Shown: in pieces, positions 1-64,000 of the stretch
Position numbering within the stretch: the first letter of the stretch is position 1
Layout of the letters: each line of letters opens with the position of its first letter
NCBI GenBank assembly: GCA_946811185.2
Contig: OX328109.1
Coordinates: 32,596,129-32,660,128, forward strand
Direction: 5' to 3'
DNA: 64,000 bases
Source: Hippopus hippopus
Lineage: Eukaryota; Mollusca; Bivalvia; Cardiida; Cardiidae
Program-made: the position numbers and the translations under genes
Notes under the pieces: generated by a model
Told to the model about the DNA's origin: nothing
The model's database searches: none
Seen by the model: only the letters and a program-made list of their open reading frames with translations

Positions 1-167
1 TTGTAGGAAAAGGAGAAAATGTTGGCAACTAGCATTTTCTCCTTTTCCAACAATGTTTTCTACCTTGGTGGAAACATATTTCAATTTTTGAGTTACACTA
101 ATTTTGTTGTGTGCAAATGCTTTCAATTTGGACCAGTGTACAAATCTGTGATTTGGTAAAGGGTTAA
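1..167 (+). repeat. TTAA-flanked palindromic MITE, 3' part
   Basis: This is the right part of the most abundant short repeat in the window, cut by the window edge. It opens inside the central palindrome (GGAAAAGGAGAAAATG and its complement around an ACTAG/TGGCAACTA centre), continues through the TGTGCAAATGCTTTCAATTT block and ends with TTTGGTAAAGGG followed by TTAA at 164-167. The same end sequence recurs at more than ten other sites. No coding capacity is seen. Confidence 0.85.
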
Positions 168-291
168 TTAAAGCTTTGTACTTAATACAATGAAATGAAT
201 GGATTTTGTTGAGATATATTAGTTTTTGTAATTATTAGCCACAATTTTATTCATAGGTGCAAAATGACATATTCTTATTTTTTTTTTTCAG

Positions 292-3200
292 CAAACCAAA
301 AGTACCTTCATGGGCATTTGAAATTGCCACCAAAATACAATTTTCATGATGTTAAGGAAAGTAACATGGCCACTCAAAAAGGTACATGTATTGTGGATAA
401 CTTTTCTTACTCTTATTTTCATTACTGTCAGATGGATAAAAGAGAAGATGGGATGGAGACCGTCTTACCAGATTTCGCCTGAGCCTTCATTGTTTGCTAT
501 GATAATATCAACTCATTGTTATAGCTTTCCTCACTGTGTAGCTGTATCAGCTTTTTTTTTTTTTATTAATCTCCCTTATCATTGAAGCTATGTATTTCAT
601 ACTCAAGTTAGTTGTTATCTATATGAAGGGGAACAAACCCATAACAGATGAGGAGGCTGTAACTCATTTAATATTTTTGGACAGTTATGCCCCTTTCTCC
701 TTGCATTTTCTGTGAAAGAACATCTGCCACCAAGCCTTTGAGCCCATGTGTTTATCCATTCTTGCCTGCAGTTTATTAACCCTTACCTAATAAACCTGGG
801 TTTTCATGAACCTTTCAAAAGAAAGCTCTTGAAAACATTGTGGGAAAAGGAGAAGATGCTGGTAACCAGCATTTTCTCCTTTTTATTTTCTATCCATATC
901 AAAGGAGATTTCATTTTTATACTCCCCACAGGGCAATGGAGGGAGGTATACTGGAATCACCATGGCTGTCTGTTCGTAGACGCAAATTTGTCTGGAGAAA
1001 TACTCTGACATTTTTTCAACATGTGAAGATGTGCATGTGCAATTTTCATGACCCTGCTGTGATTTATTGCAGAATTATCTCGCCTTGAACTTTTTTCAAC
1101 TCTGACTTTAGTACAAAACCACTCTGCATTGTTTGACAAAGACCTGTTTTGTGATGAGGATCTAGTGGGAGTATTGATCATGTTTAGTTATAGCTCTAGT
1201 TTTTGTTAGAAATATTTTGTCGTCTGCAAATGGTGTCAATTTAGATTTGGATTCAGTCTAAAATTTTGTTTGGTAAAGGGTTAGTAATAATTAGTGCACA
1301 AATGCTATGGAAAAAAAAAATGTATATATTGTAGTGTGAAATTAAATCCAAAAATTTGAAACCACTGCATATTTTTAATTTATCATAAAAACTTTTGAAG
1401 CTGAATGAGACATGTAATTTTACTAAAGACATGCATCAGTTCTTACCTCTTGAGATGTGATCATCCTGTCTCAGCCATCAAGGACAATTGCGCAAACATC
1501 CCCTTTGGATAGCGTCTTCTATAATAAATTTACAATCATCGAAAACTTGACGAAAATATTGCCAAAACAGGAGTTTTAATATCGTTTTGATTAAAAAAGA
1601 GTGCTGGTTGACATGGCATTCAAATCTTTCTATCTCCACTGACAGAAAGCCACTGAAACAGCAAGGAAAAGAATTAACATCTTGTTTCTTGTTTATTTGT
1701 TTGACAGGAAATGATGATTTAACTGCTGAAAAAAGAGTGAACGCTCTGTGGGAACTGCAGTCTAGTAATGACAGTATATCAGTTTCAGACCATGCTAAAG
1801 ACTCGATGCCTTCATGCATGAGTGGCAGTGGTAATGCGGCAATACCACCATCCAATGCTAGTAACACAGTAGAACTACCATCAAATTCTTCTAGCGATAA
1901 CGAGGAAATTCCACATTTTTCTCCAAGAAGAAAGAGCATTAGGAACTGCCAGTCATGTATAGAATTGAAAACAGAAATAGAGAAACTTAAGCAAGAACTT
2001 GCATCAGGTACATTTTTGTATTAATCCGTCTTTTTGACGATGTGTCAATGAATTACCTGGACAAAAGTTGTGAAACACCCACCTGCAAACAAGTTTTACT
2101 GGTTTCAATCTTGTTCCTCTCTGGTAAAGGTAAAAATCTAGAGTGAAAACCCTAGTGGAAAAAGGATTATTTGGTTGTCTGAACAGTCGTTTCTACCACA
2201 ATGTCCCAAATTTGTGTCAGCCAGGCTCACATGAGATTCAGGGATCCTGATTTAACCCTTCATCAAACAATCCCTTTTTTCACGATAATAGGAAAACAGG
2301 CTTTTGAAAACATGATGGTAAAAAGAGAAGATGCTGGTAATAAATATGGAACCTCAAAATCCATTTTGTCAAACAACCAAGTGAACCATGATGTAGAGTG
2401 GTCCTTTGACATACAGAAGTTTTATTAACTCTTTACCAAACAACAAAATTTAGGACCAGTCTAAACTGAAAGCATATGCAGACGACAAAATAAATGTGAA
2501 TCAAAAATTGAAATTTGATTTGGAAAGGGCAGAAAACAGTGTGGGAAAAGGAGAAAATGCTGGTAACCTGTTTTCAAAGGCTTTCTTTCTCAGGGTCGTC
2601 AAAAGTCTGGATTGTGTGGTAAAGAGTTAAGCATTTGTGGCTACTCTAGTAAATACACTCTTTTTTCCACAGCCAAAACAATGTATGGAATTACGGAAGG
2701 AAAACCAAAAGCTGTCATTGTTTCTGAGGAAGTAGCAAAGAAGTTTGGGGCAAGTATCTTAAAATTGTGTTTCAGTGTTCTCACTCCCCTAACTTCCTGT
2801 GTAACTTGCTTTATGAAATTAAAATTTACATAACTAATATTGGCTCCACACAAAATCTCATGTAAGAAAAAACAGAAGCAAAAGCCCAATGTTACAGGAT
2901 TTTCTTACTTGATTGTCCTACATTTCTTTATTCCCTTTCGCTTATCTTTTTTAACTACACATATGTATAATTTTATATCATCTGTTGTACAAGCACTTAG
3001 CAGCATTGCCAGGTAAACATTTCCAATTAAAAAAATTGGACTTCTTTACTACATCCAGTCATCCAGCATTAACATAGTGTTGTTTGGTAATGAGTTAAGA
3101 TATGATTTTGTCTGTTACTGATAAATGTTTGGAGAGCAATCACCATTATTGAGGATTTTTTAGCTTTAACCCATTACCACACAAACCCTTCTTTTGACGC

Positions 3201-5012
3201 CCCTGAGAAAGAAGCCTTTAGAAAACATTGTGGGAAAAGGAGAAAATGCTGGTAACCAGCATTTTCTCCTTTTCCCACAGTGTTTTCTACCCGTCACAAA
3301 ACAAATTTCAAATTTTCAGTCACTTTTATTTTGTCGTCTGCAAATGCTTTCGATTTGGACAAACCTAAAATTTTGTTGTTTGGTAATGGGTTAACATGTA
3401 GATTGACAGGTTTTGAAATTACTTGGTAATTGCCAAATTTGTGTAAGACCTATTAAGAAATTAAGTGGCATTATTGAAATATTGTGGCAAAAAATGTCAA
3501 ACACCCCATGACACAAAATGTCAATCTGAGAATGTTGGACCAGAGTTCCCTCAGGCTCAGGTGTTGCTGTGATTTGATTGAAATATTGTTGAAAGTGGCG
3601 TAAAACAGCATTCAGTCAATCTTAACGAATACTGTTTAATTTCAGATGATTGAAATCTATCCACAGTCAGGCGTTTATTGGTATAAGGGCCAGAAAGAGT
3701 TTGTTTTGTTTAATACAAATCAACCAGAACATCTGATTGGGAAAACGATTGATATATTCTTTGAAAGAGACATCTTAAAGAGTTCTAGTGCCAGGGGGAA
3801 CGGAAAATATGCTCCACTTACACCAACTATTTTAGATGCTTGTTTACGTATGTAGGATTTATGCCTTCCTGTTTTAAATTTATGTTGGTCAAAAGTTTTA
3901 TCCCTATCTATTGTTATATTACTTCAAATTTCTTCACAAGACTGATACCCATAGATGTTGTTTTTTTTTAAAAGATATGCAGCTGTTTGAAAAACTAAAT
4001 TATGGTAATTATTTCTCTTATCAAGGAAAGTGTCAAGTGTTTCTGATTTGCATTTACAACTTCTTCCTCAACCACTGTGATAATTTGAGCAAGCTTCTTG
4101 ATGATGAAAAGCTATCCAAGCACTTTACCAAAAAATCTTGAGTTTGAATATCCAGAAAAGCTTTTGAAAACAATGTGGGCACTGAAGAAAATGCTGTTCA
4201 GCAGTATTTTCCCATTTTCCACTATTTGATCATCATGCCATGTTTTCAACTGTTTAAAATGCAATCCTTTGAATTCATAAACTTGCATCAGTGACTATAG
4301 ACATATTCAAACAATGAGCATAAAGAGTAATGAACATGTAGTGGATTTGTGTTTCTTTTTGCATAACTATTTCATTACAGAGTGAAAACCAAAATTGTCA
4401 CTTTCACAAATGTCTGCACACACACATACATATATATATGTGAATATATAATAATGTGTGTGTGTGTATATATTTATATATGTGTGTGTGTTTGTGCACA
4501 CAACACAGATATGGCAAGTGTAACATTTTAACCCATTATCACACAAGCCCTAGTTTTGACAACCCTGAGAAAGAAGCCTTTAGAAAACAGGGGAAAAGGA
4601 GAAAATGTTGCTAACCAACATTTCCTCCTTTTCCCACAATGTTTTCTACCCTTCACAAAGCAAAATTCAAATTTTCAGTCACTTTTTATTTTGTCGTCTG
4701 CAAATGATTTCCATTTGGACAAACCTAAAATTTTGTTGTTTGGTACAGAGTTAACAGGTTGAAAGTGAAAGTTGTTCTTTTCCTTGAATTTCAGGATTTG
4801 TTCAGCGTGTATATGAAGTTGATGAAGCCTCCCTCATCAAAGTTATAAATGACAAATGCAGCCACTGCAGACGAGGGAGGAGGCTCGGACTATACAGCAG
4901 GGAAAAATATGTTCAGAAGAAACTAGAGAAGAAAAGAAAGAGAGAACAATCCAAAAGTGAAAAAATGATGAAGCAGCAAAAAGAGAAGAGTGCAGATATC
5001 GGCAACAATTGA
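292..5012 (+). CDS. BEN-domain protein gene, 3' portion (five exons)
   Basis: Exons are 292-381, 1708-2007, 2673-2749, 3646-3847 and 4795-5012 (TGA stop), each bounded by AG and a GT or GC donor. Phases agree at every junction (1/1, 1/1, 0/0, 1/1), which strongly supports the model. The piece encodes about 295 residues: a polar Ser/Asn-rich stretch, a short coiled coil (CQSCIELKTEIEKLKQEL), then a BEN domain spread over exons 3-5 (EVAKKFG, YPQSGVYWY, IDIFFERDILKSSSARG). A lysine/arginine-rich tail with KKRKRE follows and is a likely nuclear signal. BEN domains bind DNA and chromatin factors, often in transcriptional repression, so a nuclear regulatory role is inferred. The 5' exons lie outside the window. 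The introns carry at least five MITE copies. The third intron uses a GC donor. BEN genes are expanded in invertebrates, so a single vertebrate orthologue (BEND5 or BEND6, for example) cannot be named. Confidence 0.8.
776..1284 (+). repeat. TTAA MITE copy interrupted by ~300 bp
   Basis: The left end TTAACCCTTACC is followed by the palindromic core at ~838-882. The right end (GTCGTCTGCAAATG, then TTTGGTAAAGGGTTAG) appears only at ~1218-1284. About 300 bases of unrelated sequence separate the halves, so a secondary insertion probably sits at ~890-1215. It lies in an intron of the BEN gene. Confidence 0.65.
2252..2346 (+). repeat. TTAA MITE left-half fragment
   Basis: TTAACCCTTCATCAAACAA is followed by the left arm and the start of the core (AAAAAGAGAAGATGCTGGTAA). 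The right arm is missing or unrecognisable. It lies just upstream of a second, oppositely oriented copy in the same intron. Confidence 0.55.
2425..2630 (-). repeat. TTAA MITE, reverse orientation
   Basis: TTAA is present at both ends (2425-2428 and 2627-2630). The order of blocks is reversed relative to the other intronic copies: CTTTACCAAACAACAAAATT, then TTGCAGACGAC-like sequence, the GGGAAAAGGAGAAAATGC core, and finally GTGTGGTAAAGAGTTAA. The central palindrome is shortened. Confidence 0.8.
3166..3394 (+). repeat. TTAA MITE, best preserved copy
   Basis: This 229-bp copy can serve as a reference. The left end TTAACCCATTACCACACAA matches the inverted right end at 18 of 19 positions, with TTAA at both tips. 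The centre at 3231-3277 is a perfect 47-bp inverted repeat around GGTAACC, extended by further pairing to about 69 bp. TTAA plus CCC/GGG tips are typical of piggyBac-type and some Kolobok-type non-autonomous elements. No transposase source is seen in this window. Confidence 0.9.
4148..4232 (+). repeat. MITE core fragment
   Basis: The sequence CTTTTGAAAACAATGTGGG, then GAAGAAAATGCTG and its imperfect complement, corresponds to the MITE core without its ends. Confidence 0.45.
4418..4505. repeat. CA/TA/TG microsatellite with fold-back
   Basis: A CACACACA tract, a TATATATA tract and two GTGTGTGT tracts follow each other. The CA and TG arms can pair as a hairpin. It lies in the last intron of the BEN gene. 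Confidence 0.8.
4528..4754 (+). repeat. TTAA MITE
   Basis: A near-complete copy with TTAA at 4528-4531 and 4751-4754, end sequence CCCATTATCACACAA, and a core that reads AATGTTGCTAACCAACATT. It ends about 40 bp before the final exon of the BEN gene. Confidence 0.85.
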
Positions 5013-5016
5013 CTAG

Positions 5017-5770
5017 TTAATTTGAATCCTTTAAAGTACAATGCCAACTTTTAAAGGTGGGTATTTAGAATTTTCACATCACACCAAAGTAAAAGATGTA
5101 TATGTCACTGAAATTTATATGAAAAAACAATACAAATCATCAGTAATTAAGAATCACAAATTACAAAAAAAAATTTTTTTTGATGGTATTCCCTTAAAAG
5201 GCTACGTAGCCTCTTAAGCTATTTTTAGATTTCCCGCCAAAATCAAAATAAGCATTGTGGGAATGTTAAGTGACTTGCACATGACTAATGACTATTAAAT
5301 TCCATAACATAACAAACATGTAATTATTTTCCATAATGTCTAGAGCTTCGGATGCTAAGCTTTGTCTGTATATTTCCAGTATGTAGATAAGCGAGTGGCT
5401 CATGTAAAAATAAACTGTGTTTCCCTTCAGTGTCGACTTGGGCTGTAGTAAATCTCTAATTTATCTAGTTGTCGGATGGTTTTCAACTACTGGGGTTTAA
5501 TGAATGAAAATTATAAGGCTTTGGGAGTATAAGGATGATTTTTTGTATTTTTGTAAAATTTTTGTCCCAAAATCTGAAGGGCCACCTTTAAAGACCCTGG
5601 AAAAGAAGACTTAGAAAATGTGCTGGTATCCAGAATTTTTGCTTTTCTAGCAATGTTTCCTTCCCTATCCAAAACAAATTTCCAATTTTTCAATCACATT
5701 TTTTTTGTCATCTGTAAACTTGTGCTTTCAATTTTGATAAGGCCAAAATTTTGTTGTCTGGTAAAGGATC
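5017..5770 (+). repeat. Decayed TTAA MITE split by a nested element
   Basis: Five bases after the BEN stop codon, TTAATTTGAATCCTTTAAAG resembles the MITE left end. The match resumes after the nested 533-bp element with GACCCTGGAAAAGAAGAC at ~5592 and runs to GTCTGGTAAAGGATC at ~5770. The nested element sits at an internal TTAA of the MITE. The core palindrome is strongly mutated. Confidence 0.55.
5055..5587 (+). mobile_element. ~535-bp TTAA element, copy 1
   Basis: This is a 533-bp non-coding element flanked by TTAA (5051-5054 and 5588-5591), with short terminal inverted repeats AGGTGG/CCACCT. It is a direct relative, in opposite orientation, of 5936-6474; shared landmarks include the palindrome GGCTACGTAGCC and GCATTGTGGGAATGTTAAG. 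It contains an AATAAA at 5409-5414 that could serve as a poly(A) signal for the upstream BEN gene, but that is speculation. Confidence 0.75.
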
Positions 5771-5935
5771 ATTGGTGCTACAGTATCCATTTTCAGTATT
5801 TTGGGAATTTATGCTAAAAGTGATATTTTTTTTTTTTTAAATACACATAAGCAGAATTTATACTACTAACACTTTGATAGGTATCACTTACATATTTCAG
5901 TAGGAGTATATATGTTTATAACAGTTTTGCATTAA

Positions 5936-6474
5936 AGGTGGCCCTTCAGAATTTGGGACGAAAATTTTACAAAAATACAAAAATGTCATCCTAATACTCC
6001 CAAAGCCTTATAATTGTCATTTGTAAAACCTCAGTAGTCGAAAACCATCCCACAACATGAGAAATTAGCGATTTACTATGGCCCAGGTCCACATCGACGG
6101 GAAACATGTTCTATTTTTACATGAGCAACTCGCTCATGTACATACCGGAAATACACAGACAGAACTTCAAACAGCGTTTGAGGAAGATGTTATGAAAAAA
6201 TAATTACATGTTTGTTATGTAATGGAATTTTTAAGCGTCATTAGTCATGTGCCAGTCCCTTAACATTCCCACAATGCTTTTTTTGTTTTTGGCGCGAAAT
6301 CTAAAAATAGCTTAAGAGGCTACGTAGCCTTTTAAGGGAATACCACCCCCCAAAATTTTTTTCTTAATTTTATGATTCTTAATTATTGATGATTTGTATT
6401 GTTTTTTCATATAAATTTCAGAGATATATATATTTTTTGATTTGGTGTGATGTGAACATTCTAAATAACCAACT
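5936..6474 (-). mobile_element. ~535-bp TTAA element, copy 2 (inverted)
   Basis: This 539-bp reverse-oriented copy of the 5055-5587 element is flanked by TTAA at 5932-5935 and 6475-6478. The right TTAA is shared with the first four bases of the MITE at 6475. Together the copies make an imperfect inverted repeat with a ~350-bp spacer. Confidence 0.75.
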
Positions 6475-6694
6475 TTAACTCTCCACCACATTATAAAACT
6501 CTAGAGGCGTCCAAGTTAAAAGCAGACTAAAGACCAAACACAATGTACAATATGCTGTCTTTCTTTGGTCAGAAAACATTGTGGGAAAAGGAGAAAATGC
6601 TGGTAACCAGTATTTTCTCCTTTTCCAGCAATGTTTTCCAATGGCTTCTTTTCCCATTCTCTTTAAAAGTTGGCTTTGTTTGGTAAACAGTTAA
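6475..6694 (+). repeat. TTAA MITE
   Basis: TTAACTCTCCACCACATTAT at the left and TTTGGTAAACAGTTAA at the right. The core GAAAATGCTGGTAACCAG is almost intact. The right arm is rearranged compared with the 3166 copy. Confidence 0.75.
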
Positions 6695-7139
6695 AGATCC
6701 ATTTCCAGTTGTAGTTTGTTTAATCAGTGTGGCAATGTCGCATATTGTAAAACCATAAATATATCTAGGCTGAATCTTATATGATTGTCCTATGCAAATT
6801 TTGAATCAAATATATTTCTGTTTTTAAACTGGTCCCTTTTTCACTCCGGATGCAAATCCTGACTGTCCAGCAATAAGAAGTCATGTCATTTGACATAGAT
6901 TACATTGATGCTATAAACCATGCCTGATTCATGCCAAATGTAGTTCTAGACTGAATCTTATATGGTGATCCCAAGCAAATTTTGAGTAGTATATATATTT
7001 TTCCCTTTTTAACTTGTCCCTTTTCACTCTGAATGCAAATCCTGACTGTCAAGCAATAAGAGGTCAAGTCATTTAACCTAGATTGCATTGATACTATGCA
7101 TTTAAAGAGTTTCTAAACTCCCCTTTCTTTGCTGATGAT

Positions 7140-7200
7140 TTACCACACAATCCTGACTTTTAAGAACCTTGAAAAAAAAAGCCTTTTGAAAACATTTTGG
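7140..7200 (+). repeat. MITE left-end fragment
   Basis: ACCACACAATCCTGACTTTT and the GAAAAAAAAAGCCTTTTGAA segment match the MITE left arm. The sequence then breaks off before the core. Confidence 0.6.
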
Positions 7201-7316
7201 TTTAGTTTCTAGGTGTTTGATCTGGGACCCTGAAACTTTATACAAGTGTTTCTCAAGACCCAAGAAGGTAACCTATTGTTTTGGTTTTGGGTCACATGGG
7301 TCCAGATAAAGGTCAT

Positions 7317-7543
7317 GAACCCTTTACCACACAATCTGGAGTTTTAATGACCCTGAAAGAAAGCCTTGTGAAAACCTTGTGGGATAAAGAGGAAATGCCG
7401 GTAAACAGCATTTTCTCCTTTTCCTACAATGTTTTCTACGCTATCAAAGACAAATTGCATCATTTGAGCAACATTGAAATGGTCGTGTGCAAATACTTTC
7501 AGTTTAGACAAGTCTTAAATTTTGTCGTTTTGTAAAGGGTTAA
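7317..7543 (+). repeat. TTAA MITE
   Basis: A full-length copy beginning GAACCCTTTACCACACAA and ending TTTTGTAAAGGGTTAA at 7543. The core is GGAAATGCCGGTAAACAGCA. The left TTAA has mutated. Confidence 0.8.
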
Positions 7544-7625
7544 ATGTGCTGCCCCAGTAAGTAGGTGCTTGTGAAGGGCATTACCTTGCTTTGTGACAGT
7601 TCTATTCTTGCCATATTGTATTGTC

Positions 7626-8370
7626 CTAGTATTGCCATTCATCACCATGATCTATGTTGTCAGTTTGTAACCAGCATATTATCATATATCTGACACTATT
7701 CTGGACATAAACTGACTTTAATCTGAAAAGTCCAAAATCCCTCATATTGTCAGATGAATTGGGTAATTATCATCAAATCTTTCTACATTTATGTTTATCA
7801 ATTATCAGCTTGTTGTCAGTTTTATAAGAGGTCATTTCATCTAGTTTTAGTATTGCCATTTATTACCAGAATCTAGTATTGCCATCTATTACCAGAATAT
7901 GTATTGCCAGTTTGTAACCAGTATTATTGTCAGATAGCTGACAATACTCTGGATATAGTCTGACATTTATCTGGAAAGTCCAAAATCCCTCCTATTGTCA
8001 GATAAATTGGTCGATTATTGTCAGATCTTTTTACATTGTCAGTTAAGTATCAGTTTGTTGTCAGATTTACTAGATGATCATTCCAATTAAATTTGGTGTA
8101 TTCAGAATGAAAAAATTTGAGTGTTTTTATGTCCCAGTATGCATTCAGTCTGTTCCCAGTTTGTTGTCAGCCTAGTGCTAGTATAGTGCCATACTGATGC
8201 CAGTTCTGGCAATGCAATGGCAATACAATGGTTATACACTGGTTGAACTGGAAATAAATCCCAATGGACTAGAAACAATCTGGAAATAATCTGGAAATAC
8301 GCTGTGAAGACAATGGCAACAGACTGGCAACACACTGATTATACACTGGCAATGTGGTGATTTTTCATAA
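7626..8370. repeat. Degenerate direct repeat (~225 bp x2) with complementary third part
   Basis: 7626-7852 and 7853-8085 are diverged direct repeats sharing GTCCAAAATCCCTC and CAGTTTGTAACCAG. From about 8100 to 8370 the sequence is instead rich in the complementary words CTGGCAA, CTGGAAAT and ACTGGTTG. The whole block is therefore biased to one word family on one strand and to its complement afterwards. No ORF is convincing. Confidence 0.55.
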
Positions 8371-10506
8371 GGGTGGTACATTCCATGTAAAACACCCCTG
8401 CTGAGCCAATGACCTACACGTTAGGCTATCTTTGAATTCCAGTAAACCTAAAATGTGCACGTACAGGGAAAAAAAGCTGTGAAGAAGCAGTGTGTAAGAA
8501 TGTATATAATAAGTCAACGCAAACACTCCAAGTCATTGTATATTTGTTCAAAAAGTTACCTGTAGACAGGAAAACTTTGACTTTGAAAGCCTACATGTGA
8601 CTCAGTATCGCCTTTCTTTTCTGATCATAAATGGAATAGAGAATTAAAATAAGATTAATAGATAGGGACAGATTATGAAATTAAGAATGTACTTTGAATG
8701 GGTTATCAAAGTTTTTTAATAATTTTCACTAAGAATGCTTCCACAGTTAGACACATGCTATGGAGAAGACACTGCACCAGCACAGTCGAAGCGTATTTTT
8801 CAAGTGTGTCCATACATTGGTTCATGACTGCTATTTTTAGATATGCGAATTACAATTGATGCCTGTGTAAACAATTGTTTAATCCTGTATCCAAGTGGAC
8901 AAAAATGTTGTTTAAAAGATTCAAACCTTTGAATAATTCAGCCTTTATAGACATATTCATGACCACAAAAGGCACCGTTTATAAAATATTTACAGCAGAA
9001 ACAAACTGAGTTGTTTACTGAATAATTACAAACTCTATTTTGTCTCGTAAACTGGAAACTTGCAGAGGAAGCAGTACAAGGCCAGAGGTATGCTTATGTC
9101 ACTCAATAGATCAGGATGATAACAATGAGAGCCTGGTTGCTCTGCAACCAGCAGACTCAATTAAAAAACAACCTAGCAAAACATGCTCACCGTTAGAATT
9201 TGTTTAGTTCATTAATTTTGAAACTTACAGATTAAATCCATTACCTACACTGGTATTCATTTAAAAGAAAAGCCTATAACAACATGACAAAGAAATGCAT
9301 ATTTTTCTTTTTGAGAATTTACCTGCAACAAACCTTTGTTTTTCCAAGGCCTCATCTAATGCAATATGCAACTCAATCTTTGATCCCAGGGATATAAAAA
9401 GACCATGTTTATTATCTGTTCATGATTTAATTCAGTCAAAATGTCTCAACATATTGGAAAGTGTGGATCCAAGATCAGACTGCATCCTTTGTCTGACCTT
9501 GACCTACACTGGCCTAAATAAACATCAACTACGGTATGCACTTTAGGGGTTAAGGTCTGTTTCAATCCACATGTATTTAAACCAAAACTGTTTGCCTATC
9601 CACAGCATAAAAATAATATTTGTTTCATAGTCTGATCTTGATCTAAGCCATCTGTAAAACTTAGTTATATTGCCATGACAGAGAAAAGGTAAAATAAATC
9701 TATTAATTCAGCTATTCAAAATGGCCTGTTTTCAAGGTGCTGTACTTGTAATTATTTGTTTTTCAGTTACATGGCTTTTGACCTAGAATTAAATGTGAAA
9801 GGTTGACTCCGCAAAGGAAACATGGCTGTCCCTGAATAGACCAACAAGCTCAAGCTCATTTTAATCTGTCATTGGTGACTGGATAAGCTTTCTATTTGCA
9901 TGTAATTGTGCATATGTAATAAATCTGCCATTAGTTCTAAACAATTTATCTAAAATACTTAAGACTCTTATTTACTCCGATGACATGACACACTCAATTT
10001 TTTTAAGACTACCATATGTTAAGTTCATTCTTTGAGTCATGTTTCACAAAAACTCATTTTGTTTACAGTCCGTAGCTATGCTTGCCAGGGTAACTGCTGT
10101 AGACTCAAATACAGCCGACTTTCTTCGGATGTGCAGACTAATGCCTTTTTGTGATATGGCGCTATGCAGTTTCGAAAATCATTCAGGGAATGAATTTTAT
10201 TACAATTATCTGCCCCTGAATAGATTGACAACCTTTCTGGATTGCCTTAATCCGTCATTGGTGACAGTCTAGCTCTATTTTTGAGTTTGTCAATTACCAG
10301 AACATCCAACATTTTGGTCAAAAGACATCCACTTTTCTTGGACCCACCCAATAATCCACTCTGATGGTGAAAAAGGTTAATTCAGTTATACTTCACTTAA
10401 GTATTTGCCAGTGCATATAATAATTTCACTTTACTCAACCACTTCAAGGATTTCCATGAACAGATTCAATTACCAATAAAACTTCATCTGACTTTTGTAA
10501 TTTTTA
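8371..10506. other. No gene recognised
   Basis: AT-rich sequence without a credible ORF or splice-supported exon. A weak dispersed repeat is visible: CCCTGAATAGA and CATTGGTGAC recur together at ~9830-9880 and ~10213-10268. Confidence 0.5.
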
Positions 10507-10525
10507 GGGGGGGGGGGGGGGGGGG
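10507..10525 (+). repeat. Poly-G tract (19 G)
   Basis: Nineteen uninterrupted guanines. It can form a G-quadruplex and is also a likely site of assembly error. Confidence 0.95.
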
Positions 10526-11854
10526 AACAATATGTAAAATCTGCTTTAATTTACATTTCAGTCCAAGTCTAAGTTTTTTTTTTTATTGATATACATTTGG
10601 ATTTAAGATCCTTAACATCTAACACTGCATGAGACACTAATTCTTTTTACCCCCCTGAGATCATAGATCAAGGACATATTGCTTTTTATTGTCCATCCGA
10701 CTGTCTGTTTGTCCAGTAGTCAGTCTGTTTGTCTATATAATTTGTTTTTTATTAGCTAACTCCTGTGTTTGTCAGATGATATCAAATTGGAAAAGTGATC
10801 CTTTTATTAATAAGATAGCAGTTGTGTTTGATTACGATTAAAATTAAATATTGTTTGGGAGAGTTATGGTACTTTGATATTCTCATCATTAGAAACTTCC
10901 TTTATTCTGTCAGACAACTTCAATATTTATCAATATTTTTACACAGTTTTGGTATGGCTTTATATCAATTTGGTTCCTGAGAATTTTGATATTGGTAAAA
11001 ATCTGACAACATAAAAGTTCAATTTTTTTTTTTAAGTCACCTTGTCTTCTTCATCACTACGCAAACTATCTTTTACTACAGCACACATCTACCTGTGGAA
11101 GAATTCTCCATGGAAATTGTTTGAAAATTATCCTTTAGAAGTACCCTCTAAAGCTCACAATCTGTCCCTAACTGTAACTCATTTTTTCAGCTCAACATTC
11201 AATCTGTGGTCACAAACGAAAGGCAATACCAAGTTAACGGAGGCTTTCAAATGGAAACTTTTGTCTTTTCCAGTAATTTTTTGCATAAATTTATATTGAC
11301 TAGGTCTGTGTTTGTGTTGACTTTTAATATATTCTTACACGTTGCTAATCTTCACAGCTTTTTATCTAAACCTTGAATATTTTCTCCCACACTCATAATT
11401 CTGCTGAATTTTGTCATAGTCTGCTGTGATTTTAGGGAATGTGTTATTTACGATTCATGTGACAATGATTAGATAATGCGGGTGTCAGAATGTGAGGTGT
11501 GTTTGTAAGTTCAAAGATCTGAAATCAGGCTGGAATTTGATTGGAAACTGCGTAGTAACAACAAGCAGTCTGAGGAATGACTTCTTACACCACTATAGTT
11601 CAACTAACCTAAAATAGATCTGTAACTAAAGACCTGAATCCCTCTTCTGACAGTGATTTTGCTTATTTTCTTGCATACATCATCATGTAGGCATAGTGAA
11701 TTGAATAAATAGTGAAATAACTTAAGTAAAATTTCTCAAATCCAATTATTTGGAATGTGCCAAATTTGATAGGAGTTCAGTACTCTTTGTACTGCAAGTT
11801 TCAAAGAAATATGACTGCTAATGTGGACTGTGTTGAGTAAACAAGACTACATTA
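10526..11854. other. No gene recognised
   Basis: No ORF with family features. Around 10690-10740 there is a CTGTCTGTTTGTCC-rich stretch like the GGAC-type tails of the array elements on the other strand, so a degraded array element is possible. Confidence 0.4.
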
Positions 11855-12690
11855 TTCAAATGGCTACCTAAACTGATCGCTGGATTTTCTTCATTTTTAA
11901 TGGGAATCAATCCCTTGATGATACAAATGATCTGTGTAAGTTTCACAAGAATTGGATTGAAAATGTTTACTACTGTATATGTGGATATATACATGTGTCA
12001 AAAAATTTGCAAATTACTGAATTAATAAATGTTGTTTTATGGCGCATTGACAACTTTGGTCATTTTAGCGCGTGTCTGTATTAAATGATGATAAAGGAAG
12101 TTAAGCTAAAATAGATTTTGTTGGTATACTTGTGGTAAAATATGCAAACAGAAAAGTTTGATAATTTTTCAAAATCGCAAAATTTCAAAAATTTCCATTT
12201 GTACAGTATATTGCATAATGAATGAATGAATGTTGTTTTATGGCACATCAACATATATTGCATAGACAAGAAATGTAAGTTTTCAAATGGCTATGGTACT
12301 TTTCCCTGACAAATTGTCAGATTTTGTTAAAAAATCAATAGTGTTCAAGGTATTGATGATATAAAGCAACTTTGCAAGTTCATAAAAATTGAACCACAAA
12401 TATGGAGATAATCCCTTAAACAAGAAATTTAAATTTTCATCTTTAAATGGCTACTTTACCCTTACCGATCGTCAGATTTTTTTCAAAATCAATAAGGTTT
12501 GAGCTATTGGTGATATAAACAAACTATGCAAGTTTTAATAAAATCCAACCACAAATGCAGACTTTATGGCGTAAACAAGAAAAAGATTAACTGACATACC
12601 GATGGACAAAACCACGCCATGACATGAGCTCTGCTGGCTTTCAGTCAGTAGAGCTAAAACCCCACTCATATAACAAATTCATTACCACAG
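11855..12690 (+). mobile_element. ~160-bp-array element, interrupted by LINE tails
   Basis: Repeats beginning AAATGGCTA occur at 11858, 12286 and 12445, about 160 bp apart where uninterrupted. The right end reads GAGCTCTGCTGGCTTTCAGT then AGAGCTAAAAC, as in the better copy at 17 kb. Two short LINE 3' tails (TGTTGTTTTATGGCGCA at ~12030 and TGTTGTTTTATGGCACA at ~12231) lie within it. Internal ~160-bp arrays between conserved flanks are known from bivalve Pearl/BIV160 elements; the match here is by architecture only. Confidence 0.5.
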
Positions 12691-12750
12691 TTTTTGGTGG
12701 TGTGGGAGCGGTGCTAGATCCTACTTATCAATGCTTGTGGCGGTCTAACG

Positions 12751-13354
12751 AATGAATGTTGTTTTATAGCGCATTGACAACTTTGGTAATTTAGCACGCA
12801 TATCTGTGTCAAAAGATTATTAAAGAGGAATTTTTAAGCTGAAAAAGCTTTTAATGCATTGATAATAGTAAAGGGTTGAATTAAGAAGGATTATGTGTGA
12901 TCTTTATATGCAGGAAAGACATTACTGAGTGACAGGGCAATCCCTATCTACTCAAAAGTTTAAATGATAAATTTAAGTTAGTGATAAAAATATTTGAGTG
13001 AAATGTTGAATTGGTAGTAAAAAGTCTTTAAATGAAGAAAAATTATGAGTTATTTTTAATGTGCATAAAATGTGATATTGAGTGGCTAGGCCTACTCAAA
13101 AGTTTTCATTGAAAAAGGTAAGACTGTGAATAGTAGCTTCAAGGAAATATGTGCTAACATTGACAAAGTGTGGCGCCTCCAATGGGATCAAAACACTCCC
13201 ATTTAAGAGGCCCTGTCTCCAATGAGATAAGATGCCCCCAAGAGGGCTAATCCTCCCAATAAGGAGATGCAAGCTGAAGATAAAAAGGATTAAAGAGTAG
13301 AAATATGAGCTTCACAACAGGTTAAAAAGGTAATTAAGAAAATATCACAGCTTG
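12751..13354 (-). mobile_element. 5'-truncated LINE 3' end with 16-bp target duplication
   Basis: The 604-bp insertion reads, on the minus strand, 3' UTR sequence ending in the conserved tail (complement of TGTTGTTTTATAGCGCATTG) and ATTC-type repeats. It is flanked by TTGTGGC-G/A-GTCTAACG at 12735-12750 and 13355-13370, a 16-bp duplication with one mismatch. The same 3' UTR accompanies RNase H coding sequence at 20.6-21.3 kb, which identifies the source as an RNase H-bearing LINE. Confidence 0.8.
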
Positions 13355-13370
13355 TTGTGGCAGTCTAACG

Positions 13371-14363
13371 TTACACTCAGGAAGAGACAAGAAGGGCAGA
13401 GAAATGACAAGTTATATCTTATGCCAATGTTTTTGATATGATTTGTTATTCATCAAATTATCGCTTAGTTACCCTTTTTTAACCATGTTTTTAAATAAAT
13501 CATATAATTGAGTGACTGCCGTTATGGCACAAGCTCTATTAACACCCACACAGATGAATGTATTAAAATGTGATGAAAAACATCAGAAATAAATCAAAAT
13601 TGAAATAAAAAAATTGGGAAAATATTTTAAACTGAAATTAAGCGAATCAGATTTCATCTGAATTTTCTAAACACTTACATAGAAAACCTGGATCTTGCAC
13701 CCAGTATGTATGAAAAAGCTACAAAAACTTTTCTTATATTGACAAAAATGTTTATGACTTAATATTTCACAACAGTCTATCAAATGTCTGAGTGATCTAG
13801 GTGATCAAATTTCAATTAAATTTCATCATGTTTAAGGTCTATTTGTTGATTCCTGATTTTAAATAGACATTTCCTGAGCAATAATGTGTTAGTTGTGAAG
13901 AAACTACGACACGAAAAAATATGCAGCAGAACATTACTAGATATCTTGCCAAAGGACACTCCTACAAAAAACTCATTTTTAAAATCAAAACCAGCATGTC
14001 AAAGTTTTGAGATTTGAATCCCACACTTTTACCAATGAGCTATGCAGGATTCTTCTCAGAGAAAGACCCTGTATGTACTCTATAGGCCATATCTTTAATC
14101 CAATTCCCATTAAACTCAGTCAGTATTCCAGAATTCTTGTTGTGGTAAAAAAAATTGGTCACAGCTTCAAATCAAAAAAAAAAGTTATAGGCACTCTATG
14201 GGAGTATCTTCAGTTATACATACATCAAAGTTGATGATTTTTTTATTTTGATTAAGTACTACACGTTTGAAATTGGTTGTCTTTTGTTAAAATCTTGCTC
14301 ACTAGACCAGACCTAGGGAAAAAAGTCTAAAAGCTGATGGTCATTTTATAGGGTTATATTGTT
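13371..14363. other. No gene recognised
   Basis: AT-rich sequence with no credible ORF, exon or repeat that I can identify. Confidence 0.5.
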
Positions 14364-15127
14364 TTTAGCTCAACTGGCCAAAAGCCGGCAAGCATACATG
14401 TACTTCATGGCCCAATGTCCATCTTGCATCAGTGATTTATCTTTTATTTCAAACATCTTTTCTGAAACTAGTGATGAAATTTTGATGTAACTCCACAGCA
14501 ATGATCCTGCAATGGCCCTCTTTAGAATTTTTCAAAAGAATTTGATTCCAGTTAAAACTCTGGTTGCCATGGCAACAACAGTGAAAAATACTGAAATCTT
14601 TAAATTCTTTTTGTCAAAAACTATTAGGCCTAGGGCTACCAAATTTCCTATGTAACTTCATCTACCTGACCTATACCAGATTTCTTCAAATTATAGCCTT
14701 AGGGTCGAAATCGGCCCCGCCCCAGGGGTCATAAGTTTTACACGATCTTATATAGTAAAAAATTTCAAAGTTCTTCCTGTTGCTATTCAATAGGCATAGG
14801 GCTACTGAATTTAGCATGCAGCTTAATCTAAAGGAACCTTTTTGAGGCTATTCATATTAAAGCCCTGAGGTCAATATTTGCTCCATCTCAGGGTCACAAG
14901 TTTCACATGGACTTGTATATTGAAAACCTCAAAAATCTTCTTGTTCTTAACGGTAAGGCACAGGGCTACCAAATTTTGCATATAGCTTCATTAAGTAGAC
15001 CTCTACCAAGATTGTCCAAATCATAGCACTGGGGTCAAAAGTTTTTACACTGAAAACTTAAAGAATCTTTTCGTTCCTAACCATAAGATCTAGGTTTATC
15101 AAAACAAGCTTCATCTAGTTGGCCTTT
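14364..15127 (+). mobile_element. ~165-bp-array element
   Basis: It begins TTTTTAGCTCAACTGGCC, which complements the right end of the element at 17 kb. Diverged repeats marked by AGGGCTACC follow at 14632, 14798 and 14962 (spacing 164-166 bp). The right end is not preserved; a LINE tail begins at ~15132. Confidence 0.55.
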
Positions 15128-15131
15128 AGCA

Positions 15132-15190
15132 TGAATAAATGAATGAATGTTGTTTTATGGCGCATCGACAACTTTGGTCATTTAGCTCAT
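15132..15190 (-). mobile_element. Short LINE 3' tail
   Basis: GAATGAATGTTGTTTTATGG and CGCATCGACAACTTTGGTCA match the conserved tail of the LINE fragments at 18.9 and 20.0 kb. Only the last ~60 bp of the element are present. Confidence 0.7.
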
Positions 15191-15259
15191 GGTGAAAAGC
15201 TGTTCACCATGCCAAATGCAGCAGTCCACTCCAGCAAAAGCGCAATTTCACCCTTAGGA

Positions 15260-15790
15260 ATGGCCAACTTTGAGTTGGGAAGGTGTACATGTAGATTTTG
15301 TCGGACCGTTTTTAGGACGAATGTTTTTGGTTTTGGTCAATGCACATTCGAAATGGCCTGAAGTTATTGAAAGAAATGAAATCAATTACGGCCGACAAAA
15401 CAAAACAATTCAAGAATTGCGGAATATATTTGCGAGGTATGGTTTACCAAAGCAACTTGTGACAGACAATGGGAGCCAATTCACGGCTGAGGAATTTATT
15501 ATTCATGGAGAGAAATGGTATCTGTCACATACGAACTGCAGTAGCAAAACCATCCACAAATGGTCTCGTTGAAAGGTTTAACGGAACATTCAAGTCCGCT
15601 ATGCGAGCAATGGGTCACCAAACGAATGACATGAATTTAAAAAAATTCAGTTTTGTTAACATACCGTAACACTCAACACAGCAGTATGGGTGAAACACCC
15701 GCAAAATTGTTTCTTGGACGAAACTTAAGGTCGAAGTTGGATTTGGTTTAACCCGACATACAGACTGATGTTACAAACAGTCAAATGAAA
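15260..15790 (+). pseudogene. Gypsy-type integrase core fragment
   Basis: Frame-shifted pieces show the DDE integrase core of an LTR retrotransposon: HVDFVGPFLG near 15290, HSKWPEV near 15350, LVTDNGSQFTAEEF near 15455-15500 and VERFNGTFKSAMRA near 15570-15610. At least one frameshift lies at ~15510-15550. Reverse transcriptase, gag and LTRs are not seen next to it. Integrase inserts the cDNA copy into host DNA; this remnant cannot be active. Confidence 0.85.
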
Positions 15791-15874
15791 TTGGCATTGA
15801 CTTCAAATAAAATAGTTCGCGAGTTCGAGTTAGGCCACAGTGTCTTAGGACATGACTTTAGACCAACTTCAAAA

Positions 15875-17016
15875 GAACAAGATGTCTGTTTGTAAAACAG
15901 TCATGCCCCTCTACTGCCACATTGATACAGGAAGTGGCACAGTTCATGAACTGATATCAAAAGAATTGATTGGGAAATATCGATGTCATCTTTTTTATTT
16001 ATAGCCCACGTCAATTATTAAACGTGATAATCTGTCAACAGTTCGCATAATTATACACACCACCGTGTGTATACATACAAGATTGTAAACAGTCGCCGAT
16101 ACACAGACTGGGTTATTGATTTTCTTTTCGGCATGCGCGTTCGACTTCCGCTTTTTCCCAGTCGACTTCGATGCTTACTACGTCCCTGATAATACGCGAA
16201 TAAAATGTTGGAGCCACAAGTTGAGCCACATGATGATTTTTGAGACACTTTAATTTTTTTTTAGCAAATGGCTCAAGTGGCAAACGGCAGCGCGGGCCCT
16301 GTATCATCTGGTGGTCACTGTGACCTTTCACTTTCACGGATTAACCCTAAAATCGATAGGGATCATTTACACTCCAAGATGAATATCTGTACAGAATTTG
16401 AAGGACCTAGGTCAATTCTGTGTGTAGTTATCATCTGGACAAGGTTTTGGTCTATATATCATTAAGTTGATGGCCACTGTGACCTTGACCTTTGATGGAT
16501 TAACCCTAAAATCGATAGGGACCATTTACACTCCAAGATGAATATCTGTACAGAATTTGAAGGACCTAGGTCAATTCTGTGTGTAGTTACATTCCGGACA
16601 AGGTTTGGTCTATATGTCAACATGTTGACGGTCCCTGTGACCTTGACATTTGACTGATTGACCTTAAAATCAATAGGCATCATCTACACTCCGAGACCTA
16701 TATCTGTGCCAAACTTAACGAACCTAGGTCAATTTTGTGTCCAGTTATCATACGGACAAGGTTTGGTCTATATATAAACATGTTGACGGTCCCTGTGACC
16801 TTGACATTCAACCAATTGACCTCAAAATCAATAGGGATCATCTACACTCCGAGACGCATGTCTGTGCCAAATTTGACGAACCTAGGTCAATTCTGTGTCT
16901 AGTTATCATCCGGACAAGGTAAGGTCTACTGACCGACAGACAGACGGACGGACGGACGCACAACGGACAATGGGCCATGACATAAGCCCGCTGGCCTTCG
17001 GCCAGTGGAGCTAAAA
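15875..17016 (+). mobile_element. 159-bp-array element (four monomers)
   Basis: The left part has AACAAGATG and a hairpin (CTGTTTGTAAAACAG) before ATGCCCC. The centre holds four monomers with ATATCTG or ATGTCTG landmarks at 16383, 16542, 16700 and 16859, a spacing of 158-159 bp. The right end has a GACGGACGGACGG tract at ~16940 and ends GGCCAGTGGAGCTAAAAAC. The left half is less certain than the array. It contains no gene. It resembles bivalve Pearl/BIV160-type (Helitron-derived) elements in plan. Confidence 0.65.
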
Positions 17017-17655
17017 ACTAACATTTTTTTTTAAATTCTTATAACTGCAAACCTCCATGTAAAATACTTTTAGTGTGTGTCAAAATTGTGGCACTAAATT
17101 CAAAGTTTTGATAAAATCAATGTCTGATTTGTGCCATAAATATGCATACATTTCATTACATGTCAGTGAAGATGCATGCGTAGGTAAATTTACTTTCGAT
17201 GTCACATTTACGCATCCACTTATACCAGTATAAATACTCATGGAGTAAATTGGAGTTTTCATCTGCACATGTTATATTCTTCAAAGATTCAACCTGTCTG
17301 CTATGACACAATACTATCCTGTACAGGACAAATATTAATGCACTGTGTGTAATCTACCACTGCCACTAATAAAGTAGCAATGGAGAAACTGGCCATAAGA
17401 ATACTTCAGTGCAAAAGTGTAGCCTGTTTTTTGCTCCATATTACTTTAAAATTCAATTATTTCAAAGGGCAAAATAGATTTCTACAAATACCATTGTTTT
17501 ACTGCACATCTTAGAATACAGTTTCTAAATACAGGTTAAAGGGAAAACAGGATTTGTGCCGTTTTTTTCCCACAGACTTTTCAACATGAAATGTCTGGGC
17601 TTTTTCCTAAGCCTGTAGGGCTTCAAAAGGGAAGATACTGATGATATCTGCAAGC
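17017..17655. other. No gene recognised
   Basis: AT-rich sequence with no coding or repeat signal that I can name. Confidence 0.45.
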
Positions 17656-17659
17656 AGTC

Positions 17660-18500
17660 TGAGTACTTAGTGGAGCCAACTCAGCATTTCAAAGACAAGT
17701 ATAACCTGGTAATGGTAATAGACAACTTTGAGACAGAATGCTTATGTTGGAGATGCAGAACAAATTGAGAGGATAGTAAGCCTCCATCAGTGCAGGATAT
17801 GGATATGGTGCATGAGGCCACTCTTAGCCCCATATCCCTGTCCTCGGAGATGTATGCCTTTGACACAGAAGTCTACAGGATCGCCTTGATGAGTCATTGT
17901 CTGTTGCAGAAGATATGTAAATGGAGGAAGAAAACGAAATGGTTTCTTCCTTCAGCTCCATGACCTGGGATGATGTAGACACCAAGGTTTTGGATGATGT
18001 GGAGGTGGAGATCTTCCGTGAGGCAAATAATGAGGAAGACACTGTGGTAGACTTTAGCTCTGTTACGCTAAGTTATGCCTCAGTGTCCTTTTTGACAGTG
18101 GATATGGACGTTTTGCAGACTAGTGAGGATTGTTTTGGTTTGGCTGATGGGGAAGAGGCTGAGTGTCTCATTGTGGCATGGATTAAAATCAAGTTTTGTA
18201 TGATGTGGAGGAGGAGATCTTCCGTGAAGCAGATGATGAGGAAGACATTGCAGTAGACTTTAGCTCTGTTGAGCCAAGTTATACCTCAGTGTCCTTTTTG
18301 ACAGTGGATATGGACGTTTTGTAGACTAGTGAGGATTGTTTTGGTTTGGCTAATGGGGAAGAGGCTGAGCTTGACTTGGTCTCTTCCCCCACTGGTCAAC
18401 CTATTACTGTCTGTGATTCAGAGCCAGAGCCTGTAGTAGTGACACGCAGCGGCCAGCGTAGCCGTCGACCTAACCGTTATGGTGACTGGGTTTACTATTA
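17660..18500 (+). pseudogene. Gypsy-type pol C-terminus with internal duplication
   Basis: The end of the block encodes TRSGQRSRRPNRYGDWVYY and a stop. This basic tail is of the kind that ends molluscan and fish Gypsy integrases. Upstream, an acidic segment is tandemly duplicated: 17982-18165 and 18190-18372 share GATCTTCCGTGA, GACTTTAGCTCTGTT and GTGGATATGGACGTTTTG. The second unit contains an in-frame TAG (TTTTGTAGACT). It is probably the 3' end of one retrotransposon copy lying next to another copy's RT region at 18.8 kb. Confidence 0.55.
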
Positions 18501-18804
18501 AATGCTTTCAAAAGTTTGACAGTCTCAGACAAGTGTTTTCAAAAAGTTCATCAGTCACAGACAACTGTTTTCAAAAGTTTGTCAGTCACAAACCACAGCA
18601 TGGATTAAAACCAAGTTTTGTATATACATACATATATTTTGTACCGGTATATTACATTTTATGTATGTTTGACCCTTTATTGAATTTACATAAACTAGTA
18701 AAATTTATATGGCATGACCACAGCATGGATTGAACCAATATTTTACATACATATGACCATGGCTTGGACTGAACTGAGTTTAATATTTCTTTATCAGTAC
18801 AACC

Positions 18805-18924
18805 GTGGCAACTGACGAGAAAGCAGCAACAGAAAGAAAGGAGTCATTCAAAAAAGCACCTCACACTGGGCAAGTCCAATAGTGTTTGTGCGCAAAAAGT
18901 CAGGAGCAGTAAGGCCTTGGGCTG
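18805..18924 (+). pseudogene. Gypsy reverse transcriptase, N-terminal scrap
   Basis: The translation contains SHWASPIVFVRKKSGAVRP, the start of the Gypsy RT domain. It stops where LINE sequence begins at 18925. The matching downstream RT region resumes near 21300, so the pieces belong to one interrupted element with a short stretch lost at the junction. Confidence 0.75.
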
Positions 18925-19995
18925 AATGAATGAATGAATGTTGTTTTATGGCGCATCGACAGCTTTGGTCATTTAGCGCGCATATCTGTGTTAAAAGATA
19001 GTAAAAGTGGGATTTTAAACTGAAAAAGGTTTGAATACATTTATAATAGTAAAAGAGTTGAATTAAGAAAGATTATGTGTGATCTTAATATGTATAAAGG
19101 ACATTATTGAGTGACAGGGCAATCCCTATCAACTCAAAAGTTTTAAATGACAGAGTTAAGGATGTGATAAAAAGGTTTGAACTAAATGTTGGATTGATAG
19201 TGCAAAGTCTTAAAATGAAGAAGAAATATGTGTCATTTATAATGTGCATAAAATATGATATTGAGTGGCTGGGCATTCCCTGCCTACTTAAAAGTTTTAG
19301 ATTAAAAGGTAAGACTGAGAATATTTCTTTTCCTTGGAAATGAGTGTTAAAACTGGTAAAGATTGGAGCCTCCAATGGGATCAGTATACTCCCATTAAAG
19401 AGGTCCTGTCTCCAATGAGATAAGATGCCCCCAAGGGGGCTAATCCTCCCATTAAGGAGATGTAAACTGAATATAAATGCAGTGGTAGAAACTCAAAAGT
19501 TTTAGATTAAAAAAGGTAAGACTATGAATCAGCTGACAAGAAATCTAATATAAAGGCGTATAAAGAATGTAAAAAGATGGGTAAGAAACTCAAGAGTAAA
19601 ATATCACAGTTTATTGTAAATGCCAATCTCTCTTATGACAGTGATAATAGATTCAACGCTGACAGAATCAAAAAGATTCTTTAAACTATCGACGATGAAA
19701 TATTTTGAACGAACTGGCTGAAAGTCAATGCATTCTAGTAGGATATGTTTTACAGAAAAGGATGCATTGCATGGAATACATTCAGGGGCATCATCTCTGG
19801 TCAAGAGCCAGGAATGTGTGATGCGTGAATGGCCAATTCGAAGTCATGCAATTATCACTTATTCTCGACGAACAGACCTGTAAACAGGGTACCATTCACC
19901 AAGGGACGGTTTAACTGAATGCAGTTTATTGAAAACATCAGCATCCCACTGGAATTGCCAAGAAGATTGGATATGTGTTAAAACGGAGGATTTAA
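18925..19995 (-). mobile_element. LINE 3' fragment B
   Basis: Read on the minus strand, this carries the extreme C-terminus of ORF2 (CIPCNASFSVKHILLEC, a CCHC-type knuckle) and then a 3' UTR ending in the conserved tail and ATTC repeats at 18925. Its upstream end (19995) abuts the tail of fragment A, at the position that reads GAGGATTTAAA in both copies. Confidence 0.8.
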
Positions 19996-21299
19996 ATGAA
20001 TGAATGTTGTTTTATGGCGCATCGACAGCTTTGGTCATTTAGCGCGCACATCTGTGTTAAAAGATAGTAAAAGTGGGATTTTAAACTGAAAAAGTTTTGA
20101 ATACATTTATAATAGTATAAGAGTTGAATTAAGAAGAATTATGTGTGATCTTAATACGTATAAAGGACATTATTGAGTGACAGGACAATCCCTATCAACT
20201 GAAAAGGTTTAAATGACAGAGTTAAGAATGTGATAAAAAGGTTTGAACTAAATGTTGGATTGATAATGAGAAGTTTTTAAATGAAGAAGAAATATGTGTC
20301 ATTTATAATGTGCATAAAATATGATATTGAGTGGCTGGGTATTCCCTGCCTACTCAAAAGTTTTAGATTAATGGGTAAGACTGAGAAAATTTCTTTTCCT
20401 TGGAAATGAGTGTTAAAACTAGTAAAGATTGGAGCCTCCAATGGGATCAGTATACTCCCATTAAAGAGGTCCGTCTCCAATGAGATAAGATGCCCCCAAG
20501 AGGGCTAATCCTCCCATTAAGGAGATGCAAACTGAATATTAAAGGAATAAAGAATGTTGTAAAAAGATGGGTAAGAAACGCAAGAGTAAATATCACAGTT
20601 TATTGTAAATGCCAATCTCCTTTATGAAAGCGATAATAGATTCAACGCTGACAGAATCAAAAAGATTCTTTAAACTATCGACGTTGAAATATTTTGAACG
20701 AACTGGCTGAAAGTCAATGCAATCTAGTAGGATATGTTTTATAGAAAAGGATGCATTGCATGGAATACATTCAGGGGCATCGTCTCTGGTCAAGAGCCAG
20801 GAATGTGTGATGCGTGAATGGCCAATTCGAAGTCGTGCAATTATCACTTCTTCTCGACGAACGGACCTGTAAACGGGGTACCATTCGCCAAGGGACGGTT
20901 TAACTGAATGCAGTTTATTGAAAACATCAGCATCCCACTGGGATTGCCAAGAAGATTGGATATGTGTTAAAACTGAGGATTTAAAATCAGTGTGTGGAAC
21001 TTTAAAATCTGAAATGGGAAGGTTAAGTGTAGATTTGGCAGACCTATCGGCATTTTCATTGCCTTTGATGCCTACATGACTTGGAAGCCAGCAGAACACC
21101 AATCTATTCATAGAAGAAATTTGTGAGATCATTTCGAGTAAACTACAGATTAAGGGATTCTCAAGGCGTTGATTTGAAAGGGCTTGTAATGTTGACAAAG
21201 AGTCCGAAAAGATAATGAAACGGTTGGAATTAGAACTTTCAGCTAGATTAAGGGCAAGATCAATTGCTTTAATTTCAGCAGAGAATATAGAGGAGTTGT
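19996..21299 (-). mobile_element. LINE 3' fragment A with RNase H
   Basis: The minus-strand ORF (21198-20593, open further 5' to 21299) shows RNase H motifs (SAEIKAIDLAL, FSDSLSTLQAL, FCWLPSHVGIKGNENADRSA) and the C-terminal CCHC knuckle (CIPCNASFSIKHILLDC). The coding part is followed by the same 3' UTR and tail as fragment B. It is 5'-truncated within RNase H. RNase H after RT is typical of I/Nimb-type LINEs. The coding part is intact as far as it goes. Confidence 0.85.
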
Positions 21300-22227
21300 T
21301 TGGAAGGCAGCACTTTTAGCTCCTTTTTCCATAAACAGCAGCAGCTGCTACAGAATTTCCTTGTTGGTGTTGGTGGAATGAGCCTGTTTAGTTCGTTTGA
21401 CTTGACAAGTGGATATTTTCAGATCCCTCTCAAGAAGGAAGATATCCCCAAAAGTGCATTTACTTGTAAATATGGTCTATTTGAAATGACCCGTACGCCT
21501 TTAGGTCTGAATAACAGTTCTGGCACCTTTCAGAGGACAATGGAACTAGTGCTGCAAGGGCTTCAGTGGCAGACATGTCTTGTGTATATTGACTACATTA
21601 TAGTGTTTGGAGCAAATTTTGAGGAACACATCCAGAGAGTTGATGAAGTTCTGGATAGGATCAAACAATCAGGACTTAAACTGAAACCTGGCAAGTGTCA
21701 CCTGCTACAAACAGAAGTAGTATTCCTTGGACATATTCTGTCTAAAGACAGTGTAAGGCCTGACCCAAATAATATTGCAAAAATGGCCAATTGGCCAAGG
21801 CCAGAAAACCCTAAGCAAGTTAAACAGTTTGTTGCAACCGGATTGTATTACAGGCGGTTCATCAATGACTTTGCAAAGATCGCACAACCACTGACTCAAG
21901 TAACAAGAAAGGATAACAAGTTAAACTGGTCTGATGAATGTGAAGCAGCTTTTGTAAGTCTCAAGAAAGCACTAACTAGTACAGATATAATGGGGTACCC
22001 ACTTAATGAAGGGGATACTTTTTACCTTGATGTAGATGCATCTGGTGCTGGAATCGGACGGGTTCTTTCTTAAATACATACAGGTCGTGAGAGAATTCTA
22101 GCATATGCAAGTAGATCCCTCAACAAGGCAGAAGGAAATTATTGTCTGACAGAGCATGAATTGTTAGCTGTTGTCATTATTTTGTCCAGTACTTCAGACA
22201 GTATTTATTAGGTCGTAAGTTCATAGT
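21300..22227 (+). pseudogene. Gypsy reverse transcriptase and RNase H region
   Basis: A 257-codon open stretch contains RT motifs FSSFDLTSGYFQIPL and the variant catalytic box VYIDYIIVFG, in which the usual second aspartate is replaced by tyrosine, so activity is unlikely. The connection and RNase H start follow (FYLDVDASGAGIG). A stop at ~22071 precedes recognisable RNase H continuation (ILAYASRSLNKAEGNY, LTEHELLAVV). The frame is cut at 22227 by the 5.5-kb transposon and resumes at 27756. RT copies RNA into cDNA in the element's particle; this copy is dead. Confidence 0.85.
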
Positions 22228-23796
22228 CAGAAGCAGGGATGCATCTACAAATTTTCAAATGGGGGGGGCTGTCCCCCATCATCTTCAGAAAAATGGGGGT
22301 ACGTCCCCCCCTTCAAGTGTAAAGATGGGGGACAAATTTCATGGTGGTTCCCATAAAGAGGTAAAGGGTTAATGTATTATTTGTTTTTGTCTTTGGAAAA
22401 AAAATAAAGATCATATCCATTAAAGGGTTATTTTATTCTTCTTTGCTTAAATGAATGTCCTGTAACTTTTTCTTTAACACTTGTAAAAGTACTATCACTG
22501 TAAGACATGAAGACTACACCCCATCCTACCCTATCTATCCTATGTTGTTCAATATTTTCATTTCATAAATTCACCGAAAATTTTACCTAAGTATTAGAGA
22601 GAGATTTTAGTTACCATCTATTGTTTCATACAGATATTTATGTAAATTTACTTCTTAAATTCACTGCCAAAGCTGGAAAGACAGTCTGAAGTGCCTCTGA
22701 TCAGATGATGTCAGACTGATATTTTATGTCATGGGTTTTCCCATTTTTTTGCATTGATCTTTTTTTTATGTCACTTAATTTTTTAATGAGTATTTCTACA
22801 TGATATTTCAAGAATTTGTCAATTAGAGTTGCAGGTCACTTCAAAACATGTCATTTACCCTAGATAAGCGGACTGACATCATAATCTCGCTTTTCATTAC
22901 ACGCCAGCTTGTTAATTTGTGGTAAACGGTGATGTGTGGTCCGTCATACGTAATACTCACTATTTATGGTGGAATTATTATCTTTCAAGAATTTTGTAGC
23001 CGTAAGATACCAATAGACTATTTGCCAATTACATTTGATATAAGCGATATTTTCTTGTTATCGTAAGCGGTGCATCGGAAGTATTGAGTTACACCGGACA
23101 AAGCACTATTTCAAAGAAAAAAGTGTGTTATTTCCCGTTCGCAAATCCTTTAAATTTGGACAAAATCACAATTGAAAAAAAAATGACATGGCAGGAAATC
23201 AAGAGGAAATTAATTCCAACACAATTAAAACTTATTTTATGATATTGCATTTGAAACAAAAAAATCATGGACACACAAAATATGTATTCTGTGAGATCAA
23301 ATATAGCGGATTCAGTAGAGACTAAGAATGAACTTACCCTCTATAACCCGTGTAAAATTTAAAATCCCATCCACAAATGATCAACATGGGGTAAATTAAT
23401 ATAAAACAAAAGATAAGAAGAGTCAGTTTGATATGACACACATGCGTTAATCTGTACAAAGCAAGTACATTACAGCTGGTCTAAAGATCAACCACTCTGC
23501 AGTGCCATACCGAGATCAAAGGAACACCGAGTTATTCCTTCACCCATTTTTTGTAAAAACACATAAGACAAATATTTTTTGAACACTCAAAATGAAGCTT
23601 GAATATATATTATGTGAAGGAGGGATGGAAGATGTGAAATTTGATCCGAGGCCACCTTCCCTATGGTCATGATCTATTACAGTTATTTGTCAGTAGGAAC
23701 ATGGCTGAAAGTGCAACAAAGATGGTTTGATAATAGTACTTTAATAATAATTTCAGTGAATGGACTGTTCCTGTCTCTTTGAAGACACTGGACAGC

Positions 23797-23870
23797 TTCT
23801 TAACCTTTTACCAAACAATTTTGAGTTTTACAACCCTGAGAAAAAAACAAAGGTGATAGACAAGGAGATT
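23797..23870 (+). repeat. TTAA MITE left-end fragment
   Basis: TTAACCTTTTACCAAACAAT and ACAACCCTGAGAAAAAAAC match the MITE left arm. The core is absent. Confidence 0.6.
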
Positions 23871-23929
23871 TGTCCCACTTTCGTTTATTTGTCTCACTTC
23901 CTCAAACCCCCCTCCAAACAAGAGGACCA

Positions 23930-25620
23930 TGATGGTCTTATATCGCTCACGTGAGTACTAAGTAGTAAAGGTCTACAATGAAGATAAATACCAAATATAG
24001 AGGTTCAAGGCCAAATGATAATGAAACAAGAGTGGCATATTGTCGCAAGATATGCCCATCCCACCGCCAGTTGTCGAGGAGGTATAATAATTGCAAAGGG
24101 CAGGTAATGCAACGAACATGTTTACTAAGTCTCAAGTCAATGTGACTTGAGACTTCAAAGTTCCATTCCAGACAAGCAAGAAATACTGTAACAAGAGTGG
24201 CAAATTGTCGCAAGATACGCCCATCCCATCGCCAGTTGTCGAGGGGGGATAATAATCGTAAAGGGCAGGTAGAGGAAAATACTAGTGCAGCAGAAATCAT
24301 GTAAGTGATTGAAATAGGCATGAATGTCTCCTCTAATGTTAAGGAAATATGCATATAAAGTTTCAGGTCATTCAAACATGGATAGACAAATTTGTATTGT
24401 AGAGAAGCATGAAAAGCTGGAAAAAAAATAATGAATAGGGATTTATTCCAAAAGAGCATTAGGTAAGGTTACGGCTCTAGTGCATTGCACTTTTCATAAC
24501 TGCAACAAACATGTTTACCAAGTCTCAAGTCAATTTGACTTGAGGTGACAAAGTTCCGTTCCAGACAAGCAAGAAATACTGTAAAAATATAGATCAAAGT
24601 GAAATTACTCAAAATCCGCGCTAGGTAGAGTTAGTGTTCTTGCGCACTGTACTCCGTAATATTAAAACAAACATGCATACCAAGTTTGAAGTTGTTCTGA
24701 CTTGAGGTGACAGTTATATTCCGGACAAGCACTAAATGCTTGTAAAAATGACGACCAAAGGGAAATAATTCAAAGACAGCAAGAGGTAAAGTTATTGTTC
24801 TTTCACACTGCACTCCGCATTATTGCAACAAACACAAATACCAAGTTTCAAGTCAATCGGACTGGAGATAACACAGTTATGCTCCGGACAAAGAACTCTT
24901 CTATAGAACTTTCTAATTCAAGGGCAAATAACTCCAGTTCCGGTCCGATTAGACCCATAATCGAACTCATCCAAGATCTTATGGTCATATATATCTTTAC
25001 CAAGTTTGGTGCTGATTGGTTGATATTTGTAGATGCTGGAGTGTAAACGAAGTCAAATATAGCATTTTTTCTAATTCAAGGACAAATAACTCCAGTCGTT
25101 CTCGTCCGATTAGACCCATTATCGAACTCATCCGAGGTCTTATAGTCATATATATTTTGACCAAGTTTGGTGCTGATTGGTGAAAAACTGTAGATGCTAG
25201 AGTGTAAACAAAGTCAAATATAGCAATTTTTCTAATTCAAGGGCAAATAACACCAGTCGTTCTGGTCCGATTAGACCCATAATCGAACTCATCCGAGATC
25301 ATATGGTCATATATATTTTGACCAAGTTTGATGCTGATTGGTTGATATTTGTAGATGCTAGAGTGTAAACAAAGTCAAATATAGCAATTTTTCTAATTCA
25401 AGGGCAAATAACTCAAGTCGTTCTGGTGCAATAAGACCCATAATCGAACTCATCCGAGATCTTATGGTCATATATTTATTGACCAAGTTTGGTGCTGATT
25501 GGTTAATATTTGTAGATGCTACAGTGTAAACAAAAAAATGTGAACGGATGGACGATGGACGGACTGACGGATGACGGACGCCGACGGACGGTGAGTGATC
25601 ACAATAGCTAAAAAAAAAAA
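23930..25620 (+). mobile_element. Array element with two successive ~160-bp arrays
   Basis: The left part has ATCGCTCACGTGAGTACTAAG and two copies of a hairpin-forming word (GGCATATTGTCGCAAGATAT at ~24032, a variant at ~24196). Array 1 has units marked ACAAACATG or ACAAACAC near 24503, 24666 and 24825. Array 2 has four units starting TCTAATTCA at 24912, 25070, 25231 and 25392. Both periods are 158-163 bp although the monomers differ in sequence. The right end is GGACGGACTGACGG-rich and ends GTGATCACAATAGCTAAAA. It has no coding function. It is nested inside the 5.5-kb TIR transposon. Confidence 0.7.
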
Positions 25621-25861
25621 ATAAATAAAAATCAAAATGGAAACAATATACAGCCCAGAAATATCTGTGAAAATTGTATTTCAATCAAAATGTGACATGT
25701 TTCATTTTTGAATTTTTTCCTCGTACTCTTATATATGTGTATCAATGATAAGATACATACAAGTGTGTAAGAAAAATGAAACCTTAATTGCATTTTTATT
25801 TGAATACAGTTTCCACAGATATTTCTTGGTGTTTTGCGTTACAAATAACCAACAAGGGGAC

Positions 25862-26093
25862 AAATCACAGCGTCTTTTACCTGTGAGAAAGAAGGCATCT
25901 TAAAGAATATATTGGAAAAGGAGGAAGGGCTTGTAACTACCATTTTCTCCTTTTTCTACAATATTTTCTACTTTTTCAAGAACAATTTCAACCATTTGAC
26001 CTGCGTTATTCTATCGTCTTCAAATGCTATGTATCTGGTCGAGTCCAGTGTTTTGCCAATGGGTGAAAGTACTAGTTCAATAAACATTCACTA
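25862..26093 (+). repeat. Decayed TTAA MITE
   Basis: The core survives as TTGGAAAAGGAGGAAGGGCT and CATTTTCTCCTTTTTCTACA. Both ends are eroded. Confidence 0.6.
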
Positions 26094-26103
26094 GAACTAT
26101 TCA

Positions 26104-26325
26104 GAACCCTATACCACATGACCCCAGCTTTTTACAATTGAGAAAGATAGCTTTTAAAAATGTTGTTGGAAAAGGAGAGAATTCTGGTAAACAGCATTTT
26201 CTCCTTTTCCCACAATATTTGCTATCCTTCCTACAGCTAATTTCTTTTTTTGAGTCGCATTTATTTTGTCCTCTGCAAATGCTTTTGATTTGGGCAAGTT
26301 AAAATTTTGTTGTTTGGTAAAGACT
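26104..26325 (+). repeat. TTAA MITE, ends mutated
   Basis: It begins GAACCCTATACCACATGACC and ends TTGTTGTTTGGTAAAGAC. The core palindrome GGAAAAGGAGAGAATTCTGG with CATTTTCTCCTTTTCCCAC is clear. Confidence 0.75.
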
Positions 26326-26330
26326 TTATG

Positions 26331-27300
26331 AAGATTTAGTTTTGTAAAAAAGATTCCGGGAAAAGGAGGAAAAGAAAGAAATAGTTGCAATGGATTTTTT
26401 TTTTTCTATTTTATGTCCGACTGATCAATGTTTGACGAACCCTGTAGCTAAGTTAGTGACATACAGGGCTCAAAACCCAGGGATCAATGGTTTGACTTAT
26501 TTAAACTATTAAAGTGATGAGATTTTGTTTTAAAAAATCATTTCAGCAAATAGAGACGGTTCATTACTAAATACTGGAACACCATACAGTTTTAATTTAT
26601 TGTGAAAATCCTGATCTTAAAAAAAAATATTTAAAATCTTCATAGTTGCATTTTTTGTCATGTTCTTGTTTGAACTACCTTATCAGATGATTATTGTAGC
26701 AACAAAATTCAGTTTAAATTTCAAACCTTCCATTCCTCCTTGAAAACAGGTAGTTTCACCTTTGTTTTCAGTGGGGAAATACGTGCTATAATTGTTTTCA
26801 CTGAAAAGCTGGTAAAGGGTTACCTGGAAGTTCCTTTCATCTAAGTATTTCACCGTCAAAGTGGGTGATCTTTAGGAAGAGCTGTGATGTATTTCTTAGG
26901 CACGGATTAACACACACGTCATAATAAAGTGATAAAATCTGTTACAGAGGGTAGGTCTATTCTTATTACTTACCCCAAAAGAAGCGTTTTTTTCTGCCGC
27001 AACACCTTTTGTTTTCAAATTTTCAAATGCATTATTATGTAACCCTGGTTTAACTGGTTATTTATGTAGTCTGCATACAAAAAGTTTTATCAAAACGCCT
27101 GATAGGAGACAGCGCTTATATAATACGACTTTTCTTTCTGTATGCTAGGCTACTGAAAGTTTGATAAAACAAATTCTTTTTTTTGTGCGTGTCTTCGAAA
27201 ATGATAATTCATACAACTACCGACATGCCCATTTTTTTTTTTTAAATTGCATTTAGGGTGAATTACATTTCAAAAATGTGACCCTATAACTATTCCGGTA
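26331..27300. other. Interior of the 5.5-kb transposon, nothing recognised
   Basis: No transposase-like ORF and no repeat family that I can name. Runs of T and short AT-rich tracts only. Confidence 0.4.
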
Positions 27301-27755
27301 TATTTAAGATTGGATTAGCTTGTCCGGTGGAGAGTATCTGCAAGGGAAGTAACTCTTGGTGACACCTTGGTATCAGTAATTGGCAAATGGTCTATTGTTG
27401 CCAGCAGATTCGGCAGTGCGTCATTTTTGGACACACTTTTCTTAAATTATCGCATTTGGTGCCACTGGTGATCAACAGCGTGGGCCCTGCAGTGAGGCTT
27501 TTTATCTGCATAACGCAGATGACAGATATGGTTTCGAATGATTATTGGGGTGACCCATGCAAATTTTGTTACATTTTAATCCCCCGAAGTCGTTTTTTTC
27601 TCTCTTTACCCCCCATTATGTTGCGCACGATCATGCAATTTTTTCGGGCTAGTTCGTTTTGGTGCGAAATTTGGTGCCCAAATTAATTTTGTTTTCGTGG
27701 GATTTTTTATTTTGATGCGGGATTTCGGCAATCCCGCACTCTAGATGCAACCCTG

Positions 27756-28836
27756 CAGAAGTGATCACCAAGCCCTTATTTGGCTTTTCAGCCTGACAGA
27801 GCCAATGGCAAGATTGCATGTTGGAAAGAGATCTTAGCAGCTTTTGACTTCTGCTCTGAATACAGGCCAGGTAAACAACAACCACACTGTGATGCACTGT
27901 CCAGATGCGACAGCCCAAGAGACAGCCAGTGCAGTGACGGAGATATGTCAGAACCCCTCAAGTGTGGACCATGATGTAAGTGCCGCAGAAGAGCGGAGAT
28001 CATGTCGCTGCAAATGTTGGAAAAAGCCAAATCCCAAGACATGGGTTGCTCTGGAGAACAGTTTAATCAGACTGATGAAAGTACAGGTGATATTCAATAC
28101 GTCGATGATAAGGATCTTACAAACATAGTAAGAGAGTGCAGATTGTATCAATTGGTTGATTGTTGGTTTGGGTACTGTGGCTGAAGATATGCGCAAAAGC
28201 CAGTTGGAGGACAAAGATATAAAGCTAGTTCTTCAATCAAAGGAAGCAGATAATAAGCCACCAAGAGAAGAAATTAATATGTCTAGTCCAGCTTGTCAGC
28301 ATTATCTTCTCTTATAGGACCATATCAGGGTAGTAAATGGTGTACTATTAAAAGAACTTGTGAAACGTGATGGTTCTGGCACAGTTGGCCAAATAATTAT
28401 AACGAAAGACATGAAAAGAGAGGTATTACAGATTATGCATGGTGGTTTAATTTTAGGGCATACGGGTATGAAAAAGACGAAAGCCAAAATAATTCAAAGG
28501 TTTTACTGGTTTAACATGAAAGAAGACATCAGAGTGTTTATCTGCCAGTGTGATACATGTGCATGCGACAAGAAGCCACCTAGAACCCCAAGGGCACCTA
28601 TGGGTTCAATTAGAACAGGAGCTCTGTGGGATGTTTTAGCCACAGATTTTCTGGGCCCTTTTACAGTTACAGCACGCAGGAACCCATACATTCTTGTTCT
28701 GACCGACCACATTTCAAAATATGCTGAAGTCATCCCAGTACCAGATCGCATGGCAGAAACATGTGCCAATAGAGTTGTAAATGAGTTCATAAGTAGATGG
28801 GGATGCCCATTGTCCATCCTCAGTGACCAAGGCAGG
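27756..28836 (+). pseudogene. Gypsy RNase H end and integrase, 3'-truncated
   Basis: The sequence resumes the RNase H/connection region (frame-shifted; CPDATAQE-type text replaces the usual ending) and then an integrase with an HHCC zinc finger (HGGLILGHTGMKKTKAKI, then CQCDTCACDKK) and the DDE core: DVLATDFLGPFTV near 28635, DHISKYAEVIPV near 28705, LSILSDQGR near 28830. The frame is lost at 28836, where another repeat begins, so the third acidic residue and the C-terminus are absent. It is the downstream part of the same interrupted element as 21300-22227. Confidence 0.85.
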
Positions 28837-29345
28837 ACAGAAACAGGCAATTATTTGTACGCAGATGGACACACGGACGAACAAACGGACGGACAGACTG
28901 ATTCCAGTATACCCCCGAAAACATTCGTTTTGCAGGGGTATAATAAGCACCTACAACATGTTTTAATCCCAAAATTTTCACCAAATTACTCCTCCATAAC
29001 AAGACCTCTGGTAGGAAGTATCACAATGACTTGTAGATCAAAATTCAGCTAAAAACAAAAGTATGATTAACTCCAGACTTGGTAGGGACTAGACAGGTGA
29101 TTTGTACGTCAAAATTGCCAAAATTTTGTTGTAATCTGAATTCCAAGATGGCCCCCACAGATACCATGTTGAAAATCTATTTTGAAATTCTGGTCATGAA
29201 CTTTAAGGCCAACTAACTGGAAACGGAATAGAGAAAACGTAGCCTCTAAAGCTTACACAAGGTAAAGGTTGATGAAGCAAGGCAGACAGTCATAGCTTGA
29301 TCACAAAAGCTCACCTTGAGGATTTCTGGCTCAGGTAAGCTAAAA
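28837..29345 (+). mobile_element. Short element truncating the Gypsy integrase
   Basis: Right after the integrase break comes GGACACACGGACGAACAAAC, and later a right end with a hairpin formed by AGCTCACCTTGAG and CTCAGGTAAGCT at ~29309-29342, followed by poly-A. The GGAC-rich tract and the AGCT-type end match the other array elements, but no tandem array is present here. Confidence 0.5.
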
Positions 29346-29375
29346 AAAATTAATAGTTATGAAATTATTTTTCAG

Positions 29376-29528
29376 GGCATGAAAATGGAAATTGGAAGGC
29401 TGACAACATCCTCTCCAGCCTCCACCAGTGCCTTTCAGAGCCCAAAACCACACAAAATGCCCACTGCGTCTGCTGGTGAAGTGACACCAGATGTGACAAA
29501 GAGTCTTTGTATTCCAGAAGTTAACAAT
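29376..29528 (+). CDS. Candidate exon of a second BEN-like gene
   Basis: The 153-bp open segment lies between TATTTTTCAG and GTAAGTAC, strong splice signals, with only one open frame (phase 0/0). It encodes a Ser/Thr/Pro-rich peptide starting GMKMEIGRLTTSSPASTSAF. Such linkers precede the BEN domain in this family, but linkage to the exons at 33.8-35.1 kb is an inference. It is therefore a splice-supported exon without an assigned domain. Confidence 0.45.
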
Positions 29529-30324
29529 GTAAGTACATACTGGTATTGTTTTTCTATGTTCCAAATTAAATACCCGTTTTTGCATGTATGTGCACTCACT
29601 AAAACACTTTAAGCAGCTATTAAATTTAAGAATATTTGTGGCTAATATCCAGGAATTCCATGGTTAGAAAGCTGATGAGAAATAAATGAACCCATATTTT
29701 TCTTAAGACAGACTCGTTATTGCTGCATTATGCCAATTTCAACTTACACTTAAGAGTACCTAGATATGACCTGGTCAACTTCTGAACAAAATTTCACAAC
29801 AGTTGATCTGTATAGGCAAATTTTTCTGCTTTGGCATTTTTGCAACATTGAAAATATCTTGCAGTCACACAGCATAGTACTCTTAGGGGTACTGTTACTG
29901 AGGGATATGTGCAACTTTCTAGTGACAGAAGAAACCAAACACATATTCAGCAATTGCATTTGTAGATTCTGGAGGAGACATAGCAACAGCAAGTGAACCA
30001 TCAATTTGACATACAAATCTCAAATTGTCAGGTTCATTTACTAATGCCTGTGTGATACAGAAGAATATCACTTGAAATCAAATACTAGTTTTTTTCTGTC
30101 CACCAGAGAAGGCATTATCCATCAATTTATCACTTTTTAACCTTAAACCCTTGTTGCCTATGCAGCCAGTGTAGATCAAGATCAGACTGCACAGAATGTG
30201 CAGTCGGATCTTTGTCTACACTGTCCTCTTCACTGAAACATTTTAGACAAAAATAACCTTTAAATTTTGATTATTTTGGGTCTTATTTTTAGTTTTTAAA
30301 TATCAGGCATGTTTATTCAGTGCT
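29529..30324. other. Intron-like or intergenic, nothing recognised
   Basis: No exon with paired splice signals and no repeat that I can name. Confidence 0.4.
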
Positions 30325-30550
30325 TTAACCCTTTACCAAACAAACATTTACATGTAAACTTGTCCAAATTGAAAGCATTTGCAGACAACAAAATTAATGT
30401 GACTCAAAATCTGACATATTTTCATGATATGGTCGAAAACATTTTGGGGAAAGGAGAAAATGCTGTATACCAACATCTCCTTTTCCCACATTTTCAAATG
30501 CCTTTTTCCTCAGGGTCATTAAAACTCGGGATTATGCGATAAGGGGTTAA
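30325..30550 (-). repeat. TTAA MITE, reverse orientation
   Basis: TTAACCCTTTACCAAACAA at the left and GATAAGGGGTTAA at the right. The internal order (TTTGCAGACAACAAAATTAA before the core) shows the reverse orientation. The core is shortened to GAAAATGCTGTATACCAACA. Confidence 0.85.
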
Positions 30551-30750
30551 ATGTGGTAAATAATGCTAGTGAATATATACATGAATGTATGACAAATCTA
30601 GACATTTCTCTGGACTCCAAAATTTATAGTGTATCCATGTATAAAAGCCATGCCCCAAGGTTATGAAACTTTTTTCATGCTCATTTCAACTGAGCATGAA
30701 ATTTAAACCACTCATAAATGATAAAATAATCAAAATCAAAGGAATTTTCA

Positions 30751-31112
30751 GGGCCCAGTTTCACAAAAGAACTAAGTCTCTTATTTTACTCAAATTTGCC
30801 GACAGATTTATTTTTCGACTTAAAGTAAGTTGAGTTTGTTATTCCGGACACATTTCACTATCATTAACAGACTTCAGTAACATTCTCAAACCGTGTTAAC
30901 ACAACTTTTCAGACTCAGCTTAGTGAAATAATGGACTTAAGTCTGTTAATTGACTCAACTCTTTACCAAACAACAAAATTTTAGGGTAATCCAATTTGAA
31001 AGCATTTGCAGACGACAAATTTAATGTTGCACAAACTGTGAAATTTGTCTTTGAAAGGGTAGAAGACATTGTGGTAAAAAAAGGGACTTCAGTTTTTTCA
31101 TGAAACCAGGAC
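30751..31112. mobile_element. TIR element with a nested MITE remnant
   Basis: The left end GGGCCCAGTTTCACAAAAGA is complementary to the right end TTTTCATGAAACCAGGACC. Inside, from ~30953, a reverse-oriented TTAA MITE begins (CTCTTTACCAAACAACAAAA) and breaks off near 31085. No ORF. Confidence 0.55.
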
Positions 31113-33203
31113 CAGTTATACATGAATCAGTGGAAACCTATATTTGACCAATCAGGTCATCACATTTATTTGGCTCAATGTGCAGCCTTGCTGTCTGCTA
31201 TTTCAGCTCACAAACAAGCGACTGTTAATTTTGGAAAAGTGCAAGATTACGTGTGTTTACAACGCTTGAATTTTAGGAAAAAGTTTAAAAGATGTGCTTT
31301 GTAATCGTTTACGTGAGATATACGAAGAGATTACAAGTTTGCATTATGATTATGATTCACAATGGGACATGAGTAAAGAGTTTCAATAACGCTGTATTAC
31401 GCAATGGATTCATTAATGTTAGTTTTTTTTTTCCTTCTGAAACTCTCTGAAAAAAACATAAACTGTTTTAAAGTGGAAAAGAAAGGTAATATATATAAAT
31501 AACTAATAAAAAGAAAGTATATTCACTAAAATAGCTAACCTTGTTTAATATATATATCCTCTGCTCATCCAAAAGGGCAAGCGTCATCAATGTTTCAATT
31601 TGACATGAACATTAACCCTTGGTGCGTGAAGAATGCTGAATGTGTAGAGACAGATCAGAGTGAAAAAAAAATAAAAATAATGAGTTTATTCTTTGATTCA
31701 AACCATCTGCTACTTAAATTAAGTGCACTTACTTGTCTTCTTTACAGAATGTACATGTAGATTTCAATTATGAAACAGACTAAGTTTTGTTTTGTACAGT
31801 TTTGGAACTTCAGCTCAAAAGGCAACTTATGTTAATTAAATCAGCTTTTGACTTAGCCATATTTAGGTGGATTAACACATCTGCTATTTCAAAGGGTATG
31901 TCGGTAAACTGTTGACTGACAAGATGTGTGCTTGAGTGCCGCTGTAATCCACTGGACCACACATTGTCTTCAGTATATCACAAGATAAACTACCGCCAGT
32001 GATATTAACAAGCACACTTAACACTATTTAAAATCATCAGACAACCATTTTCCCTTAACTTGAAATTTAAACATTTCTTAGACTTCCACCACTCTGTTGA
32101 ATGTGACAATCTACAAATATTTCAAAATGCTTGTAATTTAGTGTAATTTATTATCGAATACAATGTTGAGACAACCTAACAAGCCTTACAAAAATATTTA
32201 TCATCTTTAATTGTTATTTTTAAGCAAAACTGGGGTTTATGAGGTGTTTCATTCTTTCTCATAGAAGTTCAAAACTTTGCTGGCACAGGTATTACATTGT
32301 CCGTAGCCCCTGAAATTAACACTTTTTGTACAAATCCTTGTGTATATAAGTTCAAGTATATATTTCTTACCGAGAATCTATCATCGGCAGAGACAAATAA
32401 AAAGGAATATTTTTCCGGAATTTAATCAATAGAACAGTCATGACAGCACGATTTAAGTAGCCTTTCTGCTATTCTGTATGTGTATTTGCTGTGGTTGTTT
32501 GTGAGCCCTTCACAACGCTAACCAAGGAAGTCGGTTTATCTCATCGCCACGGATCCATGTATTTATCCTATAGGCACATTACCCTTTCAGTGCTTCAATT
32601 ACACAAATCTCTACCTTTCACTAGCCAGTAGATAGAATTCTTCAGACATCATTACAATTTAACGGATACATGTTACATATGTAACCAGTGTATTTTACTT
32701 TACCATGAATGTATATAGTGTGTTTTTATATCATGTCATTTTTATACATCCATGCATCCAATTGTTTTAAAGCCTAGAGAGAGTTAAGGGAGAGTAAAGA
32801 GATAGTTAAGGGAGAGCTAGTAGAAAGTAAGGAAAGTGAGATTTAGTGAGAGAAATGAATTCATCTACCTAATCCTGCATGCACTGTTTGGTTGACTTGA
32901 GCACTCTTTGTCTTTGGCACTCTGACACAGACCTTTCACAAGGACAGACCTATGTTTTTGGGACCTGGAAGCTTAAGGCTACCCAGATGATTGATTCTTT
33001 ATTTACTGCAATATTTTGATTCTGGTGGGTTTTTCGGTCCTTTGTTGCACACTTGTATATGTTTTATTTTAGTACTGTGCATTGAAGATCTTGATTTCTA
33101 ATGATACTTTGAAAATTTATATTTCGGGCTTTTCTGTACATAGATTAACAGCACAGTACAAGAACTTAACCTAGGGAAGCATTGCGTTGTTCTCTTTTCC
33201 CAG
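31113..33203. other. No gene recognised
   Basis: AT-rich, no named repeat. A purine-rich GAGAGTTAAGGGAGAG tract lies near 32775-32860. Confidence 0.45.
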
Positions 33204-33359
33204 CGGGTTACACATATGGGGGTAAAAATTGTCAGGTTTATACCATATGGGACACTAAGGGAGACCAATACTAACATCATTTCTGAGTTAATGACTTCTG
33301 CTCAAGGAACATTGTCACTCACTGCTGTGAGTTTGAGCCTGGCTCAGACCACATACGAG
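33204..33359 (+). CDS. Possible exon, function unknown
   Basis: Open for 52 codons in a single frame (phase 0/0) between a strong acceptor (TCTCTTTTCCCAG) and a consensus donor (GAG|GTGAGC). The peptide contains VKIVRFIPYGTLRETNTN; I recognise no domain. Its end phase does not fit the frame chosen for the next exon at 33815, so it may be part of another transcript or spurious. Confidence 0.25.
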
Positions 33360-33469
33360 GTGAGCCAAGTTTTTCTGCTTGTGGTTGGTCATGTTATTTA
33401 CTGCATGTACTCCAGTTTGCCCATTGTCAGATTGCCTAGAGTCTCAATATGAGTGAGACAATCTTCTTA

Positions 33470-33755
33470 AAGGGCCCGAGCCCCCATAGATCAGGGGGTT
33501 GCTGGTTCGATCCCCAGGTTGGTGAATTTCTTCCTGAGGATTGATGATAGTCATTGCAACAGGATTCATTCCTCTCTCATTGCTGATAATGGTTTCAACG
33601 TTGGTTAGATGGGAAAGCAGCAAGTGGTTTGGAAAGAATACTGTGCATAGTATTGGTAAAAGAAACTCTTGGAAAGCATGGACAGTTGCACTGGCCGCCA
33701 CGATACAATTGAATTAATGTTGAAAACAGCGTTAAATACCATACAATCAATCAAT
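33470..33755 (+). mobile_element. tRNA-derived SINE
   Basis: The head resembles a tRNA: GATCAGGGGGTTGCT and then GGTTCGATCCCC, a good Pol III B box. The body ends CAGCGTTAAATACC and a CAATCAATCAAT tail. The internal promoter would drive Pol III transcription; mobilisation depends on a LINE. Confidence 0.75.
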
Positions 33756-33814
33756 TCTTGAAGGCCAGTAAGATCAGAATAGAATATCAAGAAACATTGT
33801 ACTTTAAATTTCAG

Positions 33815-33887
33815 CCTAGACAAGAATCACCCTGCACTGAACTTGACACTGGCAGTGGCATACAAAATGAAGTATACAATGGATATG
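33815..33887 (+). CDS. Candidate exon of a second BEN-like gene
   Basis: 73 bp between TTTAAATTTCAG and GTGAGAAA. Two frames are open. The one ending in phase 0 (LNLTLAVAYKMKYTMDM) joins in frame to the BEN-like exon at 34973. The other (PRQESPCTELDTGSG) does not. Confidence 0.4.
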
Positions 33888-34501
33888 GTGAGAAATACTA
33901 TCTGGAATGATGATGTTTTTAGCTCTATTGGACAAAGGCAAGTAGTGCTTATGTCATGATATTATATGTGCGTGCCTTTTTCCTGTTTGCACCATGAATT
34001 CATGATGTACACCAGAAAATTAACAAAACCACTACCAGTTTTTTGGATTTAACGCAAGGTGTGATGGTCATCAGTGATATGAAAATGTTTGTTAGGATGG
34101 CAACATGTCACCACAGCAAAATAGAGGGGAAGGAAGAAAAATATAAAAAGAAAATGCCTACTGCATCTCCCATAAGTATTGGGACACCTTATCTACATAT
34201 CATACTTGTCCTAAAATTTGCAAATATTACTGTATGTCAAACAGTGTAGATCCTAATTAGGCACCACAATTTGCAGCATCTGATCTGGGTTTTCACTTTT
34301 GGAAAGTCTTATCTGTCTTAAGTCATAGGGTTGTTATGATATTCCAGATACTGCCATTCATATTATATCAGTGGCATACTGAGTTTGAGTTCAAATATCC
34401 CTATGACAAGAATGCATACAAAAAACACAACATCCATTTTTAAAGAATGCAAGCTTCATTGAAAGTTGATAGTATGATTTGCTGGCCTTTGTATCAGAGC
34501 T

Positions 34502-34760
34502 TAAGGCCAGCCTTGGTGGCTCATTTGGGGGCATGCGAGACTGATGATCAGGAAGTTGGGGGTTCGACCCCCTTTGGGGTGGCAACATTGTTTTGGTCGA
34601 GGTTGATAATGAAATATTCTTTAACAATCATTCCTATCCCCAATTTAGGAAGGGCAGTTGTCAGCTTCTTGAAAAAGAGTGTGCACAATACTGGTTAACT
34701 ACTTAGAGGACTGAGCCTGCCCAGTTAAAGTGTGGTTAGGTAAAATGAACACCCTCGACA
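34502..34760 (+). mobile_element. tRNA-derived SINE
   Basis: GCCTTGGTGGCTCATTTGGG resembles a Pol III A box region, and GGGGGTTCGACCCCCTTT contains a B box. The downstream body differs from the SINE at 33.5 kb apart from short words. Confidence 0.65.
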
Positions 34761-34972
34761 TGACCCCATGGGGCTGACTGATCCGTAAAACAAACACGAT
34801 CAGAGTTTAAGACACACAGTTATCTGCTGAAAATCTTGCCTAGTACAGTCACTTTTACTGGTGACTCAATTTTACAAATGTACATGTAGTAATGTTTTTA
34901 ACATAGACAACTCTAGTATTTAATAATCTATACAACTGCTTTTGTCTTAAACCTTCATCAATTTTTTCACAG

Positions 34973-35150
34973 AGCCAGATAATGGAGGAGTTGGCAAGAA
35001 GTGTCAACTTCAGGAAAGGCACTGCACGCTGTTTCAAAATGCTCTTCCGTGCAGAAGAGTATGAAGGTAGAAGCCTTGCGGGTGGAAAACCAAATACTGG
35101 GGTACAGAGTCTGGCCTTTGAAGACAGAAAGAAATGGGACTTTCTCGAGG
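34973..35150 (+). CDS. BEN-like domain exon
   Basis: An acceptor (TTTTTTCACAG) and donor (GTAAAC) bound a 178-bp exon. In the frame starting AGC CAG it encodes KGTARCFKMLFRAEEYEGRS followed by a glycine-rich turn. This fits the second half of a BEN domain (helix, LF-x-x-EE, then S-x-G). The following exon is not found before the LINE at 35.45 kb. If the gene is real, it is broken or continues beyond the LINE. A BEN domain would bind DNA or chromatin partners in the nucleus. Confidence 0.5.
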
Positions 35151-35556
35151 GTAAACTCATTTTATTCTCTTTCCAGCAGCTTTACTGAGGCAGGCATTGG
35201 CATTCTTTTCTGCCAGTGGTAACAATGTCATCATCTTTGACATCAACCTTAGGTTTTTATGTTTAAGTCCTGTCCTCAGATACTAGGAAAGTTAAAGATA
35301 ACATTTCATATGCTTATATGTTCTGAGCAGTAATGCAAAAAATGTATATGACTATCTGGTCTTGAACCAAAGGCTAATTATATGGGTCAGTGAAAATTTT
35401 GTTTATACATGTACATTTAGGTCTTTCCCTCAGAAGCTAGGATAGCTAATATTATTATTATTAATTGGTGTTTTAAGGCGCATCGACAGCTGTGGTCATT
35501 TAACGCGCATGAAGATAATAATTAGAAATTAAACAATAAAATGTTAATTTGAAAGT

Positions 35557-38500
35557 CTATATTTTATTATAAAAATCTATCTCTTTTAGGTATTCTAAAA
35601 TGTTATTCTGTTGTACATGTAAAAATAAGTTTTGTAAGCTATCAACACTAAAATGTTTTGACCGTATACGGTCGAAATTTTTACAGTTTAATAAAATATG
35701 TTTTATAGTTAAAGGCTCATTACAGTTTATACATTGTGGTGCTCTCTCATTATTTAAAAGATGCACATGTGAAAACCTTGAGTGTCCCACACGACATCTT
35801 GTTAAAATTACTTGACTTTTTCGGTTACAATAAAATTCATACTTATTATTAAAATTTGGCTTGATCGCTAAAAGCTTGTTGTTAAAACATTGTTGCCATT
35901 TAATTTGACATTCAGACTTGATAAATTAATTTATTTGTTGTTTTTTGTCAGTATAAGGAATTTTTATGTTGGCTATGTTCATATTTACGGCATCCTTTGC
36001 TTCTTGATCAGCTATTTCATTACCTTTTATATTAATGTGGCTGGGTATCCAGCAGAATATTATTGACTTTGATCTACTTAAATAAACATATTTTCTGAAA
36101 AATTGTTGAATCAATGGATTTGGGTTATCAGGATGTTTTAAAGATTGTAAAACTGACATTGAATCAGAAAAAACTATGAATTTCTTGTTATTATTGTTTT
36201 GTATTGAACAGAGAGCAATGTTTAAAGCCACAGCTTCTGCTGAAAAAATAGAGCTATGATCTGGTAGTCTTATTTTGGCAGTTTCTTGCTTGTGTACTGA
36301 AGTGCAACCAACTTTATTATCTTGTTTCGAACCATCAGTATAAATTGAAATGTAATCTTTATACTGTGATTTGATTTCTAAAAATTTATTTTGATAAAAT
36401 AATGGATTTGTAACTGATTTCTTATTTACGTTGAGATCAAAAATAATATTTGGTGGATCTATGGTCCACGGCTCTTTTACAGAAAGTTTAAAGGGCTTAA
36501 TATTCTTTACATTTATATTTGATTCATCAAGAAGAGGTTCAACTCTTAGACCAAGTGGTTTGATAAAATTAGGTTTATTTTGAAAAAGTATTTTGTTTGG
36601 TGAATTAAAAATGTCATTGTAAACCGGATTCTTTGTATTTGAAGGCAGTTTAGTTACGTACTGTAAGGATAGTTTTTTCCTTCTATCATATAAGGATGGC
36701 TCCTGGGCCTCTGAATACAAACTTGTGACAGGTGACGTTCGGAAAGCTCCCAAAGCTAACCGAAGACCCTGATGATGAATAGTGTCCAACTTTTTTAGGT
36801 AGCTTTTCCTTGCAGAGCCATATATAATACATCCATAATCCAGTTTTGACCGTATTAAAGATCTGTATAGATTTAAAAGAGTTTTTTTATCTCCTCCCCA
36901 GTCAGAGTGGGAAAGTACTTTTAAAACATTCAAAGCTTTTTGACATTTCAGTTTCAAAGCATTAATATGTGGAATGAAAGAAAGTTTTTTGTCAAAGATA
37001 ACTCCTAAAAATTTTGCTTGATCTACTATTGGAATTGGACTATTATATATTTTCAATAATGGATCCAAGTGCAACCTGCGCTCTTGGCAGAAGTGTACAC
37101 AGTTTGTCTTTGTCTTGGAAAATTTAAAACCATTTTCTATAGTCCATTTCTCAATTTTGTCTAAATTATTTTGAAGCTTAGTTTCAATTGTTTTCATATC
37201 TTTGGACCTGTAACATATTAAAAAATCATCCACATATAAGGAACAGTTCACATCGTCATCTAAACATTTTACAATATTGTTAATCTTGATATTGAACAGA
37301 GTAGGTGAGAGGATACTTCCTTGAGGAACTCCCTGTTCTTGTTCATAGTCATGAGAAAAAGATGTGCCTACCTTAACTTTGAAACATCTATTTGATAAAA
37401 AGTTTGAAATAAACTTGGGTAGATTTCCCCTTAATCCAATTTTATGAATATCTTTTAAGATGCCATGTTTCCATGTGGTGTCATAAGCTTTTTCTAGATC
37501 AAAAAATATGGCAACTACATGTTGTTTCTTTACAAAAGCATTTCTGATAAAAGATTCTAATCGTACTAACTGATCTGTCGTGCTTCTGTTTTTTCGGAAC
37601 CCTGATTGATGTTCCGATATAATATTATTGGATTCGAGGTAAAAATTAAGTCTATTGTTTATCATTCTCTCCATGGTCTTACATATACAAGTAGTTAAAG
37701 CTATGGGTCTATAATTTGTTGGATTTGTATGATCTTTATTTGGCTTAGGAATTGGAATGATTGTAGCTTTGGACCAACTTTTCGGGAAGATACCTTGTTC
37801 CCATATAATGTTAAAAATGTTTAACAGAGTTTGTAATGAAATACGAGGTAAATGTTTTAAAAGTTGATAGTGTACTTCGTCTGCACCTGCAGCAGAATCG
37901 TGAGCATTTTTTAGAGAATCTTCAAGTTCTGATAGTGTGAAAGGTAAGTTGTAGTTTTCATTTGTATCCGTTTCAAAATTAAGTTCTTCCATTTCTGCTT
38001 CTTGCTTATGTTTTTTAAATTGTGGTTGATAATTTGCAGAAGAAGAGTTTGTTTTGAAAGTTTTACCCAGGATATTAGCGATTTCTTCTTTACTTTCGTA
38101 GATTTTGTCAACTACCTTGATATGCGAGTGTTTCATGGTTTGATTCTTTCCATTTATTTTCCTTAACATATTCCAAATGGTTGTCATGGGAGTTCTAGAA
38201 TTAAGTTTAGAAATGAAATCTTTCCAAGATGATCGTTTTGCTTGTTTAATAGTACGTCGAGCCTTAGCTCTCATAATTTTACAAACATTTAAGTTTGTTT
38301 TTGTTGGATATTGTTTGAAACGTTTTAAACTGTCTTTACGTTTTTTAATAGCTTCTTTACAATCATCATTAAACCATGGCTTTTTCTTCTTAAAAGTATT
38401 TGTTGAAATCTTCGGGATGCACTGATTTGATATGTCAATTAAAGTTTCAGTAAAAGAAAGCATTGGATCTTCTGAATTTTCAAAATTGTCAATCAGTAAT

Positions 38501-39237
38501 TTTTCATGGCAAAGAATATTGAATTTTTCCCAGTTAGCTTTTTTAAAATTCCATTTTGGAATTTTCTCATCTTCTGTTTTCTCAGTTTCTTGTATAATGA
38601 TAGAAAAATGATCACTTCCATGGGAATCTTCACATACTTTCCATTCATAATCAAGGTACAAGGAAGGATGGCAGAGTGAAAGATCTATTGCTGTGAAAGA
38701 ACCTGATCCAGGATGCAGGTATGTATGTTGATTGGAATTAAATAGACATAAATTATTCTCTGCAATGAAATCTTCAATTATTTTACCTCTATCATTGGTA
38801 TCTGAACAACCCCATAATTCGCTATGTCCATTAAAATCACCACATATGATGTAAGGTTGAGGTAGTTGTAGTAAAAGGTTTTCTAAATCATTTTGATCTA
38901 TTCTTTTATTTGGTGGGATATAGATAGAGCATATTGTTATAGTCTTATTTAAAGATGCTTTTATTGCTATTGCTTGTAGATTTGTGTTTAAGTCTATCTT
39001 ACGATGAGGTATCGTAGAATGTATTATGATAGAAGAACCACCAGATGCTCTTTGGCAATCATTATGTATGTAGTGATAGGAAGAATAACTGCGAACTTCC
39101 AAGTTATCATTGGGGGTTATAAAAGTTTCTTGAAGACAACAAATTTGTGGATTTAATAAAGATAATAGAATTAGTAGTTCATTAAAGTTGGCTTTTAGAC
39201 CTCTACAATTCCATTGTAAAATTGAGTTTTGACCCAT
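35557..39237 (-). pseudogene. LINE ORF2 (endonuclease, RT, RNase H), one in-frame stop
   Basis: It reads 1,226 codons in one frame with a single TAA after codon 1103 (35926-35928). APE endonuclease: LQWNCRG near the start, GDFNGHSELWG near residue 136, GSDHFS near 210. RT: GVPQGSILSP, catalytic box YVDD near residue 667. RNase H: YTDGSK near 970, FSDSMSVLQSL, IKGNEIADQEA. The C-terminal CCHC knuckle CINCNEPLTIKHILLNC lies near 1167, downstream of the stop. The protein nicks target DNA and primes cDNA from the element's RNA. Only the C-terminal knuckle region is lost, so the copy is either recently dead or affected by one sequencing error. Confidence 0.9.
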
Positions 39238-39274
39238 TATACTTGTATATTGGGAGTTTGAATTTACTTAAAAG

Positions 39275-40448
39275 TTATTTGACTGAGGAGTCAATTTCCA
39301 ATTCCATATCTTCTAAACTTTCAAATTTATTTGCCAGCTTAACAGGATCCTGTGACCCTTTCTTCTGTCTATTTGATTGTTGTTTATCTTTTTCTTTTTT
39401 ATCTGGTTTATTTTTCTGGCTTTTATTTGGTGATGTAGTGCATGAATTAGCTCTAGAAGCTGATCTTGATCTACTAGAGTCTTTTGTTTGGTTAGATTTT
39501 GAACCTGTTTCAGATGTTTGAGGTGGTTGGACAGATGGAGACGTAGATTTCGAGGAAGGTTTAGCGCCTTGCTCAAAATCCACGGGATCATACTGTGTCC
39601 CACAAGTTCTCGTCTGAGGTTTTGCTGTTGCTGATTGAACTATCTTAGAGTACCTAGGTTCAAAAGCTGTCTCATATTGTTTTTTCGCCTCAAAGTAAGA
39701 AATCTTTCTTATTGTTTTAATTCTCATAATTTCTTTTTCTCTTTTCCAGACTTCACAGTTGGTCGATCTTGCACTGTGATCTTTACCACAATTTACGCAT
39801 TTGAAAGGTCTTTGGCAGATGCTAGATGTGTGTTTGGATTCACCACATCTATCACAGATTACTGCATCTGTGAGCTTGCAGTTGTCTTCGTGGTGCCCAA
39901 ATTTTTGACAATTAAAACAGCGCAAAGGATTTGGGATGAACTGTTCTACTGGTACTGTACGATAAAAGATTCTAATACTCTGAGGCAAAGTGGTGGTGTT
40001 AAAAGTGAGGAGTAGTGTATTGGTTTCAAGTTGAACATTATCTTTTTTTATTTTGAATCTTTTGCACGCAACAACTCCTTGCGGTGCAAGATATTCAACA
40101 ATTTTTTCCTCTGTTTCTCTTTTCAGTACTCTGTCTTTCACAATTCCTCTGGATTTGTTAAGTGAGTTGTGCTCTGAGACTGAGACTTTCAAGTTGTAAA
40201 ACTTTTTCACTTTTAACAGATTCAACTTGACTTGCTCTTGATGTTTCAACAAGTAGCAGTTCGTTTTTTAATTTTTTGACTGATTTTGGAGTGCCTATCA
40301 AACTTTCTATCTGTTTTTCAATTATAAATGGAGATAGAGATGTGATGGGCTTTGCCTCCTCACTTTTAATAACCAAGAACTTTGTGTTGTTTAAGTAAGA
40401 CGTTTCGTTTTCGTTATTCGGTCGGGGTCTTTTGTTTTGGGAAGCCAT
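39275..40448 (-). pseudogene. LINE ORF1, nucleic-acid-binding, frameshifted
   Basis: The start ATG at 40448 opens a 96-codon frame. Coding then shifts to the frame that ends at 39275, with the break near 40200-40215 in an A-rich run. The second part has three zinc knuckles: CFNCQKFGHHEDNC, CDRCGESKHTSSIC and CVNCGKDHSARSTNC, followed by a basic, Ser/Lys-rich tail. ORF1 proteins of this class coat the element RNA. ORF2 begins 37 bp downstream. Confidence 0.85.
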
Positions 40449-41650
40449 GATTTTGATAGTGTAATTTCAATAGCTATGCGCTCCACCCTCCTCGGAGCCC
40501 TACAAGGGGACGTCTAATGGAAATGGATTTCCTATTTCCGACGCCAGAGCTACATAGCTATTATACTTAACAAACCTTAAGTGAAAAGAAACTATAGGTC
40601 TATTAATTAGCCCATCAGCCGCCGCTTTATAAAGGAAAACAATGTAAAAGATAAGAAAAAAGAAAAAATCTAACCCGGTTGGTATCATAAGATACAAAGA
40701 AAGAAATATAGATAAAAGTATGTAATCCTAAAAGCTAGGCACGACCGAGCCGATTGAGACGGGTCGGGCCTAACCCATCCCTCTCGTCTATCCGAGGCCA
40801 GGGCCAAAGTAGTGTGTTGAGTGCTGGAGATCCCTGGGCACTCTCAACTACCAGGATCCCCTTTTCCGGCATACGAGATGCCACCCACGGCAAACAAGTG
40901 GCTTCTGAATCAAAGACAGAAATCTTTTATCAGAAGAAAGTTTGCTCAATGAAATATTTTCAATCAAGAAAGCTTTAGATATAGAGTGTTAGCATGATAA
41001 CTTTAATGATTAGAGCTCATAATTCTAGATGTCTACTTGTAGTTCCCATTATAGATATCTACTTGTAGGTAAGGTTCTAAATACAAGTATGCCAAATGTT
41101 TCAAATTCTTCAAACATATAGTGCTAGAGATTGGAAAAGGTGTTGACGAAATACAAGAACAAAACATAGATGTTATACACAGATGTTGTTATACTCTTCG
41201 TCCAGTGTGCTACCCACTGGCACAGATGATACACACACAAATGAGCATGTTAGTATATGAGACAGGAAAGTGTATAGGAAAGATATGACTTCAAAAAATG
41301 AAAAAATAAAAAATCACTTTTGGAATGAAAAATTTGTTTTGGAAATCATTTGATCTTAATTTGTCTTGTTCTTCAGCCACTTTTATGTTTTAATTTTGGG
41401 TTTGTTAATATTTTCTAGAAATATTTAATTGTATTGACTTTAGTGTTTTTATTTTCATATTTAGGTTGATTTTGTTATTATTTTTTTTTCTAATATTTAC
41501 TTTGAATTGAATTATTTTGGACCTGTTTTATTAATTTTAGTTTTATCATTACCGGTCTCCTCTGTTTCTGGGGACTTTTACCACCCATATGCCACAGAGG
41601 CGAAGGCAGCCACCAATTTCTAAGGCCCCGAGTGGCGGGGGCCACAAATG

Positions 41651-42310
41651 TTTTTATTACCAACAATCATTGCCAGAACGTCGAAATGGAGAAGCATTGA
41701 TTAGACAGTCTGATCATTAATTAACACTGATCCAGGCATAAAACATATGTTCTTAGCCTTAATTACACATATCGATTACAGGGTAGAAAACACGCTTTTT
41801 CTGCGTTTCAGCAGAAGACAAACGCATTTTTCAAAACGCTATAAATGGAGAAATAGTTGTTTGATTCCTTTCAAACTTTCAGGACCGATCGTTATTTATG
41901 TGCAGATGCAGCTTGCAAAAAATGAAATAATTTCAATGTAGGACTTGGGCGCAAGCACTATTTGAAAAAACGTTTAAGTCCGAACAGGGCTAAACGTAAA
42001 ATTAAAGCGTCCCTAGCCATTGCCAACACATTCTTAACCCTTAATTATATAAAATTAAGCACGCACGACCAAAGATCGGCAAGCACCCAGGGTGTTTGAT
42101 AAAGATTACTGATATCATATCAAACATTGACGAAGATCAGACGCCTCATTAATATTCCCTTATATATTTTTTTAATTAGTTTGTGTTTGTGTTCAATATG
42201 AAAGACAGACTAAGACTAGACGCAAATAGATCTATTTCTTCCCGGCGTCTGATCTTGGTCTTTATTTGGAAAAGTAGACCTTTCAGGCGTCTGATCTTAA
42301 TCTGTGTTTC
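41651..42310. repeat. Satellite mosaic, blocks A and B (left)
   Basis: Block A (41651-42040; AACAATCATTGCCAGAACG to CACATTCTTAACCC) recurs at 53235-53640. Block B (~42090-42310) carries AGATCAGACGCC and GGCGTCTGATCTT words shared with the 264-bp array at 55.8 kb. ORFs here are not convincing. Confidence 0.7.
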
Positions 42311-42359
42311 ATTCAGGGCCCAACAGCTCTTAAATCTAAGCCGATCTTAAAGTTCTATG

Positions 42360-42910
42360 CATCATTCTGTAGCTTAGTATGTGTATTTGAATCGCTGTAA
42401 AAGGAATTTTCGCACTACTGAAAACAGTGTGGAAAAAGTCGAAGAACAATTCTGAAAATGGGCCGACTTCTCAAAAGTCGAAAAATTCGACCTCATCAAG
42501 AAAACTTTCAGGGCCGTACAGCTCTTAAATATAAGTCGATCTTAAAGTTCTAAGCATGTTCTTGTAGCTGAGTATATGCTTTTGAATCTCCGTAAAGAGG
42601 TTTTTGGCAGTACTGAAAATAGTGTGGAAAAAGTCGAGAAACCATTCCAAAAATGGGCCTATTTCTCAAAAGTCGAAAAATTCGACTTCATCAAGAAACC
42701 TTTTCAGGGCCCTACAGCTCTTAAATGTAAGTCGATCTTAAAGTTTTATGCATCATTCTGTAGCTTAGTATGTTTTTTTGAATTTCCGTAATAGCTTTTT
42801 GGCACTACTGAAAACAGTGTGGAAAAAGTCGAAAAAACAATCCGAAAATGGGCCGATTTCTGAAAAGTCGAAAAATTCGACCTCACCAAGAAACTTTTTC
42901 ACGGCCCTAT
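42360..42910 (+). repeat. 196-bp satellite, three monomers (left block)
   Basis: Monomers are marked by GTGTGGAAAAAGTCGA near 42428, 42622 and 42817 (period 194-195 bp). Each contains the inverted repeat GTCGAAAAATTCGAC and CAGGGCCCTACAGCTCTTAA. The same monomer builds the large array at 56.9-58.7 kb. Confidence 0.9.
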
Positions 42911-42924
42911 CAATTATTAGTCGG

Positions 42925-44160
42925 TTTAACTCTTTACAACCCTAACTAAGAATTATTTTCCAAAAAAAAAAACTTTGTGGGAAAAGGAGAAATTAGACCT
43001 GGAAGGAAATAGGGATTAGCAAAGGAATGCAATCACTTTACGAGGTGCGAACAAACAGGAATTTCGGCGACTTCCCTGAAGGTGTGACAAATTAACAACA
43101 TCTGGCAGGTATTGACAAACCTTAAAGAGCGGAAGAAGAATGCAAAAATGGACAAATAAGTCCTTTTCAAAAAAAACTATTTTCTAAGTCAAAAAATTCC
43201 AGGGCAATAAATGTCTTAAATCTAGGCAATTACAATATTAATGAAATTTGTAATCTTGAAAAATCCGTTTTTCTTTTATTTGCCCCGCTATTTTAAAGTT
43301 AAAGCATTTCCCTATGCCGATCCCTGCTGATCTCAATCTTATCAATTACAACACTCGCAAAGTCATAGTAATATAGGTTAAAATATTATTTTGGATTAAG
43401 AATTCGTCTTTGATCCTTTTGCACGGTTGCCGATCAATCTGATTAATCACATTCATGGACTGAGATCAGAATAGAATGATTAAGTCGGAATGGGGTATGC
43501 TCGCCAGTTTAATCATTGCTCACGATGTAAAGACTAGATCGGAATAAAAAACATACGAGAACGATGTGAAAAGGCTTGGCTTTTGTTACTTATAAATTTC
43601 ATTTCAATATCTCAATAAATAAATGAAATAAGAGAAGGAAATCAGTGCGGCAGGTGGAAAAAGTCCAAAATAATTTGGTTTTCATCCGGTGTGGTGTTAC
43701 AAATCTCCGCTGATCTCAATCTAATCAATAAGGAGACTCGATAATTTACAGCTCTATAGGTGGAAATATTATTTTAGATTAAGAATTCGTATTTTTTTCT
43801 TTTGTAACGCCGCCGATAAATCTGATTATACATATTCATGGACTGAGATCAGAATTGGGAAATTAAGTCGGAAGGGGGGGGTACGCTTGCCAGTTTAATC
43901 AATGCTCACATGTAAAGGTATTCATTCTTTGAAGGCAGTGTAAGGACATCGGAAATGGAGAGCATTGATTAGACGGTCTGATCTTTAATGAGAGCATTGA
44001 TTAGACGGTCTGATCTTTAATTAATATCGATCTAAGAAAATGCCTTGATTGCATGTATCGATTATCGGCAAAACATTCCAACCTACCTGTAACTAACAGT
44101 CATGGGTGACAGGTGTGAATTTGAAATTAGCACTCTAGATGCCAATCTGATGTGCTCAGC
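42925..44160. repeat. Satellite mosaic, blocks D-G (left)
   Basis: A block with a MITE-core word (GTGGGAAAAGGAGAAATTAG at ~42977) and AATTTCGGCGACTTC matches 54.45-54.78 kb. Two blocks with GCTGATCTCAATCT and ACTGAGATCAGAAT (~43330-43500 and ~43710-43880) match 54.2 and 54.85-55.03 kb. A block with CATTCTTTGAAGGCA (~43920) matches 54.31 kb. Confidence 0.7.
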
Positions 44161-44404
44161 ATCGTCTTTGACACATGCCACTCAACATGTCAAAAGTAGA
44201 CTTAAGCATTTATAAACCAGGGTTTTTTCAGCATTGTATTCTTGGGTTTTTTTTTCTTATAGTACCCAATAATAACATAGTATACACTGAAGGTCAAGCG
44301 TTTTGCGGCGGCCCAGTGTCAAATAGATCCATGCATTTCACAGACATTACATATATAATTTAGATAAATATATTTCATTGCTCCAGTAGAGACTTTTTGT
44401 CAAA

Positions 44405-46185
44405 ATGTCTGTTAATCTAAAACAGTATGGTGAACCTATCAATCCCGGACAGGCCCACCTGCTCTCCAACAATACATGGACATTTAAGGCCTTTGTTAGG
44501 CCTATTGGGAGAGGAGATGGCTTTAAGAAAACATCTCCTCTGACCCTATCACGAGGCATTAGCAGGGACCTGTCCGGTTTTGCGAAAAAAACAGTTATTC
44601 TAAAAGATGGCGGTCTTTTGTTGGAGGTGTGCTCAGCTCAAATGTTGAGCAAATTATTACATATTACCCCCCTTGTCGTCTGTGGTGTGCGCTGCTTTGC
44701 TTACACCCCGGACGACATGGTTACGGTCAGGGGGGTAATACATAATATTCCTCTGGATTATAGTCCAGAGGAATTGGTCCTAAATCTGGAGGCACAGGTT
44801 AAATCCAAAAACATCTTCATAATGAAAGCTTCCAGAATTTTAAATCGTTTCGGAGCACCGACGGCGGCTGTTGCCCTGATGTTTTGCCAGAGAGTGTCAG
44901 GGTGGCGGACTCTGATCTTTTTATCCCTGTAGAGGCTTTTATTGCTCCGCCGCTTCGGTGCTTCCGATGTCAGAAATACGGGCACACCTCCAAGAAATGC
45001 CCAAATGAAACAACCTGTGCCCGATGTGCTGGTCCACATAACAGCAGGCTATGCAATTCAAGCGTAGTCTGTTGTACTAACTGCCAGAATGGTCACACGG
45101 CGCGTTCCAGTCGGTGTTCCGTATACCTGTGGGCGTCCAAAATACAACAGTATAAGAACGCTCACGGGTGTTCCTGGGCACTTGCTGAGCAGGCGTGTGG
45201 TCCATGCCCATATAGTAGTGCTGCGTCTGTCCCCCAACATAATTTGTCTGGTCCAAACCCCTCCTCTTTTCCCCAAGGACCCCGATTTGCCTTTAAGGTA
45301 AACCATACAGAAAAAGTCAGGACCCTTCAATATATCAACAAAAATCACATAACAGAAATTGCCCATACTTGTCTTGATCGACAAAAAGTCATGGCCCCAG
45401 AAGTTTCCACAGAAATTACAGAACAAAAATCGGTAGGAAAATCTAAAACTCCTCCTATATCTCCAATAAATATTGTGAAGACCACGCCTACCAATGTAAC
45501 CATGATTTTGGAAACTTCATCTTGCACCTCTATTTCCCGTACCTCCCCTTCAAGTAAAGTAATGAAAAGGGAAAGAAGCAGCACTCCTGATAAAAAAGGG
45601 GGGGAACCTTCCCTCACCGACGTGACCGCAATGGACTCATCGTTGGGAGAGGTTTCAACCCCCTCTGGCAAACAAATGCAAAGCCCCATAATGCCAGAAA
45701 AACAAGACGTATCCACCCAAGTGGAATCCATAGGAAAAAAAGACAAATCTGTTGAAACAGAACCTTTTTTAGATACAAACTTTTTACAAAAATTTAATTT
45801 AGATCTACTTTTGGAAAAAATGAAAATTCTAGTTATGGATTCCACTATAAAAAATGGAAATTATAGCCAAAATTACTTAAGAAATAAATTTTTGTCATCG
45901 TTTATCTCCTCATTTCAAAAAGAGTTAATAACCCTAAAACCAAAGTCTGAGGATGATAATCAGGGTGGATGCATCCCTGCTCCTGTCCCAGAGAAACCAG
46001 CACGTTGGACAACACCAAAAAAAGTGTCGAGGCCATCAAGACCATCCAGCCTCCCAAAACCTGTGGGACGTAGGCTGAAGGGCCTGAACTCACCGCTTAA
46101 AACGGCGGTCGGGTCCAGGCATTTCAGCCTGGGATCCCCTTTCTTACTCCGCGGAGTTAAAAAGCAGATTTTCAAACCTTATTAA
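44405..46185 (+). pseudogene. LINE ORF1, nucleic-acid-binding, frameshifted
   Basis: The first frame (44405-44932) has an RRM-like or pre-knuckle region (VRGVIHNIPLDYSPEELV). The second frame (44884-46185) carries the knuckles CFRCQKYGHTSKKC, CARCAGPHNSRLC and CTNCQNGHTARSSRC and then a long Ser/Thr/Lys-rich tail. A frame change between 44884 and 44932 separates them. ORF1 protein would bind element RNA. Confidence 0.85.
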
Positions 46186-46192
46186 TTTCACC

Positions 46193-49100
46193 ATGGACAA
46201 AATAATCCAAATTCTAAGTTTCAATGCATGTGGGCTTTCGGCCCACACCATGACTGAATTAAAACGATTCCTCGATCTAAATAACTTTGATATCATATGT
46301 ATCCAGGAAACTAAACTTAACGAAAACACAACTAGAAATATTCCTGGGTACACATTTGAAAACAAAATCTTTAAAAATAATAACGGTAACTTTTGTGGCG
46401 GTTTGGGTACCTTTTTCAGAAAAGGACTAAATTTTAGAAATTTAAATGTAAACAATGCTAGGGATTCAAATGGGGAGATCAAAATTGAGACCCAAGCTTT
46501 CGAAATCTACTCCTCAGATACTCCTTACATTTTGGCAAATATCTATTCAAGAGGGTGTGACCTTGAATCTCTAAACAATTTAAGTTCACTTATTTCGGCA
46601 TCGAGTGAACTTAAAGAACTCGTGATTACTGGTGACTTTAATTCACACCATCCCTTATGGGGCGCCCTGAGGTCAGACTCCCATGGAAGAGAAGTCTTTG
46701 ACTGGGTCGAAAAAAATGATCTTGTACTACTCAACGATGGGAGTCCCACCAGGTTAGATCCCGCAAGAGGCACATTTTCGTGCCTCGATCTAACTTTCAC
46801 GAGTCCAAAATTGGCAAATAGTATGTTTTGGCAAGTAGTTAATGATTCTTGGAGTTCGGACCACTTCCCAATCCACATATCAGTTCTAAATTCTAGTCCA
46901 AATTCTAAAGAAAATGACTCTGAAGAAAAATTTATCTATGAAAAAGCGGATTGGGACTCTTTTAAAAGATTGTGTGAGGATATCTCCCTAGCAGATGTTT
47001 ACGACGAGGACATCGATTCTTTCAATAAAAAAATAACCTCTACCTTTTTGTCCATGGCGAAACGCTCGATTCCGGTTAAAAAGAAACATCTATCAAAAAA
47101 AAAGATGGTCCCCTGGTGGAGCGATTCCTGTGAAAGTGCAGTCAGGGAGAGAAAAAAGGCCCTTAATAATCTGAAAAGAAACCCCTGTGAAGTCAACCGG
47201 GTCACCTACCAAAATAAAACTTTTTTGGCTAAATCAGTTGTCCTAGAGTTTAAAAAACAAAATTGGAAAGAATTCTGCGATTCCTGTGTTCACGACCCGA
47301 AAAATTCTAAAGATTTTTGGCAAAAGATCCGCAGAATAAAAGGAAAATCATATGCTCCTGTCCCTGTTCTCGCTTCAAATGGTCAACATTCGATTAGTCC
47401 CCTGGACAAGGCCAATACGCTTGTCTGACATTATTCTAATGTTTCCAGTGAAACAAATGTAGAGCCTGAGGTTTTGGCCTATCAAAAAAAGTTTGAAACA
47501 GACCATTTCGAAGAAATTAACTCTCCTGGTGATACATTAAATCCAGATCTTATCAATTTTGACTTCACACTTAAAGAACTAAAAGACTATCAATAGCAGG
47601 AGGGATTCTGCCTCGGGACTTGACAAAATTTCATATACCATGTTCAAGAATATGTCCGATACCACACTGGACCTTTGGCTTTTCTTTTTTAACAAAATTT
47701 GGAAAGAGGGCAGTTATCCTCGGGACTGGAAGCTCGCCTGTGTGGTCCCACTACAAAAGAAAAACAAGGATCCAGCTGATCCCAAATCTTATAGACCTAT
47801 AAGCCTTACCTCCCACCCTGGGAAATTGCTAGAGGGGATGGTTAAGGCCCGTTTGGAACGTTATCTTGAATCTAAAAATATAATAAATCCCTTTCAATCT
47901 GGCTTCAGAAAGGGCAGATCGACATTAGATCAGTTGGTTAGGTTACAACATGACGTCCTCTATGCTAAAAATAGAGGCCGTTCTGTTGTAGCAATATTTC
48001 TTGACCTCGAGGCCGCTTTCGACCTTGCATGGCACTCGGGGATTCTTTACAAACTTAAGAAATGTGGGATTACCGGACGATGCTTTCAATATGTTAGGGC
48101 CTTTTTGCTGGATAGAAAAATTACTGTTAAGGTGGGGGATACTCTCTCGGAAGCTGAAACGCTGACAAGGGGTACCCCCCAAGGCGCCATTTTATCCCCT
48201 TTACTGTTTTCTCTTTTGGTCAACGATCTCCCTGCTGTAACTGAGGGGACAGGGATGGTTATCAGCCAGTTCGCCGATGACTCCGGCGGCTGGCTAGTGG
48301 GATCCAATGGTCAAACCCTGCAACGTAAGGCACAGGCAGGGCTGGATTCCATTTGGCGCTGGTCCCAAGAATGGGGCTTTAAAATTTCTAAAACTAAAAC
48401 TGTAGGGATTATTTTCGGAAATAAAAATCTAAAAGAACTGGACGTATATTTAGGCGGCACAAAAATTAATTTTGAGGAGACAGTAACATTTTTGGGTATG
48501 CTTTTGGATCGGAAATTCACGTTACTGCCTCACATAAAAACTTTAATGACAAAGTGACAGAGAGACTTAAATCTCATGAGAATGTTAAGGGGCACCGATT
48601 TTGGCTCGGACAAAAATTCGCTCCTTCTTCTCTATAAGTCCCTAATACGTCCAAAGATTGACTACGGTGCCATAGTCTATGCATATGCCTCGACATCGGC
48701 ACTTAAAATGTTAGATAATATCCAGCGAAAGGCCCTAATAATAGCCCTGAGGGCACTGCCGTCTACCCCCTCTATTTATCTTGAACTGGAAGCCGGAATC
48801 GAGCCTTTAACTCTGCGGAGGGAGGCTCAAATGGTAAGGTACTGGGCGCGGATTTCAAGCAAGCCAAGCAACCCGGTGAACGATATCATTGGGAAGGGGT
48901 TCTTTTATAAAAATAAATATAAAAACCCAGTTCTTCCTTTTGGGGCCAAAACCGCCAATTTGGTGGAGGAACACCTTCCCAATGTTAGCAGTGTAGCGGA
49001 CTCCAGATCGCGCTTTGCGGCGCCGTGGCTCCTCAAAGCTCCCCAAGTCGACACATCCCTTAGCTCGAAATTTACGAAAAATGACCCTCCTTCACAAATT

Positions 49101-50006
49101 TTGGCAATTACGGAGGAGCATGTAAATTCGAGCTATGCTGAGCACCTAAAAATTTTCACTGACGGAAGTAAAAATGAAAATTCAGCAGTTTCCGCGGCAA
49201 TGGTTATACCAGCCCTTAAGGTTAAAACGTCAAAAAGACTCAGCGACAGGTTATCTATATATGCCGCGGAACTGACTGCTATACAATATGCACTAAACTG
49301 GACACTGGTCAATAAACCACACAAAGTTGCTATTCTATCTGATTCTCTTTCGGCCCTCCAATCACTCTCTTTAAGGAATAGCAACTCTCGGCCTGATCTA
49401 CTAGAAAATATTTTGTCCATTTACGATCAGTGCCATCTGAATAACTCGGAGGTTACCTTTGTGTGGTGTCCAGCTCATGTCGGTTTTGTGGGAAATGAGG
49501 TAGCGGACGATGCGGCGAGGCGCGCTCTGGAGGGATCCGTTGGAGATAAAATACCCCTGGCAACCACTGAAGTATATTCCATTTTGAAAACTTCAATTAA
49601 AAAAAAGTGGTCAAAGGGGCTGGCGGACAGACTTAAGAGCCAGCCCTTTTATGGAAATGGAGTGAGTTTCAGACCGCCACACAGTTATTCAACCTGTAAA
49701 AGGGTGGATAAATGTGTGACGCGTCTGAGGCTGGGCTATAATCTATTGCCAGGGAGTCTAGGGCACCACATAATTGGGGGTTCGGCCATTTGCCCCACCT
49801 GTGGTGTCCGTAACTCCACGGAGCATTTTCTGCTGGACTGCAGCGTCCACCTTGTTGCGAGGCAGAAACTCTCAAGTGCAATTTTTCGGGAGGACGTAGA
49901 CTTCAATATTCAAAATATTTTATATCCATCTAAAGCTCTACAGTCCTCCACTTTCAAAGCACTTGAGACATATTTATTGGACTGTCAGATGACCGACAAG
50001 ATCTAG
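46193..50006 (+). pseudogene. LINE ORF2 (endonuclease, RT, RNase H), two TGA stops and a frameshift
   Basis: Endonuclease: LSFNACGLSA at the start, GDFNSHHPLWG near 46630, SSDHFPIH near 46855. A TGA at 47426 and a frame change near 47590 separate it from RT: SYRPISLTSHPGKLLEGMV, GTPQGAILSPLLF, catalytic box FADD near 48275. A TGA at 48555-48557 interrupts the thumb region. RNase H follows (FTDGSK near 49154, LSDSLSALQSL, WCPAHVGFVGNEVADDAA), then a C-terminal knuckle CPTCGVRNSTEHFLLDC. The frames are otherwise intact. This copy cannot make a full protein. Confidence 0.9.
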
Positions 50007-50299
50007 GTCCAAATTCTGTACTAACTAGGGCACGCCTTGATAATTTAAAAATTTTCAATCTTTCATTTATATATACTTTTCTTTCATACCAAGGCGTTCC
50101 CAAATAAATCCGCCCCAGCTCAGTTCCTATTTCTTGTCTGTAATTTCAGAGAGCTCTCATGACCGTATTTTTTTTCTTTCTTCCTTTTCCTCATTTTTTC
50201 ACCTACCAACTTTCATATTGGTATGTTTTTTTTTTTTGTTTTTTTTTTTACCTGTATTTTTTTCTAAAAATTTGTACAGCCCATTGTGTTCATACACAG

Positions 50300-50530
50300 T
50301 TAAACCCATCGCCACACAATTTCTACTTTTTACGTCCCTGATGGAAGGGCCTAGTGGGAGCAGGGTGGGAAAAGGAGAAAAAAGCTGGTAACCAGCGTTT
50401 TCTCCTTTTCCCACAGTGTTTTCTGCCCTTTCCGGATCGGATTTCAACTTTTCAGTCGCCTTTGTTTTGTCGTCTGAGGAGGTTTTCGGTTTGGGCCGGT
50501 CTAGGATTTTGACGTGTGGTAAGGGGTTAG
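50300..50530 (+). repeat. TTAA MITE, GC-richer copy
   Basis: TTAAACCCATCGCCACACAA at the left, GTGTGGTAAGGGGTTAG at the right. The core GGTGGGAAAAGGAGAAAA with GCTGGTAACCAGC and its complement is well kept. The arms contain several A/T to G/C changes relative to the other copies. Confidence 0.85.
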
Positions 50531-51580
50531 ATCTTGTAATATATAACACAGGCATTACTTTTTATAATATATGTTATACCGCCATATACTAAGTATTTGG
50601 GGGTTATACAGGTCATCAAGCCAAACATGGGTGTTCCCCTATCTACAAGGGATTTTTACATTTTTTGCTCAACCCATGCTGGTTTTTGTTTACGTTTTTG
50701 GTGACTAGGTATAGAAAATTTCTTTAATCTCATTTTTTAAGCCCTTTGATTAATATCTCTAGCTGTTAAGTGATCGTCAGTCAGTTCGCCACGGATCTGA
50801 TCCGGGACGATAATTGATTTTTTAAGCAATTTTTTACTGACACGGGGGCTTTTATATATGTTCGCTCCGAGTCCCCGTAGTCCTACCTTCTAGGGTTGTA
50901 TTTTTGGTGAAAGTTTATCTTTTTCCTTTTATGGCAGCTTTTACTCCTTGTGGGACCTGCTGTGGATAGGGCGGCAGGGAAAGAACTAGCACCCCAGTAG
51001 TTTTGGCTTTATGCCCCTACTGAGTGGTGTCGTCCTGATCGCCCTGCACAGCAGGCAGGACTGACGGTCGCTTCACAGTTTTTATGTGTATATTTTTGTC
51101 TAGCATAATTTTTAGAGAGCTCTCTGAGATATCTTGGCCTCGACACGATATGAATTCAAATTTTTGTCATCAGTAAAATATGGGAATAATATATTATTAA
51201 TTAATAATAAAATAGTACAACAAAATGACCTTTTTATAAGACAATTATAGGAGGCGCCAACGCTGTAGAATCCAAGACTGTCGCTAAAAGAAAATAGACA
51301 AGTCATAATTAAAACGAGACCGGCAACGCTCAATGAGTTATATACTTTGTAAATATATATGTATATATACATATTTTTTAATTAACATTTTTAAGGTGGT
51401 CCTGAAGGGGTTCGTTGTGGCTGGCCATTGATATCTTTTACTTGTTTTCTTATTTGGGTTTTTTAAACCATTGAGCATTGCCGTTAGAACAAAATCTAAT
51501 TTAATAGAAAAATTATTTATAGTCTCACAATAATATAGAGAAAAAAAAAAAAAAAACCAATAGCTGCTCGCCAAATGGCT
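50531..51580. other. Probable LINE 3' UTR remainder and unassigned sequence
   Basis: No credible ORF. GC-richer text with AGCAGGCAGGACTGACGG near 51050, an AT dinucleotide tract near 51350-51375 and a poly-A run near 51541-51556. Whether this belongs to the LINE upstream or to the SGNH locus downstream is undecided. Confidence 0.35.
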
Positions 51581-51787
51581 TTATGCCGCATGGCGAGGGT
51601 AAAAAATCCCCCTCCTACACAGCTGAGCAACCCGGTGAAGGACCCTGGTTGCTAGGGGGGATAACTGGGTCAGCTACCAGGAGGAGGGGGGGAAAAATGA
51701 TGATGAAAAATGATGATGATGCATTCTTTACATTGCATTCACAGAGGCAAAAGAGAAAGGAAGATTCTTCAATTTCAACTCAACAAG

Positions 51788-52366
51788 ATGAAGACTGTCA
51801 TTTATGGAGACTCACACACCAGACATCTTAAAGCCTGGAAGATCTTTGCGAAAGGAGGACGTCGTCTTCAGACATGCCATTCTGATGCTGATTGGAACGC
51901 CTTTTTAGAAGCTTGCAAAGAAGCAGACGTCGTGATCATTGTAATTGGATCGAACGACATAGACAAGTGGCTCAGGGTTTCGCCATCACCAAAGCATGCA
52001 GCCATGGCTATAGTGCAGCAGCTGCGCTGGTTACGGAAGGCGACGGAGCACGATAATGTGCACGTCGTCGATCTGTGGCGGCGCAGCTCAGAGAGTCCAG
52101 ATTTCTCTACGACTCGAAGTGGTATCAACCGATGTCTCGGATTGAATACCATTCGGGTTGCGAAGAAATTAAAGGAGAAGCATGTTTCTGGCGATGGTGT
52201 CCATCTGAATCCCAGGGGCCGATCCATCGTGCAGGCCGCAATTGATGGATGTGTGGCTGCAGCGCCCCGTGTCCGGCATAGACCATGCCAGACACAGTTC
52301 ACATGCACGCTGAATTCTCCCCCCAAGGAGACTGTCTTCGTCAGAACATTAAACTGCCCTTTTTAG
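51788..52366 (+). CDS. SGNH/GDSL-hydrolase-like protein (192 codons)
   Basis: A single uninterrupted exon from ATG (51788) to TAG (52364-52366). It shows SGNH hallmarks: VIYGDSHTRHL near residue 4 (the Ser block), IGSNDIDKW near residue 57 (the Asn block) and SGDGVHLNPRGR near residue 138 (the Asp-x-x-His block). The Gly block is less clear. SGNH enzymes hydrolyse esters and acetyl groups. The protein is short and lacks a signal peptide, so it is likely cytosolic or part of a mobile element; related domains occur in ORFs of CR1-type LINEs and of some tyrosine-recombinase retrotransposons (family knowledge). An upstream ATG at 51710 is in frame but adds a low-complexity start, so I prefer 51788. 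The ORF is GC-richer than its surroundings. Three histone-type hairpins follow. Confidence 0.6.
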   Translation: MKTVIYGDSHTRHLKAWKIFAKGGRRLQTCHSDADWNAFLEACKEADVVIIVIGSNDIDKWLRVSPSPKHAAMAIVQQLRWLRKATEHDNVHVVDLWRRSSESPDFSTTRSGINRCLGLNTIRVAKKLKEKHVSGDGVHLNPRGRSIVQAAIDGCVAAAPRVRHRPCQTQFTCTLNSPPKETVFVRTLNCPF

Positions 52367-52426
52367 GGCAAAAAAACCAGTAAACTGCCCTTTTCAGGGC
52401 AAAAAAAAACAGCCCTTTTCAGGGCT
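52355..52426 (+). promoter_or_regulatory. Three histone-type 3' stem-loops
   Basis: TGCCCTTTTTAGGGCA (52355-52370), TGCCCTTTTCAGGGCA (52386-52401) and AGCCCTTTTCAGGGCT (52411-52426) each form a 6-bp stem with a 4-base loop. The last two have the UUUC loop and the CU/AG closing steps of the metazoan replication-dependent histone mRNA 3' hairpin; only the outermost pair deviates. The first hairpin overlaps the stop codon of the SGNH ORF. No histone coding sequence is seen nearby. Function in 3'-end formation is an inference. Confidence 0.55.
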
Positions 52427-52449
52427 CCCAAAAGCCGCGAAAGTCGCTT

Positions 52450-52912
52450 TCAATTGTCAATCAAAGAATTTAGTCCTTATGTCTCTCTCCCATACCAATC
52501 CACTGAAGTCCCTTCTCATTGTCAATACATGGCTGTAGGCCCGAGTCCCCACGTCACGAGATTCCTATCCTCAATTGTCAATCAAAGATTTAGTCCAAAG
52601 CCCGAGCCCAAGACCCTCAAACCCGAGAGTCCTATCCTCAATTGTCAATCAAAGATTTAGTCCATAGCCCGAGCCCAAGACCCTCAAACCCGAGAGTCCT
52701 ATCCTCAATTGTCAATCAAAGATTTAGTCCATAGCCCGAGCCCAAGACCCTCAAACCCAAAAGACCTTTCTCTATTGTCAATAAGCCAAAGGCCCAGGAC
52801 CTAACCTAGTTTTCAATCAAAGAATTAGTCCATAGCCCCAAGTCCAAGACCCTCAAACCCGAAAGACCTTTCTCTATTGTCAATAAGCCAAAGGCCCAGG
52901 ACCCAAAAATAT
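52450..52912 (+). repeat. 67-bp minisatellite
   Basis: Units marked by TCAATTGTCAATCAAAGA start near 52571, 52638 and 52705 (period 67 bp), with diverged units before and after (CTATTGTCAATAAGCC). Each unit also carries CCCAAGACCCTCAAACCC. Confidence 0.85.
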
Positions 52913-52916
52913 AAAC

Positions 52917-55030
52917 CTTTAACCCATACATGTTTAAAGAAACAGTGTGGGAGAAGGACAAGGGACTGAGATCAGACTAGAAGAATTAAGTCGGAAAGGG
53001 GTACGCTCGCCAATTTGATCATTGCTCACGATGTTAAGACCAGATCAGAATAAAAATAAAACGTTCGAGATGATGTGAAAAGGCTTGGCTTTCGTTAACA
53101 ATGACTTTAATTTCAGTTTCTCCAAAATGAAAGAATACAGGGGATAAAATCAGTGTGGCAGGTGGAAAAAAAAGTATAAAATAAGTTGCACATAATGCAG
53201 CGCTACTTTGCATTTTATGAATACAGAACGACGTACAAAGGTTTTTATTATCAACAATCATTGCCAGAACGTCGAAATGGAGAAGCATTGATTAGACAGT
53301 CTGATCATTAATTAACACTGAACCAGGCATAAAACATATGTTGTTCGCCTTAATTACACATATCGATTACGGGGTAGAAAACACGCTTTCTCCGTGTTTC
53401 AGCAGAAGACAAACGCATTTTTCAAAATGCTATAAATGAAAAAATAGTTGTTTGATTTATTTCAAACTTTCAGGACCGATCGTTATTGATATGCAGATGC
53501 GGCTGGCAAAAAATGAAATAATTTCAATATAAGACATGGGCGCAAGCACTATTTGAAAAAACGTGTAAGTCGGAACAGGGTTAAACGTAAAATTAAAGCG
53601 TCCCTAGCCATGGCCAACACATTCTTAACCCATTGCTGTCTATGTAAAGAACTTTTTTACCCCTATAGAATTCCTGTATACTGATGTTTGCTGATCCCAG
53701 TCTTATCAATGAAGAAATTCAATCATTTATATTTATCGAATACACCGATGTCCATGACAGCAAAATATATAAACATTAATATTGACAGGGGTAGTTTAGA
53801 CTCTGAATTAAGTTTTTTAGGCAACTGTCACAATGTTTTTGCCCTTTTTTCCCTGGAGCAGGTTGAAAAGATATCTTTGACCGAGAAAACCGGTTTTCTT
53901 ACAGTGTTAGACTGGCCCTATAACGGATTATGCAGGTTGATAGACTGAGATCAGAAAAAGATTAATACTGTCGGAAAGGGGTATTCTAGCAAAATTAGTC
54001 ATTGCTCACGATGTAAAGCTTGGATCAGACTTAAAATCATACGAGAATGATGCCAAAAGGCGGGGTTTTTGTTTCTTGAAGATTTCATTTCAAAACCTAA
54101 AAAATAAAACAATAATGGGGAGAGAATCATGAGGCAGGTGGAAAAAAACCTATAAAATAAGTTAGACTTAAAGTAGGTCGATCTCTGCTGATCTGAATCT
54201 TCTCAGCTACAAGACTCAATAATCTATAGCTATATAGATTGAAACATTATTTTTTAGGAATACTGCAACGCGATTTTACTAATCATGAATACAAAAACAC
54301 ATTTAAAGGCATTCATTCTTTGAAGGCACGGTAAAGACGTCGGAAGTGGGAAGCATGGATTAGACGGTCTGATCTTTAATTAATATGGAATGGAAAAATG
54401 GAAAAAAGTTGATCTCAAACTATTTCTTTCTGATCCTTTTACTATCTATCAATCAATAGTCATTCTTTATCACACAAACCGACTTTAAACAACCCTAAGT
54501 GAGAATTATTTTCCAAAAAAAAAAATATTGTGGGAAAAGGAGAAATTAGACCAGGCAGGAAATAGGGATTAGCAAAGGAATGCAATCAAATTACGAGGTG
54601 CGAACAAACAGGAATTTCGGCGACTTCGCTGAAGTTGTGACAAATTAACAACATCTGGCAGGTATTGACAAACCTTAAGAGCGGAAGAAGAATGAAAAAA
54701 ATGGACAAATAAGGCAGTTTCAAAAACATTATTTTCTAAATCAAAAAATTCCATGGCAATAAATGTCTTGAACCTAGGTAATTACAATATTATTGAAATT
54801 GGTAATCTTGAGACTTCCATTTTCGTTCATTTGCCGTGCTATCTTGAAGTTACAATATTTTTCTATGCCGATCTCTGCTGATCTCAATCTTATCAATTAC
54901 AAGACTCGATAAGTTAGAGCTACATAGCTGGAAATATAACTTTGAATGAAGAATTCGTATTTTCTCTTTTTGAAAGGCTGCCGATAAAGCTAGTTATTCA
55001 TATTCAAGGACTGAGATCAGAATAGAATGA
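52917..55030. repeat. Satellite mosaic (right side)
   Basis: It repeats the blocks of 41.65-44.16 kb in a different order: ACTGAGATCAGA and ATGTGAAAAGGCTTGGCTTT (52965-53110), block A (53235-53640), GCTGATC and CTCACGATGTAAAG blocks (53690-54300), CATTCTTTGAAGGCA (54310), the MITE-core block (54450-54780, with GTGGGAAAAGGAGAAATTAG) and another GCTGATCTCAATCT block (54860-55030). No gene is convincing. Confidence 0.7.
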
Positions 55031-55330
55031 TTAAGTCGTCAAGAAACCTTTTCAGGGCCCTACAACTCTTAAATATGAGCCGATTTTAAAGTTCTATGCA
55101 TCATTCTGTAGCTGAGTATGTCTTTTTTAATCGCCGTTAAATGTTTTTTGGCACTACTGAAAACAGTGTGGAAAAAGTAGAAAAACCATTCCAAAAACGA
55201 GCCGATTTCTCAAAGTTGAAAAATTCGACCTCATCAAGAAAAATTTTCAGTGCCCTACAACTCTTAAATTTAAGCAGATCTTAAAGTTTTATGCATCATT
55301 GTGTAGCTGAGAAAGCATATTTGAAACTCT
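55030..55330 (+). repeat. 196-bp satellite, 1.5 monomers
   Basis: CAGGGCCCTACAACTCTTAA, GTGTGGAAAAAGTAGA and the TTGAAAAATTCGACC box identify the monomer. It is separated from the main array by ~1.5 kb. Confidence 0.8.
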
Positions 55331-55680
55331 GTTCCTGCCTCTTAAGCGAATCTTTATACCTGTATTTTCTGCTTTCTTAAATGATTGTTTTTGGTGAGGT
55401 TTTTCATACTGAAATTTAGTTTATTGTGTGTTTTTTGTGTTTGTGCATTTTTATCGTATGTTTGTGTCTTCTGTGCATTTTTTGTTTGTGTGTTCTGTGC
55501 CTTGTTAGTCTCTGCATTGTGTGTTTTTCTGAGTGTTTGTGCATTCGTCTTTGGATTTAACGTTTTAAGACAATAGAAGAAAGAAGACCCCTGTAAACCT
55601 GAAGAGAAGAAGAAAATACTGAACTAAGATGGCAAACAAGAGGTTGGTAAAAAATTTAATTTTGTCATTTTCACGGTTTT
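55331..55680. other. Unassigned, TTTGTGT-rich stretch
   Basis: A 63-codon ORF at 55385-55576 is made mostly of TTTTTTGTGTTTGTG-like repeats that translate as Cys/Phe/Val. I regard it as simple sequence, not a gene. Confidence 0.5.
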
Positions 55681-55819
55681 TCCCGGTTTCTGATCCTGGC
55701 CTTGATTTTGGAAGAGTATCTTTCAGGCATCTGATCTTAATGTGTTAGACGTCTGATCTTGGTCTGTGCTTTTTTTTTGTTATCAATACTAATCGTAATT
55801 ATTCGTTAACAAACCTAGA

Positions 55820-56580
55820 CTAAGATCAGACGCCTGAATACTGTCCCGTAGTTGTTCAGTATGAAACACAGACAAAGATCAGACGTCAACGAAGTAAAAG
55901 AAGAGATTGAGATAATTGGAGGCAGAGTTGTGAAAAGTCTGATCTTGGCCTTCATCTGGGAGAATAGTATCTTTCAGGCGTCTGATCTTAATCTGTGTTT
56001 GATTATGATTAGTAATATGACATCAAACATTGACGAAGATCAGACGCCTGATTAATATTCCCCTATAATTTAACAAACCTAGACTGAGATCAGACACCTG
56101 AATACTGTCCCCTAGTTATTCAGTATGAAACACAGACAAAGATCAGACGTGAACGAAGTAAAGGAAGAGATTGAGAAAATTGGAGGCAGAGTTGTGAAAA
56201 GTCTGATCTTGGCCTTCATCTGGGAGAATGGTATCTTTCAGCCATCTGATCTTAATCTGTGTTTGATAATGATAACTATTATAATATCAAACATTGACGA
56301 AGATCAGACGCCTGATTAGTATTCCCTTACAATTTAACAAACCTAGACTAAGATCAGACGCCTGAATCCTGTCCCCTAGTTATTCAGTATAAAACACAGA
56401 CAAAGATCAGACGTCAACGAAGTAAAGGAAGAGATTGAGATAATTGCAGGCAGAGTTGTGAAAAGTCTATTCTTGGCCTTCATCTGGGAAAATAGTAACC
56501 TGTATGCGTCTGATCTTAATCTATGTTTCATAATGATTAATATAGTTATTCAACAAACTTAGACGAGAATTGACAGTCAG
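55820..56580 (+). repeat. 264-bp tandem repeat, three units
   Basis: ATGAAACACAGACAAAGATC starts units at 55861 and 56125, with a variant at 56389 (period 264 bp). Each unit holds about five copies of AGATCAGACG or its complement CGTCTGATCT in alternating orientation. ORFs of 64-67 codons across the units are by-products of the repeat. Confidence 0.85.
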
Positions 56581-56589
56581 ATCAGCCGA

Positions 56590-58860
56590 TCTTAAAGTTT
56601 TATGCATTATTGTGTAGCTTAAAAACCCTATTTGAAACTCTGTTAAAAGGTTTTAAGCATCCCTTAAAACAGTATACAAAAAGCAGGCATTTAGCAAAGA
56701 CTAGTTATTGAAAGGCAAGCCGAAAAAATCCGCAGACAAGGACATATTTTTGTATTTTTCCGCACGATTTTTACGCTTGCCTCTCGAAACCCTTTCACCC
56801 TATTTCCTGTGCTTAATTTTAGTCCGATCCCAATGTTTTAAATACTGAATTGTAGCCTAGGAAGCCTATTTGAAACTCTGTTAAAAGATTTTTAGCATGA
56901 ATGAAAACAGTGTGGAAAAAGTCGAAAAACCATTCCGAAAATGGGCCAAAGTCTCAAAAGTCGAAAAATTCGACCTCTTCAAGAAACCTTTTCAAGGCCC
57001 TACAGCTCTTAAATATAAGCCGATCTTAAAGTTCTATGCATCATTTTTTAGCTGAGAATGTTTACTTGAATCCCTGTAAAAAGTTCTTTGGCACTACTGA
57101 AAACAGTGTGGAAAAAGTCGAAAAACCATTCTGAAAAGGGGCCGAGTTCTCAAAAGTCGAAAAATTTGACCTCTTCAAGAAAGCTTTTCAGGGCCCTACA
57201 GCTCTTAAATATAAGCCGATCTTAATGTACTATGCATCATTTTTAAGCTGAGAATGTCTATTTGAATCCCTGTAAAAAGATCTTTGGCACTACTGAAAAC
57301 ATTGTGGAAAAAGACCAAAAAACATTCCGAAAATGGTCCTATTTCTCAAAAGTCGAAATATTCGACCTCTTCAAGAAACCTTTTCAAGGACCTACAGCTC
57401 TTAAATATTAGCCGATCTTAAAGTTCTATGCATCATTTTTTAGCTGAGAATGTCTACTTGAATCCCTGTAAAAAAATTTTTGGCACTACTGAAAACAGTG
57501 TGGAAAAAGTCGAAAAACCATTCCAAAAACGAGCCGATTTCTCAAAGTCGAAAATTTCGACCTCATCAAGACACCTTCTCAAGCCCCTACAGCTCTTAAA
57601 TATAAGCCGATCTTAAAGTTCTATGCATTATTGTGTAGCTGAGAAACCCTATTTGAAACTCTGTTAAAAGGTTTTAAGCATCCCTGAAAACAGTATAGAA
57701 AAAACAGGCATTTAGCAAAGACTACTTATTGAAAGGCAAGCCGAAAAAATCCGCCGACAAGGACATATTTTTGTATTTTTCCGCACGATTTTTACGCTTG
57801 CCTCTCGAAACCCTTTCACCCTATTTCCTGTGCTTAATTTTAGTCCGATCGCAATGTTTTAAATACTGAATTGTAGCCTAGGAAGCCTATTTGAAACTCT
57901 GTTAAAAGATTTTTAGCAGGAATGAAAACAGTGTGGAAAAAGTCGAAAAAACATTCCGAAAATGGGCCGAGTTCTCAAAAGTCGAAAAATTCGACCGAAT
58001 CAAGAAACCTTTTCAGGGCCCTACAGCTCTTAAATATAAGCCGATCTTAATGTACTATGCATCATTTTTAAGCTGAGAATGTCTATTTGAATCCCTGTAA
58101 AAAGTTCTTTGGCACTACTGAAAACAGTGTGGAAAAAGTCGAAAAACCATTCTGAAAAGGGGCCGAGTTCTCAAAAGTCGAAAAATTCGACCTCTTCAAG
58201 AAAACTTTTCAGGGCCCTACAGCTCTTAAATATAAGCCGATCTTAATGTACTATGCATCATTTTAAAGCTGAGAATGTCTATTTGAATCCCTGTAAAAAG
58301 ATCTTTGGCACTACTGAAAACATTGTGGAAAAAGTCGAAAAAACATTCCGAAAATGGTCCGATTTCTCAAAAGTCGAAATATTCGACGTCTTCAAGAAAC
58401 CTTTTCAAGGACCTACAGCTCTTAAATATAAGCCGATCTTAATGTACTATGCATCATTTTAATGCTGAGAATGTCTATTTGAATCCCTGTAAAAAGATCT
58501 TTGGCACTACTGACAACATTGTGGAAAAAGTCCAAAAAACATTCCGAAAATGGTCCGATTTCTCAAAAGTCGAAATATTCGACGTCTTCAAGAAACCTTT
58601 TCAAGGACTTACAGCTCTTAAATATAAGCCGATCTTAAAGTTCTATGCATTATTGTGTAGCTGAGAAACCCTATTTGAAACTCTGTTAAAAGGTTTTACG
58701 CATCCCTGAAAACAGTATAGAAAAAGCAGGCATTTAGCAATGACTACTTATTGAAAGGCAAGCCGAAAAAATCCGCCGACAAGGACATATTTTTGTATTT
58801 TTCCGCACGATTTTGACGCTTGCTTCTCGAAACCCTTTGGCCCTATTTCCTGTCCTTAGT
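56590..58860 (+). repeat. 196-bp satellite in a ~1,021-bp higher-order repeat
   Basis: Monomer landmarks (GTGTGGAAAAAG or TTGTGGAAAAAG) lie at 56910, 57106, 57302, 57498, then 57931, 58127, 58323 and 58519: exact 196-bp steps, four monomers per group. A spacer with GGCAAGCCGAAAAAATCCGC and its partial complement ACGCTTGCCTCTCG separates the groups (~56710, 57725, 58755). Group period is 1,021 bp. The third spacer runs directly into the recombinase locus at ~58.9 kb. Confidence 0.9.
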
Positions 58861-59039
58861 TTATCTGAAAATAAAATAGCTTTTTTTGAGATTGGCATAA
58901 TGAATGCGGTAAAATGGGAAATAATACCCGACAATTAATTCCCGCGTTTTTGATTTCAAAAGTTTAGATATTTGACACTATCCCTCCCCCTCCACCGAGC
59001 AATGACTGTCTTAATGCTCTTTATTTTGTTTCGTTGTAG

Positions 59040-59964
59040 TGCACCAAAGTCACGTCCCTACTGCCAAATATCATTTGACAGAGTTGACCATCATATCTTG
59101 AACTGTCATGCTGAAATTCCCGTGGAGCAGAGAATTCGCGACAATATAACTGAAAAGAAACGGGCCAATATGGCCGCCCAATCATCATTTGACTTGTTGG
59201 ATTTGAAGACAAAATTTCCTGATACCTACCTTGACGTCGCCGAACTAATGGTCCAAGCTGCCCATCTTCCTGTTTATCTCACTAGAACTGATAGATATGT
59301 GGAGAATTTGACTGTCGAACAAATTAGAAAGTGGAGAATAAGACCCAGCACCCAGCCAGGTTTGCTAAAAGGTACAGATCCTCCTAAAAGAATCGGCTTC
59401 AAGACCAAGGTTAAACCCGTTGGAGAATTACCTGTCGTACCGTTGCCAGTAGCTGCAGCACCGAGACGACGATTGAATGCAGATGAAGCCATCGCCGAAG
59501 AAGTTGCAGCCAAAAGAAGAAAAACTTCCCCTCCTTCGCCGCAACCCGGCCCCAGTCAACAAGATGCTGCTGCACCAATATCACCCGTGCAGTCTGCTAT
59601 GACTGAAACCATTGGAACCGAACCAGACCAACCTGATATTATATCACCCCAATCAACGATCAGCAAAGATGCCATTAGACCTACATCAGCAAATAGACGA
59701 CGCATACTAGACAGCGACTCTGAAGCTGAAGAAAAACCTGAAGAATCAGCAGAGCCTTTACCAGTTAGTCGTTTTTTGCCACTGCGAACCACCAACAACG
59801 ATACAGTTGAGGTCAAATCACCACCTGAGCCTGTTGCATCGACCAGCAAAGTCCCAGATTTAGCACCATCTGACACCAGTGATAGCGATTCTGAAAGGGA
59901 TGAGCCACAACCGGAAACCCAGAGAAACAAAGTCCAAGCAATCGGACAAGTACAAACTGTATAA
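59040..59964 (+). pseudogene. N-terminal region of the recombinase-SET protein
   Basis: The open frame runs from ~58972 with no reliable start. An in-frame ATG at 59002 gives a hydrophobic start that looks like the pyrimidine tract of an acceptor (TTTCGTTGTAG, exon from 59040), so an upstream exon is possible. The first segment SRPYCQISFDRVDHHILNCH resembles a C2H2 finger lacking one cysteine. A basic motif (AAKRRKT, a likely nuclear signal) and a long Pro/Ser/Glu-rich disordered stretch (SDSEAEEKPEE, DTSDSDSERDE) follow. The frame is replaced by the recombinase frame within the 86-bp overlap 59879-59964. It is probably the N-terminus of one protein with the next two features. Confidence 0.6.
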
Positions 59965-61084
59965 TATGGACGTGTCGGCTACAGAAAGAGACACGCTTGT
60001 CGGGAAAGCGAAAATTTTGAAACTCCTGAAAAGCCATTACACGTCGTTGGCAGAGGATAGCACAGCAATAAACAAAACCATGAACAACAATCTATCTATA
60101 GCGTGTAAAGTCATGAAATTCTGCGCACCAAACCACCGAGTAGATGGCTTCCGTTGGAAACACCTTAACGCCGGAAATGTTGACGCACTGGTTACAATAT
60201 TACAACACAAGATACAAATAGCACCTAACTACATTGCGAACTACCTGAAGGTAATAAACCACCTTCTTAATACTGTGATGAAAGACCAAGAATACTGCAA
60301 TGCCAACCCACAAGCCAGCAATAACAGAAACGTCTGCGCCATGAGGGTAAAAGAACTCCAAAAAGCCAATGCTAAACACATTAGCAAAAGGAGAAACGAG
60401 CAGATAGCTACAGACATGTATCAAGGATCTTCAAATTTCCAAGACTACCTTTTAAGGGTCTTCAAAGCCTTCGAAGCATCGAAGAAAGACTGCAAAGCCT
60501 TGTTGGACAAAGCATCGACTAAGAAGTTAGATGCCAGAGAAGTGAGCATGGCGAATGGGTTTTTCAATTTGTTGAGCCTTACCTGTGGTAACCGGCCCCT
60601 TGTTTTCAAGAATATGAAGGCCAACGTGTACAAAATGGCCCGAAAGAACCCCAAAACCTCTGAAGACGGATCAGTTTACTACTATCTAGCTACAGCAGAG
60701 CACAAGACCGGTGCACAATATGTTGCATTTATATACTTGACTGAAGAGCTGATGGGAATGCTGAGAGACTATTATCAGCATGTGAGAAATCCCCTACCCT
60801 CAAACAAGGAATTTCTCTTTATCAACAGCAATGGAAAGCCGATTCACAATGCCTCCAACGATTTGACCAGCTTTTTGGAGAAGTACGATAAAGAACTAAG
60901 TAAAATCCTTAGTCACACCTTATTTCGTAAGATTCTGACTACTCTAGGAAGTTGCTACCTAAACAAAGAGAAACAACAGATAGTTCATGGCATGTTGACA
61001 CATTCAGAGGCCACAGCAAACAAACACTACACTGGGGATGGACGAATCTGTACCCCACAAACTTGGAATACCACTTATCGGTGA
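59879..61084 (+). pseudogene. Tyrosine recombinase domain
   Basis: About 390 residues, helical and intronless. An N-terminal core-binding-like part (to ~60500) is followed by the catalytic fold with the first arginine in LTCGNRPLVFKNMK (~60590), HTLFRKILTT (~60915, the H-x-x-R region, with spacing one residue off the canonical form), and MLTHSEATANKHYTG, whose Tyr (61028-61030) is the expected nucleophile. Tyrosine recombinases cut and rejoin DNA through a 3'-phosphotyrosine; eukaryotic ones occur in Crypton, DIRS and Ngaro elements. The frame stops soon after the nucleophile, and coding continues in the next frame (from 61038) with DESVPHKLGIPLIGEILQ. A frame change between ~61031 and 61084 therefore joins it to the SET part. 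No reverse transcriptase is nearby, which favours a Crypton-like DNA element. Confidence 0.75.
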
Positions 61085-62875
61085 AATCCTTCAAAAGTGC
61101 AGCCATAATGCAGGCGTCGACGTGACATCCTATGTGTCAGAGAGTGCACAGCTTACCAAGGAAGTCTCAGATAGTGCCAAAGCTGAGGTTCTGTCTCTTT
61201 TTGATCGACTGGACAGAGCTATATTTACTGCTCAGGAGCCTACATCCCAACAGATTTCTGCTCAATCATCGTCATCAGCACCAGAACAGTCAACAACGAC
61301 ACAAAGAATTCCGCCAGCAATGTTAGAAAGAATAGCAGCAATTACATCATCATCATAATCATCATCATCGTCATCAGCACCAGAACAGTCAACAGCCACA
61401 CAAAGTATTCCACGAGCAGTGACAGCAAGAATTGCAGCAATTACATCATCATCATCATCATCATCAGAATCGTCATCATCTGATTCACAAGACGACACTT
61501 GTACAGGCAAAAAAACGTATGAGAAGAAAATAAGAGAGCAATTGGGTCCCATTCAGAGCAACACCAGACTTCCAACAAGAGATGACATTCGAGAAGTCAT
61601 TAAGAAACTCGAGATCCCAGAGGAAGAAGACCATAAAAAGCTGATAAAATTCGCACAGTCTTACGTCACTTACACCAGAGACATGTGCCGAGCAAAAGAA
61701 ATTGCCGAAGCCCTGAAAAGAGTAAATGATCCATTAAAATTCAGCAAAGCAATTGACAATTATATGCTACAAATGAACTGGTCCAAAAATGTCAAAACAA
61801 CCAACGCAGCGTACAAGCTTATGATAACCGCACACCAAAAAAAGACAACTAAAAAGACAGTAGATATTGAACTAAGCCGAAGAACCCCCCCACTGGAACC
61901 GTCAATCAGAACGCAAGTGAATGATCAAAATTGGCCATGTGTTGTTATAAAAAAAGTAGATGAAGTAAAAGGCCGCGGTGCATTCGCTGCTAAAGACATA
62001 TCAAAAGGACAGGTAGTTTGTGATTACCACGGGGAAATTATTGATCAAGCAACAGGTGATTATAGGTATGAAGAACTATATAAAGACCGTGATGACAATA
62101 AATACATGTTGAAATTTGGTTACAAAGGACAGTATTATTATAATAATGAATAATGAATAGCGTTTTAAGGCCCGTCGACAACTTAGGTCATATTGGGCGC
62201 ACTTACTTAGTAAACAATAATGCAAGGTGAAAATAACATACATGTGCAACAACATAAGACAAACATGATAAATGAGGAATGGACGAAACACAAAATGATG
62301 CCCCTTTTGTCGCCTTTTACGACATGCATGCTGTCACTTTTGTTCCGCCAGATGAAATGGCAGATGTGACGATCGCGGGACTGCAGTGGTTTATTCTTAT
62401 ACCCCCGATTAAACCACACGGGGTCCCACAGGCCAATTGATTCCCATTCCAAACCCTATTTACATCGAGAAAAAAATACAGGATTTGGAATAAGAACTAC
62501 CCAGCCTGCTGCAATCCTACGAATTACGAGGAAAGCAGCCGTTTGTCTCTAATTTTAGTCGCCTTCTACGACATGCCATAGAGAAAGGCCGAGGTCCTAT
62601 TCTATAAATTAAAAAAACCCCGGGACCCCACGGGGAGACAGTATTATTACTGTGACGCCGTAAAACCATGTGAGTGCCACCCCGGAAAGACAATTAAAGG
62701 TCGGTTTTTTAACCATAGCAGGAAAGACACTAATATACAAATGAAAGTTAAAGGAGATGTGGACAGAATAGTGCTATTAATGGAAGCGTCCAAAGACATC
62801 AAAGCAGGATCAGAGCTGCTCTGGGATTACGGCTGCCGTTTGGACCCGAGATCAGACAGGGAGTCATGGATGTGA
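61038..62875 (+). pseudogene. Linker and KMT5A-like SET methyltransferase domain, split by an insertion
   Basis: The frame from 61038 passes a Ser/Gln-rich linker, partly duplicated (61252-61340 and 61360-61450), with one TAA at 61356-61358 inside a TCA repeat. It continues through a basic helical region to a SET domain: VKGRGAFAAKDISKGQVVCD, YHGEII, YMLKFGYKGQYYY. A 496-bp element interrupts at 62140. The domain resumes at 62639 with YYYCDAV, GRFFNHSRKD (the N-H-S box) and ELLWDYG (the catalytic-Tyr box), ending at TGA 62873-62875. The SAM site (GRG), NHS and WDYG are all present. The sequence is closest in plan to KMT5A/SET8, the H4K20 monomethylase. Host kmt5a genes are not fused to recombinases, so this is an element-borne copy. 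Confidence 0.8.
62141..62636 (-). mobile_element. 496-bp retroelement insertion with 13-bp target duplication
   Basis: The flanks GACAGTATTATTA at 62128-62140 and 62637-62649 are identical. Read on the minus strand, the insert starts CCCCGTGGGGTCCCGGGG, contains two GTCGTA-A/G-AAGGCGAC words (near 62315 and 62568) and ends with the LINE-like tail (complement of GTTTTAAGGCCCGTCGACAA) plus ATTCATT repeats. That combination suggests a SINE or a 5'-truncated LINE that shares the 3' tail of the LINEs in this window. Confidence 0.8.
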
Positions 62876-62929
62876 AACTGAAACACAAAACCAAACACAC
62901 ACTACACAGCATACAAACACCAGATCTGA

Positions 62930-64000
62930 AGTCTAACAACTGACAATTTTTAAGACGGGTCCGAAATCAATGCTTTTGCAGACGAAAATAATATCTAAAC
63001 TAAAATTCAAAAAGTTTTTTGGGATGGTTTGGAAACAGTGTGGGAAAGGTAGAAAATGCTGATTACCAGCAATGACTGCTTTTCCTACAATGCTTTCATT
63101 TGCTACTATTTCAGGGTTGTTATTGTTCAGGATTGTGCAGTAAAGAATTAAAGTAAACAACACTAAAACACAGAGCCAAAGTTAAATATCGAAGTCACAT
63201 ATACATAGCCACAGAAATGAATTACGGACTGATGGCCCTGTGATTAAATATGCGCTAAGCATGGAGATTTCACTTGGTCCAGGTCTTAAACTTGAGAACG
63301 CAATCACATAAACACAACTTCCTAATTTAAGTAACGCAATTACATATTAGAACTCTCTAACAACTGACAAATATTTAAGACGGGTCGAAAATCAATGCTT
63401 TTGCAGACGAAAAAAATAAATTTTAACTAAAATTGGAACGGTTTGAAAATATTGTGGGAAAAGTAGAAAATGCTGGTTACCAGCAATGACTCCTTTCCCC
63501 ACAATGTTTTTCACAAGGCTTCTATTTCAGGGTTGTTAAAGGTCCAGATTGTGCGGTAAAGAATTAATGTAAACACCACTTTAACATAATCAGAGCCAAA
63601 GTTAAATAACGCAAACACATGTGCATAGCCACCGAATTGAATTACGGACTGATGGCCCTGTGATTAAACATGCTCTAAGCATGGAGATTTCACTTGGCCC
63701 ATGTCTTAAACTTAAGAACGCAATCACATAAACACAGATTCAGTAACGCATTCACATATACATAGCCCCCGAAATCAAATACGGACTGATGGCCCTGTGA
63801 TTAAACATGCGCTAAGCATGGAGATTTCACTTGGCCCAGGTCTTGAACTTAAGAACGCAATCACATATACACAACTTCCTACTTTAAGTAACGCAATTAC
63901 ATATTAGAACTCTCTAACAACTGACAAATATTAAAACGGGTCCAAAATCAATGCTTTTGCAGACGAAAAAAATAAATACTAACTAAAATTCAGAGTCTTA
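62930..64000 (+). repeat. Tandem array built from a diverged MITE (~423-bp unit)
   Basis: AACTGACAA followed by AAGACGGGTCC or CGGGTCG and AATCAATGCTTTTGCAGACG recurs at about 62938, 63361 and 63920. Each unit contains a MITE core (GGGAAA-G-GTAGAAAATGCTG with TTACCAGCAATGACT) and a non-MITE part with GGACTGATGGCCCTGTGATT and AAGCATGGAGATTTCACTTG. The second unit has an extra ~136-bp internal duplication. The array continues past the window end. Confidence 0.8.

Follow-up and report, generated by a model that had tools for sequence, protein, structure and literature searches.

A tyrosine recombinase (YR) fused to a SET histone methyltransferase domain is confirmed as a real arrangement, and not an accident of a single locus, in the bivalve Hippopus hippopus. 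The starting point was a 64-kb stretch of the 1.07-Gb genome (C14:32596129-32660128, contig OX328109.1; hereafter the window). The element concerned is very probably a mobile element of the DNA type with a tyrosine recombinase, and its main protein is one continuous chain. Chance is not the explanation, since 23 of 32 recombinase loci, as well as proteins from other genomes, show the same order of domains.

The window contains a decayed copy

The window copy occupies about 58.97-62.87 kb, and its coding parts are spread over three frames of the forward strand, on which all features lie unless stated otherwise. An N-terminal piece (58972..59949) aligns with the L009 copy to residue 326 and carries a zinc-finger-like motif (59050-59109). 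The first Cys of this motif is Arg in the window and Cys in L009. A pyrimidine-AG precedes position 59040, which would allow an upstream exon. The YR (59948..61033; 401-codon frame) was recognised from an AlphaFold model and fold comparison. Its catalytic codons begin at 60593 (R), 60704 (K), 60926 (R), 61001 (H) and 61028 (Y). Downstream are a linker containing a serine-rich 99-bp tandem repeat (61038..61490) and a conserved helical region (61491..61919), supported by sequence and by the model of relative P0030, which is helical at the corresponding position. The SET domain, identified with Pfam and PDB, is in two halves: 61920..62140 (KGRG at 61968, CDYHG at 62019) and 62638..62872 (CxCH at 62669, NHS at 62711, WDYG at 62822). 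Both halves exceed the Pfam cut-off and have KMT5A as top match. They are separated by a 497-bp insert (62141..62637, no strand assigned), which may be SINE-like; it is absent from L010 and bordered by a 12-bp duplication (62129-62140 and 62638-62649). Tandem arrays of 420- and 137-bp units follow the coding region (62932..63873).

Frame shifts occur near 59.95 and 61.03 kb, and a TAA stop lies in the linker at 61356. Of the fusion as originally predicted for the window, the shared strand and serine-rich linker stand, but the reading is broken by the three frames, the stop and the insert. The copy is a decayed, broken member of a multi-lineage repeat family, a point that the original prediction missed, as it did the partner genes described below.

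Relatives encode both domains in one chain

We distinguish lineage A, to which the window copy belongs, lineage B (L019-L021, L025 and an array on C17), lineage C (L022-L024) and lineage D (P0007 and P0030-P0032). In relatives, a zinc-finger-like motif, the YR, the helical region and a KMT5A-type SET domain follow one another in a single frame. L024 (C6, lineage C), for instance, has an open frame of 1,086 codons, counted stop to stop. In L010 a single frame, interrupted by one stop, covers everything from zinc finger through SET, and L009 reads likewise apart from one late frame change. Outside the Hippopus genome, YR-SET proteins include P0030 (1,043 aa), P0031 (1,042 aa) and P0007 (1,009 aa), and proteins of ray-finned fish have the same architecture. 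Paralogues with both domains in one ORF, which the original prediction proposed to look for, are therefore present in Hippopus and in other genomes. These single-frame relatives bear out its central claim, namely that one mobile-element protein joins a tyrosine recombinase with a KMT5A-like SET domain.

In alignment A1, Pfam matched SET in 22 of 25 members, and phage-integrase SAM-like models matched weakly in 11 and 9. There are exceptions to the common order: P0005 and P0006 stop short of SET, a number of fish models are truncated, and in P0029 a SET piece comes first. Across the five divergent members of alignment A3, R125, EHKT, R234, H259, Y268 and CDYHG are invariant. With the lineage C sequence as query, a protein search gave no match at E <= 0.001. 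Pattern scans matched 53 stretches in prokaryote contigs and 28 in viral contigs, with zero confirmed as YR-SET relatives in either set. P0007 is filed under a bacterial Sedimenticola sp. MAG, on a 5.4-kb contig, though its YR-SET is of the animal type; most likely, this contig is contaminating host DNA.

Copies are numerous and dispersed

A genome search with the window recombinase returned 40 rows. Nine were close (57-100% identity), others were fragments, and a second tier was 24-31% identical. Merging adjacent rows by hand left at least 32 recombinase loci (40 rows) and at least 27 SET loci (28 rows), both counts being lower bounds. A SET half lies downstream on the same strand within 10 kb of 23 of the 32 recombinase loci, and within 3.3 kb of 22. 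Recombinase without SET was seen at nine of the 32 loci, and SET without recombinase at four of the 27. Hence, rather than occupying separate, unlinked loci, a pattern named beforehand as contrary to a fusion, the two parts are mostly neighbours. The loci are not independent, since a single tandem array on C17 contributes nine of the 32 recombinase loci as its units. The array (C17:5.64-5.83 Mb) has units of ~15 kb (14,946-bp segments), each with a lineage B YR-SET reading, and neighbouring units are 99.8% identical. Elsewhere, near-identical copies are scattered over several chromosomes and many are broken; the expectation of many copies was correct.

The recombinase is recognised by its fold

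The window recombinase has no Pfam match, and a PDB sequence search found nothing at E <= 10. Hence, we folded it together with 24 relatives. The AlphaFold model (pLDDT 83.9, pTM 0.63) shows the two-domain YR fold. In VIA-align, the top matches were XerA (13.1), XerH (11.9), IntI (10.7), Cre (about 10.5) and lambda Int (9.8); helical models can reach such Z values without kinship, but here the leading rows all belong to a single superfamily and the catalytic residues are consistent with it. Lower in the list were type IB topoisomerases and FLP. The leading matches span about 250 residues at an rmsd of 9-12, because the two YR domains are set differently. Matches to the catalytic part, such as that with S. 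aureus integrase, have an rmsd of 4.1 over 170 residues. The best three Foldseek matches were XerA (E 0.004-0.009), with none at 0.001 or below. All five catalytic residues (R, K, R, H and Tyr) are in the window copy, and the canonical HxxR His is absent. In two fish proteins, Asn replaces the nucleophilic Tyr. By its modelled fold, the recombinase part is clearly a tyrosine recombinase, with strand breakage and joining as its predicted activity. The recombinase call therefore stands on likeness to XerA, XerH and Cre, and not on a sequence-family match.

We also compared the family with Cryptons. The DUF3504 profile (PF12012) gave 53 rows in the genome, 51 above cut-off and 0 at a YR-SET locus, and PF12012 was absent among the Pfam matches listed (25 of 32 families) for P0002 and the 25 A1 members. 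In hhalign, lineages A-D matched fish recombinases with a probability of 99.96% (E 8e-39). The value against four Crypton readings was 1.8% or less (SET control, 0.5%); that Crypton profile is thin and of low diversity, so the result shows distance and not separate origin. Crypton membership by DUF3504 is rejected on the profile rows and hhalign together. Cryptons resemble the YR-SET family in having a YR and no reverse transcriptase that we noticed, whereas SET and the zinc finger occur only in the latter. One account describes DNA YR elements as carrying a YR domain alone (PMC4157794). YR is likewise the only recognizable domain by which a Crypton is defined, and the 22 A1 members with SET depart from this.

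The SET domain is of the KMT5A class

KMT5A (SET8) is the best match of the element SET domain by both sequence and fold, far above any other class (6.3e-16 against KMT5A and 1.6e-5 against SETMAR). Fold matches listed for the P0030 model are all SET. The element domains differ from KMT5A in their CxCH motif (23 of 24 members), their fusion to a YR and the residue at the position of KMT5A Tyr334, numbered by comparison with the KMT5A sequence. Here, 19 of 24 members have Phe, 3 have Trp and 2 have Tyr. In KMT5A, Tyr334 goes with mono-methylation. Because 22 of 24 members have Phe or Trp, the methylation product may differ from that of KMT5A. Thus, in the predicted H4K20-type SET domain the class was right, but the product may be another. 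NHS is kept in 18 of 24 members and in 0 of 4 from lineage D. The latter (P0007, P0030, P0031 and P0032) have an altered NHS despite open frames, and methyltransferase activity may be changed or lost in this lineage.

Both domains are constrained

For the lineage A pair L010/L011, dN/dS was 0.117 for YR and 0.174 for SET. For the lineage B pair L021/L019, the ratios were 0.225 and 0.196; L025/L019 gave 0.219 and 0.199 and is not independent of L021/L019. Comparison of L010 or L011 with L013-L016 gave no ratio, dS being saturated. Comparisons between subfamilies thus show constraint on both domains (dN/dS 0.12-0.23), about equally strong for SET and YR. Hence, SET appears to be a functional component of the element. 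Among near-identical copies, nine YR ratios were 0.51-1.34, six SET ratios were 0-0.98 and others were undefined, with few changes behind each. The ratios fit selection while elements are active and looser decay afterwards, the latter being weakly suggested by the young copies.

The YR and SET trees both group A with D (0.951 and 0.857, respectively) and A and D with C (0.986 and 0.865). Lineage B is placed differently in the two trees, with weak support in that of SET; the latter also does not set human KMT5A clearly apart from the element domains. The YR tree omits P0017, P0025 and P0028, which have no Tyr motif; other matches were left unused.

Flanking genes and satellite DNA

Lineage A copies are alike over about 41.65-66.2 kb in window numbering; on the right, likeness to the C11 copy continues past the window edge to about 66.2 kb. 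The left flank (41651..44235) is 98.7% identical to a stretch beside the C3 copy and includes 196-bp satellite units (42312-42909). On C3, C11 and C17, the right edge of this block directly adjoins a hydrolase gene. Hence, the 7.5-kb non-LTR retrotransposon at 44236..51720, absent from those three copies, sits inside the window's element as a later insertion. Its junction has a 5-bp overlap, and its ORFs, read by eye, are zinc-knuckle, endonuclease and reverse transcriptase. The hydrolase gene (51707..52366) is of the SGNH/GDSL type (PF00657, 26.1 bits against a cut-off of 23.6). Each of the five close copies in the genome (82-100%) has a lineage A recombinase at a distance of 5.0-19.7 kb, and three weak rows are far off. 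Order and strand are the same in four copies; the C17 copy is inverted. The chance of such proximity is about 4e-4 per hydrolase copy (11 lineage A loci, 1.07 Gb), the copies being duplicates and not independent.

Lineage B recombinases have a Baculo_F-like gene nearby, with ORFs in L032-L033 (C17:5756500-5776300) and at L021:1481-2387. PF12259 matched a 165-aa piece (8.2e-6, 25.1 bits against 24.1), and the neighbouring 522-aa piece had no Pfam match. A genome search (41 rows) found six strong loci outside the C17 cluster. Four are <6 kb from a second-tier recombinase, one is 18 kb away and one is without any; three of those four (C6, C10 and C17 at 4.0 Mb) arose by recent copying from one another. 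Within the C17 unit of 14,946 bp, the gene is about 4 kb upstream of YR-SET on the opposite strand. Among L009-L025 and the window, tblastn matches were in L021 only, and lineage C ORF lists gave no convincing partner gene. Rough dN/dS values were 0.15 and 0.32 for the Baculo_F-like pieces and 0.43 for the hydrolase. The links of the hydrolase to lineage A and of the Baculo_F-like gene to lineage B are new here.

Further units of the 196-bp satellite lie at 55036-55333 and in a tandem array at 56866-58726. Units were present in 10 of the 17 fetched loci (L009-L025), or 12 of 17 with extended L023 and L024 flanks, and they also flank lineages whose recombinases are ~26% identical. The satellite may belong either to the element or to its target. 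It is not a fixed part of every element, being absent from the C17 lineage B unit and from the fetched stretches of L011 and L016-L019.

Mechanism and alternatives

With moderate confidence, we favour a decayed DNA-type YR element encoding one ZnF-YR-helical-SET protein, with SET lodging copies in compact chromatin. YR enzymes act at short core sites. Guided to the recombination sites of the element by its zinc finger and YR, the protein would excise and integrate the element through DNA breakage and rejoining by YR. SET would methylate nucleosomes near the bound protein on H4K20 or another such lysine, and its product would probably exceed the mono-methyl state left by KMT5A, since most members compared have Phe at the Tyr334 position. 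Through such a mark, copies would be lodged in compact chromatin, for instance the satellite-rich stretches that hold many of them, which would limit damage and detection. This role for SET is tentative; the satellite link fits such lodging but may also be mere accumulation. The functions first suggested, namely marking of donor or target chromatin, cell-cycle timing and escape from silencing, are likewise conjectural.

A virus-like or viral element, at least for lineage B with its Baculo_F-like gene, is unlikely. The PF12259 match points that way, but its 522-aa neighbour matches nothing in Pfam and no capsid, polymerase or packaging gene was noticed by eye in the lineage B unit. Moreover, the scanned viral contigs hold no YR-SET relative and the fetched lineage A and C stretches no Baculo_F-like gene.

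SETMAR is a mariner transposase with SET, a single co-opted primate gene (PMC8994322). The YR-SET family shares with it a SET domain joined to a transposon enzyme, but has a YR by fold instead of a mariner transposase, many copies and a SET nearer KMT5A. By analogy, a host KMT5A-like gene family could have acquired the remains of a recombinase and then multiplied by duplication. The 14,946-bp tandem segments show that segmental duplication occurs, and some fish members have lost catalytic residues. We nevertheless consider such domestication improbable: recombinase residues are conserved across lineages, YR is as strongly constrained as SET, and near-identical, often broken copies are dispersed over several chromosomes.

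Membership of the DIRS/Ngaro retrotransposons, with a reverse transcriptase lost or overlooked, is similarly improbable. The lineage A hydrolase recalls amphibian Ngaro-like elements, in which an SGNH ORF follows YR (PMC9210276). In YR-SET elements the hydrolase is instead upstream of YR, SET is fused to YR and no reverse transcriptase was noticed: reading ORFs by eye showed none near the open copy of lineage C, within the lineage B unit or in the window's interval from hydrolase to YR-SET. Finally, the chance adjoining of two unrelated fragments, suggested by the three frames, stop and insert of the window, has a negligible probability and is refuted by uninterrupted single-frame relatives in Hippopus and elsewhere and by the shared order at 23 of 32 loci.

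Our literature search found no YR-SET element; Repbase Reports and most subscription journals were outside its scope and earlier notice is possible. An oomycete Helentron is likewise a mobile element with a SET gene (PMC4067079), but it is a rolling-circle element whose SET is a separate Clr4-like ORF.

Hosts silence mobile DNA by histone marks. Since both halves of the YR-SET protein seem kept by selection, the element may itself be the writer of its chromatin mark. If so, mobile DNA would write the chromatin it lives in, through a natural pairing of site-specific recombinase and chromatin writer, and management by an element of its own chromatin would become testable. It would also explain fish genes now listed as uncharacterized proteins with a SET domain. 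More speculatively, and rather doubtfully as a whole, the family could be an old animal superfamily of autonomous ZnF-YR-SET chromatin-writing elements. SET (Phe334, di-/tri-methylation) would package donor and target sites, and lineages would recruit their own partners (SGNH hydrolase, Baculo_F-like glycoprotein). The glycoprotein could let lineage B pass between cells or species, as has reportedly been proposed for fusogen-bearing Mavericks of worms.

Repeats and neighbouring sequences

Two inverted repeats were considered as element features and rejected. One, of 282 bp at L010, has the appearance of a rearrangement confined to that locus. The other, an eight-base inverted repeat with a 6-base spacer, resembling a recombinase core site, marks the left edge of a lineage C copy (L031:29 / L044:9529), but was found in one of the copies looked at and is not taken as a terminus. 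Further left in the window, the reverse strand of 35926-40267 contains a long non-LTR retrotransposon reading of 1,113 and 330 codons that is mostly open.
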